Of a stretch of DNA of 64,000 bases, positions 1 to 64,000 are shown piece after piece. Source of the stretch: an uncultured Treponema sp. (lineage in GTDB: Bacteria > Spirochaetota > Spirochaetia > Treponematales > Treponemataceae); assembly GCA_947165895.1 (NCBI GenBank), contig CAMVCB010000005.1, positions 310,001 to 374,000 on the forward strand. The letters run 5' to 3'. Both the position numbers and the translations under genes were made by a program. How positions within the stretch are numbered: the stretch's first letter is position 1; the number at the start of each line of letters is the position of its first letter. Below the pieces are notes generated by a model. That model did no database searches, was not told the DNA's origin, and saw nothing but the letters and a program-made list of their open reading frames with translations.

Positions 1-38
1 CCAGCCGGGCAAGATATATCGCGGAATAAAAAAAATTG

Positions 39-47
39 TGTTATAAT
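39..47 (+). promoter_or_regulatory. Extended -10 promoter of the HAD lipoprotein gene
   Basis: TGTTATAAT is a perfect extended -10 (TG, one base, TATAAT) lying 22 bases before the start codon. An AGGAGG ribosome site follows at 56-61. No clear -35 is visible. Confidence 0.6.
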
Positions 48-69
48 TTTTTAAACAGGAGGCTTTATT

Positions 70-1122
70 ATGAAAAAAGCAGGAAAATTTTTTACGGTTC
101 TTTTTATTTCACTTGTAATGCTGTCATTTTTGAGCTGTGGCAAAAAAAGCTCAGAGTATTTCAAGCTGTGGAATGATTGTGATTCTTTAAAGGCTTTGAT
201 TGAATATGTTGAAGACGTAACAGATAAAAAATCACCGAACTACATTCCGGTTGAAGACAGAATCGTTACCTTTGATATGGACGGAACCTTTATCGGTGAG
301 CTTTATCCTTCCTATTTTGAATACAATATTCTTGAATACCGTGTTCTTGATGACCCGGATTATAAGGACAGGGCTTCTGAAAGTGAACTTTTTGCCGCAA
401 ATGCTATCAGGGATTTTGTAAGGAATGGAAAACCCCTTCCAGATCATTTTGATTTAATTCACGCCCGGGCGGCTGCAAAGGCTTATGCCGGAATGACTAT
501 TCCTGAGTTTGATGCTTACGTTAAAAACTTTGAAAAAAGGACTCCAAACGGATTTGAGGGTATGACTTATGCAGAATCTTTTTATAAGCCTATGCTGGAG
601 GTTTTTGATTATCTGACCGCCAATAACTTTACCTTTTATGTAATTTCGGGTTCTGACCGCTTTATCTGCCGCGCCCTTGTGGATTCTCTGGGCATTGAAC
701 CGAACCGCGTTATTGGTATGGATGTACTTTTAAAATCTGATAATCAGGGAGATGATGAGGGGGTAAATTATACTTATAAGACCACTGACAGACTTCTTAG
801 AACAGACGTCCTTCTTATCAAAAACCTTAAGACTAACAAGGTAAAAAATATTGCCCAGGAAATCGGAAAAGTGCCGGTTCTTTCCTTTGGAAACAGCGGA
901 GGCGATTCTGCAATGCACAATTACTGCCTTGCCAACACAAAATACAAGAGCCGGGCCTTTATGCTGATTGCCGATGATGATGAGGACGACCATGCCAACC
1001 GTGAAAAAGCCCTTAAGCTGGGCCAGCAGTGGAAGGAAGCCGGTTATGTTGTTATTTCCATGCGTGATGATTTTAAGACTATCTACGGCGAAAACGTAAA
1101 GAAGGTGGATTTTAAATTCTAG
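70..1122 (+). CDS. HAD-superfamily phosphatase-like lipoprotein
   Basis: Predicted exported lipoprotein of 350 residues with a haloacid-dehalogenase phosphatase fold. Residues 1-23 form a signal peptide ending in lipobox LSFLSC with Cys23 as the lipidation site. HAD motif I is FDMDGT at 68-73, with two Asp residues for nucleophile and acid/base. Motif II is ISGSDR, and a motif IV-like FGNSGGDS lies near residue 275. Such proteins hydrolyse small phosphomonoesters. The export signal suggests a periplasmic or surface nutrient phosphatase, but the substrate cannot be told. The start is supported by a strong AGGAGG ribosome site and an extended -10 promoter. It stands alone, with a differently organised gene following. 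Confidence 0.8.
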   Translation: MKKAGKFFTVLFISLVMLSFLSCGKKSSEYFKLWNDCDSLKALIEYVEDVTDKKSPNYIPVEDRIVTFDMDGTFIGELYPSYFEYNILEYRVLDDPDYKDRASESELFAANAIRDFVRNGKPLPDHFDLIHARAAAKAYAGMTIPEFDAYVKNFEKRTPNGFEGMTYAESFYKPMLEVFDYLTANNFTFYVISGSDRFICRALVDSLGIEPNRVIGMDVLLKSDNQGDDEGVNYTYKTTDRLLRTDVLLIKNLKTNKVKNIAQEIGKVPVLSFGNSGGDSAMHNYCLANTKYKSRAFMLIADDDEDDHANREKALKLGQQWKEAGYVVISMRDDFKTIYGENVKKVDFKF

Positions 1123-1176
1123 CTGAATAACGCTTTTTTCTTTCACTTCCGGCATTTTTGATGTTACATTTATTAG

Positions 1177-2103
1177 GTGAGTAATTTAAATTGGCATAGA
1201 GCCGGAATTGAAGAAATCGGGCTTTTGCAGAAAGTAGCTGTTAATAACGGAGTTTTTGCAAATAATTACAGTGCAGTTAATTCCTTTTTATATGCAAAAA
1301 AATATGATTCTCAGATTGCACTCTGGAATGACTGGATTTTTGAAAAATATTATGTAACAGGCGAAACTTCCATAGCCTTTCCTCACCGGATTGACGGAAA
1401 AAACAGCGGTGCAGGGGAGGCTCTTTCCCTTCTTGTGGAGGATGCAAAGCAGAATGGAAAGCCCTGCATTTTCAGAAATATCACCGCAGAAGAAAAAGAG
1501 CTTTTACTCGAAAATTTCACTGCTACAAAAATTGAAGAAGCTCCAGACCTCAGCGATTACATTTACAATCAGAATGATCTGGCAGAGCTTCCAGGTTCAA
1601 AATACAGCAAAAAACGAAATCATGTTAATCAGTTCAGAAAAAAATACCCTGATTTCCATCTGGAGCTTATTACTCCTGAAAACTTTAAGACCGTCTGCGA
1701 GCTTGAAAAAAAATGGTTTTCTGAAAGCTCAGAAAGTCTTGATTTGCGCCAGGAAGCAGAAATTATCTGTATGGCCCTGCAAAATTTTGAAGAGCTGGAA
1801 CTTAAGGCCGGAATGAAGGGGGGAATCCTTTTCGCGGGTGACCAGCCTGCCGCCTTCTGCCTTTCCAGCACTCTGAGCCCGGAAGTAACAGACATTCATT
1901 TTGAAAAATGCCTGTCTTCTTTTGCCCGTGACGGCGGCTATGCAGTCATCAATAATGAATATGCAAAAACCATTACAACAAAATATATAAACAGGGAGGA
2001 GGATTTAGGTATTGAAGGCCTTCGTAAAGCAAAGCGCTCTTATTACCCGGAAATCCTCCTTCCAAAGTTTAATGTTGAAGTGAAATCTGGTTCGAAAGCA
2101 TAA
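1177..2103 (+). CDS. DUF2156 (phosphatidylglycerol lysyltransferase C-terminal-like) protein
   Basis: A 308-residue cytoplasmic protein of the DUF2156 family, which has a tandem GNAT-like fold related to the C-terminal domain of MprF/LPG synthases. Recognisable marks are the early hydrophobic F-SF-Y pattern, KYSKKRNHVNQF near the middle, and the terminal YINREEDLGIEGLRKAK, which is typical of the family. Known relatives transfer aminoacyl groups to lipids, but short stand-alone members are uncharacterised, so no substrate is assigned. The GTG start has no Shine-Dalgarno sequence. A -10-like TACATT preceded by TG ends 6 bases before it, suggesting a leaderless message. Confidence 0.8.
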   Translation: MSNLNWHRAGIEEIGLLQKVAVNNGVFANNYSAVNSFLYAKKYDSQIALWNDWIFEKYYVTGETSIAFPHRIDGKNSGAGEALSLLVEDAKQNGKPCIFRNITAEEKELLLENFTATKIEEAPDLSDYIYNQNDLAELPGSKYSKKRNHVNQFRKKYPDFHLELITPENFKTVCELEKKWFSESSESLDLRQEAEIICMALQNFEELELKAGMKGGILFAGDQPAAFCLSSTLSPEVTDIHFEKCLSSFARDGGYAVINNEYAKTITTKYINREEDLGIEGLRKAKRSYYPEILLPKFNVEVKSGSKA

Positions 2104-2134
2104 GTCTTTTTGAAGGAAAGCTTTTCTACAGCTT

Positions 2135-3106
2135 CTACTGTTGAGAAGCTTTAGCCTCATTCCAGAAGTTATCTTCTTCCTTAAGATGGTCGTGATCCAT
2201 AGGAATATTGTTTTCGGACATCTTTTTTTCTACATAGGTGAAGCGGTCGTAAAACTTCTTGTTTGTGCGCGACAGGGCAGTTTCCGGGTCTACGCCAAGC
2301 TTTCGGGCATAGTTTACCACGGCAAACAAAAGGTCTCCGATTTCTTCTTCAAGATGAAGCTGGGCCTTATTCAGGCTTTCCGGGGCGCGGACAGTAAAAG
2401 CTTCCGGACTTTTCTGAGCTTCTGAGCTGGAGCCTGCAGGGCTTCCTTTTGCGCCCGCCTTAGTAAGCTCTTCCCGCAAGGCAAGCTTGGCTTCTTTTAC
2501 TTCCCCGAATTCTTCTTCAATTTTTTCTTCAACCAGCTTCGGGCTGTCCCAGTCAAAGCCTTTCTTTGCAGCCTTTTTCTGAAGCTTGCAGGCTCTCAAA
2601 AGCGGAGGAAAGCCCTGTGGAACTTCGTCCAGAATAGAAGCTCCCTTACGGCCTTCTACATTCTGTTTGATTCTGTCCCACTGGTTCAAAACTTCTTCGC
2701 CGGTTCTAACCTCTTCTTTTGCCTCGCTGGCTCCTTCGCTCTGAGGAAAAACATGAGGATGACGGCGGATAAGCTTGTCTGCAAGCTCTGTTAGAACTTC
2801 CGCCACCTTAAAGCGTCCTTCCTGCTCATACATATAGGAAATCATCGAAGCATTTAAGAATACGTCGCCAAGCTCTTCCTTTGCGTGCCCTGCATCATTT
2901 TGAGAAATTGCGTCTACAGCCTCAAAGGTTTCTTCTATTAAATCCCGGCGCATGGAAAGGGGAGTCTGTTCCCTGTCCCAGGGGCAGCCACCCTTAGCCC
3001 TCAAGGTCTGAATTGTCTTAAAAAAATATGAAAAGGCGTCTGTGGTTTCCCTCGTAATTTGTTCGTTTACGCCTGTGCTTAATGCGTCTTCTAGTTTCGT
3101 ATTCAT
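2135..3106 (-). CDS. mazG: MazG-type nucleoside triphosphate pyrophosphohydrolase
   Basis: House-cleaning all-alpha NTP pyrophosphatase that hydrolyses (d)NTPs to NMP and PPi. The first MazG domain has GCPWDREQTP and the metal-binding pattern IEETFEAVDAI followed by EELGDVFLN. The second has LEEEIGDLLFAVVNYAR. At 323 residues it is about 60 longer than E. coli MazG (263). The extra length lies mostly in a low-complexity insert rich in Ala, Gly, Ser and Pro at roughly residues 210-245, just before the second catalytic helix. It is the last gene of hisH-hisF-mazG, starting 2 bases after the hisF stop, so it is probably co-transcribed. Confidence 0.93.
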   Translation of the reverse strand: MNTKLEDALSTGVNEQITRETTDAFSYFFKTIQTLRAKGGCPWDREQTPLSMRRDLIEETFEAVDAISQNDAGHAKEELGDVFLNASMISYMYEQEGRFKVAEVLTELADKLIRRHPHVFPQSEGASEAKEEVRTGEEVLNQWDRIKQNVEGRKGASILDEVPQGFPPLLRACKLQKKAAKKGFDWDSPKLVEEKIEEEFGEVKEAKLALREELTKAGAKGSPAGSSSEAQKSPEAFTVRAPESLNKAQLHLEEEIGDLLFAVVNYARKLGVDPETALSRTNKKFYDRFTYVEKKMSENNIPMDHDHLKEEDNFWNEAKASQQ

Positions 3107-3108
3107 GT

Positions 3109-3873
3109 TTATTGTCTCACCGGAACCCCAAGTTTATCCAGCTCTTCCTTAATGCTGCCTACAGTATAAGCGCCCGAATGAACCATTGTGGCAATCAGGG
3201 CTGCGTCTGCTTTTCCTTCCTTAAGAACATCAGCCATATGCTGTGGAGTTCCGCCTCCGCCCGAAGCAATTACCGGAACGGCAACGTTTTCCGCAATCAT
3301 TCTTGTAAGGGGGATTTCGTAGCCGTTTTTAGTTCCGTCAGCGTCAATCGAGTTCAAAACGATTTCCCCGGCACCAAGTTCAACTGCTTTTTTTGCCCAT
3401 GCAAGTGCGTCTAAATCAGTTTTTACCCGGCCTCCGTTGATGTAAACCCGGTAGCCGCTTGGCATCTGGGAATCTCTAGCCGCATCCATTCCAAGCACAA
3501 TGCACTGGTTTCCAAAAATGCGGGCCCCCTCTGTTATCAGCCCCGGATTTTTTACCGCCTGACTGTTCAGACTTACCTTTTCGGCACCCGCAAGAATGGT
3601 CGAACGGATATCTTCTATTGTACCAATTCCGCCGCCAACGCAGAAAGGAATGAAAACCTGCGAGGCAACCTTTGCAATCAAATCAAGAATAGGGCCCCGG
3701 CCCCGCGCAGAAGCAATAATGTCATAAAAAACAAGCTCGTCAACGCCCTGACGGTAATATTCAGCCGCCATTTCAACCGGGTCTCCAATATCAATATTAT
3801 TCTGAAACTTAACGCCCTTAGTGGTGCGTCCGTCCTTTACATCCAGACAAACAATAATTCTTTTTTTCAGCAT
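3109..3873 (-). CDS. hisF: Imidazole glycerol phosphate synthase cyclase subunit HisF
   Basis: TIM-barrel cyclase of histidine biosynthesis. It uses ammonia from HisH to convert PRFAR to imidazole glycerol phosphate and AICAR. It opens with RIIVCLDVKDGR, carrying catalytic Asp11. The second catalytic Asp is in SIDADGTKNGY. Both phosphate-binding loops, FCVGGGIG and IASGGGG, are present. At 254 residues it is the normal family length. The gene begins almost at the end of hisH, with one base between stop and start, matching their complex. No other his gene lies in the window. Confidence 0.96.
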   Translation of the reverse strand: MLKKRIIVCLDVKDGRTTKGVKFQNNIDIGDPVEMAAEYYRQGVDELVFYDIIASARGRGPILDLIAKVASQVFIPFCVGGGIGTIEDIRSTILAGAEKVSLNSQAVKNPGLITEGARIFGNQCIVLGMDAARDSQMPSGYRVYINGGRVKTDLDALAWAKKAVELGAGEIVLNSIDADGTKNGYEIPLTRMIAENVAVPVIASGGGGTPQHMADVLKEGKADAALIATMVHSGAYTVGSIKEELDKLGVPVRQ

Positions 3874-3874
3874 A

Positions 3875-4498
3875 TTACATCCCGCAGAAATTCTTAAGTA
3901 TCTTTAACCCTTCCTCGCCGGATTTTTCCGGGTGGAACTGGCAGGCAAAAATATTTCCGCTCTGAATTACAGCCGGAACTTCAATTCCGTGTTCTGCACT
4001 TGCCTTGATTACATTTTCGTCTTCCGGGCAGATTACGTATGAATGGACAAAATAAAAATCTGAACCTTCTTTTACTCCCTGCAAAATAGGGGAGCCACCG
4101 TGCTTTACAGTCAGGTTATTCCAGCCAATCTGCGGAATCTTAAAGCCTTCCTTAGAAAGTCCCGCCTTTATCGATTCAAAATAGCGGATTTTTCCTTTAA
4201 TAAGGCCAAGACACTTTGTGTTTCCTTCTTCGCTCCAGTCAAAAATAATCTGGGAGCCCAGGCAGATTCCAAGCAGAGGAATACCTTCCTTACATTTTCG
4301 CTTCAAAAATTCATCAAAGCCGGTTTCTTTAAGCTGAGTCATGGCATAAGCCGCCTCTCCCACTCCCGGGAAAATCAGCTTGTCGCAGTTTTCCAGCTCT
4401 TCCGGCTTTTTAGAAAGCACAAAATCAATTCCAAGACTTTTTAGCGCGCGTTCCACACTTGTAATGTTTCCGGCGTTGTAATCAACAATTCCAATCAT
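3875..4498 (-). CDS. hisH: Imidazole glycerol phosphate synthase glutaminase subunit HisH
   Basis: Class I glutamine amidotransferase that supplies ammonia to HisF. It starts IGIVDYNAGN. The nucleophile elbow is LLGICLGSQ with the catalytic Cys, and the His-Glu pair lies in CQFHPEKSG near the C terminus. Length of 207 residues is normal. It is the first gene of hisH-hisF-mazG. The start has no ribosome site. A weak -10 (TAATCT) ends 7 bases upstream, so translation may be leaderless. Confidence 0.96.
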   Translation of the reverse strand: MIGIVDYNAGNITSVERALKSLGIDFVLSKKPEELENCDKLIFPGVGEAAYAMTQLKETGFDEFLKRKCKEGIPLLGICLGSQIIFDWSEEGNTKCLGLIKGKIRYFESIKAGLSKEGFKIPQIGWNNLTVKHGGSPILQGVKEGSDFYFVHSYVICPEDENVIKASAEHGIEVPAVIQSGNIFACQFHPEKSGEEGLKILKNFCGM

Positions 4499-4567
4499 GG
4501 TTGAAAGATTACTTTAATGTTTTTTTAGTTGCAAGTGCATTTTGTATATTTTTTTACTTTATAAGCC

Positions 4568-4573
4568 GATAAT
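4568..4573 (+). promoter_or_regulatory. Candidate leaderless -10 box of the small membrane protein gene
   Basis: GATAAT ends 6 bases before the ATG. That places the predicted transcription start at or within a base or two of the start codon. No Shine-Dalgarno sequence is present. Confidence 0.45.
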
Positions 4574-4579
4574 CATTTT

Positions 4580-4828
4580 ATGAATGTGAATTATATAGAG
4601 CTGATTTTAGGCGTTATAAAAGATATCCGGGTGATTCTTACAATAGTTGCCGCCCTTTTTATCATAGAGTTTGCGGGCTTTGTTACTTCATACAAAAAAA
4701 AGGCTCCCAAACCTAAAAAGGCAAAGGCGGCTAAGGCTGCCCCGGCTCCCGCACCTGCACCCGCCCCCGCAGAGGGTGGAGAAGGGGGAGGTGGAGCCGA
4801 CGCTGCTGCTGCTCCTGACAAGGGCTGA
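4580..4828 (+). CDS. Small single-pass membrane protein with Ala/Pro/Gly tail
   Basis: An 82-residue protein of unknown function. Residues 5-35 include one hydrophobic membrane segment (about 18-34). A basic stretch of KKKAPKPKKAKAAKAA follows, then an alternating Ala-Pro run, a Gly-rich acidic patch and a short alanine run. The arrangement suggests an inner-membrane anchor with a flexible tail on the cytoplasmic, positively charged side. An antisense frame here is only the mirror of the GC-rich tail. It sits divergently from hisH and converges on recQ. Coding is supported by the intact membrane segment and positively charged flank, not by homology. Confidence 0.6.
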   Translation: MNVNYIELILGVIKDIRVILTIVAALFIIEFAGFVTSYKKKAPKPKKAKAAKAAPAPAPAPAPAEGGEGGGGADAAAAPDKG

Positions 4829-4927
4829 CATAAAGTCTGTCTTTCCAAAGAATTCTGCCCTTTCGGATTTTACCGCTTTCTAAAAGCTGGGAAAGAATTT
4901 CTGACAGATCGGAATGAGTCCATATTC

Positions 4928-6370
4928 TCATTCCGATTTTTTTAACGCTTTCTTCATTAAAAAAGCTTCCAGCTCCGATTCAATTTCTTCAATAGTATAA
5001 AAGCCCCTGTATTTTCTTATGAGCTTTAGTGCCTGCTCAAAATCAGTCAGCTGCCTTTTTATTTTTCTTCCATCCTTTTCAGCCCGCCTTGCCAGACACA
5101 AATCACAGCCCTGACAGTAAGCTTCTTCTGCACCAAGGGCATCTAAAAGCACCTGCCGCCTGCAATCCTGACTTTCTGCAAAATTCATCATGGCCGCCTG
5201 TCTGGAGAATTTTTCATAAACAGAATATTTCAGGCTGTCAGAAAGACTCCATAAAAGAATTGCCTTTGCTATGCTTCCGTCCCTGCCGCCCCGTCCTGCC
5301 TCCTGAATATAGGCCTCGGCTGTTTGAGCTGCCTCTAAATGCACTACGGTTTTTATATCCTTTTTATCTACGCCCATGCCGTATGCGCAGGTGGCACATA
5401 AAATCCCGTCCCGGGACTGATAAAACCATTTTTCAACGCTTTCCTTTTCTTCTTTTTCGAGTCCCGCATGATAAAACTTTGCAGTGCCCCCTCCAAGACA
5501 GGCGTTCAGTTCCTCTGCCATTTCCTGGGTTTTTGACCTAGTACCGCAGAAAATTATCATAGGGCGCTCTTCCTCTTTTGCAAGCAGTAGGGCTTCCTTC
5601 ATTTTTGCGGCGCATTTTCTCACGTAATAGTGGATGTTAGGCCTGTCGCTTTCACTTCGGACAATGTGGGCTTGCCCCTTAAAAAGGATTTCAGAAACCC
5701 GGGAAAGTACTCCGGGGGAGGCTGTTGCAGTAAATGCCGTTATTACCGGCGGATTTATTTTTTCTATCACCTTCCCAAGCTCAAGGTATGATGGCCTGAA
5801 GGAATCTCCCCACTCACTTACGCAGTGAGCTTCATCAATGGCAATGTGCTTAATTCCGGCCTTGCAAAGCTGGTCTACAAGGCTCTGGCTTTGCAGCACT
5901 TCAGGATTTGCAAGAATGATTTTTGCACCGCCCGGCCCCTTATCCATGATTTTCTGAAAATTAGACTGCCTTTCTTCCTCTGTCTGTCCCCCGCGAAAAA
6001 CCACACACCTCAGACTGCCTTCTTCCATGCGCCTCTGCTGGTCAGTCATCAGGGCAAGAAGGGGGTAAATTACAAGACTGGGGCCGTCTAAAAGCAGGGC
6101 CGGAATCTGAAAGCAGAGGGATTTTCCTGCCCCTGTAGGCAGGAGCACAATCTGCCTGCCACGGCAAAATGAATCATCTTCTTTTTGAAAAAAATCCTGT
6201 CTTTCCTGGTCCGAAAATTCCGCAAGTTTTTTCTTACATTCGTAGGCCTGTAAAATATTTTCCACCACCATGCGCTGCCAGGGGTAGAGGTATTTTATTC
6301 CGAAGTTTTCTTCCGCTGTTTTTGTGATTAAGTCCGGCTCTTTTCTTTCTTCTGTATTAATATCTTCCAT
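4928..6370 (-). CDS. recQ: RecQ-family ATP-dependent DNA helicase
   Basis: Superfamily 2 3'-5' DNA helicase of recombinational repair. Visible are the Walker A region LPTGAGKSLCFQIPA, the DEAH box (AIDEAHCVSEWGDSFRPSY), motif III TAFTATA, motif V CATCAYGMGVDKKD and motif VI QEAGRGGRDG with the arginine finger. A four-cysteine zinc module (CRRQVLL...CQGCDLC) follows. No HRDC domain is present, giving a short 480-residue RecQ. I chose the ATG that begins MEDINTEERK. An in-frame ATG 12 codons upstream (base 6406) is possible, but neither has a ribosome site, and a CATATT -10-like sequence lies 6 bases before the chosen start. Confidence 0.9.
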   Translation of the reverse strand: MEDINTEERKEPDLITKTAEENFGIKYLYPWQRMVVENILQAYECKKKLAEFSDQERQDFFQKEDDSFCRGRQIVLLPTGAGKSLCFQIPALLLDGPSLVIYPLLALMTDQQRRMEEGSLRCVVFRGGQTEEERQSNFQKIMDKGPGGAKIILANPEVLQSQSLVDQLCKAGIKHIAIDEAHCVSEWGDSFRPSYLELGKVIEKINPPVITAFTATASPGVLSRVSEILFKGQAHIVRSESDRPNIHYYVRKCAAKMKEALLLAKEEERPMIIFCGTRSKTQEMAEELNACLGGGTAKFYHAGLEKEEKESVEKWFYQSRDGILCATCAYGMGVDKKDIKTVVHLEAAQTAEAYIQEAGRGGRDGSIAKAILLWSLSDSLKYSVYEKFSRQAAMMNFAESQDCRRQVLLDALGAEEAYCQGCDLCLARRAEKDGRKIKRQLTDFEQALKLIRKYRGFYTIEEIESELEAFLMKKALKKSE

Positions 6371-6425
6371 ATATATAATATGGATTTTTTTTACAAATTC
6401 CGGCAATAAATTGAGAAAAATTAAG

Positions 6426-6451
6426 CAAAAAAATCGTGATTATTTTAATCA
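6426..6451 (-). terminator. Intrinsic terminator of the OmpA-like gene
   Basis: On the minus strand TGATTA-AAA-TAATCA forms a 6-bp stem, followed three bases later by seven T. It lies about 10 bases after the OmpA-like stop. Confidence 0.65.
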
Positions 6452-6460
6452 GGAGACAGA

Positions 6461-7705
6461 CTAATCCGCAAGAATGATTTCTACGCGGCGGTTCTTTTTT
6501 CTTCCCTCTTCTGTTGCATCAGATGCAATCGGCTCTGTGGCTCCCTTGCCCTGGGTAAAGATGTGCAGCTTGTCGCGGACCCCAAGATTTATCAGGTAGT
6601 TTGCAACGGCTTCAGCCCTCTGTTCAGAAAGGATTTTTCTGTTTTCGGCTGTGCCCCGGTTTGCTGTGTGGCCTGTAATCAAAAGGTCGTTTGAATATTC
6701 TTTAAGAAGGCTGCCGATTTTCTGCAGTTTTTCCTTTTCCTTTGGAAGAAGGACATTTGAATCCGGCTCAAACTGAATGTTTTCCAGGCTGATTGTAAGG
6801 CCCCGGTTTCCCTTTACGATGTTTATGTTTTCAAGTTCAAGGTCGTTGATTTTTTCCTGAAGCTTTTCTACAGTCGCTTCATTGTTTACAGATTTATAAT
6901 CCAGCACCTCTCCGTGGGCTGAGCTTTTGAAGGTGTAGGAAACTCCGCTTATATCCATCATCCGAATCATAAAACTTTCGATGTAATGATCTATTTCGCC
7001 TTTTTCCCTGTCCCACCAGATTTTCTGCCGGGCAAAGCCGCTGGCTCCGGCATAAGTTCCGCTTTCTATTGTACGGCGGGCCAGTGCCTGTGAAAACTCG
7101 TAATAAACGTCGATGACGTTCATGTTTACGCCGTCAACAATTTCGTCGCCAAGATAGGTGTAGGTGGCAGTGAAGGGGATTGTGATTGCTTCTGTCATTG
7201 AAAACATCTTGCGGCAGTCGTGAACTTCCTTTCCTGCTGCCTGCCAGCTTTCCCCTATTTTTACAGGCTCCTTGGGAAAGCAGGGAATATTCTGCACGGT
7301 AGGAAGATAGTCATTATCAGGATTTAAGATTTCACCGTTTTTTGTTCGGGTTACGTTTACAAAATCCTCTTCGCCCCAGTTCAAAAGCTTTCCGCTCACG
7401 CTCATAAGATAGTTTTCGGTTGTCATGTAGTGGGTGTGGAGCTTTGCGCTTCCGTCTTCATTTACGTCTGTAACGGTAGTAGCCGTACGGTTTACAATCT
7501 GAGTGCGGTTGTTAAGCCTTCCGTTTAAGTAAGCTTCCTCTTCTATAGTAGAAATGTGAAGGGAAGATTCGCCCTTTTTCTGGCGGAATTCAAAAAGCAC
7601 TCCGTCAGAGTCAGCATTTTTAGCAGCTGCCTGTCCGTAAATGGGCGCGTAAAGGGCAAGAATAACAAAAAAAAGAATTACAGGATAAATAAATGACTTC
7701 TTCAT
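6461..7705 (-). CDS. OmpA-family envelope protein with N-terminal beta domain
   Basis: Exported 414-residue protein with a cleavable signal peptide (residues 1-25, ending IYGQAAA). Residues 30-270 form an uncharacterised beta-rich domain. A short coiled coil lies near 275-295, and the C-terminal 115 residues are an OmpA peptidoglycan-binding domain. Within that domain IQFEPDSNVLLP, LLITGHTANRGTAENRKILSE (shared OmpA core with the Asp-equivalent and Arg region) and GRKKNRRVEI are recognisable. It probably ties the periplasm or outer membrane to peptidoglycan, like treponemal TP0624-type proteins (recalled, not checked). No ribosome site precedes the ATG, and GATAAT ends 6 bases upstream, suggesting a leaderless message. 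Confidence 0.85.
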   Translation of the reverse strand: MKKSFIYPVILFFVILALYAPIYGQAAAKNADSDGVLFEFRQKKGESSLHISTIEEEAYLNGRLNNRTQIVNRTATTVTDVNEDGSAKLHTHYMTTENYLMSVSGKLLNWGEEDFVNVTRTKNGEILNPDNDYLPTVQNIPCFPKEPVKIGESWQAAGKEVHDCRKMFSMTEAITIPFTATYTYLGDEIVDGVNMNVIDVYYEFSQALARRTIESGTYAGASGFARQKIWWDREKGEIDHYIESFMIRMMDISGVSYTFKSSAHGEVLDYKSVNNEATVEKLQEKINDLELENINIVKGNRGLTISLENIQFEPDSNVLLPKEKEKLQKIGSLLKEYSNDLLITGHTANRGTAENRKILSEQRAEAVANYLINLGVRDKLHIFTQGKGATEPIASDATEEGRKKNRRVEIILAD

Positions 7706-7711
7706 GCTTTT

Positions 7712-7717
7712 ATTATC
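7712..7717 (-). promoter_or_regulatory. Candidate leaderless -10 box of the OmpA-like gene
   Basis: GATAAT on the minus strand is followed by AAAAGC and the ATG. A start of transcription 6-7 bases downstream would coincide with the start codon. Confidence 0.5.
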
Positions 7718-7749
7718 GGAAACATGGCAAAAAGTTTAAAATCTATTGT

Positions 7750-7778
7750 TTGACAAGTAAAAAATCCTCACTTACAAT
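7750..7778 (+). promoter_or_regulatory. Sigma-70 promoter of the lipoprotein cluster
   Basis: Consensus TTGACA, an exact 17-base spacer and TACAAT. The predicted start is about 7785, giving a leader of roughly 38 bases that ends in AGGAGG before the ATG at 7823. It is the best-looking housekeeping promoter in the window. Confidence 0.75.
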
Positions 7779-7822
7779 AAAAATGACTTGTTATATTATT
7801 ATTTGTTATTACAGGAGGAATT

Positions 7823-8677
7823 ATGAAAAAGATTACTGGTAAATTACTGGCTGCCCTGATGGTATCCCTGTTTTTCTTTGCCTCTTGTTCCAATGGTTCT
7901 GACAGCGGTTCTTCAGGTGGTGGTGGAGGAGGCGGAGTTGATCCAGAGCCTTATGTACCTGCAGAAGATCCGGTAATAGAAGACGGAACATATTTTTATG
8001 GAAAAAATACAACTATTGAAATTAAGGCAAATTCCAAAGGAAAATCTGACGGATATATTTATCTGAAGGAATATGTTGATTATCAGGCCTATGTGAACGA
8101 AGGTTCTACTGGAGCAGATGATGATATTTACGAAAAAGCCTGGCGCCGTGCCTATACCGTTGAATGGCTGGGAAGTACTCCCGCAAGAAAGGTTGTTGGT
8201 ATAGATGGATTTACTTATTATTTCTATCCATATAGTTCTTTTGTCAAGATTGTGAGAGTAAAAGGCAGTTCATCTTCATCATATTCATCGTCTTCAAACC
8301 TTACAAAAGCTACTGATGATGTAAAAGCAAGGCTGGCTTTACCTGATGCGAGTGCTACTTACATTTCTGATGATAAATATGATGATGAAAATTATCTTTA
8401 TGTTGTTTTTTCTGCTGATTTAAAGACAGTTACTTTTTATAAGGATACAAGCGATTCTGCAACACTTGATGATAATAATAAAATCGGTGATATGCAGAAT
8501 CAGAAATGGCTTTTTTCAAGCACTGCTGTCAGGGCATCAAATGGTGACTGGGAGGTTACTGTAAGAAAATCTGGTACAGACAAATTTATTGTTGTAAAAA
8601 ACGATAAAGAAACTTCTGGCTCTGACAGTAAAACATCCAGTGTCAAATGTGTAAAAAAGACGGCCAACTACAACTAA
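7823..8677 (+). CDS. Lipoprotein of unknown function
   Basis: A 284-residue lipoprotein. The signal peptide ends in FFFASCSNGS with the lipidated Cys near residue 21. A flexible Gly/Ser linker with seven consecutive glycines follows, then a soluble domain of about 240 residues. That domain is rich in Tyr, Asp and Ser, with YIYLKEYVDYQAYV and a serine-rich stretch SSSSYSSSS near 150. I do not recognise it. The CSNGS start of the mature protein is shared with the next two lipoproteins. An AGGAGG ribosome site and a consensus promoter support the start. A terminator follows directly. Confidence 0.8.
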   Translation: MKKITGKLLAALMVSLFFFASCSNGSDSGSSGGGGGGGVDPEPYVPAEDPVIEDGTYFYGKNTTIEIKANSKGKSDGYIYLKEYVDYQAYVNEGSTGADDDIYEKAWRRAYTVEWLGSTPARKVVGIDGFTYYFYPYSSFVKIVRVKGSSSSSYSSSSNLTKATDDVKARLALPDASATYISDDKYDDENYLYVVFSADLKTVTFYKDTSDSATLDDNNKIGDMQNQKWLFSSTAVRASNGDWEVTVRKSGTDKFIVVKNDKETSGSDSKTSSVKCVKKTANYN

Positions 8678-8690
8678 TTAAATTAATTTC

Positions 8691-8732
8691 AAAAAGTGTT
8701 CCTTTCCTCAGCCGGTAAGGAACACTTTTTTT
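8691..8732 (+). terminator. Intrinsic terminator, possibly an attenuator for the next genes
   Basis: AAAAAGTGTTCC pairs with GGAACACTTTTTTT around a 16-base loop. The stem is 9-12 bp with a seven-T tail. The tail ends 3 bases before the ribosome site of the next lipoprotein gene, so no promoter fits between them. Transcription of the two downstream genes probably depends on read-through. Confidence 0.8.
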
Positions 8733-8745
8733 ATTGGAGGCTTAT

Positions 8746-11064
8746 ATGAAAAAATTATTTTATTTATTATTTGCTGCATTTTCATTTGCGGTGGTATTTC
8801 CATCCTGCAGTAACGGTTCTTCTGGTGACGGGGAATATAAATCACCTATGAATTACACCTTCCTAACCACAAACCGCTGTTACATCGGTGGTTCCCTTAT
8901 CTGGAATCCATCCGGAAAAGCCGGCCAGTTAAGTAACGGAACAAAAATTGGTGTGCGAATCGGTCACCTGAAAAAGATTACCGAATCAATTTCTGCAGCT
9001 GATGGCAGTCAGAATGAATATAAAGTTTCCGGCTCGCTTAATGGTGAGTGGGCAACTCTTCCCGGAGGCTCAACCGTAACAAAGGTGCGCTATGAGGATG
9101 AAGCTTCTAAGGCAGAATACGGCTATATTACCGTAAATGATGTCAATGCAGATTCAATCAGTCTTACCTGGACAAAGGTCGATTCAAACAATAAAACAGC
9201 TTCTCAAAGCTTTACGATTAAGAAGGGCGAGTTCTGCGATTTGAATGGCAATAATAATCCGGATTTAAAATATGATACTCCTGCAATAAAGCGTACCGGT
9301 TATGAAAATGCCCGCTGGCTTACCTTCCTCAATGATAATACAACTGCCGAAAATACCATGTATTACACTTTCTCTGCAAAAGAGGTTCAGGCCGGCTACC
9401 GGGCTCTTTTTGAAGATCAGTCTTCCTCTGCCGATGACGGTCTTTACGGCGTAAACTCAAATAATGACTTTATTTATATCAGCAACTCAAACAATACGAA
9501 TTTTGATTATGCCTATGGTGACTATGTTGTCTGCATGCCTGATGCCTATACAGAACCAAAGTTTGAAGAAGTAGGGGTAATCCCAGATGATTTTGATGTC
9601 GAGAACGCTCCTAATAATGAAGTGGAGCTCAGCTTTGGCGGAAAAGCCTATGTAGCCGGGAAAGATAATAACTTACTTAATAAAGACCAGTTTTCAACTT
9701 TTGATATTGAATATGCATATGACGGCTGGCAGTTCCCTGATCCGGTAAACGGTCCTCTTGCCCTTTACAGTGATCTTGCAGAAAATGATGCTGTAAAGAA
9801 CTGCCTTGGAGATTTGCCGTCAGATGCCGCTGCTGCTATTACACAGATAAATTCTAAACTTACTGATACCGCTTTCTTTAAAGCCCTCGTTGAGGCAAAA
9901 TCTGCCTGCCTGACTGCTGATGAAAAATCTTCCTGCCTGACTGCATGGGATACTTCTGCCACAAGCGATGACACAAAGAGAAAATACTGCCGTATCTTTA
10001 TTGATGAATTTTATGATGAATCACCTGATGCTGTTATTGAAGCTCCTGAGCTTGGAACGATTTATCCTTCTATGGTTTTGAATGTCGGAAGTATAGATGC
10101 TGTTGATGAAAGCCTGAATACGCTCCAGCATACTTATATGGAAGATCCTGCAGGCGGGGATCGAAAAATCAATTCAAAATATAATGAATTTGTTGCAAAC
10201 CGTAAGAAAATCAGGGATGAATGGGCAAAATTCCGTCATGTTGATTTGACTTCTGTTGTCATGCTTTCCAGTGCAAGCGGCAACAGGAACCTGAATCCTA
10301 AAAAAGCAGGTTTTAATCTTGGCCTTGGTGTTAAGCTGACAGCTTCAAATCCAAGCGGCAGAATCAGAGTCGAAGCCGGTAGTGCTATTTTCCTGGATAT
10401 GGATCTTAGTCTTGACTCTCTTAATGCGGCAGTGGATACAATGACTGCCAATGCCGCCGGAAAGTCGATGGAAAAGCTGCTCAAAAAATTCTTCAAAAGT
10501 CCAAAGTGTGAAGTAAAGATGGCAGATGTTCAGATTGCAGGTCCTCTTCCTTTTGTTGTAGGTGCCGCAATCAAATTTGGCTTTAATATTAACCTTGGAA
10601 ACTGGAATCCCCATATCTGTTTCTGCGGACTTTACGGAGCTGAATCAAATGTTGAAGTTGAATATGGCGTAAACTGGTTCTGTAAGCCTTATATTCGCGG
10701 AAGGGCAGGCGGTAGAGCCTTGTATCCTACTGAAATCTTTGTCGGAGTTGAGAATCCAGATGCAAAGGAAACTGTCATTTCATTTGAGCCATGGTTCCAG
10801 ATTATTCCTTCCTTTGGACTTGGTTATACGGTTGCAAGTGTCCGCGGATCCTTCCCGATTAAGCTTGGTTCGGAATTTGCCTTTGATATAAAAAAGTCAG
10901 GATCAAGCTTTAAGTCTTTCTGCATAACCTTTGGTGTTGACTTTAATGCCTACGCGGAAGCAGACATAAAGATTGCAAAGCTGCGTTATGACATAGCAAG
11001 TCCAAATCTTACAAAGGGTAAGCTAAGGTTATATCCGACACCTGTTGTGTTTATAAAACAATAA
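8746..11064 (+). CDS. Large lipoprotein of unknown function
   Basis: A 772-residue exported lipoprotein. The start ATG has GGAGG 5 bases upstream. A TTG four codons earlier would overlap that site and is rejected. The lipobox is FPSCSNGSS. The N-terminal two thirds contain no domain I recognise. The last 250 residues alternate hydrophobic and polar residues with many Gly and aromatic positions (for example FGFNINLGNW, SFGLGYTVASVRGSFPIKLG), suggesting a beta-sheet or barrel-like fold. Cysteines are frequent in the region near 570-640. It is likely surface or periplasmic and is co-transcribed with the following SGNH lipoprotein, 23 bases away. Confidence 0.75.
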   Translation: MKKLFYLLFAAFSFAVVFPSCSNGSSGDGEYKSPMNYTFLTTNRCYIGGSLIWNPSGKAGQLSNGTKIGVRIGHLKKITESISAADGSQNEYKVSGSLNGEWATLPGGSTVTKVRYEDEASKAEYGYITVNDVNADSISLTWTKVDSNNKTASQSFTIKKGEFCDLNGNNNPDLKYDTPAIKRTGYENARWLTFLNDNTTAENTMYYTFSAKEVQAGYRALFEDQSSSADDGLYGVNSNNDFIYISNSNNTNFDYAYGDYVVCMPDAYTEPKFEEVGVIPDDFDVENAPNNEVELSFGGKAYVAGKDNNLLNKDQFSTFDIEYAYDGWQFPDPVNGPLALYSDLAENDAVKNCLGDLPSDAAAAITQINSKLTDTAFFKALVEAKSACLTADEKSSCLTAWDTSATSDDTKRKYCRIFIDEFYDESPDAVIEAPELGTIYPSMVLNVGSIDAVDESLNTLQHTYMEDPAGGDRKINSKYNEFVANRKKIRDEWAKFRHVDLTSVVMLSSASGNRNLNPKKAGFNLGLGVKLTASNPSGRIRVEAGSAIFLDMDLSLDSLNAAVDTMTANAAGKSMEKLLKKFFKSPKCEVKMADVQIAGPLPFVVGAAIKFGFNINLGNWNPHICFCGLYGAESNVEVEYGVNWFCKPYIRGRAGGRALYPTEIFVGVENPDAKETVISFEPWFQIIPSFGLGYTVASVRGSFPIKLGSEFAFDIKKSGSSFKSFCITFGVDFNAYAEADIKIAKLRYDIASPNLTKGKLRLYPTPVVFIKQ

Positions 11065-11087
11065 AATTATAACAAAGGAGTTTTTAT

Positions 11088-12920
11088 ATGCAGAAAATAA
11101 AATTACTTCTTATTCTTGCAGCCCTGGGAATACTTTTCAGCTGCAGTAACGGTTCCAGTGATTCGTCAAATCACAAGGAGCAGCCTGTAACCCCTGCTGG
11201 AACAACCTTTGCCCAGGAACTTGAAATTTATGTTCCTGACGTTGATGTTGGTGATGAAGACTACGTTTATGTCTATTTTGCCCCTGAAGGCGCAAAGGTA
11301 AGTATTACTTGTGACACTGACCTTGCTGATTTCAGCGGGGAAGTCATAAAGATGAAGGAAGAGGATACCAGCGCTGAATGGTATTATGTACCATTTAAGG
11401 CAAAAAAAGCCGGTACCTTTACTTTCAAAGCTGTATCAGGAAATAAAATTGACAGTCAGGATGTAGTAATTAAGCCTGTACTAAAGAGCATTATAGTTTC
11501 TTCTCCTAAAACTTCCATTGAAGTAAATGAAAGTCTTCAGTTAAAGGTTGCTACAGAACCAGCCGGATTGACAACTTCAATTTCCTTGGTATCTTCTGAC
11601 ACAAATATTGCTAAGGTTGACGCAAATGGTAAGGTAACTGCAATCAAGCCTGGTAAGGTAAGAATTATAGCTATGGCCGGCAATGACTCTTCCGGGGTAA
11701 AAGAATCGGGCATTGTCGCAGGTTATTATGATTTAATCGTAAAGGGCTTTTATCTTAGTGATACAGATTTCTTCCTCTTTGAAAAAGATTCTGATGAAAT
11801 TGTTACTGCTTATACAGAAGGCTTTGATAATCCGACTATTACCTGGCAGTCCAGTAATACAAATATATTTACCGTTTCTGGAGACGGAAATAAAGCAACA
11901 TTAAATTATGTTTCGGGTGCTTCCGGTTCTGCCACACTCACGGCAAATCTTACTTCCACTTCTGGTAATGCCACTGCAACAGCTACTGTATATGTTGCCA
12001 AATCTGAACTTCTTGCACTGGGAGACAGTATTGCTGCCGGTTATGCGCCTGTAAAGATTGCGAAGGCTATTACTAATGATGATACAAGTTTGCAGGAACT
12101 GGACTTTATTGAAGCCTATAACAAGTATGTAGGTCGTCGAAAAAATGCTTCCAATTATCCTGATTATGTAAATGAATTTGCTCATTCAGCCCTTATCGGA
12201 AAGGATATAGGAAGCAGCAAAAATATCCGGGTAAGAAGCTATGCAAAAACCGGTGATCAGACAAAACATTTGCTTCAAAAACTCAAGCCTGACTTTGAAG
12301 ATCCAGTTCTTGGTACCCGCAAAGGTGAAATTTTTGAAGCCGTAAAAGATGCTGATTATATTACTCTTTGTATTGGTGCAAATGATATTCTCCAGCACGC
12401 AACCGGTATGACTATTGCAAGAAATGATGCAGAAAGTTTTGGAAAACTTCTTGCAGTGGAACTTGAAAAATTCAAGGTTAATTTTAATGTAATCGTAAAT
12501 ACTCTGACTTCAAATGGACAGACTCTTCTGGTAATGAGCGTATATAACCCTTATGAATACTTTAAAGAGGGTGTTATTCCTTCTTCAAGCATAAATGAAT
12601 CGGCAATCTTAGGCTTTATTACTACTAAGAAATTCCTTGAGCTTATTCCTGTGGCAAAAGATTATCTGACTCAGTTGAATGCCTACATTAAAACAGTTGC
12701 TGATGCAAATCCTAATGTAGTCTTTGTTGATGTGGCAGAAACTTTTAATGCTATTTCCCAGGATGAACATTATAACTATGTTTATGTTAAACCTGATATG
12801 TTTAAGCTTTCAGATCTGGTAATGGACTGGGGAAGAACGGTACCTGTCTGGTTTGACCCTCATCCAAGAAAGAAAGGACAGGAAAAAATTGCAGAACTCT
12901 TTAAGACTGCTATGAAATAA
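11088..12920 (+). CDS. Lipoprotein with Ig-like (BIG2) domain and SGNH/GDSL hydrolase domain
   Basis: A 610-residue lipoprotein (lipobox LFSCSNGSS). Residues 140-215 read as a bacterial Ig-like group 2 domain, with the characteristic VNESLQLKVATEPAG and KVTAIKPGKVRIIA. A second Ig-like stretch follows. Residues 305-610 are an SGNH hydrolase: block I LALGDSIAAG (Ser near 313), block III IGANDIL (near 430) and block V DPHPRKKG (Asp/His near 590). The protein is expected to be an esterase or lipase, perhaps a carbohydrate deacetylase, tethered outside the inner membrane. The ribosome site AAAGGAG supports the start. It is read in tandem with the preceding lipoprotein and faces a second lipase gene across a shared terminator. 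Confidence 0.87.
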   Translation: MQKIKLLLILAALGILFSCSNGSSDSSNHKEQPVTPAGTTFAQELEIYVPDVDVGDEDYVYVYFAPEGAKVSITCDTDLADFSGEVIKMKEEDTSAEWYYVPFKAKKAGTFTFKAVSGNKIDSQDVVIKPVLKSIIVSSPKTSIEVNESLQLKVATEPAGLTTSISLVSSDTNIAKVDANGKVTAIKPGKVRIIAMAGNDSSGVKESGIVAGYYDLIVKGFYLSDTDFFLFEKDSDEIVTAYTEGFDNPTITWQSSNTNIFTVSGDGNKATLNYVSGASGSATLTANLTSTSGNATATATVYVAKSELLALGDSIAAGYAPVKIAKAITNDDTSLQELDFIEAYNKYVGRRKNASNYPDYVNEFAHSALIGKDIGSSKNIRVRSYAKTGDQTKHLLQKLKPDFEDPVLGTRKGEIFEAVKDADYITLCIGANDILQHATGMTIARNDAESFGKLLAVELEKFKVNFNVIVNTLTSNGQTLLVMSVYNPYEYFKEGVIPSSSINESAILGFITTKKFLELIPVAKDYLTQLNAYIKTVADANPNVVFVDVAETFNAISQDEHYNYVYVKPDMFKLSDLVMDWGRTVPVWFDPHPRKKGQEKIAELFKTAMK

Positions 12921-12948
12921 TGTTGTTAATTGAAAATAATTAGAAAGC

Positions 12949-13003
12949 AAAAGGGCTGCCCCTAAGGTGAAGTGCACTTCACTTATTAGCCAGCCCCTTT
13001 TTT
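12949..13003. terminator. Bidirectional terminator between convergent lipase genes
   Basis: AAGGGCTG pairs with CAGCCCCTT, flanked by A and T runs on both strands. The loop contains a perfect 16-base palindrome, GTGAAGTGCACTTCAC (12967-12982), which makes a second inner stem. It serves the genes ending at 12920 and 13015. Confidence 0.8.
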
Positions 13004-13014
13004 ATATATGCTGC

Positions 13015-14577
13015 TTAAAAGGATTTTAAGAGGGTAACAAGTGTAACTTCCGGGTAGTGCTGTTTTATGATGCGCTGTAAATCTGTGTTACCGGAAAGCA
13101 TCATAGGCAGAGCATATGTCAGAACAATTTGAGAAAGCGAACCTGTCGTAGAGGTAGGATTTGCAGAATCATAAAGGATGCCTATATGTTTTTTTAGAAT
13201 GTCTTTATCGCGAATTTGAATACCGGATTCCTCCATCTTTCCTACTATATAATTAGTGAAACTATCTTGACTGCCCATGACCCCTATTATGCCAAACATA
13301 TTGTCTTTTAGTTTTGCCATAAATATAGAAAATTGACTGGAGTTTGACATATAAAGCTGAATAAAATAACTGATTGTTTCCTGACTTCTTTTAACAAATT
13401 CTTCACGAGATTTAAATGAAAGCTGATCAGTCTTGTCATTACCGGCTTCTAAGAGTTTCCTTATGAAAAATTCAATGCATTCTTGTTCTGTTTTATATTC
13501 ACTACCCGGGAACTCGGCCACAACCCTGTTATCTTTATATTCCTTTAATGTATGAACACAGAAATCCGGAAGGTCAATTTCGCTGTTGAATTCTTTAAGC
13601 CATTTGTCAACAACAGAAGTATAAGAGACCTGGTACTTTATGTAATCATCATATTTAGCCTGAGCGTCTTTTTTTGTTATATACTTACTCTTGTCACAGT
13701 CAAATAAAATTTTATCAGTTCCACAGCGGTACAAGCCGTATGCTTCCGGTGCAATATAGGTAACCATATCAGCCTTAGAAACATGATTGAAAACATTCGG
13801 GTATGCTATTGCGTGTTCTTTTATCAGGCTGCGGGGAGTTGCAAAGGTATAGGTAAAGACTTTTGTCTGATCTATGTCTAATTTTGCATATTCAGAATCA
13901 AGGCCTGTAAGAATATAGTAGGAAAGTACATTTGCAACTGCTGCGGAACGTGAGTAGCCTGTAATCCAGAGCTTTATTTTTTTATTTTTATATTCTTCAG
14001 AATAGTGGGCATTTATATATTTTTTAAGGCCGTCATAAACTATTTTTGCTGCGTTTGAAAAACCGTGATGGTCTCCGGATTCTCCCAGATTAAAATTGCT
14101 TACCCATTCAGCGGAATAACTTACACCCCGGATGGCAACTGCAATTATGTGATTATTATCATATGGATCCAGCTTATGGGCTAAACCATAGGAAATAGAA
14201 TCTGCTATATCCTGCCTGTCATAATCACCATCTGCTCCGTTGTAAGCTTCATAGGTATCAAAAGTTATATCATTAAAGAATTCACCTAACTGCTTTTTAT
14301 TACTTCCTTCTTCTGCAAGACAAAGACTTGCAACTGCGAGTGTTTCGTTATAAGCGCACGCGTCTGCAAAGGTGCTGGGATAAATATTTGCTTCTGTAGT
14401 AATATCACCGCCGTCAGGATCTGCTTTGGAAGGAAAATCAACCTTTGTACTTGCAGTCGGCTTTTCTTTGCCGGAAGAATCATCCCCGTTCATTGAGCAG
14501 GCAGTGAAAAAAAGAGGAAAAAGAATTAAAAGAAATACACAGATACCTGCTAAAGAATGCTTAATGAATCTCTTCAT
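13015..14577 (-). CDS. Class 3 lipase-like lipoprotein
   Basis: A 520-residue lipoprotein with lipobox FFTACSMNG. The mature region contains the lipase class 3 layout. WITGYSRSAAVANV near residues 204-217 carries the nucleophilic Ser, GYSRS taking the place of the usual GHSLG. FNHVSKADMVTYIAPE supplies the typical Asp region. A catalytic His is not obvious by eye. It would hydrolyse acylglycerols or other esters outside the cell. AGGAG upstream of the ATG and a TATAAT promoter in the preceding 60 bases support the start. It is one of two predicted lipolytic lipoproteins placed end to end. Confidence 0.8.
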   Translation of the reverse strand: MKRFIKHSLAGICVFLLILFPLFFTACSMNGDDSSGKEKPTASTKVDFPSKADPDGGDITTEANIYPSTFADACAYNETLAVASLCLAEEGSNKKQLGEFFNDITFDTYEAYNGADGDYDRQDIADSISYGLAHKLDPYDNNHIIAVAIRGVSYSAEWVSNFNLGESGDHHGFSNAAKIVYDGLKKYINAHYSEEYKNKKIKLWITGYSRSAAVANVLSYYILTGLDSEYAKLDIDQTKVFTYTFATPRSLIKEHAIAYPNVFNHVSKADMVTYIAPEAYGLYRCGTDKILFDCDKSKYITKKDAQAKYDDYIKYQVSYTSVVDKWLKEFNSEIDLPDFCVHTLKEYKDNRVVAEFPGSEYKTEQECIEFFIRKLLEAGNDKTDQLSFKSREEFVKRSQETISYFIQLYMSNSSQFSIFMAKLKDNMFGIIGVMGSQDSFTNYIVGKMEESGIQIRDKDILKKHIGILYDSANPTSTTGSLSQIVLTYALPMMLSGNTDLQRIIKQHYPEVTLVTLLKSF

Positions 14578-14706
14578 AAAAATCTCCTGAAATATAATAA
14601 TAAAAAGTTATAATTATTATACATCAGGAAGATAATTAAGCAAATTTTAATATGCCGGAATGTGATTACAATGAAAGCCTGCGGCCGCTTCTGTAAGTGA
14701 TAATTA

Positions 14707-15390
14707 TCAGTCTAAGGCCTGCAGTTCAATTGCAATTTCTTCCATTTCGCGGTCGGTCATTGCAATTGTTTCTGCAACGCGGAAGAGTTCCCGGCGCACG
14801 CTGTCCGGGACTTCTGCGCTGTTTTTATAGTGCAGCTGGTGTTCAAGGCTGGCCCAGAAATCCATGGCAATCGTTCTCAGCTGGATTTCTACGCGTACAT
14901 TGTGCTCTGTTTTTGAAAGATAAACTGGAATTTCCATTACAAGGTGCAGGCTTCTGTAGCCGGATTCTTTAGGCTTGTCGATATAGTCATTCTGTCTGAT
15001 AAGAGTTAAATCCGGCTGCTTGAGAAGCATGTCGCGGACAGAATAAATATCCGAGATATAAGGACAGATTACCCTTACTCCCGCAATATCGTTTAGGTTT
15101 CCCATCATTGAATCAAAATTTACCGGGAGACCCTTTTTTTCAAGCTTTTTTGCAATACTTTCCGGGCTTTTAATCCTGCTTTTTACTGTAGAGATTGGAT
15201 TTCGCGTACGGTTTACGCTGCTTTCTTTATTAAGAATATCAAGTTTTGTTTCGATTTGTTTTATTGCGCTTTCATAAATCATCATTATCTGCTGAAACTG
15301 AAAGGCCATTTTGTAAAAATCACCGGGAACAGTAAGTGAGCTTGTCATTGCTGCCGGTAATGTTTCTGAAATAATATCTGAACTGGTCAT
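14707..15390 (-). CDS. relQ: RelQ-type small alarmone synthetase (GTP pyrophosphokinase)
   Basis: Transfers pyrophosphate from ATP to GDP/GTP to make (p)ppGpp, without a hydrolase domain. Recognisable parts are DIAGVRVICPYISDIYSV (nucleotide-binding core), the G-loop-like YIDKPKESGYRSLHLV and VEIQLRTIAMDFWASLEHQLHYK, which is characteristic of RelA/SpoT synthetases. The 227-residue form matches YjbM/RelQ (about 210). A longer frame starting at 15459 contains what looks like the promoter (TATACAAT) and is rejected. AGG lies 10 bases before the chosen ATG. The gene stands alone after the potD region. Confidence 0.88.
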   Translation of the reverse strand: MTSSDIISETLPAAMTSSLTVPGDFYKMAFQFQQIMMIYESAIKQIETKLDILNKESSVNRTRNPISTVKSRIKSPESIAKKLEKKGLPVNFDSMMGNLNDIAGVRVICPYISDIYSVRDMLLKQPDLTLIRQNDYIDKPKESGYRSLHLVMEIPVYLSKTEHNVRVEIQLRTIAMDFWASLEHQLHYKNSAEVPDSVRRELFRVAETIAMTDREMEEIAIELQALD

Positions 15391-15476
15391 TTTTTTGCCT
15401 GAAAGATTTCTCTCCACTCCTATTGTATAAACATAATAAAAGTGGAAAGGTTTCGGCAAGAATAATCGCGTTTAAT

Positions 15477-15550
15477 ATGTTGCGGTCGTAATGCTAATTG
15501 CAAATGAAAGTTCATAGTACCGCAACATCAAGTTTGCATTCGCAAACTTG
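15477..15550 (-). repeat. Two-hairpin intergenic element, copy 1
   Basis: On the minus strand, 4 bases after the potD stop, hairpin A (CAAGTTTGC / GCAAACTTG, 4-base loop) abuts hairpin B. B has 10-bp arms, ATGTTGCGGT / ACCGCAACAT, around a 32-base loop. The same order of related hairpins follows the gene ending at 51262. No T run follows, so it does not look like a plain intrinsic terminator. Confidence 0.75.
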
Positions 15551-15554
15551 ACAA

Positions 15555-16601
15555 TTAATCGGCCGAGAAGCGGATTGATTCCCAGTATTCGTTGAAGGTT
15601 TCCAGGTCTTCGCCTACATCAAGCTTGAGTTCACAAGACTCCATTTCTTCTGCCTTGTACATAGGGCTTGTTGTTCTGAGTGTTTCTGCTGCCGGATTTA
15701 CAAAGCCCGGGAAGCGGAACTCGTCAAGGAATTTAACGTATTCTTCCGGACGGTGAATAAAGTTGATGAACTTCATTGCAAGGTCGTAGTGTCTTGCGTT
15801 CTTCAAAATTACCATAGAGTCAACGTACATAGGGCCGCCCTCTGGAGGAATAAAGAAGTCAATCATTTCTTTCTGGCGCTCTTCCGGAACTTCACCGTAA
15901 ACAACTTCAGCATAACCCTGGCAAACCCAGAAATCTTCGTTTGCAAAGGATTTTCCAAAGCCTTCTGCGTCAAATTTAACAAGATTTGGCTTCCATTTCT
16001 GGTTGATGTAGTCTGTAATATCGCCTAAAACCTTGCGGTCAACTGTGTTTACAGAATAACCTTTGAGGGCAAGGGCATCTCCCATAACTTCGCGCATATC
16101 ATCCATCATTGTCATGTGACCCTTAAGGTCTTCGCGCTCAAAAATTGTCCATGATTTATTGTAATTATGAACCTTCTGCTTGTTTACGCAGATTCCGGCC
16201 GCACCCATGTAGTAAGGAACAGAATATTCCATTTCAGGGTCGAATGTAAGCTTTTCAAGAACCTTTGGATTGATATTTGAAGCATTTGTAAAGGCTGCTT
16301 TATCAATCTTTTTAAGCATTCCCTGCTTAATCATAATTGAAGTGTAGTCCTGAGACGGGAAGGTTATGTCGTAACCGTCTGCACCAGCCTTAAGCTTGGC
16401 ATACATAACTTCGTTTGAATCAAATGTATCAACCTTAACCTTGCAGTTATACTCTTTTTCAAAATCCTGAAGAACAGAATCCGGAGTATAGTAGGTCCAG
16501 TTAAAGAGATAAAGTGTATTATCATCCTTTTTTCCGCAAGATGATAAAGAGAGAAGGGCTGCCAGAAGTGCAGCGCCGGTAAGAAGACTTGATTTTTTCA
16601 T
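15555..16601 (-). CDS. potD: Spermidine/putrescine-binding lipoprotein PotD
   Basis: Solute receptor of the polyamine ABC importer. Signal peptide and lipobox LSLSSCGKK give Cys22. The mature protein begins LYLFNWTYYTPD, the classic PotD opening. YDITFPSQDY and the acidic/aromatic polyamine contacts WVCQGYAEVVYGEVPE follow. Length of 348 residues is normal. It is the last gene of potABCD, about 75 bases after potC, and is followed by a two-hairpin element that may stabilise the 3' end. Confidence 0.94.
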   Translation of the reverse strand: MKKSSLLTGAALLAALLSLSSCGKKDDNTLYLFNWTYYTPDSVLQDFEKEYNCKVKVDTFDSNEVMYAKLKAGADGYDITFPSQDYTSIMIKQGMLKKIDKAAFTNASNINPKVLEKLTFDPEMEYSVPYYMGAAGICVNKQKVHNYNKSWTIFEREDLKGHMTMMDDMREVMGDALALKGYSVNTVDRKVLGDITDYINQKWKPNLVKFDAEGFGKSFANEDFWVCQGYAEVVYGEVPEERQKEMIDFFIPPEGGPMYVDSMVILKNARHYDLAMKFINFIHRPEEYVKFLDEFRFPGFVNPAAETLRTTSPMYKAEEMESCELKLDVGEDLETFNEYWESIRFSAD

Positions 16602-16676
16602 TCTAGTCCCTTGAAAATATAAAGAATCTTGCCGGCGGAGTTAACTGCTCCTGTGCCCCGGCAAGTTATTCACAAA

Positions 16677-17555
16677 TTAATGACTTGCGGCAATACCTTT
16701 AAGTCCTTTTCTAAGAATAAAGGCAATCAGACATGTAAACAATACCATAACAAAAGAAAGTGAATTGATTACAGGTGAAACGCCGAAGCGGATCATAGAA
16801 TAAACGTAAAGCGGAAGGGTAGTTGAACCAGGACCTGCAACAAAGAAGGTGATTACAAAGTCTTCAAGGGACATTGTAACTGCCATCAAAAATCCTGACA
16901 TGATTCCCGGCATGATTGCAGGAATTACAACCTTAGTCATTGTCTGGGCTTCTGTTGCGCCAAGGTCTCGGCTGGCTTCTACAATTGAAAAGTCAAACTC
17001 GTCCAGGCGGGCATTTACCATAAGGAAAACAAAAGGCAGACAGAAGGTTGTGTGGGCCGCAAAAACGGTAAAGAGTCCAAGCGGAACTTTTACACCGCTG
17101 AAGAAAATTACCATGGAAATACCGATGATGATTTCCGGCAGAACCATCGGGAGGTAGGCTAAAGTCTGAATGAACTTCTTTCCCGGGAATTTATACCAGT
17201 TGATTCCGATAGAGGCTGCGGCACCTAGAAGTGTAGAAACCGCTGCCGAAGAAAAGGCTACAACAAGGCTGTTCCAGAGGGCATGCCACAAATCTGCTGA
17301 ATCAAAAATGAGCTTTTTATACCATATTAAGGAAGGCTCTGTAAAAACTGCGCTTTTTCCCTTGTTAAAAGAATAAACTACAATTACTAAAAGGGGCAGA
17401 AAGAGGAAAACGATTGTAAGTCCCAGCATGATGCGGGAAAAAGAGAAAATCTGTCGTCCCTTGCGCCATGTTTTTTTTGCGTGGCGGGAGTTTTCTGAGC
17501 TTGGTCTTTTTCCGTTAAATGCGTTGTGTAAAAAAAGATAAAAAGGATGGTCCAT
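16677..17555 (-). CDS. potC: Polyamine ABC transporter permease PotC
   Basis: Inner-membrane permease with six predicted membrane segments and the binding-protein-dependent transport motif EASRDLGATEAQTMTKVVIPAIMPG, which docks on PotA. A 35-40 residue basic cytoplasmic extension precedes the first membrane segment, making it a little longer (292) than typical PotC (about 260). Its start codon overlaps the potB stop (TGATG), indicating translational coupling. Confidence 0.94.
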   Translation of the reverse strand: MDHPFYLFLHNAFNGKRPSSENSRHAKKTWRKGRQIFSFSRIMLGLTIVFLFLPLLVIVVYSFNKGKSAVFTEPSLIWYKKLIFDSADLWHALWNSLVVAFSSAAVSTLLGAAASIGINWYKFPGKKFIQTLAYLPMVLPEIIIGISMVIFFSGVKVPLGLFTVFAAHTTFCLPFVFLMVNARLDEFDFSIVEASRDLGATEAQTMTKVVIPAIMPGIMSGFLMAVTMSLEDFVITFFVAGPGSTTLPLYVYSMIRFGVSPVINSLSFVMVLFTCLIAFILRKGLKGIAASH

Positions 17556-18463
17556 CAGTTTGTACCTCCTACATAATTTTCTTCTTTTGCCATCTTCTTG
17601 CGCAGCTTGGCTTCTGCATCATTGCTTCTTGTAATCCAGATGATTCCGAATACAGAAATCAAAGTGATGATAAGGCTGAAGGCTGCAGCAAGCGGCCAGT
17701 TTCGTGTTTTCTGAACCTGGTCAACAACAATGTTTCCCAGCATGTAAGAATCTTTTCCGCCGACCAGCAAAGGTACTGTGTAGGCGCCAAAAATCGGAAT
17801 GAAAGTAAAAATCAGGGCAGAAATAATTCCGCTCTTAATGCCTGGAATCAAAACCTTAATCATTGACTGGGCCTTTGTTGCTCCAAGGTCGCGGGCAGCT
17901 TCCAGAAGAGAAAAATCAAAGCGGTCAACGGCTGTAAAAATCGGAAGAATTGCGTATGGAATGTACATGTAAACTGAAACGAGAATTACCGCAGTCTGAT
18001 TGTACAAAAATGGCACGTATTCTTTGATTAAGTGCAGCTTCAAAAGAATCTGATTGAGCATTCCGTCGTTGTTCAAAATACTCATCCAGGCAAAAATGCG
18101 GATAAGGGAATTTGTCCAGAAAGGAATGATAATCAGAAAAAGCAGAATTGTCTGATGGCGGCTTCTTGCCATTGCATAGGCGCAGGGAAGGGAGACTAAA
18201 ATTGTAATCACTGTAGAAATTATGGTGATTTTCAGAGTCCTCATCACAATAATGCCGTATTCCGGCTTAAACATCTGATGGTAAGCCTTCAGTGAAAACT
18301 GCCAGTCAACGCCGCCGTAAACACCTTTTTTAAGAAAGCTGTATATAAAAATGATTACAAGGGGAGCAATAAAGAAAATGCAGAACCACAATCCCATCGG
18401 CCAGCCGTAGAAGACACCCAGACGGGCATCACGGCTTTCTTTAGTTATTTTCTTGTCTTTCAT
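17555..18463 (-). CDS. potB: Polyamine ABC transporter permease PotB
   Basis: First permease of the spermidine/putrescine importer. The six membrane segments include an opening GLWFCIFFIAPLVIIFIYSF. The EAA loop is EAARDLGATKAQSMIKVLIPG. The 302-residue length is normal. The gene starts 4 bases after potA stops and overlaps potC by one base, so potABC are tightly coupled. Confidence 0.94.
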   Translation of the reverse strand: MKDKKITKESRDARLGVFYGWPMGLWFCIFFIAPLVIIFIYSFLKKGVYGGVDWQFSLKAYHQMFKPEYGIIVMRTLKITIISTVITILVSLPCAYAMARSRHQTILLFLIIIPFWTNSLIRIFAWMSILNNDGMLNQILLKLHLIKEYVPFLYNQTAVILVSVYMYIPYAILPIFTAVDRFDFSLLEAARDLGATKAQSMIKVLIPGIKSGIISALIFTFIPIFGAYTVPLLVGGKDSYMLGNIVVDQVQKTRNWPLAAAFSLIITLISVFGIIWITRSNDAEAKLRKKMAKEENYVGGTN

Positions 18464-18467
18464 CAGC

Positions 18468-19658
18468 TTACTTCTCTATGTCTTCAACAATGTAAGCGTC
18501 TTCTGCTGACCAGCTTACATATACCTTGTCTTTCCACTGAATTACAGGGCCGTCATCCATGTAGTCTGTGTGCTGCTTGAAAACCTTGATGATTTTGCCG
18601 GTTTCAAGGCGTACATAGAATTTTGACTGGAAACCAGAGTAAATCGGCTCTTCAACAATTCCGCTGAATACGTTGATGTCTGTGCGTCCACCGGTAGAAG
18701 GCGGCTCAAGGGTAATTCGGATTTTTTCAGGGCGGATTGTAAAGGCAACCTTCTGCCCTCTGTCTGTTTTTTCGTAATCAGTTACCTGCATGTAGCGGTC
18801 AAGGGCAGTTTCTGCAGCTGTGTCAGTTGCAAGAGGAGCCTGCTTTCCAAGTTCAGGTACAGAAAGAGTAGCCATAAATTCATCTTCACCCTTAATTGAT
18901 TTGTGAGGAACGCAGTCAACAACTTCTGCATCAAAAAGGTTTGTTTCACCGATGAACTGGGCAACAAACTGAGTTGCAGGGCTTTCGTAAATTTCAAAAG
19001 GAGTTCCAATCTGGAGTACGTGACCCTGGTTCATAACTGCAATGCGGTCAGAAACAGAAAGAGCTTCGCTCTGATCGTGGGTAACGTAGATAAAGGTAAT
19101 TCCAATCTGGTCGTGAATGCGGTCAAGGTCAATCAGAAGATTGGCACGCAGCTTTGCATCCAGAGCAGAAAGCGGCTCATCAAGAAGAAGAACCTTTGGT
19201 TCATTGATGAGGGCGCGGGCAATTGCAACACGCTGCTTCTGTCCGCCAGAAAGCTGATTTGGCTTTTTATGGATATGCTGGTCAAGCTGAACCAGATGAA
19301 CATATTCGCGGACTTTTTTGTCAATTTCGTCTTTTGGAAGTTTCTTCAGACGTAACGGGAAAGCAACGTTGTCATAAACGCTCATATGAGGAAAGAGTGC
19401 ATAAGTCTGGAAAACTGTGTTTGAAGGTCTTTTATCAGGTGACAGCGGAATGACGTTTTTATCATCAAATAGAACTACACCATCATCAGGGAATTCAAAA
19501 CCTGCGATAATGCGGAGAAGAGTAGTTTTTCCGCATCCAGAAGGGCCGAGCAGCGAGAAGAACTCGCCCGGCTTAATAACAAAATTGATGTCGTCCAGCG
19601 CAACAAAATCACCGAAGTGCTTTGATACGTGGTCGATGGTAACCTGACTTCCTTTCAA
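18468..19658 (-). CDS. potA: Polyamine ABC transporter ATP-binding protein PotA
   Basis: ATPase driving polyamine uptake. Walker A is GPSGCGKT at 38-45. The signature is LSGGQKQRVAIARAL, Walker B is VLLLDEPLSALD and the switch His is in YVTHDQ. A C-terminal TOBE domain contains FTIRPEKIRI. The TOBE region has an insert of about 45 residues (near 250-295), bringing the length to 396. The start is TTG with AAGGGG upstream. It is the first gene of potABCD. Confidence 0.94.
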   Translation of the reverse strand: MKGSQVTIDHVSKHFGDFVALDDINFVIKPGEFFSLLGPSGCGKTTLLRIIAGFEFPDDGVVLFDDKNVIPLSPDKRPSNTVFQTYALFPHMSVYDNVAFPLRLKKLPKDEIDKKVREYVHLVQLDQHIHKKPNQLSGGQKQRVAIARALINEPKVLLLDEPLSALDAKLRANLLIDLDRIHDQIGITFIYVTHDQSEALSVSDRIAVMNQGHVLQIGTPFEIYESPATQFVAQFIGETNLFDAEVVDCVPHKSIKGEDEFMATLSVPELGKQAPLATDTAAETALDRYMQVTDYEKTDRGQKVAFTIRPEKIRITLEPPSTGGRTDINVFSGIVEEPIYSGFQSKFYVRLETGKIIKVFKQHTDYMDDGPVIQWKDKVYVSWSAEDAYIVEDIEK

Positions 19659-19684
19659 CTCAAGTACCCCTTAGAAAAAAATAG

Positions 19685-19723
19685 CCGTCCATACGAACGG
19701 GCATCAAAAAAAGTTTTTTTTGA
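19685..19723 (-). promoter_or_regulatory. Structured potA leader
   Basis: In the untranslated leader of potABCD, a TCAAAAAAA/TTTTTTTGA inverted repeat is followed by a weak hairpin (CCGT...ACGG). Seven T then end shortly before the AAGGGG ribosome site. The layout resembles an attenuator but the second stem is only 4-5 bp. Confidence 0.3.
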
Positions 19724-19758
19724 GCTGCTGCAAAAAGCATCAGCCGGTAATGTTTACC

Positions 19759-19787
19759 ATAATATATATATTGGGTTTTAGCAACAA
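19759..19787 (-). promoter_or_regulatory. Promoter of potABCD
   Basis: On the minus strand TTGTTG, 17 bases and TATTAT. This would give a leader of about 95 bases before the TTG start of potA. The AT-rich surroundings allow other -10 choices. Confidence 0.5.
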
Positions 19788-19878
19788 GTTTTGGAAAAAA
19801 TGAGGTAAATGTTTGCCTAAACTTTCCTTAATAAATAACCGATAATTATATGTCGGAATTTATTTAAAAGGTGCGCCT

Positions 19879-22425
19879 ATGAAAGAAAATAATAATCAGC
19901 TGGATTACGGACAGTTTGTAACAAAGGACGGAAAGGTTTCTCCTAAAATCAATAGTATCAGGCTTAAAAACCGCTCGCTTCTCTCTTCTGAAGCAGATAT
20001 TCACCTGGCAGGAAGCGTAGTTACCCGCACAGAACTTTCCGACGCAGAAATCAGACAGAATAAAAAGAAGGTGGAAAAGCGCCGCAGAAAACGGGTTGCT
20101 GCCATCACAAAAAATATCAGACGTTCACAAAAGGTTGCAAAACGCATTGAAGCCTTGAATCTGAAAAATCAGAAGGCCGCAAATAAGGTTGCCAGAATTG
20201 CCACTAAAAAAGAGGCAAAAGCAAGGCAGAAGGCCATTAATAAAAGCCTTGGCAGCAACAGATTTTCAATCGGCGTAAAGCTTATTTCTATTATATCTGC
20301 CCTGGTAATCATCTCTCTGGGACTGATTACCTTCCTGGTTTCAATGTTCGTTTCCGGCGATGCAAAAATCAGTGCGGAAGACAATAACCTTACAATTAAC
20401 AGCCGCACTTCCGCAGATACAGAAAACCGCCTTAAATCCGTAATGTCAAATGTCGGAATGTTTTTCGATCTGCTTGAAGGCTCGGATGGAGACCTGGAGC
20501 TTGCAAGAAACTCGGCCCTCTTTTTCCGCAGAAATCAGGATATTGCGGCTGTGATTTTGCCGGAAGAAAACTGGATTTACACAAACAAGGCCTTTTTCCT
20601 TAAAAATGAACTGGAAGAAAATCTCCTTGAAGGTTATGCAGATTTTGAAAGGGAAGCGGTTGAACTTTCGGCCCGGGGCTCATATGTCCTTAAAAATGCC
20701 TCATCCGTCTTTTCCATTCCTATGCTTTCCCTTTTCTTCCCGATTTCAATCGGCGGGGTGCCAAAAAGCGTAATCGTAATTTATTCAACCGAAGCTCTGT
20801 CTGAAAGCTTTGGAACAGGTTCAATCAGCCTTTCCTTCTTTGTAAACAGCGCGGGCGAAGTTCTGATTCACCCGGATTTGGATTTGATGATGAATGACGC
20901 AAATTTGAGTGAAAGCTTCATTGTTAACCGCATGAAGGAAAGCACCAGCAATAACGGACAGATTACCTTCCTGCAGACTGAAGGTGATGAAGCAGGTAAC
21001 GAGCTCGAATCCGAATATATCGGTGCCTTCCACAAGATTTTTAACGGAAGCGGTGCTGTAATCACTGTTGTAAAAACTTCCGTAATCCTTGAGGCTGTAA
21101 ACGCAACCACAAGAAGAAATATTTATCTTACTGTGGCAATCCTTTCTCTTGCCATTCTGATAATTTATGCCTTTGCAAAATCTCTTAGCAGTCCTCTTAA
21201 AACCCTTACAGCGGTTGCAAATGAAATCAACAAGGCAAACTTTAATACTGAACTTTTTGAAGAGCTGAATACAAACCGCAGGGATGAAATCGGCGTTCTT
21301 ATTCAGTCAACAAAACAGGAACGGGAGATTCTGAACACCTTTACAAAGCTTACCAACAAGGGTGTAACCGATGCTATCGTCCTTAAAAAAATCGACTTTG
21401 AACCTCATCTTAAGGATATTTCGATTTTCTTCAGCGATATCCGCGGTTTTACGGCAATTTCAGACGGATTTAAGAACCGCTTTGGTGAGGAATCTGCCGC
21501 CGAAATTATAGGATTTTTGAACGACTACATGAGCCGCATGGTAACCTGTATTACAAATACCGGCGGTGTAGTTGATAAATTTGAAGGGGACGCAATTATG
21601 GCCTGCTGGGGCGTCCTGCGTAATGATGACCTTGACTGCGAGCTTTCTCTTGAAGACCACATCGGAAAAATCCAGCGTAAGACAAACCGCATTCTTTCTG
21701 ATGAAGAAAAGGCAGAATTGATTGCGAAGCGTGAGGAATTTGAAAAAAATCATGCCCAGCATGTTATGGACGATGCAATCAGTGCAATTACCGCCTCTGT
21801 TGCAATGCGCTACTCTCTGATGAAGTACAACAAGGATGCAGAAGCCTTTACAAAGGCTCATGAAGGGGAACCTCTTGCCAAGTATAAGCCTCACATCAGA
21901 ATCGGTTCGGGCATAAATACAGGCCGTGCAACTGTTGGCTTTATGGGGTCTTATGACAAAATGGAATTTACTTCAATTGGTGATGCCGTAAACTTTGCAA
22001 GCCGAACAGAGGCAAGTAACAAGCCTTGCGGAACCGACCTTTTGATTACGGAAGATACTTATAATCTTTTGAAGAGCCGTTATATCCGCTGTACAGAAAA
22101 TAATTTTACGATTGCGGAAGAAGATTTACCTTACGAAATTCATGTAGAGCAGATTCCTGTAGAGTTTGAGGTAAAGGGAAAGGGGGCCCAGCATTTCTAT
22201 GCAGTAGTTAATCTTCCTAATTTTAATATAGAAGAATTCTTTAAAAAAGCTGACCCGTCATTTGAAGTTGATAAGGACTGTATTAAGGCCGTTGGTCCTG
22301 AAGGTCCGAAAGACATTCATGCACTCAGAGCCATGCTTGGAATTCCTGAGCCGGATTTTGAAGGAGTAAACCTTGATGAAGAAGAAAACAAGATTCAAGT
22401 CAAAGGGCAAAGCTCTGGCTCGTGA
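19879..22425 (+). CDS. Membrane-bound class III adenylate cyclase with extracytoplasmic sensor
   Basis: Makes cAMP from ATP. The 848 residues comprise a highly basic, probably coiled-coil cytoplasmic N terminus (1-130), membrane segment 1 (about 134-157), and a periplasmic Cache-like sensor (160-410). Membrane segment 2 (413-432), a HAMP-like linker and a class III cyclase domain (about 505-790) follow. Metal-binding Asp residues are in FFSDIRGFT and FEGDAIMACWG. Adenine selection by Lys (VDKFEGD) and Asp (SIGDAVNFASR) points to adenylate rather than guanylate activity. An insert of about 60 residues splits the catalytic domain. It heads an operon and overlaps the FecR gene. It resembles treponemal TP0485 from memory. 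Confidence 0.88.
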   Translation: MKENNNQLDYGQFVTKDGKVSPKINSIRLKNRSLLSSEADIHLAGSVVTRTELSDAEIRQNKKKVEKRRRKRVAAITKNIRRSQKVAKRIEALNLKNQKAANKVARIATKKEAKARQKAINKSLGSNRFSIGVKLISIISALVIISLGLITFLVSMFVSGDAKISAEDNNLTINSRTSADTENRLKSVMSNVGMFFDLLEGSDGDLELARNSALFFRRNQDIAAVILPEENWIYTNKAFFLKNELEENLLEGYADFEREAVELSARGSYVLKNASSVFSIPMLSLFFPISIGGVPKSVIVIYSTEALSESFGTGSISLSFFVNSAGEVLIHPDLDLMMNDANLSESFIVNRMKESTSNNGQITFLQTEGDEAGNELESEYIGAFHKIFNGSGAVITVVKTSVILEAVNATTRRNIYLTVAILSLAILIIYAFAKSLSSPLKTLTAVANEINKANFNTELFEELNTNRRDEIGVLIQSTKQEREILNTFTKLTNKGVTDAIVLKKIDFEPHLKDISIFFSDIRGFTAISDGFKNRFGEESAAEIIGFLNDYMSRMVTCITNTGGVVDKFEGDAIMACWGVLRNDDLDCELSLEDHIGKIQRKTNRILSDEEKAELIAKREEFEKNHAQHVMDDAISAITASVAMRYSLMKYNKDAEAFTKAHEGEPLAKYKPHIRIGSGINTGRATVGFMGSYDKMEFTSIGDAVNFASRTEASNKPCGTDLLITEDTYNLLKSRYIRCTENNFTIAEEDLPYEIHVEQIPVEFEVKGKGAQHFYAVVNLPNFNIEEFFKKADPSFEVDKDCIKAVGPEGPKDIHALRAMLGIPEPDFEGVNLDEEENKIQVKGQSSGS

Positions 22426-25222
22426 TTTTCTGGTTGCGGCCGCCTGTCTTTCTGTTTTTGCGGCAAGCATCTGGCTCTTCTGGAATGATTTAAATAAGAC
22501 CTCAACCCGAAGCGATAAGGATGCTATCGCTACTATTACTTTTAAATACAAGGTAGCCCAGCGCAAGTTTACCGACCGTGTTGTCTGGGAAAGACTGCAG
22601 CAGAATTCTCCTCTTTATGATGAAGATACAATCCGAACTTCAGATTTGTCGACAGCTACAATCACCTTTAACGGCGGTGAAGTTCTTGCCGTCCATGAAA
22701 ACACCATGGTTCAGATTTTTAAATCCAGCGACGGAAGCCTGCGCCTTAGTGTAGGGGACGGTGGAGTTGAGGTTGATACTTCGGATTCTAAGGCTTCTTC
22801 AATGGAAATTGAAATGAAGGACGGAAGCCTTGTAAATCTTGAGGCGGGAAGCCGACTTAGCGCAAGCTCTGCTTCTGACGGCGAATCCAGTTTTCAGCTG
22901 GCAAGCGGAAGCGGTCTTGTTGCGGGGCAGGTTCCACTTTCTGCAGGGCAGACTGTAAAGGTGGAAAATGGTCTGGTTCAGAAAGTTCCTCTTTCCGTAA
23001 CGTCTATTTCAAACGACCTTTGGATTCTGAACAGCGAAAAAACGCCTGCTCCCGTTCATCTTGAATGGCATGCAGAAGAAGCTTCATCCTCGGGAAAATT
23101 TGTAGTCCAGACCTCGCGTTCCAAAGATTTTGATAAAATTGATTCTGAAATCCAGGTTCAGAATTTAAATTACGCCGATATTCCTGTTACTGAAGGAAAT
23201 TTTTACTGGCGGGTATTTGAAGAATATGAGCCTGAAAAGATGGTAAGCGGAAAAATCCACATGAGTAATTTAGTTGAGCCGGAGCTGCTTTCTCCTGCGG
23301 ATAATGCTGTCTATAAATATAGAAAAACTCTGCCTCAGCTTTCTTTCAGCTGGGAAGAAAGTCCTCTTGCCCAGTATTATCGCCTTGAAGTTTCTTCCAG
23401 CCCGGATTTTTCTGCTGTCGAGCTTTCAAAAGATGTACAGGGCTTAAGCTATTCGGCCTCGGAGTTGAAAGAAGGTAATTACTTCTGGCGGGTTACCCCT
23501 TACTATAATCTTAATAATACAGGTTTTAAGGGCTCTTCCCGTCTTGCAGCCTTTACAATCCAGAAGGCTGAAATCCTTACAAAACCTGTAACAGTAAGTC
23601 CTGCTGACAATGCAAATCTTTTTTACGTTTCAAAAGAGCTTAATACAAACTTCCGCTGGCAGAAGGAGGACGTAGAAGCTCAATACGAACTGCTTCTTTC
23701 TGATACAGAGGATTTTTCATCAATTATTTATTCTGAGTCCACAAGTCAGAACAGAATTCAAAAGGATTTTACTCCTGAAAATCTGCCTGCAGGAAGCTAC
23801 TGGTGGAAGGTTTGCCGTAAGGCTTTGCCGGAGCAGGAGCTTGAAGAAGAATGGTCTGATGTTAAGACTTTTAACGTTGCCTTTTATTCTCCTAAGAAAA
23901 CCCGAATCCTTTATCCGCCGGATAATTTTTATACAGACACAGAAAATCTTCTGCTTACAGGCTTCAGCTGGAAGGCTGGTGATGAGCTTGATTTGAAAAA
24001 AGCAGATGACAGCGAATACGGAATTCAGAGCCTGATTCAGTTCTCAAAAAGTCAGGATTTTTCTTCTATTGATTTGGAAAAGACAACAAGAGAAAATCAG
24101 ATTGAAAATATCAGTCTTGAGGGCGGAAAATACTACTGGCGTGTCGGACTAAGGGCAAGTGCTGCATCTGAACTTCACTTTACTCAGGTTCAGTCTCTTA
24201 CAGTCCTTAAAGAACTTGAGTCTGTAAAGGTGACTTCTCCTCTTCCGTCCCAGACTGTGCTTGTATCACAGGCTCGTCCTCTTCGTATTGGCTGGCAGCC
24301 TTGTCAGGATGCTGATTATTATACTGTTAGGATTTTTAATAAGGCTGACGGAAGTCTTTTGCAGGAAAAATCCTTTGTAAAAGATAACTTTGCAGTCTTT
24401 AATACAGAAGACTTTTTGAAAGCTCCTTCCATGGAAATAAGCTGTTCTGTTCAGGCTTTTGCAAATGCCAGTGAATATGCGGCAGAAAGAAAAGGAAAAG
24501 AAAGCCTTGTTGATTTTGCAATAAGACAGCCGGATCCTGTAAAGCTTCTTCTGCCTGCTGCGGAAGGAAAAATCGCAGGACTGGACGCCCTTAGAAAACC
24601 TGTAGTCTTCAGCTGGCAGGAGGGAAGAGATCTTCCTCAAAAAAGCTTCTTTGTAATCCAGAAACTGCAGTCTTCAGCTGCTTATAAGGACTTCCATGTA
24701 ATTGAAAATCCGTCTAAGGAAATCAATCTTGAAGGACTCACAGCCGGAACTTACCGCTGGACTGTAAGGGCAAGCCTTGCTGACGGTACTTCTGTAAATG
24801 CGGCAGATTATAAGACTTTTTATGTGCTTCCTGTTCCAGAGCTTGAAAAACCTCTTTTGCAGGAACCTGAGAATGGCTTTATAATTAATACAGGCTTTCT
24901 TAAAAAGAACAGAACTCTTAAATTCAGATGGCAGGAAGTTCCCGATGCTACCGACTATACTTTCACTCTTTACAAAAAAGGCAGTGACGGAAGGCTTCTT
25001 CATGTTTCTACTATAAAAACCGGTAAAAATCCGGGCGTAAATTTCAGGGAGCTCAAGCTTCTGGATATAGGTGAGTTTGAATGGCAGGTAACGGCTTATT
25101 CAATCAACAAAAAGGGATTTGAGGAACAGCACAGTAAGGCGGCAAGCGGAAGCTTTGTAATTGACATTCAGCTTCCAAAAAGCGTTAATGTAAAGAATCC
25201 GGGAGAAATCTTCATTGAATAA
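22376..25222 (+). CDS. FecR-domain membrane protein with fibronectin-like repeats
   Basis: A membrane-anchored extracytoplasmic protein of about 948 residues. After a basic start comes one membrane segment (near 14-34), then a FecR domain. This shows DTIRTSDLSTATITFNGG, VHENTMVQI and the LEAGSRLSA repeat-like beta strands. Several repeats of about 90-100 residues follow, each ending with a Y-W-R motif such as EGNFYWRVFE, EGNYFWRVTP, GKYYWRVGL and GTYRWTVRA. These look like fibronectin type III-like modules. The start overlaps the cyclase gene by 50 bases, with AAGGAG upstream of the ATG. Known FecR domains sense or bind envelope ligands. Here the pairing with a cyclase suggests an envelope signal feeding cAMP. 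Confidence 0.8.
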   Translation: MKKKTRFKSKGKALARDFLVAAACLSVFAASIWLFWNDLNKTSTRSDKDAIATITFKYKVAQRKFTDRVVWERLQQNSPLYDEDTIRTSDLSTATITFNGGEVLAVHENTMVQIFKSSDGSLRLSVGDGGVEVDTSDSKASSMEIEMKDGSLVNLEAGSRLSASSASDGESSFQLASGSGLVAGQVPLSAGQTVKVENGLVQKVPLSVTSISNDLWILNSEKTPAPVHLEWHAEEASSSGKFVVQTSRSKDFDKIDSEIQVQNLNYADIPVTEGNFYWRVFEEYEPEKMVSGKIHMSNLVEPELLSPADNAVYKYRKTLPQLSFSWEESPLAQYYRLEVSSSPDFSAVELSKDVQGLSYSASELKEGNYFWRVTPYYNLNNTGFKGSSRLAAFTIQKAEILTKPVTVSPADNANLFYVSKELNTNFRWQKEDVEAQYELLLSDTEDFSSIIYSESTSQNRIQKDFTPENLPAGSYWWKVCRKALPEQELEEEWSDVKTFNVAFYSPKKTRILYPPDNFYTDTENLLLTGFSWKAGDELDLKKADDSEYGIQSLIQFSKSQDFSSIDLEKTTRENQIENISLEGGKYYWRVGLRASAASELHFTQVQSLTVLKELESVKVTSPLPSQTVLVSQARPLRIGWQPCQDADYYTVRIFNKADGSLLQEKSFVKDNFAVFNTEDFLKAPSMEISCSVQAFANASEYAAERKGKESLVDFAIRQPDPVKLLLPAAEGKIAGLDALRKPVVFSWQEGRDLPQKSFFVIQKLQSSAAYKDFHVIENPSKEINLEGLTAGTYRWTVRASLADGTSVNAADYKTFYVLPVPELEKPLLQEPENGFIINTGFLKKNRTLKFRWQEVPDATDYTFTLYKKGSDGRLLHVSTIKTGKNPGVNFRELKLLDIGEFEWQVTAYSINKKGFEEQHSKAASGSFVIDIQLPKSVNVKNPGEIFIE

Positions 25223-26099
25223 AATTAGAACTTTCCTCTGTCTTTTTATCTTTCTTCCATTTTCTCTTTTTGCGGCTGAACGCCTTGAATGGTCAGCCGA
25301 TGAAAACGTTTTTGAATATAAGGTTGAGGTAAAAAATAAAGCAAGTGGGGAAGTTAAATCCTATACTACACAGGAAAATTTTATTGACCTTGCAGAAGCA
25401 AGCGGTGACTATGAATTCCGCGTAAAAGCTCTTGATATGCTTGGCCGCGAGAGTGCAGTAAGTGAATGGCAGAGCTTTAAGATTTCCAGGGCGCTTACAC
25501 CTGTCCTTACAGGCATGCCCCCTGCCAGCTGGAAGCTTCCCGAATCCAGCGCAGAGCTGGCAGTAATTCCTGTCAGCATTCAGAACGTAAGTCCGCGTAC
25601 CAGAGTTCAGCTTATAAATCAGCAGACAAAAGAGGTCGTTGAAGGCCAGCTTGTGCTTGAGTCTTCAGCCGGAATTGCCTCTGCAAGCGGAATTAAGGTT
25701 CCCCAGCTAAAAAGCGGGGAGTGGAAAATAAGCATCAGGGATCCCAGCGGACGTTCTGCAGAAAGCGGCATAATAAAGATTGAAAGTCAGAAGGAAGAAA
25801 GACTGAAAAAAGAAGCCCTTGCTAAGGCCGAGGAAGAAAAGGCTGCGGCAAAAAAAACTGAGCTGGCGGCGGCGCTGCTTGCCGGTGCCGGGACTGGTAC
25901 TGCCGGGGCCGGAGCTATGGCTGCATGGGACGGAAGCCTTGTCTCTGGTTCAGGAAGCAGTTCTGCTTCTCCAGACCTTACACCAAAAGGGGCTGAAGAC
26001 AGCTCCGGCAGTAAAATCTTTGCTTCAAATGCCCAGAAAATCAGGATTGAAAAACAGATTGCAAAACGGGTCAGAGGCTATCAGAAAAAAAGCCGCTGA
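25215..26099 (+). CDS. Secreted fibronectin-type-III-like protein, FecR partner
   Basis: A 294-residue exported protein with signal peptide (1-20, ending LFAAERL). Residues 22-95 form one Fn3-like module (ERLEWSADENVFEYKVEV to VSEWQSFKI), like those of the preceding protein. A second beta domain covers about 100-195. A Lys/Glu/Ala helix, a Gly/Ala/Thr-rich low-complexity segment and a basic C terminus (KRVRGYQKKSR) follow. It overlaps the FecR gene by 8 bases, so the two are coupled. In T. pallidum a protein at the equivalent position (TP0483) has been reported to bind fibronectin. The equivalence is my recollection and is not tested. Confidence 0.65.
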   Translation: MNKIRTFLCLFIFLPFSLFAAERLEWSADENVFEYKVEVKNKASGEVKSYTTQENFIDLAEASGDYEFRVKALDMLGRESAVSEWQSFKISRALTPVLTGMPPASWKLPESSAELAVIPVSIQNVSPRTRVQLINQQTKEVVEGQLVLESSAGIASASGIKVPQLKSGEWKISIRDPSGRSAESGIIKIESQKEERLKKEALAKAEEEKAAAKKTELAAALLAGAGTGTAGAGAMAAWDGSLVSGSGSSSASPDLTPKGAEDSSGSKIFASNAQKIRIEKQIAKRVRGYQKKSR

Positions 26100-26137
26100 T
26101 TGTGTAAAATATTCCGATAAATTAGTAAAGAGGTTTT

Positions 26138-26563
26138 ATGATAATGAAAAAAATGAGCCGTAGGATGACAACAAAGCGAATTCTGGATAATCTTCCAGGC
26201 GGAGTTCTTGTTTACAAGGCTGACAGAGATAATGAGCAGATTCTTTATGCCAACAAGGAAATCATTACCCTTTTTGACTGTGAAGATTATGATGATTTTT
26301 ACAACTATGTGAACGGAACTTTTAAGGGTTTTGTTCACCCGGACGATTATCAGCGTGTTCAGGACACAATCTGGGATCACATTGATAATAACTTTTTGAA
26401 CCGTGACTATGTAATCTACCGCATAATAACAAAAAAAGGCATCATAAAAGAAGTTGATGATCTGGGACGACTTGTAATTGATAAAAAGTACGGCGACCTT
26501 TTCTATGTATTTTTGCATGACCTTGGTCAGAAAATGCGCACTGTTATGAATTCAAGTCTGTAG
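26138..26563 (+). CDS. Stand-alone PAS-domain protein
   Basis: A 141-residue cytoplasmic protein that is almost entirely one PAS fold. LDNLPGGVLVYKADRDNEQILYANKEIITLF is the strand-helix start of the domain, GFVHPDDYQRVQDTIW is the typical central helix, and FYVFLHDLGQK ends it. There is no output domain, so it would act by binding a partner or ligand, plausibly the cyclase or a kinase elsewhere. GAGG lies 5 bases upstream of the ATG. It sits between the envelope genes of the cyclase operon and is probably co-transcribed. Confidence 0.82.
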   Translation: MIMKKMSRRMTTKRILDNLPGGVLVYKADRDNEQILYANKEIITLFDCEDYDDFYNYVNGTFKGFVHPDDYQRVQDTIWDHIDNNFLNRDYVIYRIITKKGIIKEVDDLGRLVIDKKYGDLFYVFLHDLGQKMRTVMNSSL

Positions 26564-26568
26564 GCTTT

Positions 26569-27375
26569 ATGACAAAAAAAACTGCAAGATTGATTCTTTG
26601 TATTTTGATTTTCTTCCTCTCCCTTCCTGCAGTTTTTGCAAAAGCTTCAAAAGAAGTTTCGTATTTTGACGTAATAATCCAGAAGCAGAATGAAGTGTCT
26701 TTGCTATATGAGGATTTTTATTCCCTTCGTGCTAAGGGAGATGTAAAAAAAGTTGATATTGCAGCCGAGCTTGAAGTTGGAAAGTACCGCTACAAAATTG
26801 AAGAATCTGAATGGTACTATTTTGAAATTGAAGATGAAAGTAAAAAGAAAGTCCATCCTCTTGATTTTAATTTGAGTCTGGGTTATGCCTGCCCTGTAAT
26901 TCTTTTTGATGATGTAATTCCCGATTATATGGAAAAACGCTGCTGGCCTTTAAGCGGCACTGCAAATATTGAAATTCTTCCTGTAAAAACACCTGCCGGC
27001 AATTTTGGCATTGCCATAAAAGGATTTTATTCCCGGATGGAAAAAGAATACTCTGGCTACAGGATTTCGGGTAACCTTATTTCCGCCTATCTTGATTTAG
27101 TCTGGCAGCTTCCTTTGAACCGGGTATTTGTTTTTGATTTACATGCCGGCGCCGGCGGAATCCTCTTCCATAATTTTGAAGTGAATTATGACAATCTGAT
27201 TACGACAAAAAAAATGAACAGTCTGGATTTGAGTCTGGACGGTGGACTTGCCCTGAAAGTATTTTTTACAAGGCACTTTTTCCTTAGAAGCGCAGCTGAC
27301 TTTACCTATTCAATTATGTCAGATATGACGCTGGGACAGATAATCCCGGAAGTCAGCCTTGGCTTACACTTCTAA
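26569..27375 (+). CDS. Predicted outer-membrane beta-barrel protein
   Basis: A 268-residue exported protein with a signal peptide (1-24, ending PAVFAKA). The rest alternates aromatic/hydrophobic and polar residues in 10-residue strands, such as AAELEVGKYRYKI, DFNLSLGYACPVILF, NRVFVFDLHAGAGG and FFLRSAADFTYSI. It ends in GLHF with the terminal Phe typical of outer-membrane barrels. Function is unknown. It is the last gene of the cyclase-FecR operon, separated from the PAS gene by 5 bases, and is followed by a strong terminator. Confidence 0.68.
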   Translation: MTKKTARLILCILIFFLSLPAVFAKASKEVSYFDVIIQKQNEVSLLYEDFYSLRAKGDVKKVDIAAELEVGKYRYKIEESEWYYFEIEDESKKKVHPLDFNLSLGYACPVILFDDVIPDYMEKRCWPLSGTANIEILPVKTPAGNFGIAIKGFYSRMEKEYSGYRISGNLISAYLDLVWQLPLNRVFVFDLHAGAGGILFHNFEVNYDNLITTKKMNSLDLSLDGGLALKVFFTRHFFLRSAADFTYSIMSDMTLGQIIPEVSLGLHF

Positions 27376-27377
27376 AA

Positions 27378-27425
27378 GAAAATCCGGACTGATATTTATC
27401 AGCTTATCAGCCCCGGATTTTTGTT
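27378..27425. terminator. Bidirectional terminator
   Basis: AAATCCGG pairs with CCGGATTT, with T and A runs outside. The loop holds a second short repeat (CTGATA...TATCAG). It serves the barrel gene and the convergent phosphatase gene. Confidence 0.75.
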
Positions 27426-27439
27426 GTTACATTAATTTT

Positions 27440-29098
27440 TTACTTTCTGCCCTTGTATTTTATGGCCAGCATGGTAAGGTCATCAAACTGAGGTGCTGAG
27501 CCCACAAATTTATCAACTTCACTTCGAACATTAGAAAGCAAATCCTCTGGGGAAGCGTCTGCATTGATGTTAAGAGCATTTTTCAAACGGTCTAACTCAA
27601 AGAGCTTTTCATCTGCATTTGTCGCTTCAGGAACGCCGTCTGTATAAATAAAGAGAGTTGAACCTTTTTCAAGGGCAATTTCATAATCTTTATACTTTGC
27701 ACCTTCAAAGCCCGCAAGAACTAGTCCGTGCTTGTCCTGTACAAACTCGAAGTCTTTTCCCGGCTGGCGGACAACAGGATATTCGTGACCGGCATTTGCG
27801 GCTTTCAGAATGCCCGTGTTCAAATCAAGAATTCCAAGCCATACAGTTACGAAGAGATTTGCCTCATTTCCTTCACAGAGCTGATTGTTTGCATCCTGCA
27901 GAACTTCGGAAGGAAGGGGAAGGGAGCCGAATAAAGCCCGGTTTTTGATAATAGTCTTTGAAATCGCCATGAAAAGGGCTGCCGGAACTCCTTTGCCCGA
28001 AACATCAGCCATAACAAGGGCCAGGTGGTCCTCATCAATGAAGAAGAAATCATAGAAATCTCCGCCGACTTCCTTTGCAGGAGTCATAGATGCTGCAAGT
28101 TCAAAATCACTTCGGTTTGAAAATTCCTTGTCTATGCGGGGAAGCATGTCTGCCTGAATTTTTGTTGCTACATTTAAATCGGTAGAAATGCGTTCAAGCT
28201 CCTTTGTCTCTGTAAGAAGCCTCTGCATGTAATTTTTTGTGTCTGTGGCCATGCTGATAAGGCTTTTTGCAAGGCTTTGAATTTCATCTTTTGTCTGAAT
28301 GTCTGGGTCTTTGAATTTAAGACTTTCGAGGTCATCACCGTTAGCCTTCTGAACAAAATCAGAGGCCGAATGCTGCAATCTTTTAAGAGGATAAATTACG
28401 CGGCGGTTGAGCCAGAGAATCAGAATTAAGATGAAGAAAACCGCAAGAATAAAGCCGGCTACAAAAATTCTTACAGGGTAGACCCGCAGGGTCACATCAA
28501 TATCTGTCATGTTGATGTCAACGCTCATTACGCCAAGAGCTTTTCCTGCAGAATTGCGGACAACTATCGAGGTCGTGTAAACGCTGCCCCATTCTGTTTT
28601 GTTGGGATAATACCAGTATTCTCCGGGCTTGCTGTTCATGTAAAAATCAAGATATTTTTGAGCAACCTCAGGCGGATATTCAGTGCCGCTCAGCTTTCCA
28701 AGTCTTACAATGTCTTCTCCCCGGTCTTTATATGCCTGATATTCCTGCTCTGTGTTGCCTGTACAGATGTATTGCATGTTGTTATTTTTTTCTGTATTTA
28801 GTGGTACAAGCATGTAAAGCCAGTTGATTTTTGCATTGCTTTTTATATAGTCCATCCGCTTTCTCAATCTCAAAAGAGCTTCATCCTCTTCATTTTTTTG
28901 AATTGACTGGTCAAGTGCATCCCAGTCAAAGCCATTTACCGCAAGATTCAGGGTGAAAACTTCATAATCTTTATACTTCTGAATCATGCCCAGATAATAA
29001 GTTTGATAGCCTACAAATCCCAGACAGATTGAAAGCAGGATTGTAAAAATTTCAACTGCAAGAGACAGACTTGTGTTTAATTTCTTTTTTGTATCCAT
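27440..29098 (-). CDS. Membrane sensor PP2C/SpoIIE-type serine phosphatase
   Basis: RsbU-like phosphatase of 552 residues. The layout is membrane segment 1 (about 12-34), an extracytoplasmic Cache-like sensor (35-205), membrane segment 2 (about 210-232), a HAMP/linker helix and a PP2C domain from about 315. Metal-binding motifs are PAKEVGGDFYDFF, MADVSGKGVPAALFMA, FIYTDGVPEATN and the terminal FDDLTMLAI. It should dephosphorylate an anti-sigma-factor antagonist type protein, although no RsbV/RsbW gene is present here. It is the third gene of a trio, 12 bases after the MFS fusion, and probably shares its signal. Confidence 0.88.
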   Translation of the reverse strand: MDTKKKLNTSLSLAVEIFTILLSICLGFVGYQTYYLGMIQKYKDYEVFTLNLAVNGFDWDALDQSIQKNEEDEALLRLRKRMDYIKSNAKINWLYMLVPLNTEKNNNMQYICTGNTEQEYQAYKDRGEDIVRLGKLSGTEYPPEVAQKYLDFYMNSKPGEYWYYPNKTEWGSVYTTSIVVRNSAGKALGVMSVDINMTDIDVTLRVYPVRIFVAGFILAVFFILILILWLNRRVIYPLKRLQHSASDFVQKANGDDLESLKFKDPDIQTKDEIQSLAKSLISMATDTKNYMQRLLTETKELERISTDLNVATKIQADMLPRIDKEFSNRSDFELAASMTPAKEVGGDFYDFFFIDEDHLALVMADVSGKGVPAALFMAISKTIIKNRALFGSLPLPSEVLQDANNQLCEGNEANLFVTVWLGILDLNTGILKAANAGHEYPVVRQPGKDFEFVQDKHGLVLAGFEGAKYKDYEIALEKGSTLFIYTDGVPEATNADEKLFELDRLKNALNINADASPEDLLSNVRSEVDKFVGSAPQFDDLTMLAIKYKGRK

Positions 29099-29110
29099 GA
29101 GATTCCTCCA

Positions 29111-31987
29111 TTATTTTTTTAGGATTGAAAAATTTATTACTATGTGAAGAATGCTTAACAGCAGCAGCACTCCCGCAAATATGACTGTTGATACAATGAC
29201 GTTTCTGGAAAGAAAAACCAGAGCCATCATTGCAGGACCAAAAGACTGTCCGATAAAATCTGTGAAATTAAATACGCCCATAGCATCGGCTATGCCATAT
29301 TCCTCACATTCATCAAGAAGTGAGAATTGAGTCTGCAAAACAGAACGCCCAAAGCCGTTTGAAAGTCCGAGTACAAAAATTGCAGCCAGAAGTCCTGTAA
29401 GGTTTCCTATAAATGCATAAAGAAGAACGGCAAAGGCATTTAAGAGCACCGGTGTGTAAGGGCTCATGCTGCCTGTTTTTTTAATAACCCATTTTGTCAG
29501 TCCGTTACCAAGATAAATTGCAAAGAAGGAATAAAGCATCATCAGGGCTGCAACAGCGACTTCACTTAGCCCGTGCGTATCAGAATAAAGAGGCAGATAA
29601 TAGTAAATAAATCCTCCCATCAGTGCAAAAGGCGCCTGTATCAGGATGATAAAAGACCAGATTCGTTTTTTAAGGATAAAGGGCAGAACTCTTCCGAATG
29701 TCCGCTTTTCCTTAGTCTCTTGAGGGGTAGCCGGGCTGGAATCAAGACCAAGGGTACGCCAGAAAATAATAAAGAGCAGGGCGGAAAAAATCCACATGGC
29801 CGAGACAAGAGGGAAGATTAGCTGCCGTCCTATTGTAGAAGCAAGTGCCGCACCAAAGAGCATACCGAAGTTGATTCCCGAAATTTGTGCTGCATTGTAA
29901 GCAACATAGCCTGAGGCCCGGTTTTTAGGGCTTGGAATCTGCGAAACCATGAGGTACATTGAATTTGTAGTAAGTCCGACTCCGATTCCGTCAATCACAA
30001 GGGCAAGAAAAAGCAGGGGATAGGACAAAGGAAAAGTAAAGATTATCAGATTGCTTGCTGCCGACAAAAATGTACCGGCTGCGATTATTTTTTTACAGCC
30101 AAAGCGGCGGATAATGCCTTCGCAGAAAAGAGCCATCAGGCCGATTATGAAAAGGTTTACCGAGATTGGAAGGGCAGCCGCAAATTTTACCATTCCGTCG
30201 CCAAGAGATTCGAAGGCACCCCGGGTAATTACCATTGGCAGGAAGGTTGTCGTCATGTTGTAAGCAGCAAAAAGGGCAAAAACTATCAGGCGGATGTAGT
30301 AATGAGGGAAGATTTTGGTCTCAAGACCGGAACGGGATTTTTCTTCCTTTGCTTCAAGCTCTGCCCGGGATTTTGAAAGGATGTAGGAAAGTGCTTCTCC
30401 CATCAAAAGCCAGACGAAAATCAGGGTGACTACAAGTCCCAGCAGAACGCTTTTTTTCATGCCGGTTATTTTATCGTTCAGCATGAAATTTTCGGTCATC
30501 ACGGATACAACACCACAAACCTTTCCGTAGTCATTGATTACAGGAACCGAAACATAAGTATAGGATGCCGAAGTATCATCCTTACTGGAATGGACGGCGC
30601 GGGCAGTTTCATAAATCTGCTTTATTTCTTCGGTTTCACCCTGGGTAAGAGGATAGAATGTTCCGATTGCCTGATCCAGATAGGCACAGGCATAAGCCCC
30701 GTGAGTTTCATCATATTTAAAAATATCACAGTAAACATTACGGTTTACATCAAGATTACAGTCAATTACATCTTCCATGCTGGAAATCATCTGCCGGTAT
30801 TCTTCAGAAGCAAAGTCAGCTGCCTGGTGAATTGAATCAAGAGTTGCCGGACGAATAATGTTTGCCACTGAATAAGCCATGTTTTCCATCTGAGCAAGAA
30901 TCTGACCGCTCATGACCTTTGAAAACTCATTAGTCAGCTTAAAGGTAACAGTTCCTGCTACTGCCATAGCAACGATAACTGTATAAATACTGATTCTCTG
31001 AATAATCTGGAGATTGCTGTTCAGAAAGGCAAGAATTCCTACGGCAAGGAATAATAGTGACGAAATGACAAAAAGAATTAATATTAATAGAAGAAAAAAC
31101 TGTTTTTTCAAAATAGAAGTATTTTTTACAGGATCTTCAATTGAAAACAAAGAAACTGGAGATACTGTGGTAAAGCCGCTGGCTGTCAGAACCCTTTTTT
31201 TTTCTCCAGTCTGAAGGTTAAGTTTTATTACTCCGTCGGAATAAAGGTCAGAATACAAAAGTGAATCTTTTCCATCGCTTTCTATCCAGTTTGGAAACTC
31301 ATTGTGAGCGGCGCTGTAAATGAGTTCAAGTCTGCTTTTATAAAGGCGGAATAAACGTCCGGCCTTGTCCAGCATAAAAATTTTTCCATCCGGACATTGA
31401 GCCATATCGTTTACAAAATTGAAGGCATCTGTATAAGGAAATTCTGTTTTTGACACTTCTCCAGTCTCAATGTTGAAGCTGGCTGTGCAAATCGAATTTT
31501 TATTTTTTTCAGCATAATTGATTTTTCCTTCCGTCACAGAAAGAAGCATGATTTTGTGCTTGTTGACCATTTTTTCGTATCTCGTATCGAGGTAAGTTGC
31601 CTTGTAATGGCCGTCAGCATCGTAAACAAGCACTGCTTCCCGGGAAATTCTGTTTCCATCCCAGGCACCCTCCTTTACATAGACATTTCCTTCTTCATCA
31701 ACTAAAAAATCATCGGCATAGAAAAAACTGTCAGGCTGTCTGCCTGGTGGTGGCAGAACATGACGGACGGTATTTGATTCCTTTTCTACAACAATGATTC
31801 GTGTCCTCTGGTTATCGAGAATATAGCGAAGCGGACCGTAATCACGTACGATATATGGTGAATCAAGTTTAATTTCTTTTGAAACCGGAAATTCAATTTC
31901 ATTTTTATGAAAAAAACAGACCAGACCAAAAATAAGCGAAAGTATAAAAAGTCCTAAAGGCAAAAGCTTTTTTTTAGCGTTTATCAT
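29111..31987 (-). CDS. Fusion of periplasmic propeller-like domain, sensor domain and MFS transporter
   Basis: A 958-residue polytopic protein with unusual architecture. One membrane segment (about 10-27) precedes an NHL/beta-propeller-like region (about 40-290; FLVDEEGNVYVKEG, DMAQCPDGKIFMLDKAGRLF). Two membrane segments, a Cache-like sensor (about 355-505; YTYVSVPVINDYGKVCGVVSV) and another membrane segment follow. The last 400 residues make a 12-segment major facilitator core (IRRFGCKK between segments 2 and 3, GIGVGLTTNSMYLMVSQIPSP). Substrate is unknown. Its start overlaps the upstream gene by 14 bases and the phosphatase follows 12 bases after its stop, so the three form an operon. Confidence 0.78.
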   Translation of the reverse strand: MINAKKKLLPLGLFILSLIFGLVCFFHKNEIEFPVSKEIKLDSPYIVRDYGPLRYILDNQRTRIIVVEKESNTVRHVLPPPGRQPDSFFYADDFLVDEEGNVYVKEGAWDGNRISREAVLVYDADGHYKATYLDTRYEKMVNKHKIMLLSVTEGKINYAEKNKNSICTASFNIETGEVSKTEFPYTDAFNFVNDMAQCPDGKIFMLDKAGRLFRLYKSRLELIYSAAHNEFPNWIESDGKDSLLYSDLYSDGVIKLNLQTGEKKRVLTASGFTTVSPVSLFSIEDPVKNTSILKKQFFLLLILILFVISSLLFLAVGILAFLNSNLQIIQRISIYTVIVAMAVAGTVTFKLTNEFSKVMSGQILAQMENMAYSVANIIRPATLDSIHQAADFASEEYRQMISSMEDVIDCNLDVNRNVYCDIFKYDETHGAYACAYLDQAIGTFYPLTQGETEEIKQIYETARAVHSSKDDTSASYTYVSVPVINDYGKVCGVVSVMTENFMLNDKITGMKKSVLLGLVVTLIFVWLLMGEALSYILSKSRAELEAKEEKSRSGLETKIFPHYYIRLIVFALFAAYNMTTTFLPMVITRGAFESLGDGMVKFAAALPISVNLFIIGLMALFCEGIIRRFGCKKIIAAGTFLSAASNLIIFTFPLSYPLLFLALVIDGIGVGLTTNSMYLMVSQIPSPKNRASGYVAYNAAQISGINFGMLFGAALASTIGRQLIFPLVSAMWIFSALLFIIFWRTLGLDSSPATPQETKEKRTFGRVLPFILKKRIWSFIILIQAPFALMGGFIYYYLPLYSDTHGLSEVAVAALMMLYSFFAIYLGNGLTKWVIKKTGSMSPYTPVLLNAFAVLLYAFIGNLTGLLAAIFVLGLSNGFGRSVLQTQFSLLDECEEYGIADAMGVFNFTDFIGQSFGPAMMALVFLSRNVIVSTVIFAGVLLLLSILHIVINFSILKK

Positions 31988-33323
31988 AATCTTCCTTTTT
32001 TATGTATTCCTTGTATTGAGTTTCGGTTGAAAAAAGTGTGCGCCAGCCGTCTGAACTCATTCTGATGGGATACAAAAGGGCGGCCAGTTTTATTTCGCCC
32101 TTGTGCATTTTGCGGCATTTCCAGAAGGAATCTGTTTCGCCCAGATAATCGACTTCAAGAATATTCCTGACTCCGTAGAAATAGAAGGGCAGGGCCGGCA
32201 GGGTGATGTAATCCTTAACAGACTCAATTTTTTCCTGAATGCCGGAAATTATTCTATTTGTTGATGGTTTTTGTACGAATGGTTCACGCTTTTCGTAATA
32301 TAAATTCAAAAGTTCTTTTGTTTCGCCGCTCATCAGCATGCATTCAACGTCGGGGTATTTTCTTTTGAAGAATTCAAAAAGTTCTTCGTACATTTTGATG
32401 ACAGGGCGCGCAACTTCCCTGAAGCGTTCATGAGCCCTTCGGCGGATTTCTTCCGGCAAAGGCTGTAGCATTGCATCCAGATATTTCTGGTAGGAGGCAT
32501 CGACAATAGGAAGGGTAAGAACCGAGCCAGTTGCACTTGCAAGCTCAAAAAGATAGAGGACGCTGTCAAATTCCTCTGTGGTAAGAAGGCTTTTGTGGCT
32601 TATAAAAGAAATGTCAGTGACATTCTGAGCGTTTTCTTTTGTGAACTCAGCTTCCTGTGAAACTTTGTCTTCAGCACTGCGGCGGCGGGTCGTAAAATCG
32701 TAAATTTTCTGACTTCCATCTTTTAGGGTCCAGATCATATCAACCTCATGCTCTCCAAAAAAACAGGGGCCGCCTGTGATTGCTGTTTTTTCACCATTAG
32801 CTACAGCCCGGGCAAAATCTTCAAGTCCTGCAGTAAAATATGGCATCTGTTCTTTAAATGGCCAGCGTACTTTTTTAAATTGAGGAAGCTTATCTTCGAC
32901 TGTCTTAAAATCATTAATTTCTACAAAGGTTTTGTAGATGATGGAGGAGCCTTTACTCGCCTTTGATAAATCAATCTTTGAAAGAATTTCCTTTTTACGG
33001 GTGCGAAGTTCCTTGATTCTGTCTTTGTTTGCAATTGTATCACCGGAATTCTTGTAGCTTTTTATTTCTGAGTTGATTTTTTCGACTTCGATTCTGTCAT
33101 TTTCTTCAAGAAGATTTTCGGCATTATTTAAATCCGCTGCTTTACCCCTGGCGATTTCGAAAAAATTTGCAGCACTAAAAGGCCAGCGGATAAAATCATT
33201 TGAAGAATTTTTGTAAATCGTGTCGCTTTGTTTTACACCCAGCGAAGCCAGAAGACTCTGAGTTGAGTAAATATCCTTTCCATGAACATAAAAGTACTCT
33301 TCGTTGTGTTCGCGGTTTTCCAT
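31974..33323 (-). CDS. Unrecognised cytoplasmic protein, first gene of the MFS-phosphatase trio
   Basis: A 449-residue soluble protein without signal peptide or membrane segment. I recognise no family. Features are a charged Lys/Glu coiled-coil stretch near 75-125, ITGGPCFFGEHEVDMIWTL with IYDFTTRRRS near 200-225, and a Phe/Arg-rich helical part (HERFREVARPVIKMYEELFEFFKRKYPD). A C-terminal ILEVDYLGETDSFWKC is also visible. The frame can be extended to 33548, but the extension translates a terminator and the repeat element, so I start at MENREHNEEY. That ATG has no ribosome site and lies 7 bases after TGCTATAAT. Confidence 0.7.
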   Translation of the reverse strand: MENREHNEEYFYVHGKDIYSTQSLLASLGVKQSDTIYKNSSNDFIRWPFSAANFFEIARGKAADLNNAENLLEENDRIEVEKINSEIKSYKNSGDTIANKDRIKELRTRKKEILSKIDLSKASKGSSIIYKTFVEINDFKTVEDKLPQFKKVRWPFKEQMPYFTAGLEDFARAVANGEKTAITGGPCFFGEHEVDMIWTLKDGSQKIYDFTTRRRSAEDKVSQEAEFTKENAQNVTDISFISHKSLLTTEEFDSVLYLFELASATGSVLTLPIVDASYQKYLDAMLQPLPEEIRRRAHERFREVARPVIKMYEELFEFFKRKYPDVECMLMSGETKELLNLYYEKREPFVQKPSTNRIISGIQEKIESVKDYITLPALPFYFYGVRNILEVDYLGETDSFWKCRKMHKGEIKLAALLYPIRMSSDGWRTLFSTETQYKEYIKKEDYDKR

Positions 33324-33330
33324 AAAGAAA

Positions 33331-33339
33331 ATTATAGCA
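33331..33339 (-). promoter_or_regulatory. Extended -10 promoter placed for a leaderless message
   Basis: On the minus strand TGCTATAAT is a perfect extended -10. TTTCTTT and the ATG of the unrecognised gene follow. Predicted transcription starts at the start codon. Confidence 0.65.
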
Positions 33340-33393
33340 CAGGAATATGGAATTTGCTTATATTTATTTCTGCTTTTGATTTGGTAATGCAGA

Positions 33394-33426
33394 TAAAAAA
33401 AGAGCTGCTGATATCTCAGAAGCTCC
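33394..33426 (-). terminator. Terminator copy next to the repeat element
   Basis: On the minus strand GAGCTTCTGA-GATA-TCAGCAGCTC is followed by seven T. It is a near copy of the tRNA-Pro terminator, carried with the duplicated tRNA 3' end. It would shield the downstream gene from tRNA transcription. Confidence 0.65.
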
Positions 33427-33452
33427 CTTTTAGGTTGGGTATGCTGGATTCG
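33416..33452 (-). repeat. Duplicate of tRNA-Pro 3' end and flank
   Basis: These 37 bases match 33615-33651 at 35 positions. They cover part of the T arm, the 3' acceptor strand and the start of the terminator of the neighbouring tRNA-Pro. The 5' part of the tRNA is missing, so it is not a functional gene. Confidence 0.85.
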
Positions 33453-33568
33453 GCTTTCAGTCGTCAACATCGTGTTGCCTCCTTTCAGCCCGCCTGCGTT
33501 CGCTGACGCGTGCATCCATGCACGCTTTTCGCCTGACGGCGCGCTCACTTCGTTTCGAATCCAGCATA
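33440..33568. repeat. 129-bp palindromic element with 13-bp inverted ends
   Basis: TATGCTGGATTCG at one end is the exact inverse of CGAATCCAGCATA at the other. The ends correspond to the T-arm and acceptor sequence of tRNA-Pro. The 103-base interior is much richer in G and C than the surroundings and holds a perfect hairpin, GCGTGCAT-CC-ATGCACGC (33508-33525). This element, with the flanking terminators, fills the only gene-free stretch over 300 bases. No protein gene is credible in it. Confidence 0.75.
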
Positions 33569-33589
33569 ATTATTTATTAATGCAGGTTA

Positions 33590-33626
33590 AAAAATAAAGA
33601 GCTCCTGATTGTTTTCAGAAGCTCCC
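33590..33626 (-). terminator. Terminator of tRNA-Pro
   Basis: On the minus strand GAGCTTCTGA pairs with TCAGGAGCTC, followed by TTTATTTTTT. It starts 8 bases after the tRNA 3' end. Confidence 0.75.
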
Positions 33627-33633
33627 TTTTAGG

Positions 33634-33706
33634 TCGGGTATACTGGATTCGAACCAGCGACCTCAACGTCCCGAACGTCGCGCGCTACCAGCTGCGCTAA
33701 TACCCG
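33634..33706 (-). tRNA. tRNA-Pro (CGG)
   Basis: The 73 bases fold as a cloverleaf. The acceptor is CGGGTAT/ATACCCG with discriminator A. D stem is GCGC/GCGC, anticodon stem CGACG/CGTTG with loop TTCGGGA (anticodon CGG), and T stem GCTGG/CCAGT with loop TTCGAAT. The 3' CCA is not encoded (A, C, C, T follow). The C1-G72 pair is typical of bacterial proline tRNA. Confidence 0.95.
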
Positions 33707-33740
33707 TAAAAAACTTAAAGTGTGAGGCGGAACTTATGGT

Positions 33741-33780
33741 CGCTGGAAGCGAACTCAAGGTCCCGAAGTGGAAGCAACCA
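33741..33780 (-). other. Degenerate tRNA-Pro-like fragment
   Basis: Bases 33748-33767 match the anticodon-loop to variable-loop part of the adjacent tRNA-Pro at 18 of 20 positions, with the TTCGGGA loop intact. Flanking bases do not complete a cloverleaf. It looks like a decayed duplicate lying between the two tRNA genes. Confidence 0.5.
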
Positions 33781-33795
33781 TAGCTTCCTTTGCAT

Positions 33796-33828
33796 AATAA
33801 AAAAGCCTTCCGGATTTGGAAGGCTTTA
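33796..33828 (-). terminator. Terminator of tRNA-Asp
   Basis: On the minus strand AAGCCTTCC pairs with GGAAGGCTT around a 6-base loop, followed by a T run. It begins directly after the tRNA 3' end. Confidence 0.8.
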
Positions 33829-33829
33829 G

Positions 33830-33903
33830 CGCGAGTGACGGGGCTCGAACCCGTGATCTCCGGCGTGACAGGCCAGCGCGATAACCAGCTTCGCTACACC
33901 CGC
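33830..33903 (-). tRNA. tRNA-Asp (GTC)
   Basis: The 74 bases fold as a cloverleaf. Acceptor is GCGGGTG/CACTCGC with one G-T pair and discriminator G. D stem is GCGA/TCGC, anticodon stem CTGGC/GCCGG with loop CTGTCAC (anticodon GTC), and T stem ACGGG/CCCGT with loop TTCGAGC. The CCA end is not encoded. Discriminator G fits aspartate identity. Confidence 0.95.
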
Positions 33904-34018
33904 GTGATGTTTAATAATATATACTCTTCACTTATTTTGGTCAATAGGTCAAAAGCGAATTTTTCAAAAAAAGTTATTTTTTTTCATTTTTTTTCGCTTT
34001 GCCTGCCGCCTCTTCTGG

Positions 34019-34027
34019 TGCTATATT
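34019..34027 (+). promoter_or_regulatory. Extended -10 promoter placed for leaderless recX
   Basis: TGCTATATT is an extended -10. TATCCT (6 bases) and the recX ATG follow, with no ribosome site between. Confidence 0.55.
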
Positions 34028-34033
34028 TATCCT

Positions 34034-34645
34034 ATGGTAATAAAAAAGTTTGAACCGACATCAACTGGATTATGCCGTCTTACGCCGGACCAGGGTGCTG
34101 TATTTTATATCCGTAAAGAATACCTTGAACATATTGATTTTGAAGGCATTTATGCCGGTGCAGAATTTTCGGATGATGAAGTTTCAGAGCTGCTTGATGC
34201 GGGGCTTGCTTCTGTAGTTGAACTTAAGGCAATCACATATCTTGCCCGCTGTGAACAGTGCCGCTTCAAACTTAGCAGTAAACTGGCTCAGAAAGGCTAT
34301 GAAAAAAAATATATAAACATGGCCCTGGACTTTCTGGAAAGTAAAAATCTTTTGAGCGATTCCCGCTTTGCAAGTGCCTGGCTGAACGGCCGCCGTACAA
34401 ATCATTATGAAGGCCGGTCAAAACTTTCTGCTGAGCTTGCTTCACGCGGAATCTCCCGTGAAATTGCCGCAGCCGCCCTTGATGAATTTTTTACGGAAAA
34501 TGATGAATTTGAAATCTGCTGCAAGGCATACAAAAAACTCAGCGGCAAGGGAAAATCAGATGAAAAATTGATTTCTTCCCTAATGTCAGCTGGATTTTCC
34601 TGGAAGTTGATAAAATCCGTTATGGAAGAAATTGAAAACCCGTGA
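34034..34645 (+). CDS. recX: Regulatory protein RecX
   Basis: Small helical modulator of RecA filaments, 203 residues. The RecX repeats are visible: LKAITYLARCEQCRFKLSSKLAQKGY, then ALDFLESKNLLSDSRFASAWLNGRRTNHYEGRSKLSAEL (D-x-R-[FY]-A-x-x-[FW] signature), and a third repeat SLMSAGFSWKLIKSVMEE. A 60-residue N-terminal extension with a beta character precedes the repeats. No recA is nearby. It is the first gene of a plus-strand run ahead of a peptide transporter, 24 bases from the next start, which may be chance clustering. Confidence 0.88.
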   Translation: MVIKKFEPTSTGLCRLTPDQGAVFYIRKEYLEHIDFEGIYAGAEFSDDEVSELLDAGLASVVELKAITYLARCEQCRFKLSSKLAQKGYEKKYINMALDFLESKNLLSDSRFASAWLNGRRTNHYEGRSKLSAELASRGISREIAAAALDEFFTENDEFEICCKAYKKLSGKGKSDEKLISSLMSAGFSWKLIKSVMEEIENP

Positions 34646-34669
34646 TAAAATTGATATGGATTTGTGTTA

Positions 34670-36508
34670 ATGAGACTATTGAACCTGCTGAAAAAATATA
34701 TATATCTTGCCGCTGCTCTATCTGTTTATCCTTTTTCTGTTTCCTGTTCAAAAACTCTGGAACTGGATATTGCAGAAATTGAAGCGATTCAGAAGTCTCT
34801 TGATTACGATTTACTCCAGAAATCTCTTTCCAGACCCTACCTTAATCAGCCTTTTAAGCCCGGAAAAACCGGCGGAATCTGGAATGACACGATTCTTTCT
34901 GACCCAAAAACTTTTAATCAGCTTGTAGGAATTCGTGACGGAAGCAGTCATGACATTATTACAAAAACTCTGACCGGGCTTTTTGATTATGATCCTGTCG
35001 ATAAAAAATGGTTGTCACATGCTGCTTCCTTTCAGACTGAATTAAATTCTGAAACAGGCATGCTTATCCTGCATTGTAAAATCCGTGATGACATTTACTG
35101 GACCTACTGCAATTCTGACGAAAAAATCCCCCTTACATCTGATGATTTTGTCTTCTGGTATAATGAAATTGAAGGCGATGAAAAGGCTGGGCTTGGCGGC
35201 TATGAAGGACAGTGCCTTACTATGCCGGACGGAAGCCAGGCTCATATAGACTGCATAAAAATTGATGATAAGAATTTTGATTTTATTTACCCCCGGGCTG
35301 TAGCAGAGCCTCTGCTTCATTCAAATATGACCTGCTGTCCTTCCTTTATTTTCCGTCCCGCAAAAGAAAAAGGCGGCATAGACGGCGTAAAAAATCTTTT
35401 TGGTATCAACTGCGACCCGAAAACAATTCCTTCCTGCGGAAAATTCTATATAACTGAATACATTCCTTCCCGCCGTCTTGTTTTTACAAGAAATCCTTAT
35501 TACTGGGAAAAGGATGAAAATGGAACTTCTATTCCATATTATGAGCAGCTTGTATGCCAGATTGTCGGCGACCAGAATACGGATTATCTGCTTTTCCGTC
35601 AGGGAAAAACAGAAGTCTATTCTCCCCGCCCTGAAGAATTGAGTGATGTTGTAAACAATCAGAAATCAGATTACACGGTTTACAATGCAGAAGGTTCAAT
35701 GGGCAGCCAGCTCTGGACTTTTAATCAGAATCCAAAAAACAGGGAGCAGCCTTTTTACAGCTGGTTTACAAAAAAAGAATTCCGTCAGGCTATGAGCTGT
35801 ATTTTGAACCGGGAAAGAATCATTAATCAGACTTACCGCGGACTTGCAGAAGCCCAGTATTTTTTCTTTCCGCCAATCAATCCTTACTACAATGAAAAAA
35901 TTCAGCTGGAGTACCTCTATAATCCTGAGAGAGCAAAAAAACTTCTTTCCCGTGCAGGCTTTAAATGGGATGAAGAAGGAAAACTTATTGATGAAAAAGG
36001 AAATACTGTTGAGTTTGATCTTTCAATTGCATCGGGAATTACCGTTACAAATGATATTGCCCAGATTATCAGTGATGAAGGGGCAAAAATCGGAATAAAA
36101 ATAAATGTGCGTCAGACAGATTTCCAAAAGCTTGTTGAAGCTGCGACTACCACTTTTGACTGGCAGTCATTGATTATAGGACTTGGGATTTATGCCTTCC
36201 CGACTCAGGGTTCAAATGTCTGGCCTTCAAGCGGAAATCTTCATATCTGGTATCCGCTTCAGAAGGAAGCTGCCACAGACTGGGAAGCCCGCATAGACTA
36301 TCTTTATGAAGAAGGGGGCTGTGCGCTTGACCCGGCTGCTGCAAAAAAAATCTGGGATGAGTATCAGGCTATCTTTCTGGAAGAATGTCCGGTTATTTTC
36401 CTTGTGCGCGAAAGAAGCTTCTGTGCAATCCGTAACCGCTGGGATTTATCGAATGTTTATTTTGATAACAAAAACGGCTTTGAAACAGAGTGGATTTATT
36501 TGCGTTAG
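34670..36508 (+). CDS. Peptide ABC transporter substrate-binding lipoprotein (OppA/DppA type)
   Basis: Family 5 extracellular solute-binding protein of 612 residues. The signal peptide ends VSVSCSKT. The mature protein shows the family core, DDIYWTYCN followed by LTSDDFVFWYNEI, GKFYITEYIPSRRLVFTRNPYYWEKDE, and FRQAMSCILNRERIINQTYRGLAEA. It should capture oligopeptides for the permeases encoded downstream. I prefer the ATG over a GTG two codons earlier because GGA lies 9 bases before it. A diguanylate cyclase gene separates it from the permease genes. Confidence 0.9.
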   Translation: MRLLNLLKKYIYLAAALSVYPFSVSCSKTLELDIAEIEAIQKSLDYDLLQKSLSRPYLNQPFKPGKTGGIWNDTILSDPKTFNQLVGIRDGSSHDIITKTLTGLFDYDPVDKKWLSHAASFQTELNSETGMLILHCKIRDDIYWTYCNSDEKIPLTSDDFVFWYNEIEGDEKAGLGGYEGQCLTMPDGSQAHIDCIKIDDKNFDFIYPRAVAEPLLHSNMTCCPSFIFRPAKEKGGIDGVKNLFGINCDPKTIPSCGKFYITEYIPSRRLVFTRNPYYWEKDENGTSIPYYEQLVCQIVGDQNTDYLLFRQGKTEVYSPRPEELSDVVNNQKSDYTVYNAEGSMGSQLWTFNQNPKNREQPFYSWFTKKEFRQAMSCILNRERIINQTYRGLAEAQYFFFPPINPYYNEKIQLEYLYNPERAKKLLSRAGFKWDEEGKLIDEKGNTVEFDLSIASGITVTNDIAQIISDEGAKIGIKINVRQTDFQKLVEAATTTFDWQSLIIGLGIYAFPTQGSNVWPSSGNLHIWYPLQKEAATDWEARIDYLYEEGGCALDPAAAKKIWDEYQAIFLEECPVIFLVRERSFCAIRNRWDLSNVYFDNKNGFETEWIYLR

Positions 36509-36552
36509 AGTGAAAAGTTGTTTATAATATCAGCTAAGGCTTTATAGAATTC

Positions 36553-38235
36553 ATGCGGTACAGAAGCAGGGTAAATCGAACTATAATTTTTGCAATTATT
36601 TCTCTTTTTGTATGTAATTTTGCTGTCAGACTTATTTACGGCAGTTATCGCAGAAGCCTTGAAAGAAAAAACGATAAGATTCTTGACGAAAAAATTGCAC
36701 AAATCAGTTATGAACAGGGAGGAATGGATTATAACATTTCTCTTCTGGAATCTCTCCTTAAATTAAAAAATCTTACAGATGCCCAGTATGGACGTATTTA
36801 TCTTTTAATTGCCAATTCCCATTACATTGCCGGCGACATGAAATCATATTTTGACGTCATAGGAAAGGCTCTTTTTTATAATCAGAGGGCAGGGGCTAAG
36901 GATGATACGATTTATCTTTATGCAAATATGGCAAAATATTTTCTGGAAATAAATGCAGATGAGCAGGCTTTTTCTCTTATAAAAAGGGCAGCAGCTTTCG
37001 GTTCTTTTTACAGCTGTGAAAATATTCTTACAAGAATTCAGGCACTACAGGTATATTCTAGCTATTTGATTGCAGAAAAAAAATATGAAAATGCCTATCT
37101 TGCGGCTCAAAAAATTATAGATGACGCTCCTGCTACAGCTTCCTTTACGCCTGTTTTTCCCAAGCGCTTTGAAAGGTCAGGAAAGGCTATAAAGGCCATG
37201 ATTCTTCTTAAGCAGAATAAAATTAACGAGGCTTACATAACTGCCTGCCAGCTTTGGGAAAAATATGCGGATGAAAATGAAAATGTTTCCCAGTTTTGTG
37301 CCTTCGATTTTTATATGCCTCTACTTGAAATAAAAACCCACTGGGCTGTTTCTCAGAAAAAATATGATAAGGCACTAGAATTCAACGAGCTGTACGGTAA
37401 ATACTGTGATATGTTTTTCTTTAAGACTAAAAAGACCCAGCTTTCTGGCTTTCTGATGTCTTCCCTGCCTCCTCAGATGGGTAAGGAGAGGGGCCAGCTT
37501 TATGCCCAGCTTTCTGAAACCTCCCAGTCTCTTGTAAAAACTCTGGTTAATGATTATACATATCTTGCAGACAATAAATTTTCTACTGTTATAAATGAGC
37601 TCGAACTCCAATCCGAAATCCATGAAAAATCGCAGGAATTGATTCATGCCCTGCTGATTAATTTATTTATTGCTGCTGTTATCCTGCTTTTTATTTATGC
37701 TGTATTCAGGGAAGCAAGAACGGACGGACTTACAAAGCTTTTTAACCGCAGGGCGCTTAATTCAAAAATCCACTGGCTTGAAAAATTCCAAAGGGGTTAT
37801 TCTGCAATTATGATTGACCTTGATGATTTTAAAAAGCTGAATGATACTTATGGACATGACTTTGGCGACGAAGTTTTGCGTTCAGTCTGTAGGGTTGTGC
37901 TTGACTCGGAGCATCATAATGTTTATGCCTACCGCTACGGGGGAGAGGAAATTGTTATAATCCTTGAACATACCTCGTTTGATGATATAATTCGTCAGGC
38001 AGAATCAATCAGGACAAAAATCTGCCGTATAAAGTTTGAAAACGGTGCCAGAATTACTGCAAGCTTTGGAATAGGAGCAAAACCCGAAAATCCTATAAAG
38101 CAGGCGGATGAAAACCTTTATTATGCAAAGAACAAGGGAAAGAATATTGTTGCATACAAGCTGAACGGAAATCAGTATCTTGCAGAACGTCGTCTGGAAA
38201 TCAGAAATCCGATGCCGGATACAGTAAAAAAATAA
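36553..38235 (+). CDS. Membrane diguanylate cyclase with periplasmic TPR-like sensor
   Basis: Makes c-di-GMP from two GTP. The 560 residues comprise a membrane segment (about 9-29), a 330-residue region of helical repeats suggestive of TPRs (IYLLIANSHYIAGDMKSYF, YLFANMAKYFLEI-like), a second membrane segment (about 366-386) and a GGDEF domain. TDGLTKLFNRRALN and the active-site loop YRYGGEEIVII (near 460-467) are intact. I see no RxxD inhibitory site at the usual distance before it. The gene lies between the peptide-binding lipoprotein and oppB, suggesting a link between peptide supply and c-di-GMP. Confidence 0.9.
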   Translation: MRYRSRVNRTIIFAIISLFVCNFAVRLIYGSYRRSLERKNDKILDEKIAQISYEQGGMDYNISLLESLLKLKNLTDAQYGRIYLLIANSHYIAGDMKSYFDVIGKALFYNQRAGAKDDTIYLYANMAKYFLEINADEQAFSLIKRAAAFGSFYSCENILTRIQALQVYSSYLIAEKKYENAYLAAQKIIDDAPATASFTPVFPKRFERSGKAIKAMILLKQNKINEAYITACQLWEKYADENENVSQFCAFDFYMPLLEIKTHWAVSQKKYDKALEFNELYGKYCDMFFFKTKKTQLSGFLMSSLPPQMGKERGQLYAQLSETSQSLVKTLVNDYTYLADNKFSTVINELELQSEIHEKSQELIHALLINLFIAAVILLFIYAVFREARTDGLTKLFNRRALNSKIHWLEKFQRGYSAIMIDLDDFKKLNDTYGHDFGDEVLRSVCRVVLDSEHHNVYAYRYGGEEIVIILEHTSFDDIIRQAESIRTKICRIKFENGARITASFGIGAKPENPIKQADENLYYAKNKGKNIVAYKLNGNQYLAERRLEIRNPMPDTVKK

Positions 38236-38257
38236 GTTAAAAATTGGATAATTAAAA

Positions 38258-39325
38258 ATGAAGGTGTGGGATTTTTATAAAAAAAAGGCTCCTCTTGCAG
38301 CCTTTATTACGGGACGACTGATTACAATGCTCGTCCTTCTTTTCTTTCTTGGCTTTGCCCTCTTCGGCCTTATGGAGCTTGCTCCCGGCGATATTGTAGA
38401 TCAGATGATGAGCCAGCAGATTATGTCCAGCATGGAAGGCGGGCATAAAAATAATCAGGTAAAAAATTCCGATGATGATTTATTTAATGAAAAGCAGATG
38501 GCTCAGCTGAGATCAGAGTTCGGACTTGATAAGCCCTTTTACATTCAGTATTTTAAGTGGCTGGAAAGGGTAATCATTCATCATGACCTTGGAACAAGCC
38601 TTATTTCCAGGGCCCCGGTCAGCTTTTTAATCCGAAGCAGAATCTGGAATTCTGTTCTCTTGAACCTTATTTCCCTTGTTTTTATCACGCTTTTTTCTTT
38701 TATACTGGGAGTTTATTTTTCCAGCAAGGCGGGAAGTAATATTGATACGGCAGTTACCTTTTTTGCCCTTTTTTTCCATGCCTTCCCGGGCCTGCTTCTT
38801 TTAATTCTTGTCCAGCTTTTTGCGGCTGTAACGGGACTTTTTCCGGTTACCGCCTATCCGGATTTTTCTTTTGCGGACGCACCTGCCCGCTTTACATTCA
38901 GCTATATACATCATATTTTCCTCCCGCTTCTTGTGTCCTTCCTGGGCGGAGCCGGAGGAACCATGCGCATGATCCGCGCCACCATGCTGGATCAGATGGG
39001 TATGCCTTATATTTTTGCCCTGCGGGCCCGCGGCATTTCTGAAAAACGTGTCTATCTGAATCACGCCTTCAGAAATACATTAAATCCCTATATTACGGGA
39101 AGCGCCAATCTTCTTGCCTCCCTTTTTTCAGGCTCCCTGGTTCTTGAAATCATCTTTGCCTATCCCGGAATCGGCCGCCTGATGTATGAAGCCGTAATGC
39201 AGCAGGACATCAATCTTGTTCTTGCAAATTCTATGTTTATTTCTGCCCTGGTTCTTGTGGGCATGGTAATCAGCGATATTCTTCTGGCCTTTGTGGACCC
39301 GAGAATCCGCTATGGAAAGGAGTAG
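38258..39325 (+). CDS. oppB: Peptide ABC transporter permease (OppB/DppB type)
   Basis: First permease of the oligopeptide importer, 355 residues with six membrane segments. Family marks are LMELAPGDIVDQMM near the first segment, LRSEFGLDKPFYIQYFKWL, and the EAA-like ATPase contact RARGISEKRVYLNHAFRNTLNP. The ending AFVDPRIRYGK is typical. GATAAT ends 5 bases before the ATG, and no good ribosome site is seen, so an internal leaderless start is possible. The next gene starts 6 bases after its stop. Confidence 0.92.
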   Translation: MKVWDFYKKKAPLAAFITGRLITMLVLLFFLGFALFGLMELAPGDIVDQMMSQQIMSSMEGGHKNNQVKNSDDDLFNEKQMAQLRSEFGLDKPFYIQYFKWLERVIIHHDLGTSLISRAPVSFLIRSRIWNSVLLNLISLVFITLFSFILGVYFSSKAGSNIDTAVTFFALFFHAFPGLLLLILVQLFAAVTGLFPVTAYPDFSFADAPARFTFSYIHHIFLPLLVSFLGGAGGTMRMIRATMLDQMGMPYIFALRARGISEKRVYLNHAFRNTLNPYITGSANLLASLFSGSLVLEIIFAYPGIGRLMYEAVMQQDINLVLANSMFISALVLVGMVISDILLAFVDPRIRYGKE

Positions 39326-39331
39326 GGCAGT

Positions 39332-41455
39332 ATGAAAAAGTTTCTGGAATTTCTTGCGGGAAGAAAACTCGCCTCAGTCTCCCTCATTCTTCTTCTTGTA
39401 ATCTATTTTATAATGATTTTTGCAGAATTTTTTGCTCCCTATCCTCAGACTTTGAGTTACGCTCAGAACACCTACCATCCGGCAAACGTTCAGCTCACTC
39501 TGCACGGCTTAAAAGTGCGCGAATACCGGGTAATCAATCAGGCTACCTGGAAGTATGCCCGCGTCCGTAATGCAGAATATATCCACGATCTGGGATTTTT
39601 TGTAAAAGGCCAGCCTTACCGCCTTCTGGGCTTCATTCCATGCAGCCGTCATCTTTTTGGAGCTAAGGACGGCGCCTACCCGGTTTATCTCCTTGGCGCC
39701 GACAACCTTGGCCGCGACCTTTTTTCCCGCATCGTTTACGGAAGCCGCATATCCCTGACAATCGGCTTTGTTGCGACCGCAGTTTCCCTGCTTCTTGCAA
39801 TCCTGCTTGGCGGTCTTTCCGGCTATTTTGGCGGCGGCATTGACTGGAGCATAATGCGCATAAGCGAGTTTTTCATGCTGATTCCGGGCCTTTATTTTGT
39901 CCTTTTTTTGCGCTCACTTTTAAATACAAAAATGGATACGGGCACTTCCTACATGATAATCACCCTGATTCTTGCCCTGGTCGGCTGGCCGGGCTCTGCC
40001 CGCACAATCCGCGGAATAGTTCACGCCGTTAAACGTGAGGATTTTGTCGTTGATGCCGCTCTGGAAGGAGTTCCCAGCGTTGTAATTATTTTCCGCCACA
40101 TCATTCCCCAGATTTCCAGCCTTCTGATTGTCAGTACCGCCCTCAGCGTTCCGGGCTTTATCATGAGTGAAACGACCCTTTCTTACCTGGGGCTTGGAAT
40201 TGCCGACCCTGCCGTAAGCTGGGGAAGCCTTATCAACCGGGATATTTCAACTCTTGCCAACCTCAAAAATTTTCCCTGGCTTTTGTACCCCGTCCTGATG
40301 CTGCTGCTGGTAACCCTGGCCTTTAATTTTCTGGGTGACGCCCTGCGCGACTTTTACGACCCCTACAATGCGGTCTTCAAACGAAAACTTAAGCGTCAAC
40401 AGGCTGCAGAGCAGGTGGTTGCCGGTAGTGAAACTTTCGATGGTGTACAGATTGATCCGGCAACCAAGATTACGACGGAAACAGGCGTTCCCGCCGGCAG
40501 GCGGCGGTCGGGCTTTCCGTGGTTCCGCGCTAACCGCGCTTCATTCTCAGAGCCGCTTCGCGCCTCTGAGAACGGCTGCGCCGCCACTCCAATCCCTAAC
40601 GCATTGCTTTCCGTGCAGAATCTCTGTGTAACCTTTGAAGTTCCCCGCGGCAGAAAAATTAATCTGGTGGAAGCTGCCCGCGGTGTAAGCTTTGACGTAA
40701 AACGCGGGGAAATTCTTGGCATGGTAGGTGAATCGGGAAGCGGAAAATCTGTTTCCACAACAGCCATTCCGGGACTTTTGCCCGCAAATGCCAGCTTTTC
40801 AGGTCATATTTTTTATGACGGACAGGATTTAACAGGCCTTTCTCAGGCAGAACTGCGAAAATACCGGGGAAATAAAATTGCCCTGATTTTCCAGGAGCCG
40901 GGCCGCTCCTTTGACCCCCTGCAGAACATTGGAAGCGTCTTCTGGGAAACTTACCGCATCCGGCAGCCGGAAATCACCAGGGAAGAAGCCTTTAAAAAAG
41001 CGGCAGACCTTCTTTCTGAGGTTGGAATCCCCGATCCTGCCGCAAGACTTTCTGCCTTTCCTCATCAGTTTTCCGGCGGTCAGCTTCAGAGAATCGGAAT
41101 TGCCCTTGCCCTTGCCCAGGACTGCCAGCTTTTAATTGCGGACGAGCCTACAACTGCCCTGGACGTGACAATTCAGGCCCAGATTGTTTCACTTTTACTC
41201 CGCCTTAAAAAGGAAAGAAATCTTTCTATTATATTTATAAGTCATAACATAGACCTTGTGGCCCAGATTTCTGACCGCATTGCCGTAATGTATAAAGGAA
41301 AAATCAAGGAAATAGCAAGTCCTGAAGAAATTCTGAAATCTCCAAAGCATCCTTACACAAAGGCTTTGCTTGCCGCTGTACCTCAGTTTGGCAATCATTA
41401 CACTCTGGGAAAAATGCAGTCAATTTCAGAAGAGGAGAGGTCTCAGTATGAGTAA
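39332..41455 (+). CDS. Fusion of peptide permease (OppC) and ATP-binding protein (OppD)
   Basis: A 707-residue fusion. Residues 1-355 are an OppC/DppC permease with NLGRDLFSRIVYGSRISL and the EAA loop AALEGVPSVVIIFRHIIPQ. Residues about 425-707 are an OppD-type ATPase: Walker A GESGSGKS, signature FSGGQLQRIGIALAL, Walker B LLIADEPTTALD and switch His in ISHN. The 60-residue linker contains an in-frame GC-rich palindromic repeat (residues about 387-424). The stop overlaps the oppF start by 8 bases. The fused layout supplies one permease and one ATPase in a single chain. Confidence 0.92.
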   Translation: MKKFLEFLAGRKLASVSLILLLVIYFIMIFAEFFAPYPQTLSYAQNTYHPANVQLTLHGLKVREYRVINQATWKYARVRNAEYIHDLGFFVKGQPYRLLGFIPCSRHLFGAKDGAYPVYLLGADNLGRDLFSRIVYGSRISLTIGFVATAVSLLLAILLGGLSGYFGGGIDWSIMRISEFFMLIPGLYFVLFLRSLLNTKMDTGTSYMIITLILALVGWPGSARTIRGIVHAVKREDFVVDAALEGVPSVVIIFRHIIPQISSLLIVSTALSVPGFIMSETTLSYLGLGIADPAVSWGSLINRDISTLANLKNFPWLLYPVLMLLLVTLAFNFLGDALRDFYDPYNAVFKRKLKRQQAAEQVVAGSETFDGVQIDPATKITTETGVPAGRRRSGFPWFRANRASFSEPLRASENGCAATPIPNALLSVQNLCVTFEVPRGRKINLVEAARGVSFDVKRGEILGMVGESGSGKSVSTTAIPGLLPANASFSGHIFYDGQDLTGLSQAELRKYRGNKIALIFQEPGRSFDPLQNIGSVFWETYRIRQPEITREEAFKKAADLLSEVGIPDPAARLSAFPHQFSGGQLQRIGIALALAQDCQLLIADEPTTALDVTIQAQIVSLLLRLKKERNLSIIFISHNIDLVAQISDRIAVMYKGKIKEIASPEEILKSPKHPYTKALLAAVPQFGNHYTLGKMQSISEEERSQYE
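40490..40602 (+). repeat. GC-rich palindromic repeat translated in frame
   Basis: A GC-rich stretch in the fusion linker. It has 9-bp perfect arms TTCTCAGAG (40544-40552) and CTCTGAGAA (40564-40572), with outer GGGCTTTCCGTGG and AATCCCTAACGC blocks. It is translated as an Arg/Pro/Ala/Ser segment unrelated to either neighbouring domain. From memory, unverified, blocks of the form GCGTTAGGGATT...GGAAAGCCCG recur between genes in many gut bacteria. Confidence 0.65.
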
Positions 41456-42404
41456 AATTCTTGAAGTCCGCAATTTATACAAGCAGTTTAATATGGAAGC
41501 CGGCTTTTTTTCCAAAAACCGCCAGAACGTTTATGCTGTAAATGACCTTTCCTTTACCCTTGAAAAGGGACAGACTTACGGAATTGTCGGTGAATCCGGC
41601 TGCGGAAAAACTACAACTGCAAAAATGATTATCCGGCTTTTTAAGCAGACCTCCGGAGAAATCATTTATTATCCCGGGGAAGGCCAGGCTCTTTCGCTTT
41701 CATCCCTGAATAAAAAAGAGCTTTCCCGCTACCGGGAGCAGGTAAAATATGTTTTTCAGGACCCTGCCCGTTCCCTCAATCCCCGTATGTCGGTTTTTGA
41801 GGTACTCACTGCAGGTTTAAAATATTCTTCCCTCTGGCAGGGCCGTGACCAGGCTTTAGAAAGCGCGTCAAAAATCCTTTGTGAGGTTGGACTTTCGGAA
41901 GGGGATTTGTTCCGCCGTCCGGCAGAATTTTCGGGCGGTCAGCGGCAGCGCATTTCCATTGCCCGCGGACTTATTATGAATCCCCGCCTTCTTTTATGCG
42001 ATGAAGTTGTAAGTGCCCTTGATGTTTCCATTCAGGGACAGATTATAAACCTTTTATGTGATCTGCGGGAAAAACGAGGCCTGACTTATTTATTTATCAC
42101 CCATGATTTAAAAGTAGCCTGCTACTTCTGCGACAGAATCGGCGTAATGTACCGCGGTCTTATGGTAGAAGAAGCTCCTGCAAAAGACCTTTATAAAAAT
42201 GCCCTTCATCCATACACAAAGCTTCTTTTCAGCGGAGCCAGAGGCGAGCTTACGGCATCAAATAAGGAAGTAAAAACAAGCCTTAGTCAGGAAAAATGCT
42301 GTCCTTTTGCCTACCGCTGTCCTCATGCAATGGAACGCTGTCAGAAAGAAGTCCCTGCTTTCAGGAATGGGGGAAACGGGCACAAAATCCGCTGTTTTTT
42401 ATAA
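41448..42404 (+). CDS. oppF: Peptide ABC transporter ATP-binding protein (OppF/DppF type)
   Basis: Second ATPase of the peptide importer, 318 residues. Walker A GESGCGKT is at 48-55, followed by YVFQDPARSLNPRMSV, signature FSGGQRQRISIARGL, Walker B LLLCDEVVSALD (Val in place of the usual Pro after DE) and ITHDLKVACYFCDRI. The terminal cysteine-rich CPFAYRCPHAMERC is the usual OppF C-terminal motif. The start MSKILEVRNL has GGAGAGG upstream. A frame beginning earlier only runs through the end of the fusion gene. Confidence 0.92.
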   Translation: MSKILEVRNLYKQFNMEAGFFSKNRQNVYAVNDLSFTLEKGQTYGIVGESGCGKTTTAKMIIRLFKQTSGEIIYYPGEGQALSLSSLNKKELSRYREQVKYVFQDPARSLNPRMSVFEVLTAGLKYSSLWQGRDQALESASKILCEVGLSEGDLFRRPAEFSGGQRQRISIARGLIMNPRLLLCDEVVSALDVSIQGQIINLLCDLREKRGLTYLFITHDLKVACYFCDRIGVMYRGLMVEEAPAKDLYKNALHPYTKLLFSGARGELTASNKEVKTSLSQEKCCPFAYRCPHAMERCQKEVPAFRNGGNGHKIRCFL

Positions 42405-42508
42405 ATTCTATATTTCTTAAGTTATACTTAAAAATTTAAGAATAATTGAAACTTTCCCTGCTTTCCTGTAGTATTAGGCAAGAAAATACATTTCTTGGGG
42501 GAATCAGA

Positions 42509-44008
42509 ATGCCAACACCTTTGGAAAATTATCTTGCCGCTACAAACGGAAAGCCTAATGCTGCTATGACAGCCTATGTTGCAAATCTTCAGCAGGTTGC
42601 TGCAGTTGGTCCGGATATTGCCGCTTCAATCGTAAATGAACTTGAAAATCAGAGAAGCCACCTTAAGCTTGTTGCAAGCGAAAACTACTGTTCGCTCAAC
42701 GTTCAGGCTGCTATGGGAAACCTTCTTACTGATAAATATGCAGAAGGATATCCTGAGCACCGCTACTACGGCGGTTGTGTAAATATCGACGCTGTTGAAA
42801 ATGTTGCAGCTCACGAAGCTGAAGCTCTTTTTGGTGCTGATTATGCTTATGTACAGCCTCATTCTGGTGCAGACACAAACCTCGTTGCTTACTGGGCAAT
42901 TCTTTCTGCAAAGGTTGAAACTCCAACTCTCGAAGAGCTTGGCGTAAAATCTTTGAACGACCTTACAGACGAGCAGTTCGACGCTCTCCGCAAGAAGTTC
43001 GGAAATCAGAAATTGATGGGATTGGACTACTCTTGTGGTGGTCACCTTACTCACGGATATAAAATGAACGTTTCTGCCCGCATGTTCGAATCTCATCCAT
43101 ACGGTGTAGATAAGGAAACAGGCCTCCTCGACTACGACGCAATCGAAAAGCAGGCTATGGAGGTTCGCCCTCTCATCTTGCTTACAGGTTTCTCTGCTTA
43201 CCCGCGAAAAATCAACTTCAAGCGCTTCCGCGAAATTGCAGACAAGTGCGGAGCTGTTCTCATGGTAGATATGGCTCACTTCGCAGGTCTTGTTGCAGGT
43301 AAAGTTTTCACAGGCGACTACGATCCTGTAAAATGGGCAGACATTGTTACTACTACAACTCATAAAACTCTCCGCGGTCCTCGCGGTGCTATGATTCTCT
43401 GCAAGAAGGAATTTGCTGATTACGTAAACAAGGGATGTCCTATGGTACTCGGTGGACCTCTGGGACACATCATGGCTGCTAAGGCAATTGCTTTCAAAGA
43501 GGCCCGCACTCCAGCTTACCAGGCCTGGGCTCAGCAGGTTGTAAAGAATGCTCAGGCTCTGGCTGAAGGCTGCAAGGCTCACAACATTCCTCTCCAGACC
43601 GGCGGAACAGACAACCACCTTATGCTCTGTGATGTAACTGTTTACGGTCTTACAGGAAAGCAGGCAGAAGCTGCATTGTTCAAGTGCGGTGTAACCGCAA
43701 ACGCTAACGCCCTTCCATACGACAAGAACGGTGCATGGTGGACATCTGGTATCCGTATCGGAACTCCAGGTCTTACAACTCTTGGTATGAATGAAGCTGA
43801 CATGAAGGAAGTTGCAGACATCATCGACTTCGTTCTTAAGAACACAAAGCCAGGCCTAACAAAAGAAGGAAAGCCTGCTAAGGGTAAGATTGAAATCAGC
43901 GACGATACAGTAAATGCAGCCCGCGCTCGTGTAAACAAGCTGCTTGGTGCACACGTACTTTATCCGGAACTCGATCTCGACTTCCTGAAGAAAGAGTTTG
44001 TTAAATAA
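42509..44008 (+). CDS. glyA: Serine hydroxymethyltransferase
   Basis: PLP enzyme interconverting serine and glycine and loading tetrahydrofolate with one-carbon units. Visible are LVASENYCS, GYPEHRYYGGC, the PLP-binding TTTTHKTLRGPRG with Lys near residue 286, and GTDNHLML. Length of 499 is longer than the common 420. An insert of about 30-45 residues follows the AYWAIL helix (EELGVKSLNDLTDEQ) and the N terminus is extended. From memory this long form is usual in treponemes. GGGGG lies 7 bases before the ATG. Codon choice is more biased than in neighbours, fitting high expression, and that bias creates a long false antisense frame. Confidence 0.96.
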   Translation: MPTPLENYLAATNGKPNAAMTAYVANLQQVAAVGPDIAASIVNELENQRSHLKLVASENYCSLNVQAAMGNLLTDKYAEGYPEHRYYGGCVNIDAVENVAAHEAEALFGADYAYVQPHSGADTNLVAYWAILSAKVETPTLEELGVKSLNDLTDEQFDALRKKFGNQKLMGLDYSCGGHLTHGYKMNVSARMFESHPYGVDKETGLLDYDAIEKQAMEVRPLILLTGFSAYPRKINFKRFREIADKCGAVLMVDMAHFAGLVAGKVFTGDYDPVKWADIVTTTTHKTLRGPRGAMILCKKEFADYVNKGCPMVLGGPLGHIMAAKAIAFKEARTPAYQAWAQQVVKNAQALAEGCKAHNIPLQTGGTDNHLMLCDVTVYGLTGKQAEAALFKCGVTANANALPYDKNGAWWTSGIRIGTPGLTTLGMNEADMKEVADIIDFVLKNTKPGLTKEGKPAKGKIEISDDTVNAARARVNKLLGAHVLYPELDLDFLKKEFVK

Positions 44009-44039
44009 AAATAGCTTTTGATTTTCAGCAAAAACGGCA

Positions 44040-44045
44040 TATAAT
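44040..44045 (+). promoter_or_regulatory. Leaderless -10 box of the M28 peptidase gene
   Basis: TATAAT is followed by ATTTAT (6 bases) and the ATG. No ribosome site is present. Confidence 0.6.
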
Positions 44046-44051
44046 ATTTAT

Positions 44052-44852
44052 ATGCCGTTTTTGTATAATGATTTCAAAAGATTTATCGGGCTTGATACAG
44101 ATCGCGCGTCTTATATTAAGCAATTTTTAAATCGTATCAGACTAAACTGTCCTGTAATTCCAATAGACGGAAAAAATCACCTTTACGTCAGCTTTCCAAA
44201 AAATCAGTATAATCCGCTTTTTAAAATAAAAACCGTGATTGCTCATTATGACCGGGTACCAGGTACTCCGGGTGCAAATGATAATTCTTCTTCAGTTTAT
44301 TCTTTATTAAAGTGGGCAGAACGCCTTGTTAACCGGCCGGGAATCCACAATGTCCGCATTATTTTTTCTGATGGTGAAGAAACTATGAATGGGGTTGCTT
44401 CTCAGGGGGCTTACGGTCTTGCTCAGGTTTTCAAAAAACTTGGATTAACAAAGGATGATGTTTTTGTTTTTGACTGCATGGGGCGGGGAACAATTCCCGT
44501 TCTTGCAGAGGCAAATTTTCCGACTGCCGTTTCCCAGTCCTTCCTGAAAGAATATACTGAGCTTGAAAACCGGGCTGAAAAGCTTTTGCAGAATACCTGC
44601 GGAAAATATATAAAGGCACCCTGCAATCTTAGTGACAATGCGGGGTTCCTTGCAAATGGAATACCGGCAGTTGCCTTGACCATGCTGCCTTCCGATGAGG
44701 CTGACGGTCTTCTTTTATTTGACCGCCGTCCGGCATCCTGGGATTTGCTTCACACAATGAATGATAATTTTGAAAGCCTTGAGGAGCGTTCTTTCGAAAT
44801 CACAGCAGCTATTCTTGATGGTCTTGCAGATTTAAGGACTCTTGCAAAATAG
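44052..44852 (+). CDS. M28-family zinc metallopeptidase
   Basis: Cytoplasmic aminopeptidase-like protein of 266 residues without signal peptide. The M28 di-zinc ligands can be followed in order: VIAHYDRVPGTPGANDNSS gives His, Asp and the bridging Asp. IFSDGEETMNG gives the catalytic Glu and its Glu neighbour. VFVFDCMG gives Asp and LLHTMNDNFESL gives the last His. It probably trims peptides, and lies after glyA, but nothing ties the two functionally. The ATG is 6 bases after TATAAT, so translation is probably leaderless. Confidence 0.85.
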   Translation: MPFLYNDFKRFIGLDTDRASYIKQFLNRIRLNCPVIPIDGKNHLYVSFPKNQYNPLFKIKTVIAHYDRVPGTPGANDNSSSVYSLLKWAERLVNRPGIHNVRIIFSDGEETMNGVASQGAYGLAQVFKKLGLTKDDVFVFDCMGRGTIPVLAEANFPTAVSQSFLKEYTELENRAEKLLQNTCGKYIKAPCNLSDNAGFLANGIPAVALTMLPSDEADGLLLFDRRPASWDLLHTMNDNFESLEERSFEITAAILDGLADLRTLAK

Positions 44853-44859
44853 GTGAGGA

Positions 44860-44885
44860 CTGCCTGCGGGCAGGGGCTTCTTTTT
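44860..44885 (+). terminator. Possible weak terminator after the M28 gene
   Basis: CTGCC-TGCG-GGCAG makes a 5-bp GC stem. A T run follows only 7 bases later, so efficiency is doubtful. Confidence 0.35.
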
Positions 44886-44963
44886 ATAATGCCATTTGAC
44901 CAGTGGCGAAAAGTCAGGAAAAACGCTATAATATAAGCAATTACAAAAATCCGGGTGGGAAAA

Positions 44964-47003
44964 ATGGATTCGAAAAAGACGACTGCGGCAAAATCAGCCG
45001 CTCCAAAAACTGGTGTAAAATCAACAGCTGCAAAGAAAACAGGCACTGCAAGGGCAAGTACAAAGGCTTCGCCGGCAACTGCAGGTGAAGCTGTCACGGC
45101 AAAATCAAGTGCTGCAAAAGCTGTAAGAACATCTCCTGCTAAAACTACTGCGCCAAAAGCGGCTGCCGTTTATGATGAATCTTCCATCCAGCATCTGGAA
45201 GGCCTGGAGCATATCCGTCTGCGCCCTGGTATGTATATCGGTTCCCTTGGTGACGGTTCAAATGAAAATGACGGTATTTATATCCTTTTAAAGGAAGGTA
45301 TTGATAACTCGGTTGATGAATTTTCCCAGGGCTTTGGTAACAGAATCGACGTTGAAATTAAAGACGGCCGTGTAAAAATTCGTGACTATGGACGTGGAAT
45401 CCCTCTTGGAAAGCTGGAAGACTGTGTAAGTAACGTAAACACCGGTGCAAAATACAATAACTCTGTTTTTAAACAGGCTATCGGTATGAACGGTGTCGGA
45501 ATTAAGGCGACAAACGCTCTTTCTTCTTATTTCCGTGCTGCCTCTGTCCGCGATGGAAAGATGGCTGTAGTTGAATTTGCAAAGGGAAACAAGCTTTCAG
45601 GTAAAAGCGGTAATGCAAAGCCTGGCGTTCCAAACGGAACCTACCTGGAGTTTGAGCCTGATAAGGAGCTTTTTGGAAAATACAGCTTCAACATGGAATA
45701 TGTTGAAAAAAGACTCTGGAATTATGCTTACCTGAACCCTGGACTTTTGATTAAGTGTAACGGCAAGGAATATATCAGCCAGAACGGAATTATGGATCTG
45801 CTTTCCCATGAAATGGGAGGGGCAGACAAGGCTCTTTACAATCTTTTTGACTACAAGGGACAGAACCTTCAGTTTGTTCTGACTCACGGTGCCAGCCTTG
45901 ATAAATTCATCTATTCTTTTGTTAATGGTCAGAGCACAGAAGACGGCGGTACTCATGTTACTGCCTTTCTTGACGGTTTTACAAAGGGAATTAACGAATA
46001 CTTTAAGAAAGACTATGATATCCGCGATGTTACAAGCGGTTTATATGTGGCATTAAAAATCGGGCTTGATAATCCTATGTTTACAAGCCAGACAAAAAAT
46101 AAGCTTGGTAACGTAGAAATCCGCGCTCCAATCATTAAGGAAGTTCAGATTGCGGTTGATGACTGGCTGCGTCACAATCCTGATATTGCAGGCCGCATCG
46201 AAGAAAAAATCATCAAAAACCAGAAGGCCCGTAACGAAATTAACAGCGTTACAGACAAGCAGATTCGCGAGGCTTCAAAATCCCTTATGCTTAAAATTCC
46301 AAAGCTTAAGGACTGCCGCTACCACCTGCAGGACGGAGCTAAGGGTGCAGAAAGCATGATTTTTATTACAGAGGGTGATTCTGCGACAGGTACAATGACT
46401 CACGCCCGAGACGTAACCTATCAGGCAATTTTCTCTCTGCGTGGTAAGCCTGCAAATATGTACGGAATGAAGCGTTCTGCAATTTTTGATGTAGAAGAGC
46501 TTAAAAACCTGACTTTCAGTCTTGGAATTCAAAAGGATATTGAAGGGCTGCGCTATCAGAAAATCATTATTGCAACCGATGCCGATAATGACGGTTACCA
46601 TATCAGAAACCTTGTAATGACCTATCTTCTTTTGTACTTTGAAGAGCTGGTTTTGACAGGCCACGTTTACATTCTTGAAACTCCGCTTTTCCGCGTCCGC
46701 AATAAGACAAAAACCGTTTACTGCTACAGTGAAGAAAGCCGCGATAAGGAAATCAAAAAGCTTGGTGCCAGTGCTGAGGTAACCCGATTTAAAGGACTTG
46801 GAGAAATCAACCCGAGCGAATTCGGACAGTTTATCTTCCCCCGCAAAGAAGGCGAAAGTGAAGACAAGGGCATGCACCTGACCCCTGTAACTATCCAGCA
46901 GCTGAAAAACGTTCCGGAAGTATTAAAGTTCTACATGGGCAAAAACACCCCTGAACGCAGAGATTTTATTATTCACAATCTGGCGAGTGAGATTGACGTG
47001 TAA
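44964..47003 (+). CDS. parE: DNA topoisomerase IV/gyrase subunit B (ParE type) with Ala/Lys-rich N-terminal tail
   Basis: Type IIA topoisomerase ATPase subunit. After a 68-residue tail of Ala, Lys, Thr, Ser and Pro comes the GHKL ATPase (HIRLRPGMYIGS, IDNSVDEFSQG, IRDYGRGIPLG), the QTK loop (TSQTKNKLGN) and the TOPRIM domain (EGDSATGTMTHARD near 470; IIATDADNDGYHIRNL near 538). RFKGLGEINPSEF closes it. The TOPRIM motif reads EGDSATGT instead of the usual EGDSAGGS, closer to the ParE-like subgroup. The partner A subunit is not in the window. The ATG after GTGGGAAAA is preferred to the GTG three codons upstream. Confidence 0.92.
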   Translation: MDSKKTTAAKSAAPKTGVKSTAAKKTGTARASTKASPATAGEAVTAKSSAAKAVRTSPAKTTAPKAAAVYDESSIQHLEGLEHIRLRPGMYIGSLGDGSNENDGIYILLKEGIDNSVDEFSQGFGNRIDVEIKDGRVKIRDYGRGIPLGKLEDCVSNVNTGAKYNNSVFKQAIGMNGVGIKATNALSSYFRAASVRDGKMAVVEFAKGNKLSGKSGNAKPGVPNGTYLEFEPDKELFGKYSFNMEYVEKRLWNYAYLNPGLLIKCNGKEYISQNGIMDLLSHEMGGADKALYNLFDYKGQNLQFVLTHGASLDKFIYSFVNGQSTEDGGTHVTAFLDGFTKGINEYFKKDYDIRDVTSGLYVALKIGLDNPMFTSQTKNKLGNVEIRAPIIKEVQIAVDDWLRHNPDIAGRIEEKIIKNQKARNEINSVTDKQIREASKSLMLKIPKLKDCRYHLQDGAKGAESMIFITEGDSATGTMTHARDVTYQAIFSLRGKPANMYGMKRSAIFDVEELKNLTFSLGIQKDIEGLRYQKIIIATDADNDGYHIRNLVMTYLLLYFEELVLTGHVYILETPLFRVRNKTKTVYCYSEESRDKEIKKLGASAEVTRFKGLGEINPSEFGQFIFPRKEGESEDKGMHLTPVTIQQLKNVPEVLKFYMGKNTPERRDFIIHNLASEIDV

Positions 47004-47015
47004 TGTAACTTGCCC

Positions 47016-47089
47016 TGCAGATGGACGGAAGCGGAATTGGGTGCAAAGACCTGTGTTTTCGCACACAATGCAGCGTACGTCCTTCTGCA
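47016..47089 (+). other. Long imperfect hairpin after parE
   Basis: TGCAGATGGACG pairs with CGTCCTTCTGCA (11 of 12) around a 50-base interior that holds an inner TGTG...CACA stem. No T run follows. It could be a structured 3' end or a small RNA; I cannot tell which. Confidence 0.45.
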
Positions 47090-47150
47090 ATCGGTGAATA
47101 TATATTTATAATGCTTTGGGACTGGCTGCCTATCTTTTATAATACATACA

Positions 47151-47159
47151 TGTTATAAT
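47151..47159 (+). promoter_or_regulatory. Extended -10 promoter placed for a leaderless GTG start
   Basis: TGTTATAAT is followed by CGCCCTT (7 bases) and the GTG of the Gly-rich lipoprotein gene. No ribosome site is present. Confidence 0.65.
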
Positions 47160-47166
47160 CGCCCTT

Positions 47167-49506
47167 GTGAAGGACTTTTTCTTGAAAAGATGCAGGCTTT
47201 TTTCTCTTTTATTGGCAGGCTTTCTCTTTACGGCCTGTTCGGGGTTATTTACATCTGACTTTTCACAGCTTTCCGAAAAGCCTTTACCGGCATGTGAAAA
47301 TTCTTCAGCTCCTGAATTAATCACCCTTACCGGAAATATTGTCTGTGAAGGTGCCTTCCCTGTAGAAAAAGCCCGCCTTGTTCAGTCTGCTGACCGGGCT
47401 GCTTTAGCTGCTTCTTCCTCCGGGCGCTCGGCCCTTCCTTCCATAGAAATCGGCAGTCAGGTTCAGTATTTTGTTACGGCAGAATGTGACGGAGAGACTG
47501 TAGATGGGCAGGTAAATTCGGATGCAAAAAGCTTTTCCATTTCATTGACAGAAGGAAAAGAATGGTCAATAACTGCCGGAATCAAAAATAATGCTAAGAG
47601 GGTAATGGAAAGCCAGCCTTACAAAAAGCTTTTTACCAGTGCTGACAGGGTGATAGAGCATAAGTTTGTAATAAAGCCTGCCTCAGAAGGAAATGGCAGT
47701 GTAAAGCTGGAAATTAATGGCGGAAGCAAAATTTCTTCCCTTATGCTTTTTTGCAGTGATGATGTTATTGCAAGTTCATCGGGAGAGGAGCTTGCATTTT
47801 CTGGAGGAAAGACTGTAATTAATAAGAATAATGTTCCCTGCGGTGCATACAGTGTCAGGTTTGAATTTAAGGATTCTGACGGAAATACTTTTAATTTGTG
47901 GCAGACTATCAATGTTTTTCCAAATATCGAAACAAATTACTGGCTTTCTGGTGATTCGCTGAATCTTATTTCAGCTGGAATCTTTACACTTTCAAATGAT
48001 GCTATGGCCGCAGCTTCCCGTACGGTATTTTATGTTGGTGCTACCGGGGCTAAGGATTCTGACGGCAGAGCCTCTTCTCCTTCTGATTTAAACGAAGGTA
48101 GTGCTTTAAAACCTCTGGCTTCACTTATGACAGCCCTTGCAAAAGTAGAAAATGCCTATGCAGGTGCCAGAGATTATAAAATCTATCTTTATTCTGACCA
48201 GAATCTTGCAAGCGGCTCGTATGAAATTAATTCTAATGGAATCGGTTCGCTGGAAATTGAAGGAAAACAGAGTACTGCTTCAACTATAACCGGAAACACA
48301 AGTGGCAGCGTATTCAATGTCACTACCAGTAAGCCGGTAACTTTCAAGAATGTGAAGATTATCGGTGGAAATGCTGCTTATGGTGGTGGTTTGTATGTGG
48401 GAGCTTCTTCTGATGTAACGCTTGATGAAGGCGTATCTGTTACAGGAAATACTTCGGGAATTGGTGGAAATCAGGTTTATGTTGATGGAAAACTGACGGT
48501 AGACGACTCTATTTCTATTCCAACAGGACAGTTTAATGGCAACGCAAAAATGGACTGGAAGTTTTCTGACAGTGCAGTTTTTGTTTCTTCAAAGCAGGCT
48601 TTTGTTACTGTAAAAACTTCCTGGGCGAAAAGTGCAGTTTCTTTTGTAAACCTGATTGTAAACGAAGGTGAAGCCCTGCCAAAACTTTCTACGACAAATC
48701 CGCCGTCTACTCATACTGCAGTAGGACTAAGCGGCTTTGAACGTGTTGGTTATGACTTGAATGGATTTTATACTGAAGAAAACAGCGGTGGAACGCAGTA
48801 TTTTGATTCTACGGGAAATAGTACGAAAAACTGTGATTTTACAGGCAGGAAGATGCTGTATGCGGGCTGGGCTATTAGTGGTGAGCACGGTGAGCTTCTT
48901 ACAGGTGGCACTACAAAGAAAAATTTACAGAACGGTTATTCTTATGTTGTAAGTGATGATGCCTCATATTCTGGTGCAAGCAGCGGCATGCAGGTTAATG
49001 GAACTGTAACTATTTCTATTGAAGAGGGATGTACGCTTTCTTCTGTTGGTGCTGATGGAACTAATGCAAATGGTCAGACTTCTGGTACTGGCGGATATGC
49101 CGGTATTTATCTTGAATCTACAAGTACTCTCAATGTTTACGGATATGGAACATTAAATGCTACCGGTGGAAAAGGCGGAAATGCGTCAAAAGGTCTTTCG
49201 AATAAAGATGATGCAATGATGGAATATGTCAGCACATTTAAGGGAAATGCAAAGGGTGGAACTGGTGGTGCTGGTGGTGGCGGTGCCGGCGGCGGTGGTG
49301 CTGGAATAGGAACTAATGGTGCCGCTGGTGGTAAAGGCGGTTCTGGTGGTGCTGGTAGGACGGAGAATGATTTTAATAATCATGATTCTGTTCTTTCATC
49401 TTCGGATGTTGGAAGCAGCGGAAATGGACAGAATGGTTCCAGTTCAGCAGATTGTGGTAGCATTAATGTTGCGTCAACGATAATTCAGAATATAACAGGT
49501 GGCTAA
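47167..49506 (+). CDS. Gly-rich surface lipoprotein, cut short by an in-frame stop
   Basis: A 779-residue lipoprotein (lipobox FLFTACSG). The first 270 residues are an unrecognised beta-rich domain. Residues about 290-470 resemble a right-handed beta-helix region (LEIEGKQSTASTITGNTSG, VTFKNVKIIGGNAAYGGG). A short GWAISG repeat-type module lies near 575, like the InlB/Listeria-Bacteroides repeat family. The C terminus is glycine-rich, with many GG pairs. The reading frame stops at a TAA and then continues open for 133 codons of the same Gly-rich composition. The GTG start sits 7 bases after an extended -10. Surface display is likely. Confidence 0.78.
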   Translation: MKDFFLKRCRLFSLLLAGFLFTACSGLFTSDFSQLSEKPLPACENSSAPELITLTGNIVCEGAFPVEKARLVQSADRAALAASSSGRSALPSIEIGSQVQYFVTAECDGETVDGQVNSDAKSFSISLTEGKEWSITAGIKNNAKRVMESQPYKKLFTSADRVIEHKFVIKPASEGNGSVKLEINGGSKISSLMLFCSDDVIASSSGEELAFSGGKTVINKNNVPCGAYSVRFEFKDSDGNTFNLWQTINVFPNIETNYWLSGDSLNLISAGIFTLSNDAMAAASRTVFYVGATGAKDSDGRASSPSDLNEGSALKPLASLMTALAKVENAYAGARDYKIYLYSDQNLASGSYEINSNGIGSLEIEGKQSTASTITGNTSGSVFNVTTSKPVTFKNVKIIGGNAAYGGGLYVGASSDVTLDEGVSVTGNTSGIGGNQVYVDGKLTVDDSISIPTGQFNGNAKMDWKFSDSAVFVSSKQAFVTVKTSWAKSAVSFVNLIVNEGEALPKLSTTNPPSTHTAVGLSGFERVGYDLNGFYTEENSGGTQYFDSTGNSTKNCDFTGRKMLYAGWAISGEHGELLTGGTTKKNLQNGYSYVVSDDASYSGASSGMQVNGTVTISIEEGCTLSSVGADGTNANGQTSGTGGYAGIYLESTSTLNVYGYGTLNATGGKGGNASKGLSNKDDAMMEYVSTFKGNAKGGTGGAGGGGAGGGGAGIGTNGAAGGKGGSGGAGRTENDFNNHDSVLSSSDVGSSGNGQNGSSSADCGSINVASTIIQNITGG

Positions 49507-49908
49507 GGTGGTGCTGCTGGTGAAGGTGGTACTGTTATTACTACGACAGTCAGCTGTGGAAAAAGTAAGGCGACAGGTTACCGTGTAAACGATTCAAGTT
49601 CTGGTTTTAGTTATGATTATGCTTCTGGTGCCGGAGGTGCAGGAGGCGGAGGCGGTGCTGGCGGTAATGGTGCTCCCATTGGTACTGGCGGTGCTGGTGG
49701 AGGAGGCGGCGGCGGTGGAGCCGGCGGCTCAATCAACGGTAATTCAAGCGGGAATCGTAAATATGTTGGCGGTCATGCTGGAGCTGGCGGTCTTCCTTCT
49801 GGTGGCAATGGTGAAGAAGATATTGAACAGAATCGAACTACAGGTTCCGGCGGTTCCGGTGGCGCAGCTGGAACTGGTGGAGTGGCTGCAACTGTAGGCA
49901 CCTTATAA
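49507..49908 (+). pseudogene. In-frame continuation of the Gly-rich lipoprotein past a TAA
   Basis: In the same frame as the preceding gene, 133 codons stay open after the single TAA at 49504-49506. They encode Gly-rich sequence (GAGGAGGGGGAGG, AGTGGVAATVG) that continues the preceding tail and end in TAA at 49906-49908. GGC-TAA-GGT-GGT would be one base from GGC-GAA or GGC-CAA-GGT-GGT. So either the gene is a recent nonsense mutant, or the stop is read through, or the base is a sequencing error. No start or ribosome site of its own is visible. Confidence 0.75.
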
Positions 49909-49917
49909 ATTCACTTC

Positions 49918-49947
49918 TTGAATAATACTTAAGTTATGCACTATAAT
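49918..49947 (+). promoter_or_regulatory. Promoter of the carbamoyltransferase gene
   Basis: TTGAAT, an 18-base spacer and TATAAT. The leader is about 30 bases with GAGGTGC before the ATG. Confidence 0.55.
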
Positions 49948-49983
49948 TAAACTTTCAATATCATTTTAGGTGCGAGGTGCGCT

Positions 49984-50982
49984 ATGGCAATCGATTTGAA
50001 AGGACGTGATTTTCTAACATTAAAAGACTTTACTTCGGAAGAAATCATTTATCTTCTTGATCTGGCAGCAAGTCTAAAAGAGAAAAAAAAGCTTGGTATC
50101 CCTGTTGATATTCACCGGGGAAAAAATATTGCCCTCATTTTTGAAAAAACATCTACCCGTACCCGCTGTGCCTTTGAAGTTGCCGCTCATGACCTTGGAA
50201 TCTGCACAACCTATCTTGCAGAAGGCAGTCAGATTGGTAAAAAAGAAAGCATTGCCGACACAGCCCGTGTTCTTGGCCGCATGTTTGACGGAATTGAATA
50301 CCGCGGTTACGGTCAGGAAATGGTAGAAGCTCTAGCAAAATACACAAATGTCCCTGTCTGGAACGGTCTTACAAACGAATATCACCCGACTCAGATGCTG
50401 GCCGATATGCTTACAATCCGCGAACACCTTGGAAAACTGAAGGAACTTAAGCTGGTTTATTTTGGCGATGCCCGCTATAACATCGGAAACTCTTTGAGCA
50501 TTGTCTCTTCTAAGCTGGGCCTAAATCTTGTACTCTGCAGCCCGAAAAAATATGCGCCGGATGCGGCTCTTATTGAAGAATGTAAGGAGTGGCAGAAGGA
50601 AAGCGGCGGTTCAATTACTTTGACAGAAGACGTAAAAGCTGCTGCAAAAGATGCTGATATAATCTACACTGACGTCTGGGTAAGTATGGGTGAGCCTGAT
50701 GAAGTATGGGCTGAACGTATTGCTGACCTTAAGGCGTATCAGGTAAATGCAGATGTAATGAAGCTTGCAAAGCCTGAAGCAATTTTTATGCATGATCTGC
50801 CTTCTTTCCATAACCTGGAAACAAAAATCGGGCAGGAAATCGGCGAAAAGTTCGGGCTTACTGCAATGGAAGTAACAGACGAAGTTTTTGAGTCAAAACA
50901 GTCAGTTGTTTTTGATGAAGCCGAAAACCGCATGCATACAATTAAGGCTGTTATTGCCGCAACATTGGGAAATAATTTTTAA
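49984..50982 (+). CDS. argF: Ornithine carbamoyltransferase family protein
   Basis: Transcarbamylase of 332 residues making, or phosphorolysing, citrulline. The carbamoyl phosphate site is [27 protein letters not shown] and [11 protein letters not shown] (the SMG loop that closes on ornithine) are intact. The loop that normally reads HCLPAFH with the ornithine-contacting Cys is HDLPSFH here (residues 270-276). That Cys-to-Asp change may alter substrate or catalysis. No arginine deiminase or carbamate kinase gene is next to it. An ACT-domain gene follows after 10 bases. Confidence 0.85.
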
Positions 50983-50992
50983 GAGGTAAATT

Positions 50993-51262
50993 ATGAATGC
51001 TATTATCACAGTTGTTGGTTCAGATAAAGTTGGAATTATTGCTAAGGTTTCGGAATTTCTGGCAAGTCATTCGGTAAATATTGCCGACATTACACAGACT
51101 ATCCTTTCGGGAAACTTTGTAATGATGATGATGGTTGATTTGTCTAAAGCTGATGTTGCCGTTGACCAGCTCCGCGATTCTTTGACAAAAAAAGCCGAAG
51201 AAATGGGAGTTGAAATCAACGTAATGGCAGAAAAAGTTTTTACAACTATGCATAGAATTTAA
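50993..51262 (+). CDS. ACT-domain protein of the UPF0237 family
   Basis: An 89-residue protein consisting of one ACT domain. It starts AIITVVGSDKVGIIAKVSEFL, with the ligand-loop Gly after the first strand, and contains VNIADITQTILSGNFVMMMMVD, hallmark of UPF0237. Members are presumed to bind an amino acid as a regulator. AGAGG precedes the ATG. Its position 10 bases after the transcarbamylase gene suggests co-transcription and an amino-acid sensing role in that pathway. Confidence 0.9.
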   Translation: MNAIITVVGSDKVGIIAKVSEFLASHSVNIADITQTILSGNFVMMMMVDLSKADVAVDQLRDSLTKKAEEMGVEINVMAEKVFTTMHRI

Positions 51263-51264
51263 TG

Positions 51265-51340
51265 CAAGTTTTTGCTTTGCAAAAACTTGTGGTGGCGGTA
51301 AGTCAACTTATAGCTGAAAAAAGTATTTTTACCGCCACCA
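51265..51340 (+). repeat. Two-hairpin intergenic element, copy 2
   Basis: Two bases after the ACT gene stop, hairpin A (CAAGTTTTTGC / GCAAAAACTTG, 3-base loop, 11 bp) abuts hairpin B. B has 12-bp perfect arms, TGGTGGCGGTAA / TTACCGCCACCA, around a 27-base loop. Order, spacing and core letters match the element after potD (15477-15550, minus strand). A convergent gene ends 22 bases further on. Confidence 0.8.
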
Positions 51341-51362
51341 AATGCACAGAGTTTAATGCAGT

Positions 51363-53348
51363 TTAAAATCCCCTGTTAGGATGTATGCCTTCTCCGGGGC
51401 CGTTATTAGTGCTGCTGGATTTTGTGTAAACATAGCTTGTGCTGGAAGTTGAAATATCGCTGATGCTGCTTGAGCCGCTGCTTACTTCCGGCAGTTCCAC
51501 ATAAAGGTTATGGAAGGTGCTTCCTCCGCTGGCACTAACTCCGCTCACAGCCTTGTAGCTTGTTCCTGTCTGAATTTTTGGGCTTGATAAAATCATTATA
51601 TAGCTTGAGTTGCTGCTGCTTCCGTAAATTTCTGGAATTGTGTAAGCAAATACCGGGCTTCCGGAAGAATCTTCAAGGGCAAAACTTGTATTTCCGCTTC
51701 CAAAATAATTTCCGCTTAAAACCAGAGTGCTCTGAGAGCAGGCTGAGCTGGTAGGAGCAGAATAATTGTTTGTTCCGATTCCAGCTAAAAGTCCGCCTGT
51801 TATTGCAAAGGTATTGGAATCGCAGTCAAAAGCACATTCCGGCGTGGTTGAAGTAAGTGCTACAATAATGCCCCCTGCAATCGTCAGCGTTCCATTAGAA
51901 TCAATAGAATCGTTTCCGGAAGAATATGCAAAAATATTTCCTCCGTAAATTTCGACCTTTCCCTTATAGCCGGAAGTGTCTCGGCTTACGTTGATGCAGT
52001 CATCAGTTGTTGTAACTTCCACAATTCCGCCTGTAATAAAGAGGGCCTGTTTTCCTTCAATTCCTTCAGGAGAAAGCTTTGTTTTTTCGCTTACACTTGC
52101 TCCGTCTGCGTCTGTAAAGGTGTAATAGCTTGAGCTTTCATCCTGGGGCGTTCCGGTAGTTGTAATGCTTAATTTACCGCCTGTAATCAGAACAAAAGGA
52201 TAAGGGTCATCACTTGTGACAGTGCTTGCGGCATCTTCATCAATATCCCATTTTGCGCTGACTCCCTTGCTGACAGTGCTGGATGTGATGGAACCTCCGT
52301 TGATTACGATATAGCCTTCGCCAGGATATTCATTGGCTTCTTCATCATCTGTGTCATAATCCCAGCCTTCAACAATAATTCCCCGGCTCTGGTTGTTTGT
52401 ATGACTTCCTCTTCCGCTGATTGTGATTTCGCCGCCGTTCATTACAAAGGCGTTTGCAGCCTGGAAGGCGTTTCGTCCTGTAGAATTTACAGTGTAGCTT
52501 CCGCTGTTTATCTGAATGTAATCCTTTGAATAAAAGGCGTGCTTATAGCCTTCTGTTACCGTAATTGAACCGCTTCCACTCATAATCAGAGGGCCTTTTG
52601 TGTAAATTGTAGCTTTTTTGCTTGAGCTTTCATTTGTCTCAGAATCATAATTTGTGCCGTAGCTGCGTCCGTCGGTAAAGGAGTTTGTGCCCTCTGCCAC
52701 AAGGTAAACCGGGTTTTTCTTGTCCATTTCGATACAAGGGTAATTTCCGCTTGTTAAGGTGACGCTGTTTAAGCAGATTTCTACGCTGTTGCTTTTATTT
52801 GTTGCGCTTACAAAAAGAGATTTTCCGCTTGCGCTTCCGCTCAAAAGAAGCTTAAGGTTATTTCCCTTGCTACTTGAATCAGAAATTGTAATCAGGCCTG
52901 TGTCTGAAAGGCTTGTAGTAATGTTTCCTGTTACAGTTCCTTCGCTGGTAATTGCAGAATAGTCGCTGTCATCGGAAGAAACTGTTAAATCAGAAAGATT
53001 GATGTAAATCTGATTTGCAAAAGAAATGTTATCAGGCTTGAGGGCTGTAATAAGATTTCTTTGTGCAATATTTGGAGAATAAGAGTTGCCCCACTTGTAA
53101 ATAAATTCCGGCAGGCCGTTAATTGAATTTGTTCCTGAAGGCAGGTTATTGAAGCTGGTAATTTCTGATGTAATGCTTGTTGAGCCTGCTGCCGATTTTG
53201 AGCTTGCGTTTGTCGTACTTGTGGCTGCTATGGTTGAGCTGCTGCCTGAGGCGCCTGTTGTGCCTGTCCCGGAAGCAGAATCAACATTCATGTTACAAGC
53301 TGAGAAAATGGTAGATGATACCATAAAAAATAAAATTAGCTTTTTCAT
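51363..53348 (-). CDS. Secreted lipoprotein with carbohydrate-binding (DUF4353-type) beta-helix region
   Basis: A 661-residue lipoprotein (lipobox TIFSACNMN) with a Ser/Thr/Gly/Ala-rich linker. It contains a long beta-helical region typical of carbohydrate-binding domain-containing proteins. SVEICLNSVTLTS, ATIYTKGPLIMSGSGSITVTEGYKHAFYSKDYIQINSG and FVMNGGEITISGRG are visible. FITGGIVEVTTTDDCINV and ITGGLLAGIG follow further along. Family members often accompany CotH or VTC-type proteins, but neither is present. It ends in a Ser-rich tail with a terminal PNRGF. It is divergent from a small secreted protein and a two-component system, which may control it. Confidence 0.8.
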   Translation of the reverse strand: MKKLILFFMVSSTIFSACNMNVDSASGTGTTGASGSSSTIAATSTTNASSKSAAGSTSITSEITSFNNLPSGTNSINGLPEFIYKWGNSYSPNIAQRNLITALKPDNISFANQIYINLSDLTVSSDDSDYSAITSEGTVTGNITTSLSDTGLITISDSSSKGNNLKLLLSGSASGKSLFVSATNKSNSVEICLNSVTLTSGNYPCIEMDKKNPVYLVAEGTNSFTDGRSYGTNYDSETNESSSKKATIYTKGPLIMSGSGSITVTEGYKHAFYSKDYIQINSGSYTVNSTGRNAFQAANAFVMNGGEITISGRGSHTNNQSRGIIVEGWDYDTDDEEANEYPGEGYIVINGGSITSSTVSKGVSAKWDIDEDAASTVTSDDPYPFVLITGGKLSITTTGTPQDESSSYYTFTDADGASVSEKTKLSPEGIEGKQALFITGGIVEVTTTDDCINVSRDTSGYKGKVEIYGGNIFAYSSGNDSIDSNGTLTIAGGIIVALTSTTPECAFDCDSNTFAITGGLLAGIGTNNYSAPTSSACSQSTLVLSGNYFGSGNTSFALEDSSGSPVFAYTIPEIYGSSSNSSYIMILSSPKIQTGTSYKAVSGVSASGGSTFHNLYVELPEVSSGSSSISDISTSSTSYVYTKSSSTNNGPGEGIHPNRGF

Positions 53349-53534
53349 AAGTCTTATGTTACGGCTTTATTTACGTCTAATCTTGAAAAAGCTGATAACA
53401 AAGTGTAAGACTTTATTCAGTGCATATAAAACTCTTATAAGCATTTACTCAATTCTGCTAAGAGTATTTTCATACAGGCTAAGATTTCTTTTAATATGCA
53501 TTTAAAAATATTGTTTTATTATCGGATTGGGTTT

Positions 53535-53540
53535 TATAAT
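53535..53540 (+). promoter_or_regulatory. Leaderless -10 box before a GTG start
   Basis: TATAAT is followed by AGCCATT (7 bases) and GTG. A TTGTTT lies about 18 bases upstream as a possible -35. Confidence 0.55.
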
Positions 53541-53547
53541 AGCCATT

Positions 53548-54135
53548 GTGAAAAAAATCACGGCGATTATTTTTACAATACTTACTTTCTCTTTTCTGCT
53601 TTCTGCTCAGCCGGGAGGCTCTTCTGCAGGCGGCCCCGGGGGGCATTCTTCCTCTGGCCCTGGGGGTGGACCTGGTGCGCATGGAGGCCCTGCGGGTCCG
53701 TCTGCACCTTCTGATCCGGGCGGAAAAGCTCCTCCATCCGGGAAGGGACCTCTTCAACCACGGTCTGTCCAGCCTTCTTCAACTTCCTCTTCTTCGCCGG
53801 CCATTATAAATTACCGGGGAGAACGTAAGGTGGCTTCAGATTTTCCTCTTGAAGTTCTTTGTACATCGCTTACAAAGAAGAATAATGACTACAATCTTGC
53901 CGTACATTTTAATCAGCCTGTCGCTCCTGAAAAAATTACCTGCGAAAGTGTATTTTTTAATGGAAAAAACATGGGAAGTAGTGTTATTATTAAATTCAAT
54001 AGAAAATCAGATTCTGTAACTTTAAGCTGGAGCCAGGCCTTATATTCAGATGATGAAATTAACGATATTTCAATTCTGTTAAAAAATGTTCAGACTTTTG
54101 ATGGAAAATTTATAGAGGAACTAAAAGTAAAATGA
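53548..54135 (+). CDS. Small secreted Gly/Pro/Ser-rich protein upstream of a two-component system
   Basis: A 195-residue exported protein. The signal peptide ends FLLSAQPGG. A 70-residue disordered linker of Gly, Pro, Ser and Ala follows. The last 95 residues form a compact beta domain (VASDFPLEVLC, NLAVHFNQPVAPEKITCESVFFNGKNMG, SVTLSWSQALYSDDEI), perhaps Ig-like. I do not recognise the family. The GTG start has TATAAT 7 bases upstream; a TTG seven codons earlier overlaps the promoter and is rejected. Its stop overlaps the response regulator start (ATGA), so it is the first gene of the operon and may be a signal input. Confidence 0.68.
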   Translation: MKKITAIIFTILTFSFLLSAQPGGSSAGGPGGHSSSGPGGGPGAHGGPAGPSAPSDPGGKAPPSGKGPLQPRSVQPSSTSSSSPAIINYRGERKVASDFPLEVLCTSLTKKNNDYNLAVHFNQPVAPEKITCESVFFNGKNMGSSVIIKFNRKSDSVTLSWSQALYSDDEINDISILLKNVQTFDGKFIEELKVK

Positions 54136-54803
54136 AGATTCTTGTAGTTGAAGATGATAAGGGTATCAGCGAATATCTTATTCCGGAATTAAATCATGAA
54201 GGCTTTGAAACTGTAGTTGCCAGCACAGGCAGACAGGGAATAGAAATGTTTCATAAGGAAAATCCGGATTTGATTCTTCTTGATGTAATGCTTCCTGAAC
54301 TTAACGGAATTGAAGTTTTAAGACGTATTCGTGAAGTTTCTAATGTTCCTATTATTATGGAAACTGCCCGGGGTGAGTCAATCGATAAGGTAAACGGACT
54401 TAATGCCGGTGCGGATGATTACATTGCAAAGCCTTTTGACATTGAAGAGTTGATTGCAAGAATCAATGCTGTTTTACGACGGGTTAATCAGGTTCCAAAA
54501 GATACTTCTGTTTTAAAAGTACGCAGCCTTGAGATGAATCTTCAGAGTATGAGTGTAAAAATTGAGGGCAAAACCCTTAATTTTTCTAAAACAGAATACT
54601 TTCTTTTAAAACTTTTTATAGAAAATGCCGGAAAAGTTCTTTCCAGAAATGAAATCCTTGATGCAATCTGGGGTGAAGAGCATTTCATCGATGAAAATAT
54701 CGTTGATGTTTATATCGGTTATCTTCGCGCAAAAATTTCTGATGTTACAAAAGAAGAATACATCAAGACTGTGCGTGGAGTCGGATATATAATTGAAAAG
54801 TAA
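54132..54803 (+). CDS. OmpR/PhoB-family response regulator
   Basis: DNA-binding regulator of 223 residues. Receiver domain: acidic pocket VVEDD, phosphoacceptor Asp51 in LLDVMLPE, Thr78 in METAR, Lys100 in AKPFD. The winged helix C-terminal domain has LNFSKTEYFLLKLF and the terminal YIKTVRGVGYIIEK, typical of OmpR. It is translationally coupled to the small secreted protein upstream and overlaps the kinase gene by 11 bases. Confidence 0.95.
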   Translation: MKILVVEDDKGISEYLIPELNHEGFETVVASTGRQGIEMFHKENPDLILLDVMLPELNGIEVLRRIREVSNVPIIMETARGESIDKVNGLNAGADDYIAKPFDIEELIARINAVLRRVNQVPKDTSVLKVRSLEMNLQSMSVKIEGKTLNFSKTEYFLLKLFIENAGKVLSRNEILDAIWGEEHFIDENIVDVYIGYLRAKISDVTKEEYIKTVRGVGYIIEK

Positions 54804-56208
54804 ATCCACTGAAAGAAAGTTTTTTAATTCTTTCCCATTCAGAATTTCACTGCTTTTTACAATAATTCTTTCGGTTGTGCTCATTTTTTCTGTTCTTTCG
54901 ATGATTTTTATTGTCGATTTATCGGTTCACAGGAAGCAGGGAATTGAGCTGGAACGTAACTGTAAGGGAATTATAGATAATCTTTCCTTGCAGGGGAGAA
55001 TGAATACTGACGCCCTGCTGGCAATTCCATATTACATTACTTATTCTGTTTATAATTCAAAAACGGATTATGTGTATTTTACAAATGATCCCCTTCTTCC
55101 CCGTAATCTAAAAACGACTGAAAAGGCAAAACTCTATTTTGAAAAAAATTATTTTACTGACGGGGATTTAAAAATCCTCTATTATTCCCAGAACTTCCGC
55201 TTTCCTGAAACTTCTGAGCCTGTTACCGTAATTTCCGCAATCTATCTTGATGCCGATTATGCTACAAAGCTTTCTGATCTTTTTCCATATACTTTCATTC
55301 CTTTTGTATTTGTTCTGATAACAATTTCTTTTTTCATTTCTTATCTTAATACAAAGCGGACAATCGAACCTGTTGTAAATATGTCGCGGCAGGTAAGAAA
55401 AATTTCCAGCTCGGAGCTTGATACAGTTCTTCCTGTTTCTTCCAGAAATGATGAGCTTGATGAACTTGCAAGAACTTTTAATTCTCTTTTTATAAGGATT
55501 AAAAAAGATTTCGCCCGCGAAAGGCAGTTTTCAAGTGATGTTTCCCACGAACTGAAAACCCCTCTTGCCGTTATCAGCGGTCAGGCAAAACTTTTGCTGC
55601 GCTGGGGAAAGGACGACAAAAATCAGCTTGAAGCCTCCCTTAATTCAATCGCAAACGAAGCTCATTCAATGCAGGTTATTATTGAAAATCTCTTACAGAT
55701 AAGCCGTTATGAAAGCGGACGCTTAAAGCCGGAGTTCGTCAGATTTAATGTTTTTGAATTTTTTGAACGCCTGCAAAGGGAGTTTACTCATATTGATTCA
55801 GAAATCCCCCTTGAAGTTCTTATTGACTGCGACAGAAATCTGGAGATTCTTTCTGATTCAGAGCTGCTTCATCAGGTCTTTACCGCTTTTATGTCAAACA
55901 GCATAAAATTCTGCGATAAGGATGTTTGCAGAATTACACTCAGGGCTATAAAACAGGATGAAAAAATTCTTCTTTTTGAAGAGGATAATGGCCGGGGTTT
56001 TGCAAAAAAAGACCTTCCCAATGTTTTCAACCGTTTTTACACGGGAGATCAGGCCCGCACAAGAAATGTCCAGAAAAACAGTACGGGACTTGGCCTTGCC
56101 ATTGCAAAAACAATTACTTCCGTTCTGGGCGGTAAAATCAAGGCTTCTAACAGCGAAGATGGCGGTGCCCTTATTACCGTAAAAATTCCAAAAAGCCCTA
56201 AAAAGTGA
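54793..56208 (+). CDS. Sensor histidine kinase
   Basis: Partner of the preceding regulator, 471 residues. Membrane segments near 17-37 and 165-187 flank a sensor loop of about 125 residues. HAMP follows, then H box FSSDVSHELKTPLAVISG (phosphorylated His), N box FMSNSIKFCDKD, G1 EEDNGRGFAKKD, F box VFNRFYTGD and G2 STGLGLAIAK. Translation begins at TTG inside the regulator gene, with GGAG about 12 bases upstream. Its 3' end overlaps the convergent dNTPase gene by 11 bases, with no terminator between. Confidence 0.94.
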   Translation: MKSKSTERKFFNSFPFRISLLFTIILSVVLIFSVLSMIFIVDLSVHRKQGIELERNCKGIIDNLSLQGRMNTDALLAIPYYITYSVYNSKTDYVYFTNDPLLPRNLKTTEKAKLYFEKNYFTDGDLKILYYSQNFRFPETSEPVTVISAIYLDADYATKLSDLFPYTFIPFVFVLITISFFISYLNTKRTIEPVVNMSRQVRKISSSELDTVLPVSSRNDELDELARTFNSLFIRIKKDFARERQFSSDVSHELKTPLAVISGQAKLLLRWGKDDKNQLEASLNSIANEAHSMQVIIENLLQISRYESGRLKPEFVRFNVFEFFERLQREFTHIDSEIPLEVLIDCDRNLEILSDSELLHQVFTAFMSNSIKFCDKDVCRITLRAIKQDEKILLFEEDNGRGFAKKDLPNVFNRFYTGDQARTRNVQKNSTGLGLAIAKTITSVLGGKIKASNSEDGGALITVKIPKSPKK

Positions 56209-57484
56209 TTATTTCCTCATAAATCTGAATTGCGTACTGGTCTGTCATTCCCGAAATATATTCTATGATGCACTTTGTAAAGGATTCTTCATCATTTACG
56301 TCAAAAACGGCAGGGGTATCAAAGCGCAAAATCTGCTTTTTATTGATAAAATCGTGTTTTTCAGAATTCCAGGCCCTGTAGTTTGAATGTTTAATCAGCC
56401 ATTCTTCAAAAGTCTGATTTAATTTCGGGTAAAGGCGCAGGGCAAGGGAAACCCTTCCGTTCTGGGCGTAGAGCCAGGTCTTTTTAAGGGTTCTGAAAAT
56501 TGTCTTTATGATGTTTTCTGCGTAAATGGCAAATTCTTTTAATCTCCAGTGGCTGTAAATCTGGCTGAAATTAAACTTTTTGAGTTCGAGGATAAAGCGG
56601 AAGTATTCGTCAGAAAAACAGAGGCCTTGTTCGGGACTGGACTGTTCGCATAAATCTACAATCAGGTCATTGATTAAAACCGTTGTGTTTACGGCTTTTC
56701 CGCTTCTGAGGGCATGGGCTCCCTTTCTTTCAAAGCCCAGTGTGCTTCCGACAATTTCGCGCAGCTGACGGTAGGAGGTCATGTCCAGAATGTGGTAGCT
56801 TCTGGCGTCTTCGAGGTCGCGTCCCAGGTAGGCAATCTTATCTGCAATTTTTACAACGCAGCCTTCCCAGGTAAAGGGCTGGGTAAGTCCCGGCCTTTTC
56901 ATCGAATATAAATCAATGGCTTCTTTACGCGGCTTGATACCCTGCTGGTCAATTTCTCCGCAGTGGCAGATGAGGCCGTCCCGCACTGCATAGGTAAGGT
57001 TGAGCGGCTTCTGGACTCCGTTTGGATCTTCCAGGGTTTCTATAAAGTCTGCAAAAAAGAGGGAGTTGCGCTCGTGCCAGAATTTTTTAGGGGCATTTGC
57101 TCCTTCCTTCTGTTCAAGCAGCTTGTTCAGGCAGTCTTCCCCGTGGTGTCCGAAAGGGGCGTGACCTATGTCGTGGCCCATGGCAATTGCGTTTGTAAGC
57201 TCCGGGTTTAAGCCAAGGTATTTTGCGATTTCTGTGGCAACCGAGGCTACATGGGTAACATGCTCCATTCGGGTGCAGATGTGGTCGTTGTGGGGGGCAA
57301 AAAATACCTGGGTTTTATGTTTCAGGCGGCGGAAGGCCTGACTGTGAAGGATTCTTGTATAATCGCGCTCAAATTCCGAGCGGATTCCGTTATTTCTTGA
57401 ATAAAGTTCTATTTCACGTTTGTTTGCCTGCTCCCATTTTTCTGTGCCGGGGAAGCAGCCCTGCTCTTTAAATGAATCTTTCAT
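56198..57484 (-). CDS. dGTPase-like HD-domain deoxynucleotide triphosphohydrolase
   Basis: Hydrolyses dNTPs to deoxynucleoside and triphosphate. The N-terminal FERDYTRILHSQAFRRLKHKTQVF is the family opening. The HD metal site is TRMEHVTHV (His) and GHDIGHAPFGHHGED (His-Asp) near 103-116, with a further Asp in KIADKIAYLGRDLEDA. At 428 residues it is a short Dgt form. It is the last gene of the zinc-transporter operon, 5 bases after the lipoprotein gene stop, without a ribosome site. Link to zinc may be metal dependence or chance. Confidence 0.9.
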   Translation of the reverse strand: MKDSFKEQGCFPGTEKWEQANKREIELYSRNNGIRSEFERDYTRILHSQAFRRLKHKTQVFFAPHNDHICTRMEHVTHVASVATEIAKYLGLNPELTNAIAMGHDIGHAPFGHHGEDCLNKLLEQKEGANAPKKFWHERNSLFFADFIETLEDPNGVQKPLNLTYAVRDGLICHCGEIDQQGIKPRKEAIDLYSMKRPGLTQPFTWEGCVVKIADKIAYLGRDLEDARSYHILDMTSYRQLREIVGSTLGFERKGAHALRSGKAVNTTVLINDLIVDLCEQSSPEQGLCFSDEYFRFILELKKFNFSQIYSHWRLKEFAIYAENIIKTIFRTLKKTWLYAQNGRVSLALRLYPKLNQTFEEWLIKHSNYRAWNSEKHDFINKKQILRFDTPAVFDVNDEESFTKCIIEYISGMTDQYAIQIYEEIITF

Positions 57485-57489
57485 GATTA

Positions 57490-58029
57490 TTATTTTAATA
57501 TTGAAAGTTCGCTTACTTCAAGATATGAATAGGAAATATCCCCTTCCATTATGTCTGTGCGGTAGGTTCCTGTGATTGTGATTTCCTGATCCTGCTGGGG
57601 GTAATCGTCCGGGTAGGTATGTTCTCCCAGCCATTTGAATTCCATGCCCTGTTTGCAGCAGGCAAGGGCGTCTGGGATTATGACTGCAAAGTAGCGCTCT
57701 CCTGTGTCATCGTCCACAACTGTGTAGAAAAAGCCGTTTACCTTTATGGTCTTTCCTGTGTAAGTGTCGGGGTCTACTACCATTTCAAAAATGTAGGAAT
57801 AAATCATGTTGGCATTCATTTTGGTAAGGTCAACATCAATTTTGCCGGATTTCTGAGGGGGAGGCAGAGCCTGGCGTTGATTCATGTCATTTGGTGTGCG
57901 GACTGGCTCTTCAAGGCTCTGGAAGGTGGCCGGGTCGGGCGGCAATTTATTTTCAGACTTGGGAGTGCAGGCTGAAAGACTTATGAGAATTAAAAATATG
58001 GGAAGGGGATTTGCCGCACGACCTGTCAT
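57490..58029 (-). CDS. YcgQ/UPF0703-like lipoprotein linked to zinc transport
   Basis: A 179-residue lipoprotein (lipobox ISLSACTPK). A Pro-rich linker precedes an OB-like domain of about 110 residues with TGKTIKVNGFFYTVVDDDTGERYFAVI, DALACCKQGMEF (the paired Cys motif) and ITGTYRTD. The double Cys and strand order resemble the C-terminal domain of YcgQ/TIGR03943 proteins, which in Gram-positive bacteria accompany zinc uptake. The assignment is from memory. It starts 2 bases after the permease stop, so it belongs to the operon and may chaperone the metal outside the membrane. Confidence 0.7.
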   Translation of the reverse strand: MTGRAANPLPIFLILISLSACTPKSENKLPPDPATFQSLEEPVRTPNDMNQRQALPPPQKSGKIDVDLTKMNANMIYSYIFEMVVDPDTYTGKTIKVNGFFYTVVDDDTGERYFAVIIPDALACCKQGMEFKWLGEHTYPDDYPQQDQEITITGTYRTDIMEGDISYSYLEVSELSILK

Positions 58030-58031
58030 CT

Positions 58032-58868
58032 TTAACGTCCTTTTACTGTTTCTATCAGGTAGAAGGTTATGAAAACAAAAATGTCGGCCGCTACAATTGT
58101 ACTTCCAACCGGGGTGCCTGCGAGGATTGCTATTAAAAGGCCCGCCATGGCGCAGACAACAGAAATTACTGCCGAACAGATGGTTACGGAGCGGAAGCTT
58201 TTGAAAAGGCGCATTGCGGAAATGGCCGGGAAAATTACCAGGGCAGAAATCAAAAGGGAGCCGACCAGATTCATGGCGAGGACTATGATTGTTGCGATTA
58301 TGACTGCGATTACCAGGTTGTAGATGCTGGCATGGGTTCCTACGGCTGTCGCAAAATCCTGGTCAAAGGTTACGGCAAAGATTTTGTTGTAAAAAAGGAT
58401 AAAGGCGATGATGACGCTTATTGAAAGGGCGGTACAAAGGTAAACTTCGCCTTTTGTGAGGGTGAGGATTGAGGTTGAGCCGAAAAGGGTAGTACATACG
58501 TCCCCGCTCAGGTTTGATGAGGTTGAAAAAACGTTCATCAGAAGATAGCCCAGGGCCAGGGCGCCGACTGAAATCATGGCGATTTTTGCATCCCCCTGGA
58601 TTTTTGTGTCTTTTCCGGCCCGCAGGAGGAGGATGGCGCTTAAAATTGTAAGGGGCAGAACCAGGTACATGTTGTTTGTGATGTTTAGAACAGAGGCGAT
58701 TGCGATTCCGCCGAAGGCTACGTGAGAAAGTCCGTCACCTATAAAAGAAAAACGTTTGAGGACCAGGGTGACTCCAAGAAGGGAAGAGCAGAGGGCAATC
58801 AGAACGCCGACGATAAAGGCGTAGCGTACAAAGGGAAATGAAAAATATTGAATCAATGTATCTATCAT
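58032..58868 (-). CDS. znuB: Zinc/manganese-type ABC transporter permease (ZnuB/TroC-like)
   Basis: ABC-3 family permease of 278 residues with about eight membrane segments. LVLKRFSFIGDGLSHVAFGGIA is the diagnostic ABC-3 sequence, and FDQDFATAVGTHASIYN and AMNLVGSLLISALVIFPAISA follow. It overlaps the ATPase gene by 4 bases (ATGA), so the two are coupled. No metal-binding lipoprotein gene (ZnuA/TroA) lies in this operon. Zinc is preferred over manganese because of the YcgQ-like neighbour and a Fur-type operator. Confidence 0.88.
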   Translation of the reverse strand: MIDTLIQYFSFPFVRYAFIVGVLIALCSSLLGVTLVLKRFSFIGDGLSHVAFGGIAIASVLNITNNMYLVLPLTILSAILLLRAGKDTKIQGDAKIAMISVGALALGYLLMNVFSTSSNLSGDVCTTLFGSTSILTLTKGEVYLCTALSISVIIAFILFYNKIFAVTFDQDFATAVGTHASIYNLVIAVIIATIIVLAMNLVGSLLISALVIFPAISAMRLFKSFRSVTICSAVISVVCAMAGLLIAILAGTPVGSTIVAADIFVFITFYLIETVKGR

Positions 58869-59560
58869 AAAAACTTAATCCTTCCTGTAAGCGGAACTTT
58901 CTGGCGGAAATCGTCTTTTTTACCGAAGAAAACCTCGTCGCCAATGTGAAGAATGTGAGAGGCGTATTTCATGGCGGCCTGAATGTCGTGGGAAATCATG
59001 ATGATTGTAATTTCTTCCTTATTAAGCTGATTGATAAGGCGGTACATTTCTTCGGTGACTACGGGGTCCAGGCCGGAAACAGGCTCATCAAGAAGCAGCA
59101 TTTTCTGGGTTGCACAGAGGGCGCGGGCAAGTAAAACCCGCTGCTGCTGACCGCCGGAAAGCTCCCGGTAACAGCGTTTTGCAAATTCCGTGATTCCCAT
59201 TTTTTCCATATTTTCGGCGGCTAAAAGCTTTTCTTCCTTTGTGTAGAAAGGACGGCGGCCGCAGCGGGACTGGCAGCCTGAAAGTACGATTTCCCTTACG
59301 CTGGCAGGAAAGTCGCGCTGAACCTGAGTCTGCTGGGGCAGGTAGCCGATTTCGTCGGGCAAAAGTCCGTCGCCGGTTGTGATTTTGCCGGAAATTGGTT
59401 TATGAAGACGGAGAATTGTGCGCATCAAAGTTGTTTTTCCAGAACCGTTTTCACCGATAATGCAAAGATAATCGCCCTTGTTAACGCTGAAGTTCAGGTT
59501 TTCGATTATGATGCGGGAATTGTATCCTAGAGTCAGGTTTTCACAGGATAATTGTGCCAT
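58865..59560 (-). CDS. znuC: Zinc/manganese-type ABC transporter ATP-binding protein (ZnuC-like)
   Basis: ATPase of 231 residues. Walker A is GENGSGKT at 36-43, signature ELSGGQQQRVLLARAL, Walker B MLLLDEPVSGLD and the switch His is in MISHD. I start at MAQLSCENL, which has GGAG 9 bases upstream. A longer frame to 59674 crosses the operator and the divergent promoter and is rejected. It is the first gene of znuC-znuB-lipoprotein-dNTPase. Confidence 0.9.
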   Translation of the reverse strand: MAQLSCENLTLGYNSRIIIENLNFSVNKGDYLCIIGENGSGKTTLMRTILRLHKPISGKITTGDGLLPDEIGYLPQQTQVQRDFPASVREIVLSGCQSRCGRRPFYTKEEKLLAAENMEKMGITEFAKRCYRELSGGQQQRVLLARALCATQKMLLLDEPVSGLDPVVTEEMYRLINQLNKEEITIIMISHDIQAAMKYASHILHIGDEVFFGKKDDFRQKVPLTGRIKFL

Positions 59561-59576
59561 TACTTCTCCAAAAATA

Positions 59577-59591
59577 TGAAAATGATTATCA
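59577..59591. promoter_or_regulatory. Fur/Zur-family operator (7-1-7 palindrome)
   Basis: TGAAAATGATTATCA matches the 7-1-7 Fur-type box TGATAATNATTATCA at all but one position. It lies 17 bases before the znuC start. It suggests repression of the transporter operon by a Fur, Zur or Per protein when metal is ample. No such gene is in the window. Confidence 0.6.
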
Positions 59592-59660
59592 AATTGGGCT
59601 TTATTAAAGCATTTAAAAGCATGTGTGTCAATTTTTTTAGCAAAAATAAAATTTTGGGTA

Positions 59661-59666
59661 TATAAT
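59661..59666 (+). promoter_or_regulatory. Leaderless -10 box of the EAL gene
   Basis: TATAAT is followed by ATATCC (6 bases) and the ATG. No ribosome site is present. Confidence 0.6.
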
Positions 59667-59672
59667 ATATCC

Positions 59673-61682
59673 ATGCATTTTCTGGAATTTGATATTGCAG
59701 CTTTTTTTATTGGTATTCTCGTATTATGGTTTTTTCATAAAAACCGCCCGATTCCGACCCTGCATAATAAAATATTCAATGCTCTAATCCTGACTTCTTT
59801 TGGAGTTACAATCCTTGATTTAATCACCGTAATTTTTACAACTTATTCTGTATTTCTTCCCCGCGCCTTAATCTGGATTGTAAACTGTCTCTATTATACA
59901 GGCTCAACGTCGCTTTCAATGATTTGGGCGGCTTACGCATATTCCATTATCGAGCGCAGGGAACGTCCTTCAATCCTGAAAATTACAGGGATTCGCTTAG
60001 TAATTCTTGGTCCCTGGCTTTTTGCCCTTGCCCTTATCTGGCTTACACCTCTTCTTGCATCCAGATATACCCTGATTTTTTATCTTGATGAGCTTAATCT
60101 TTACCACAGGGGAGATAATATTTCCTTCTATGTTATTCACATAATTGTGGCATATTATCTTGCCCTTTCCCTTTTGATTTTATTTATTAACCGCAACCGT
60201 ATAGAAAAACAGAAGATAGTGATGTTCTGTATTTATGCGGGAATTGTAGTTCTTTCTGTGATTCTTCAGCTGATTTTTGAAAGCCTGCTGATTGAATCCT
60301 TTGGAATTGCCGTTGCAACTATGGCCTTTTTATTTTACATTCAGAGGCCGGAGGATTTTATTGATTATCTTACGGGGCTTTACAATCAGAATGCCTTTTT
60401 AAAGCTCATGCATTACAAGCTTTCTACAGATTCATCCTGTGTCTGCATTGCCCTGATTATTGATGACGTTCCCTTTCTTTCTCATACCTTTGGTTATGCT
60501 CAGGTAAACAGACTTTATACTGATATTGCGGATTTTTTAAAGAAGAATTTTTCATCCGCAATGATTTACAATCTGGACCGGGGACTTTTTGGAATTGTCT
60601 ATAAAAGTCTTTCTGATTCAGATTTGAAAAATATTATTGCCGTAATCCAGAACCGCTTCCGCAAGCAGTGGGTAAAGGACAATATTGAAATTAAGCTCTA
60701 TTCAAGGCTTTGTATCATAAAATGCCCGGAAGACAGCCGGTCGGCCGAGGACACAATCGATATCATCAACTTTGTTACAAATGATGACCGCTACAGACTG
60801 GGCGTTGTTTTTGCCAGCGAAATTGATATTGAAGAAAAAAAGCGCACTGCCTACATTGAGCGGGTTCTTCGTTCCGGTATGAGTGAAGGCCGCTTTGAAG
60901 TTTATTATCAGCCCCTTTATTCAACAGAGAAAAAGACCTTGATTGGAGCAGAGGCTCTTATCCGCCTGAGGGATGAAAACGGGGAATTTATTTCGCCGGA
61001 GGATTTTATTCCGATTTCTGAAAAAAACGGAACAATTCTTCGCATCGGAGAATTTGTTTTTGAATCAGTTTGTAAGACACTTTCTTCTATTAATCCTGCA
61101 GAGTACGGCATTGAAAAGGTTGATATAAATCTTTCTGTTGCCCAGTGTATGCAGGAAATCCTTGCAGATCAGATTTTGACGATTAAGAGTATGTATCATC
61201 TGCCGTCTTCAATCATCAATCTGGAAATTACAGAAACTGCTGTTGCCCACACTCCGGCAATTCTTCTGCGCAATATGGAACGCCTTAGCGAGGCCGGTAT
61301 AGAGCTTTCGCTTGATGATTATGGTTCCGGCTATTCAAACATGAATTATCTTCTGAATCTGCCTTTCAAGATGGTAAAAATTGATAAGTATATTGTCTGG
61401 GCTGCTCATAAGGATAAGCGGGCAAACATCGCACTTGCATATACAATAAAAATGATTAAGGCTCTTGATATGACAGTTCTTGCTGAAGGTGTTGAAACTG
61501 CTGAACAGGCGGCATGGCTTACAGAATTAGGCTGCGATTATCTTCAGGGCTTTTATTTTTCTAAGCCTGTAACAAAAGACCAGTACCTGAAAATAATGAG
61601 GGAAAATTACGTTAAGACAAACGGTAATGCTGCCCCTGATAATCATAAGGATGATGATGTTGAAGAACTGGAGGAAATCTAG
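59673..61682 (+). CDS. c-di-GMP phosphodiesterase with membrane sensor, degenerate GGDEF and EAL domains
   Basis: A 669-residue protein. Residues 1-220 contain about seven membrane segments, like 7TM sensor modules. A degenerate GGDEF domain follows (LTGLYNQNAFLKLM kept, but the active loop reads NLDRGLFGI). The EAL domain from about 400 has GAEALIRL, NLSVAQ, EITETA, DDYGSGYSN, KIDKYIV and AEGVET, all the metal and catalytic residues expected of an active phosphodiesterase. It should degrade c-di-GMP. The ATG has TATAAT 6 bases upstream. It is divergent from znuC and converges on the DtxR-type gene with only 8 bases between stops. Confidence 0.9.
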   Translation: MHFLEFDIAAFFIGILVLWFFHKNRPIPTLHNKIFNALILTSFGVTILDLITVIFTTYSVFLPRALIWIVNCLYYTGSTSLSMIWAAYAYSIIERRERPSILKITGIRLVILGPWLFALALIWLTPLLASRYTLIFYLDELNLYHRGDNISFYVIHIIVAYYLALSLLILFINRNRIEKQKIVMFCIYAGIVVLSVILQLIFESLLIESFGIAVATMAFLFYIQRPEDFIDYLTGLYNQNAFLKLMHYKLSTDSSCVCIALIIDDVPFLSHTFGYAQVNRLYTDIADFLKKNFSSAMIYNLDRGLFGIVYKSLSDSDLKNIIAVIQNRFRKQWVKDNIEIKLYSRLCIIKCPEDSRSAEDTIDIINFVTNDDRYRLGVVFASEIDIEEKKRTAYIERVLRSGMSEGRFEVYYQPLYSTEKKTLIGAEALIRLRDENGEFISPEDFIPISEKNGTILRIGEFVFESVCKTLSSINPAEYGIEKVDINLSVAQCMQEILADQILTIKSMYHLPSSIINLEITETAVAHTPAILLRNMERLSEAGIELSLDDYGSGYSNMNYLLNLPFKMVKIDKYIVWAAHKDKRANIALAYTIKMIKALDMTVLAEGVETAEQAAWLTELGCDYLQGFYFSKPVTKDQYLKIMRENYVKTNGNAAPDNHKDDDVEELEEI

Positions 61683-61690
61683 CGGCAGGC

Positions 61691-62062
61691 TTAGAGGCAG
61701 TGCTCTTCTTCTACGTGCTTTTTGATGCAGTTGAAGGTTTCTTCGCTGATTACGTGCTCCATTTTGCAGGCATCGTTTTCTGCTATATCCTTTGGAACTC
61801 CGATATTTGTAAGAACTGCGGTAAGAACCCTGTGACGTTCGTAAATGCGTTCTGCAATTTCCCTTCCTTTTGGTTCAAGGATGATGTTTCCTTTTTCTGT
61901 GATGCTGATATAATGCTCGGCTTCCAGATTGTGAACGGTGACGCTTACGGAAGGTCGTGAAAAATTCATTTCCCTGGCAATGTCGATTGAACGCACATCG
62001 CCTTTTTCTGAGAGAACTAAAATTGTTTCCAGGTACATTTCTGCTGATTCACGGATTTGCAT
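61691..62062 (-). CDS. DtxR/MntR-family metal-dependent repressor
   Basis: A 123-residue regulator. The N-terminal winged helix-turn-helix is SAEMYLETILVLSEKGDVRSIDIAREMNFSRPSVSVTVHNLE. The dimerisation/metal domain has GREIAERIYERHRVLTAVL and ENDACKMEHVISEETFNCI, where Cys, Glu and His bind the metal. There is no SH3-like domain, as in MntR. I start at MQIRESAEM because GGAAGG lies upstream; the frame extends 14 codons further without support. It may control manganese or iron genes, and possibly the nearby transporter, whose operator however looks Fur-like. Confidence 0.9.
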   Translation of the reverse strand: MQIRESAEMYLETILVLSEKGDVRSIDIAREMNFSRPSVSVTVHNLEAEHYISITEKGNIILEPKGREIAERIYERHRVLTAVLTNIGVPKDIAENDACKMEHVISEETFNCIKKHVEEEHCL

Positions 62063-62128
62063 GATAAAACCTTCCTTTCTTTTAATTTTATTATATTGTA
62101 TCAAATATTATTGTAATAGGCAATACTT

Positions 62129-62545
62129 TTATTTATCAGCAGCTGTTTCAGGCACAAGTCCTTCTACCATAAATTCATCAGGAATCTTTACCGGGCGGCC
62201 GCTTTCCTTGCTGACTGTGCACCATTCAACTTCTGCTTCAATGCAGACTGTTCCGTCGGCCTTTCTGATTGTCTGGTGAAAGGCTCCGTGAACGGTTTTG
62301 AGCAGGGTAGGGTAGCTGTCAACATATAGGGTGTCGCCTAAAACTGCCATTGCCTTGTAGCGGATGTCGATATGGGTGATTGGAATTATGTAGCCGGCGT
62401 TAAAAAAATCATTATAGCGGAAGCCGATTTTATTTAGAAAATCCATTCGCGCGTGTTCCAGATAATTCTGATAAACGGCGTTGTTTACATGGTTGTAAGA
62501 ATCAAGCTCATAGGAGCGTACTGCAATTTCTGTTGTAACTTTCAT
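62129..62545 (-). CDS. Acyl-CoA thioesterase of the 4HBT hot-dog family
   Basis: Hot-dog thioesterase of 138 residues. VRSYELDSYNHVNNAVYQNYLEHAR contains the family Asp-x-x-x-His-x-Asn motif of 4-hydroxybenzoyl-CoA type enzymes. FRYNDFFNAGYIIPITHIDIRYKAMAVLGDTL follows. It would hydrolyse short or medium acyl-CoA or acyl-ACP. A TAAAAT -10 ends 8 bases before the ATG, and the six-codon longer frame includes that promoter. The gene is upstream of the metal regulator on the same strand, with a separate promoter region between them. Confidence 0.86.
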   Translation of the reverse strand: MKVTTEIAVRSYELDSYNHVNNAVYQNYLEHARMDFLNKIGFRYNDFFNAGYIIPITHIDIRYKAMAVLGDTLYVDSYPTLLKTVHGAFHQTIRKADGTVCIEAEVEWCTVSKESGRPVKIPDEFMVEGLVPETAADK

Positions 62546-62620
62546 ATAGAATAATTTTAGCAAATTGCAGAAAAACTGTCATTGATTTTGCAGCCTTTCG
62601 GGCTTATTATGAAATAAGAA

Positions 62621-64000
62621 ATGCTTCATCTTGATGTAAAGGTAAAGCTGCCCTTCCTCTGGGGAAAGGCGGTTTTTAAAAAATCAGAATGGCCTCAGAT
62701 CAACCTGATTGTTGGTCCAAACGGAAGCGGAAAAACCCTGCTTGCCCAGGAGATTTCTAAGACTTTTTCTTCTGCCGGCTATAACGTACTCTTTTTGCAG
62801 GCTGGAACAAAAAATCATCAGAAGGCAGTTGAGATTCTTCGTAAGGATGAAAGAATCCGGGCTAAGGTGGAAACGGTCCTTTCGGGAATGTTTCGAAAAA
62901 CCATCCAGTTTGTTGATGATATTGATGGAACCTTCATTCCTATAGTTACAAACCGGGCCTGGAACGTTGAGTATGATTTGAATTCTGTAGAATGTCACGG
63001 CCTTAAGGAAATAATCATCCTTCTGGTTAATCTTTACGATAATTCAAATGACGTGACCTTCTTTGATGAGCCTGAGCTGCATCTTCATCCCCAGTTCCAG
63101 CAGTTTTTTATGAATGAGCTTCGTAAGGTTGCCGGCCGCCACAAAAAACGATATTTCTTTTTGATTTCTCATTCGCCTTATTTTATCGATCTTCGTACTT
63201 CTGACGATCTTCTTGGCGTAATTGCCTGCCACACAAACAGCGAGCCGACTCATATTGAAAGTCTTTCCGAAGCTGATGATGACCTTTTCCGCCGCTTTCT
63301 GCCGCGTTTTAATACCTATCACAAGCAGTTTTTCTTTTCTGATAACCAGATTTTTGTGGAGGGCTATACCGACCAGCAGATGTTTACAAATCTCCTTCCA
63401 TTTATAGAAGATGAATATTCCAGCGCCGGAACGGGAATTATTGACGTGGGCGGCAAGGATGAGCTGGGCGTTTTCTGTAAGGTCTGCTCTCTTCTGGGAA
63501 CCAACGGCCGCATTATCACTGACCTGGATTCTCTTTTCAGCGGTAAGCTTCGGGACGTTTTCTGTAAGGATCAGAGAGTCGAACAGTGGCTTTCAAAGCA
63601 GGAAGAAAGGCAGTGGAGCTTTTATGAAAGTATTTTCAGCCAGAAGGAGCTTAATCACAGGGTAACTCTTGAAAGGCTGATTTTCAGGCTGGAACGCTAT
63701 CTTACTGCCATCGGAAAGGAAATGCTTTCTAAGGAAGAGCAGGCTCCGAAAAAGCTGTCACTTTATATAGAAAAGCTTGAAGCCCTAAAAATAAAGCATG
63801 TTAATGTTGAAAGTGTTGATACTTTTAAGACAGTCCTTCTGCAGGGAATTTTACTTTATAGTCCTGAGCTTGAAAAATATCTTTCAAAGGAAAATGCCCG
63901 GAATCTCCCCCTTATCAAAAATCTTTATTCCATTATTCTTGCGGCTGCCGAAGCGGCCAGGGTTTATATTCTTCCCCGCGGCTGCATAGAACACTATTAT
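62621..64000 (+). CDS. OLD-family AAA ATPase with TOPRIM nuclease domain (runs off the window)
   Basis: An open frame of at least 460 codons with no stop before the window end. Walker A is GPNGSGKT at 32-39. Walker B is VTFFDEPELHLHP near 145-157, typical of the SMC-like ATPases in OLD nucleases. FLISHSPYFID is the H loop. A TOPRIM-like domain begins near 244 with FVEGYTDQQMF (Glu), then GGKDELGVF and TDLDSLFS (Asp-x-Asp). The last 130 residues are helical. Such proteins are nucleases of repair or phage defence (OLD, GajA). The neighbour needed to name a system lies outside. The start ATG has only weak ribosome support. Confidence 0.85.
   Translation, partial: MLHLDVKVKLPFLWGKAVFKKSEWPQINLIVGPNGSGKTLLAQEISKTFSSAGYNVLFLQAGTKNHQKAVEILRKDERIRAKVETVLSGMFRKTIQFVDDIDGTFIPIVTNRAWNVEYDLNSVECHGLKEIIILLVNLYDNSNDVTFFDEPELHLHPQFQQFFMNELRKVAGRHKKRYFFLISHSPYFIDLRTSDDLLGVIACHTNSEPTHIESLSEADDDLFRRFLPRFNTYHKQFFFSDNQIFVEGYTDQQMFTNLLPFIEDEYSSAGTGIIDVGGKDELGVFCKVCSLLGTNGRIITDLDSLFSGKLRDVFCKDQRVEQWLSKQEERQWSFYESIFSQKELNHRVTLERLIFRLERYLTAIGKEMLSKEEQAPKKLSLYIEKLEALKIKHVNVESVDTFKTVLLQGILLYSPELEKYLSKENARNLPLIKNLYSIILAAAEAARVYILPRGCIEHYY

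Follow-up and report, generated by a model that had tools for sequence, protein, structure and literature searches.

Paired palindromes at stop codons in Treponema genomes: a probable family of non-autonomous mobile DNA

Two double-hairpin elements behind stop codons

The window, a stretch of 64,000 nucleotides from an uncultured Treponema sp., contains two copies of a double-hairpin element. As the sequence-only reading had described, each of them lies directly behind a stop codon. Copy 1 (15477..15551, minus strand) follows a potD-type gene, identified using Pfam as encoding a solute-binding protein, whose 3′ end including the stop codon occupies 15555..15572 on the minus strand (TTCTCGGCCGATTAA, the upstream gene-end copy). 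Hairpin A of this copy (15528-15551; CAAGTTTGC-GAAT-GCAAACTTG) is located 3 nt past the stop codon on the minus strand and is formed by the arms 15528-15537 and 15542-15551. It is abutted by hairpin B (15477-15528; ATGTTGCGGT-(32 nt)-ACCGCAACAT) with the arms 15477-15486 and 15519-15528. Comparison of locus L334 with the window identified the sequence ATTAA adjoining hairpin B (15472..15476, minus strand) as a short gene-end remnant.

Copy 2 (51264..51340, plus strand) starts 1 nt past the stop codon of an ACT-domain gene and consists of hairpin A at 51265-51289 (CAAGTTTTTGC-TTT-GCAAAAACTTG; arms 51265-51275 and 51279-51289) and hairpin B at 51290-51340 (TGGTGGCGGTAA-(27 nt)-TTACCGCCACCA; arms 51290-51301 and 51329-51340). 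The 3′ end of the ACT gene (51248..51262, plus strand; ATGCATAGAATTTAA, MHRI*) is present a second time 1 nt past hairpin B (51342..51356, plus strand; ATGCACAGAGTTTAA, MHRV*), a direct repeat overlooked in the earlier reading.

Folded as single strands, the two copies displayed z = -4.7 (copy 1) and -6.9 (copy 2), and none of 200 dinucleotide shuffles was as stable. A mechanical search for abutting hairpin pairs in the window recovered these two alone; in the shuffle control, for which the script's first version was applied to three Markov sequences, none produced a hit. There is no T run at either window copy, as had been claimed. The GCGGT/ACCGC core reported for hairpin B is present in the window copies but is not universal, as elsewhere GCGATGG, GCAAAGG, TGCAAATGA and further sequences take its place. 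The Rfam search of the window returned two tRNAs only and no match for the element.

Copy number and distribution of the family

The unit is composed of hairpin A (9-12 bp, short loop) and the abutting hairpin B (8-12 bp, loop of about 32 nt), and its total size is about 75-80 bases. From a structural alignment of ten copies (A2) we built the covariance model R1, whose training set included only two copies from the genome of the window species. Using this model at E<=0.01 we identified at least 28 copies in that genome, 26 of them outside the training set. It also detected copies, in a patchy manner, in 62 of the 196 genomes of the genus; at the level of the order, 2 of 82 genera had any. The covariance-model search suggested on the basis of the two window copies revealed a large family, which is scattered over Treponema genomes from rumen and gut. 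A 270 kb sample of the own genome, chosen irrespective of the element, yielded 22 copies with a second model, R2, and 19 of these are located outside called genes. The weaker R2 matches that were inspected keep the double hairpin and the loop core and look genuine. By extrapolation, this density implies in the order of 200 copies per genome. The window copies themselves score 78.1 bits (copy 1) and 77.6 bits (copy 2) with R1, and 72.2 and 73.8 bits with R2.

The nearest cultured relatives are Treponema sp. JC4 and C6A8. At the orthologous ACT and potD loci in related genomes, the unit follows the stop codon in some species and nothing comparable is present in others. Three matches in viral contigs were judged to be due to chance. 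In the open-access literature that we searched, no description of the element was found. Some shorter R1 matches (L179 and matches of 57-59 nt in the genomes G057, G086 and G171) may represent a different repeat family. Several copies in the own genome (L294, L298, L299 and L301) are situated inside a CCACAGATTAACACAGAT-type repeat, one of them with the inverted flanks GGACACGGATT/AATCTGTGTCC.

Complementarity is kept while the arms change

In the ten copies of A2, pairing amounts to 95.7 %, with 43 two-sided changes and not a single one-sided change. Standard pairs make up 95.4 % of the paired cells in 85 distinct copies, for which we counted 456 two-sided changes (shuffle mean 108) against about nine one-sided ones, which are of the G-U type. 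The compensatory pattern proposed earlier from two copies is therefore real and strong. G-U pairs are almost absent among about 1,500 paired cells. As selection at the RNA level normally leaves many G-U intermediates, their scarcity suggests that it is on DNA that the arms need to be perfectly complementary, or else that one arm serves as template for the other. The constraint looks to act at the DNA level, on DNA palindromes, rather than to result from RNA selection.

The scarcity of G-U pairs also bears on the reading of the element as a cis-acting 3′UTR RNA (terminator, mRNA stabiliser or translation-lowering hairpin) selected for its RNA structure. Although such an RNA would fit the location directly after stop codons, the strong RNA folding and the report that REPs closer than 16 nt to the stop codon can lower translation (PMC12306157), it agrees poorly with the near absence of G-U pairs, with the occurrence in both orientations including copies whose hairpin B faces the stop of a convergent gene, with the missing Rfam match and with the patchy distribution among relatives. 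A T-run after hairpin B (>=6 T in 9 nt) is present in only 2 of 69 copies, and an intrinsic terminator, i.e. a GC-rich hairpin with a T-run, was rejected on this count. We regard selection as an RNA structure as quite improbable; an effect on mRNA, including its 3′ ends, or on translation is plausible and would be a side effect.

Arms tend to be common to the copies of one genome, e.g. GGGAAACGC in nearly all copies of G027 and GGTAACGGT in G097, and between lineages they are replaced wholesale. Because of these wholesale changes, a protein-binding site with a fixed sequence, one of the options raised previously, is unlikely. Commoner than the arm cores are the loop pattern, approximately GGTTAnG...AACTTnnAnTT...ATTACGACC, and the hairpin A sequences AGTTTTGC/GCAAAACT. 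The copies of G097 (L220-L227) and G027 (L240-L253) have more upstream sequence in common, as though they belonged to a larger element; those of G097 carry an extra hairpin, GCAAAACTTCGTTTTGC, and some have an outer stem AGTGGA/TCCACT.

Structure kept without sequence is also what attC sites display, and integrons have been described in Treponema denticola (PMC4909258). The copies could in that case be recognised as single-stranded hairpins by the tyrosine recombinase of an integron-like system, and hairpin-structure recognition as such is plausible here. The 3′-terminal position of the unit in a cassette-like stretch and the array-like tandem units would suit this reading, but the R boxes (RYYYAAC/GTTRRRY) were found at both ends in 0 of 69 copies, the element consists of two separate hairpins instead of one imperfect palindrome, and its copies are dispersed and do not form one array. 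We consider an attC origin very improbable.

Position at stop codons and repeated gene ends

In the 270 kb sample, 10 of 22 copies have a facing stop codon no more than 3 nt away (7 of 22 when counting -3..+3 only), compared with 3.2 % of random intergenic points having a stop equally near. The copies are clustered at stop codons. In a wider set, hairpin A is located at most 25 nt from the upstream stop codon in 26 of 64 copies, and in about 10 of 64 the stop codon of a convergent gene is no more than 3 nt away from hairpin B. The element occurs in either orientation relative to genes.

In copies with preserved flanks, the sequence in front of hairpin A recurs behind hairpin B, usually over 13-25 bp (range 13-44 bp), and in many cases the repeat is the gene's own 3′ end including the stop codon. 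The direct repeat exceeds the 99th percentile of mispaired flanks in 12 of 69 copies. Among the 21 repeats listed, 18 begin 0-1 nt past hairpin B and 14 end at most 5 nt from hairpin A. The repeat at L153:8225 is perfect over 18 bp; others are GTNTATTTGAAACGTTAA at L080, GAGCCGGTGCATA at L075 and one of 44 bp in L116. In the unselected sample, 7 of 22 copies reach a repeat score of at least 9, all beginning 0-1 nt past hairpin B. Most copies are now without clear direct repeats, and the potD copy of the window retains just ATTAA past hairpin B; both points weigh against insertion with a flanking repeat. At L153:8225 and L133 the stop codon is contributed by the element itself.

Direct repeats, together with the small size and the copy number, would be expected if the element were an ordinary MITE belonging to some known IS family whose DDE transposase makes an unusually long target duplication. 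The element resembles MITEs such as RUP and Correia in being small, non-autonomous and dispersed, and in its flanking direct repeats, which may be target duplications: they are present and flush in a clear subset, but their two copies differ mostly synonymously. Moreover, TG precedes hairpin A in 20 of 69 copies and CA is found at the 3′ end in 31 of 69. However, terminal inverted repeats are absent (the two ends of a copy match by 2.2 nt on average and mispaired ends by 2.3), the repeats are longer than those of RUP and Correia, variable in length (13-44 bp) and often the coding end of a gene, and among the loci read we saw no IS whose ends are of this kind. An ordinary MITE is in our opinion improbable.

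The two copies of a repeated gene end differ mostly synonymously. Across 18 loci, we counted 20 synonymous, 6 nonsynonymous and 6 stop-to-stop differences, in a sample biased by the scan itself, which required a conserved stop codon. As a noncoding copy decaying after duplication should differ mostly nonsynonymously, simple target duplication followed by decay fits poorly. The synonymous excess suggests that some insertions came with a foreign gene end, either by homologous exchange or by a dedicated process. At L133, the C-terminus encoded upstream differs from the downstream one.

Empty sites and a mosaic potD gene

The potD site of JC4 is empty and its flanks can be aligned: it reads ...GCTGACTAA-AACGATTATTCTTGCCG, and the same site in the window reads ...GCCGATTAATTG-(element)-ATTAAACGCGATTATTCTTGCCG, with the sequence beyond ATTAA matching the empty site of JC4. 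Two further filled/empty pairs were recovered, as the copies G000:C4:159291 (G000 being the own genome) and G023:C8:113329 are each missing from the other genome. In both cases the element-free allele carries at the junction a stretch resembling the right arm of hairpin B (CGAACCAA; CCATTGT), which could be either an excision scar or a target preference and is not explained by clean insertion. These two pairs suggested that the target provides the sequence of the hairpin B arms, an idea that was not borne out at the L130 and ACT loci. No empty site could be located for L153:8225, as relatives carry extra genes there.

The situation in isolate RUI115 (G052) is more complex. The body of its potD gene is nearest to that of C6A8 (identity 0.98-1.00 over nt 600-900), the approximately 18 nt leading up to the element agree with the window species, and past the element comes the native end of C6A8, TTTTAGTGCAGACTAAA, which encodes the same FSAD-stop with other codons. 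Judging from these sequences, the upstream gene-end copy and the element look foreign in RUI115, with the native end behind them. In isolate RUG517 (G023) both potD end types are present in reversed order.

These gene ends allow for a different reading, in which a cassette composed of a gene end, hairpin A and hairpin B enters the matching gene end in another species and displaces the native end downstream. Some integrative elements and prophages (icd/e14 type) integrate into a gene at its 3′ end, which they reconstitute, and the likeness to them consists in a functional but synonymously different gene end, with the native end displaced behind the insertion; the element differs in being only about 80-100 bp long and encoding nothing. 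The RUI115 mosaic, with its C6A8-like body, window-type end and C6A8 end behind the element, is what such a cassette would produce, and the predominance of synonymous differences, the two end types of RUG517 in reverse order and the differing C-termini at L133 point in the same direction. However, a close enough empty relative showing the mosaic is available at one locus only (RUI115), ordinary homologous recombination of an insertion allele could yield the same mosaic, and the requirement for a conserved stop biases the scanned sample. We treat the cassette as a tentative alternative. In its most specific form, a hairpin-coded mini-cassette of about 95 bp, made up of a copy of a gene's last codons and the two palindromes, would home to the matching gene ends of other species by means of a putative shape-reading recombinase, exchange the C-terminal codons synonymously and push the native end downstream. 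This is unlikely but worth considering, as the element would, if the cassette reading is true, be a minimal agent rewriting gene ends.

Relation to REPs and the search for a mobilising enzyme

The copies are mobile: they are numerous, dispersed and patchily distributed, direct repeats flank them, and in a relative one site is empty. The suggestion of a REP-like mobile element is borne out in this respect, but the element is not a REP by the GTAG/CGTC definition. In these two super-families, one end of the REP palindrome is marked by an unpaired tag, GTAG or CGTC (PMC3733652). At hairpin A we found such a tag in 3 of 69 copies, compared with a background of 3.6 % per 8-mer. The element resembles the REP/BIME systems with their RAYT transposases (IS200/IS605 type) in being a short, paired, extragenic palindrome of high copy number (22 in 270 kb, 19 outside called genes), often behind stop codons. 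It differs from them by the tag not exceeding background, by the direct repeats at its borders and by the lack of a Y1 transposase in its own genome. A RAYT (Y1) is expected for GTAG REPs, and CGTC REPs are without a dedicated one.

In the own genome (G000, 94 % complete) we detected neither a reverse transcriptase (PF00078, RVT_1) nor a Y1 transposase (PF01797, Y1_Tnp), the latter being present in 54 of 196 congeners. Both were rejected as mobilisers, since the own genome has neither and no clear link with copy number could be seen by eye. We searched the own genome for a long autonomous version using the pattern of hairpin A and the left arm; in every real match that was inspected, the right arm followed at the usual short distance. 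The family could not be linked to any known enzyme.

The element thus lacks a tested defining feature of REPs, MITEs and attC sites each, and is a REP/MITE-like mobile palindrome of a new type. We consider it probable that it represents non-autonomous mobile DNA made of two adjacent perfect palindromes, recognised as hairpins and inserted at stop codons with a flanking repeat. This proposal starts from what can be seen directly, namely the structure, the covariation, the copy number, the flanking repeats, the stop-codon bias, an empty site and the RUI115 mosaic. The mobilising enzyme would probably read the folded hairpins, as single strand or cruciform, and not the sequence of the arms. Insertion, in either orientation, would take place at a gene's stop codon or adjacent to it and would create the repeat by which the bases behind hairpin B match those before hairpin A. 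The gene would retain a complete end and a stop codon, sometimes supplied by the element. Recombination between the direct repeats might subsequently remove the element or multiply it to form a tandem array. Insertion alleles also appear to pass between species along with the upstream gene end.

Bacteria commonly contain small palindromic repeats, most of which are known as tagged REPs or as MITEs with inverted ends, and this family has neither. It combines clear insertion borders and a strong preference for stop codons with arms that change wholesale yet stay complementary. It could therefore serve as a natural system for studying how an enzyme recognises the shape of a hairpin, how insertion spares gene ends, and how elements spread between species in the rumen.

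Tandem arrays and unusual loci

Tandem arrays of the type (gene end - A - B)n were found at L044, L128, L129, L130, L132 and L133, as expected from exchange between direct repeats. The L128 locus (G137:C15:5800-8300) has about seven tandem units of approximately 176 bp adjoining a tRNA gene; in each, the element is accompanied by part of the tRNA 3′ end, by an inverted copy of the T-arm and by a terminator. Behind gyrA in the own genome (L141:16223-16703, corresponding to C4:36223-36703), three elements alternate with five parS-like palindromes that deviate from the TGTTTCACGTGAAACA type by 1-2 mismatches (expected number 0.3), so that the flanking repeats at this locus are the parS-like sites. 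The matching gyrA place in RUG517 harbours three copies with similar repeats.

Follow-up and report, generated by a model that had tools for sequence, protein, structure and literature searches.

In the 64,000-nucleotide stretch of DNA from an uncultured Treponema that was analysed here (the window), a single gene joins a predicted periplasmic receptor to the core of a major facilitator superfamily (MFS) transporter. We propose that the receptor part of the encoded chain, in the periplasm, gates the transporter part, which would probably export or flip the product of a neighbouring enzyme, and we give this reading a probability of roughly 0.55. Known outputs of such receptors include kinases, cyclases, phosphatases and chemotaxis proteins. 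If a transporter is indeed the output in this case, then the whole path from an outside ligand to the movement of a substrate across the same membrane would be very short, all of it within one chain, and the changing enzyme partners of such chains point to uncharacterised amino-acid-type products in gut and other spirochaetes.

Architecture of the chain

The initial annotation had described one chain made up of a propeller-like region, a sensor between membrane segments and an MFS core, and this order was borne out by the single open frame, by Pfam and by the predicted model. The chain runs from a transmembrane (TM) helix through a beta-propeller, two further TM helices, a Cache-like domain and another TM helix to the MFS core (Table 1). 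A frame error or the joining of two genes, which the same annotation had raised as a concern, can be ruled out, since full-length homologues free of stops (58-65% identity) are present in four other genomes of the genus. Counting its own genome, 5 of 36 same-genus genomes hold a full-length homologue, and a match of any kind was found in 11 of 59 genomes. Structure prediction, domain searches and a genome survey had been suggested as checks, and these revealed, respectively, a propeller together with a Cache-like topology between membrane helices, a Pfam MFS_1 match with Cache-type profile matches below cut-off, and the same architecture and neighbours in related loci.

Table 1. Position and supporting evidence of the chain, its parts and its two neighbours in the window
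Feature	Position	Strand	Evidence
Partner protein, 449 aa from the start common to relatives	31974..33323	-	class Ic aminoacyl-tRNA synthetase-like predicted fold; overlaps chain by 14 bp
Sensor-MFS chain, 958 aa, single gene	29111..31987	-	one open frame of 958 codons; homologues; Pfam; model
First membrane helix, residues 8-26	31910..31966	-	hydropathy; model helix
Beta-propeller region, residues 38-282, predicted periplasmic	31142..31876	-	Z 15.1-16.5 to solved propellers
Second membrane helix, residues 298-316	31040..31096	-	hydropathy
Third membrane helix, residues 332-350	30938..30994	-	hydropathy
Cache-like sensor domain, residues 351-513, predicted periplasmic	30449..30937	-	model topology; profile matches
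Fourth membrane helix, residues 514-532, then cytoplasmic linker of ~30 residues	30392..30448	-	hydropathy
MFS core, residues 563-958	29114..30301	-	Pfam MFS_1 569-918; twelve helices in low-confidence model
SpoIIE-type membrane phosphatase, extracytoplasmic sensor and HAMP	27440..29098	-	12 bp after chain; SpoIIE E 2e-46

Provided that the first helix runs from inside to outside, the hydropathy of the chain places both sensor domains outside and the start of the MFS core inside. The predicted model of the whole chain (mean pLDDT 58.8) begins with a helix at residues 8-26 and about twenty strands between residues 46 and 267; two membrane helices lead to a domain of mixed helices and strands, and a further membrane helix precedes a final set of twelve helices. 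NCBIfam profiles gave only weak partial matches to the chain, a sequence-based search for a solved structure related to the whole of it returned none, and no relatives were found among viral contigs.

The propeller region was modelled with a pLDDT mostly between 63 and 91 per ten-residue block, and the predicted fold aligned with those of solved propellers (TolB-like, YWTD, NHL and Pizza6) over approximately 209-240 residues at 3.1-3.9 Å. This comparison, which covers the propeller region, assigns a predicted propeller fold to residues 38-282, and we read its modelled strands as falling into about five four-strand blades. The Cache-like part appears in the model, flanked by two membrane helices, as a long helix and two strands followed by a second helix and three more strands. 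Its best PDB profile matches were PDC-type sensors (a histidine kinase and CitA, E 0.006-0.03), and of the 36 sensors aligned (linked to transporters, linked to cyclases, or other), 15 matched the Pfam family sCache_3_2 and 11 matched sCache_3_3, all below cut-off. Taking the model and the profiles together, the second extracytoplasmic domain reads as Cache-like.

MFS_1 is the sole Pfam match in the chain (residues 569-918, 94 bits against a cut-off of 33.4, E 1.2e-26) and places it, by profile, in the major facilitator superfamily. Confidence in the MFS part of the model is low (pLDDT mostly below 50), and so the assignment rests on the Pfam profile and no contact between sensor and MFS core can be read from the model; it contains twelve helices, and simple hydropathy gives ten segments. 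Motif A of MFS transporters sits in the loop between helices 2 and 3 and is common, if not universal. In the cores from the window-type loci (L048-L069, n = 22, kin of the chain described here; L054 and L064 are from one assembly) this motif is degenerate, its basic residues and glycine being kept and its acidic residue replaced. Several charged positions are invariant in these cores, including D666 and D910; the latter, towards the end of the core, is the same in all 22, and its position is acidic in 59% of 32 other cores. Such conserved charges would fit a working, ion-coupled transporter, against which the degenerate motif A has to be counted.

The receptor module and its outputs

The propeller-Cache module is also found ahead of HAMP and a class III cyclase in other spirochaete proteins, and in three chains it precedes HAMP, HisKA, HATPase, receiver and Hpt domains (L108 and L110 tested by Pfam). 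Judged from these sequences, it is a portable receptor input for signalling which has been joined to class III cyclases and to hybrid histidine kinases. Because the same module feeds these enzymes, the MFS core can be said to hold the output place in our chain. The initial annotation had hinted at a transporter acting as a receptor, but this is probably the wrong way round, since the receptor module drives catalytic outputs in the sister proteins and the transporter is therefore the more likely output. Its broader suggestion, that transport and signalling are coupled, has been strengthened rather than directly shown, both by the presence of the module on cyclases and histidine kinases and by the conserved operon partners considered below.

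In a quick tree of 66 sensor modules, from which the rows of 13 near-copy loci had been dropped beforehand, the MFS-linked sensors require six label changes, at least five of which are forced by starred branches. It is therefore likely that the outputs of the module have been exchanged repeatedly, at times which the tree does not give. MFS cores also occur behind a membrane region with one Cache-like stretch (L088, L091, L114) and behind two membrane sensor regions (L105, L106), and in L080 two propeller-Cache modules share a chain with an MFS core. When a model was built from 37 sensor-linked MFS cores, eight left-out sensor-linked chains scored 101-252 bits against it, compared with 16-48 bits for three distinct free-standing MFS proteins. 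By this measure, and with a free-standing sample as small as three, the cores look like one MFS subfamily living with sensors.

Some of these loci have further features. The two-sensor MFS genes of L105 (310-4064) and L106 (6336-10069) come directly after a gene for an ABC_sub_bind type binding protein (tested in L105). Proteins in L079 (9315-11468) and L087 (569-2797) carry a propeller-Cache module with a C-terminal stretch that resembles a solute-binding protein fragment, without Pfam support. In L020 (2207-10569), two sensor-cyclase genes adjoin a TLC-like membrane transporter fused to two cyclic-nucleotide-binding domains, and here the same sensor perhaps controls a transporter via a second messenger rather than by fusion.

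Distribution and conserved neighbours

Genome searches for homologues were conducted inside Spirochaetota. With part matches included, the chain was matched in 65 of 291 genomes of an order-level sample (E <= 0.001) and in 42 of 392 genomes of a phylum-level sample (E <= 1e-6), and full sensor-MFS chains with the same domain order were found in other Treponema as well as in several further families and classes of the phylum. A scan of named genome records using two peptide patterns returned Treponema and uncultured Spirochaetaceae records only, giving 25 loci, of which 22 were window-type and three of a more distant type. The window-type loci belong to Treponema or uncultured Spirochaetaceae assemblies, several of them titled ruminant gut (goat, yak, water buffalo, roe deer).

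The chain was initially described as lying between an unknown protein and a phosphatase with its own sensor, and this holds at both ends, at 31974 and at 27440-29098. By our count, the partner gene is upstream of the chain in all 18 window-type loci having that flank, and its 14-bp overlap with the chain is kept in 17 of 18. The SpoIIE phosphatase is likewise downstream in all 20 loci having that flank, as only a cut-off start in L049 and L059. The flanks beyond this trio vary among the window-type loci; the trio is constant. An RsbW-kinase-like frame of 134-137 aa is found just upstream in 5 of the 22 loci (L053, L056, L065, L068, L069), with a STAS gene beside it in L056, L065 and L069, and in L063 a STAS gene is directly upstream. 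These genes, of which those in L056 were tested by Pfam, are a partner-switching set near the trio. Oligopeptide-transporter genes are also located near the trio in the window (34664-42404), and like genes directly follow the phosphatase in several relatives (BPD_transp_1 in L050, which was tested).

The phosphatase is of the SpoIIE type by its domain and by the motifs GGDFYD, ADVSGKG, YTDG and DDLTM, which we take to be the SpoIIE/PP2C metal-site motifs; the Pfam match to its HAMP falls just below cut-off. Its sensor is Cache-type and without a propeller, so the phosphatase need not see the chain's ligand. Profile comparison of this sensor with the Cache part of the chain gave a probability of 95.8 and an E of 6.7e-9, across an alignment that spans membrane helices in a register that looks poor, and for these reasons it lends weak support to a distant likeness between the two.

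The partner protein, whose longest frame starts at 33548, gave a model with a mean pLDDT of 75.3. This model matched tryptophanyl-tRNA synthetases with Z up to 15.4 (247 residues, 3.6 Å) and tyrosyl-tRNA synthetases with Z of about 11, and Foldseek returned class Ic synthetases and cyclodipeptide synthases at E 0.01 or worse, which places the predicted structure among class Ic Rossmann folds. A KMHKG or KMHKN stretch is conserved in the rows of its alignment, and HxGH (the HIGH signature) is absent from all 18. There was no synthetase among the seven matches up to E 10 in a PDB profile search, nor any profile match to the genome's own TrpRS, and on these three grounds the partner was rejected as a true TrpRS. 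A PD-(D/E)XK nuclease, guessed from a motif, was unsupported by the fold matches. We read the partner, on the evidence of its predicted fold, as a class Ic synthetase-like protein and leave its reaction unassigned. Among the 291 genomes, the ten same-genus genomes with a strong sensor-MFS match are also those that have the partner gene. The gene is not confined to the trio: one further genome, of family f5, has a distant stand-alone copy with no sensor-MFS gene beside it, although a cut-off sensor-MFS chain lies elsewhere in that genome.

Beyond the window-type loci, the gene beside the chain varies by group and may encode an LPG_synthase_C enzyme, a formyltransferase or a GNAT in place of the synthetase-like protein, and the signalling gene is usually a cyclase with the same module in place of the SpoIIE phosphatase. 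In the f5-type loci (L070-L093, 18 distinct, with L072 and L085 being one locus), 17 of the 18 have LPG_synthase_C, either upstream of the chain or as a fusion with the cyclase, the exception (L092) being cut by a contig edge, and a sensor-cyclase is present in the same stretch in 10 of the 18; the counts are ours, the domain was labelled by a local model, and three such genes were tested by Pfam. The order is sensor-MFS, sensor-cyclase, formyltransferase in six loci (L094, L095, L097-L100) and sensor-cyclase, sensor-MFS, LPG_synthase_C in three (L101-L103). A GNAT follows in L104; the L096 locus is cut short by the end of its contig, and the case of L112 is weak. A SpoIIE phosphatase gene precedes the other sensor-linked MFS in L088, L091 and L114. 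From the partners as a set we infer amino-acid or acyl chemistry. The window itself has a stand-alone LPG_synthase_C gene (1177-2103, E 4e-30) about 27 kb from the trio; in other spirochaetes, enzymes of this type accompany the chain.

Proposed function and known systems

In the receptor-gated reading that we favour, the propeller and the Cache-like domain would bind a ligand or a partner protein in the periplasm, and the signal would cross via the last sensor membrane helix and the cytoplasmic linker into the MFS core, altering its transport activity. The adjoining enzyme gene suggests that the substrate is the enzyme's product and that transport is outward, such that the MFS core may export or flip whatever is made by the synthetase-like protein in window-type loci or by LPG_synthase_C, the formyltransferase or the GNAT in relatives. 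The SpoIIE phosphatase, or elsewhere the cyclase with the same sensor, could read a related cue and, by way of partner switching or a cyclic nucleotide, reset gene expression.

Three alternatives need to be weighed against this. The MFS part may itself be a second sensor that hardly transports, with the chain signalling by touching the phosphatase or cyclase, as UhpC does with UhpB. The constant signalling enzyme beside the chain in the window-type group and the degenerate motif A would both be in keeping with this, but the receptor module already supplies an input, the sister proteins carry enzymatic outputs, and the gene directly adjoining the chain in f5-type loci is that for the LPG_synthase_C enzyme and not always a signalling gene, so that we consider this reading unlikely. 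More doubtful still is a circuit in which a secreted signal or a modified lipid, made by the enzyme, is sent out by the chain and then detected outside by the sensors of the chain and of its partner. In its favour, the exporter-like chain is constant while the type of enzyme next to it changes, and transporter and cyclase carry the same sensor within one locus. However, the transporter and cyclase sensors fall on different tree branches in most loci, the product is hypothetical, and the enzymes could equally serve envelope lipid or peptide chemistry. With the same degree of doubt, one could picture a spirochaete cassette in which a changeable enzyme produces a signal or lipid derived from amino acids. 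A receptor-gated MFS would export this product, and the receptor module of the transporter, together with the same module of a cyclase (or the Cache of a phosphatase), would sense it outside and so close a cell-to-cell or envelope feedback loop. That the MFS part is a mere membrane anchor or pairing domain, or the fusion a neutral accident, is improbable. The degenerate motif A and the absence of the chain from most genomes of the genus would fit such a reading; against it stand the persistence of the fusion across several families and classes of a single phylum, the repeated joining of MFS cores to sensors of different kinds, and the constancy of the trio where the outer flanks differ among relatives.

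The receptor-gated reading has partial counterparts in several known systems. In Cache receptors, as in the chain, a periplasmic sensor between membrane helices feeds an output behind the last helix (PMC4822843). The outputs listed in the Cache census of 2016 include chemotaxis proteins, histidine kinases, c-di-GMP enzymes, serine phosphatases and adenylate/guanylate cyclases, along with serine/threonine kinases, transcription factors and ion channels; its main text nowhere uses the words "transporter", "MFS" or "permease" (PMC4822843). Where those receptors have a cyclase, kinase or phosphatase as output, the chain has an MFS transporter. The fusion of a sensor to an MFS core is as such already known from the SPX-MFS vacuolar phosphate transporters of plants (VPT1), in which the sensor domain likewise stands before the core; these are eukaryotic proteins, and SPX is another kind of sensor. 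The SPX sensor is cytosolic. Pfam found no SPX domain in the chain.

CbrA resembles the chain in uniting a transporter fold and signalling within one system, its transporter-like part being described as the input. The transporter is also the input in the transceptor UhpC. In contrast to both, the chain has an extra receptor module as input, and its transporter is the likely output. A further likeness is to MprF, an aminoacyl-phospholipid synthase and flippase, whose membrane part has been proposed to be MFS-like (a proposal cited in PMC8131360); loci related to ours similarly pair an LPG_synthase_C enzyme with an MFS-type membrane protein. They differ from MprF in that enzyme and transporter are separate genes, the core is a Pfam MFS_1 core and a receptor has been added, and in window-type loci the enzyme is replaced by the synthetase-like protein. 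No LPG_synthase domain was matched by Pfam in the chain, the enzyme being a separate gene in the relatives. An earlier description of the propeller-Cache-MFS architecture was not found in the open-licence paper library searched.

Two other regions of the window are worth recording. At 19879-25222, there is an overlap between an adenylate-cyclase-like membrane protein and a FecR-domain protein in which strand-rich units are repeated, and the strongest GC skew of the 64,000 nucleotides (0.25, at 48001-50000) lies over the glycine-rich end of the 47167-49506 frame.
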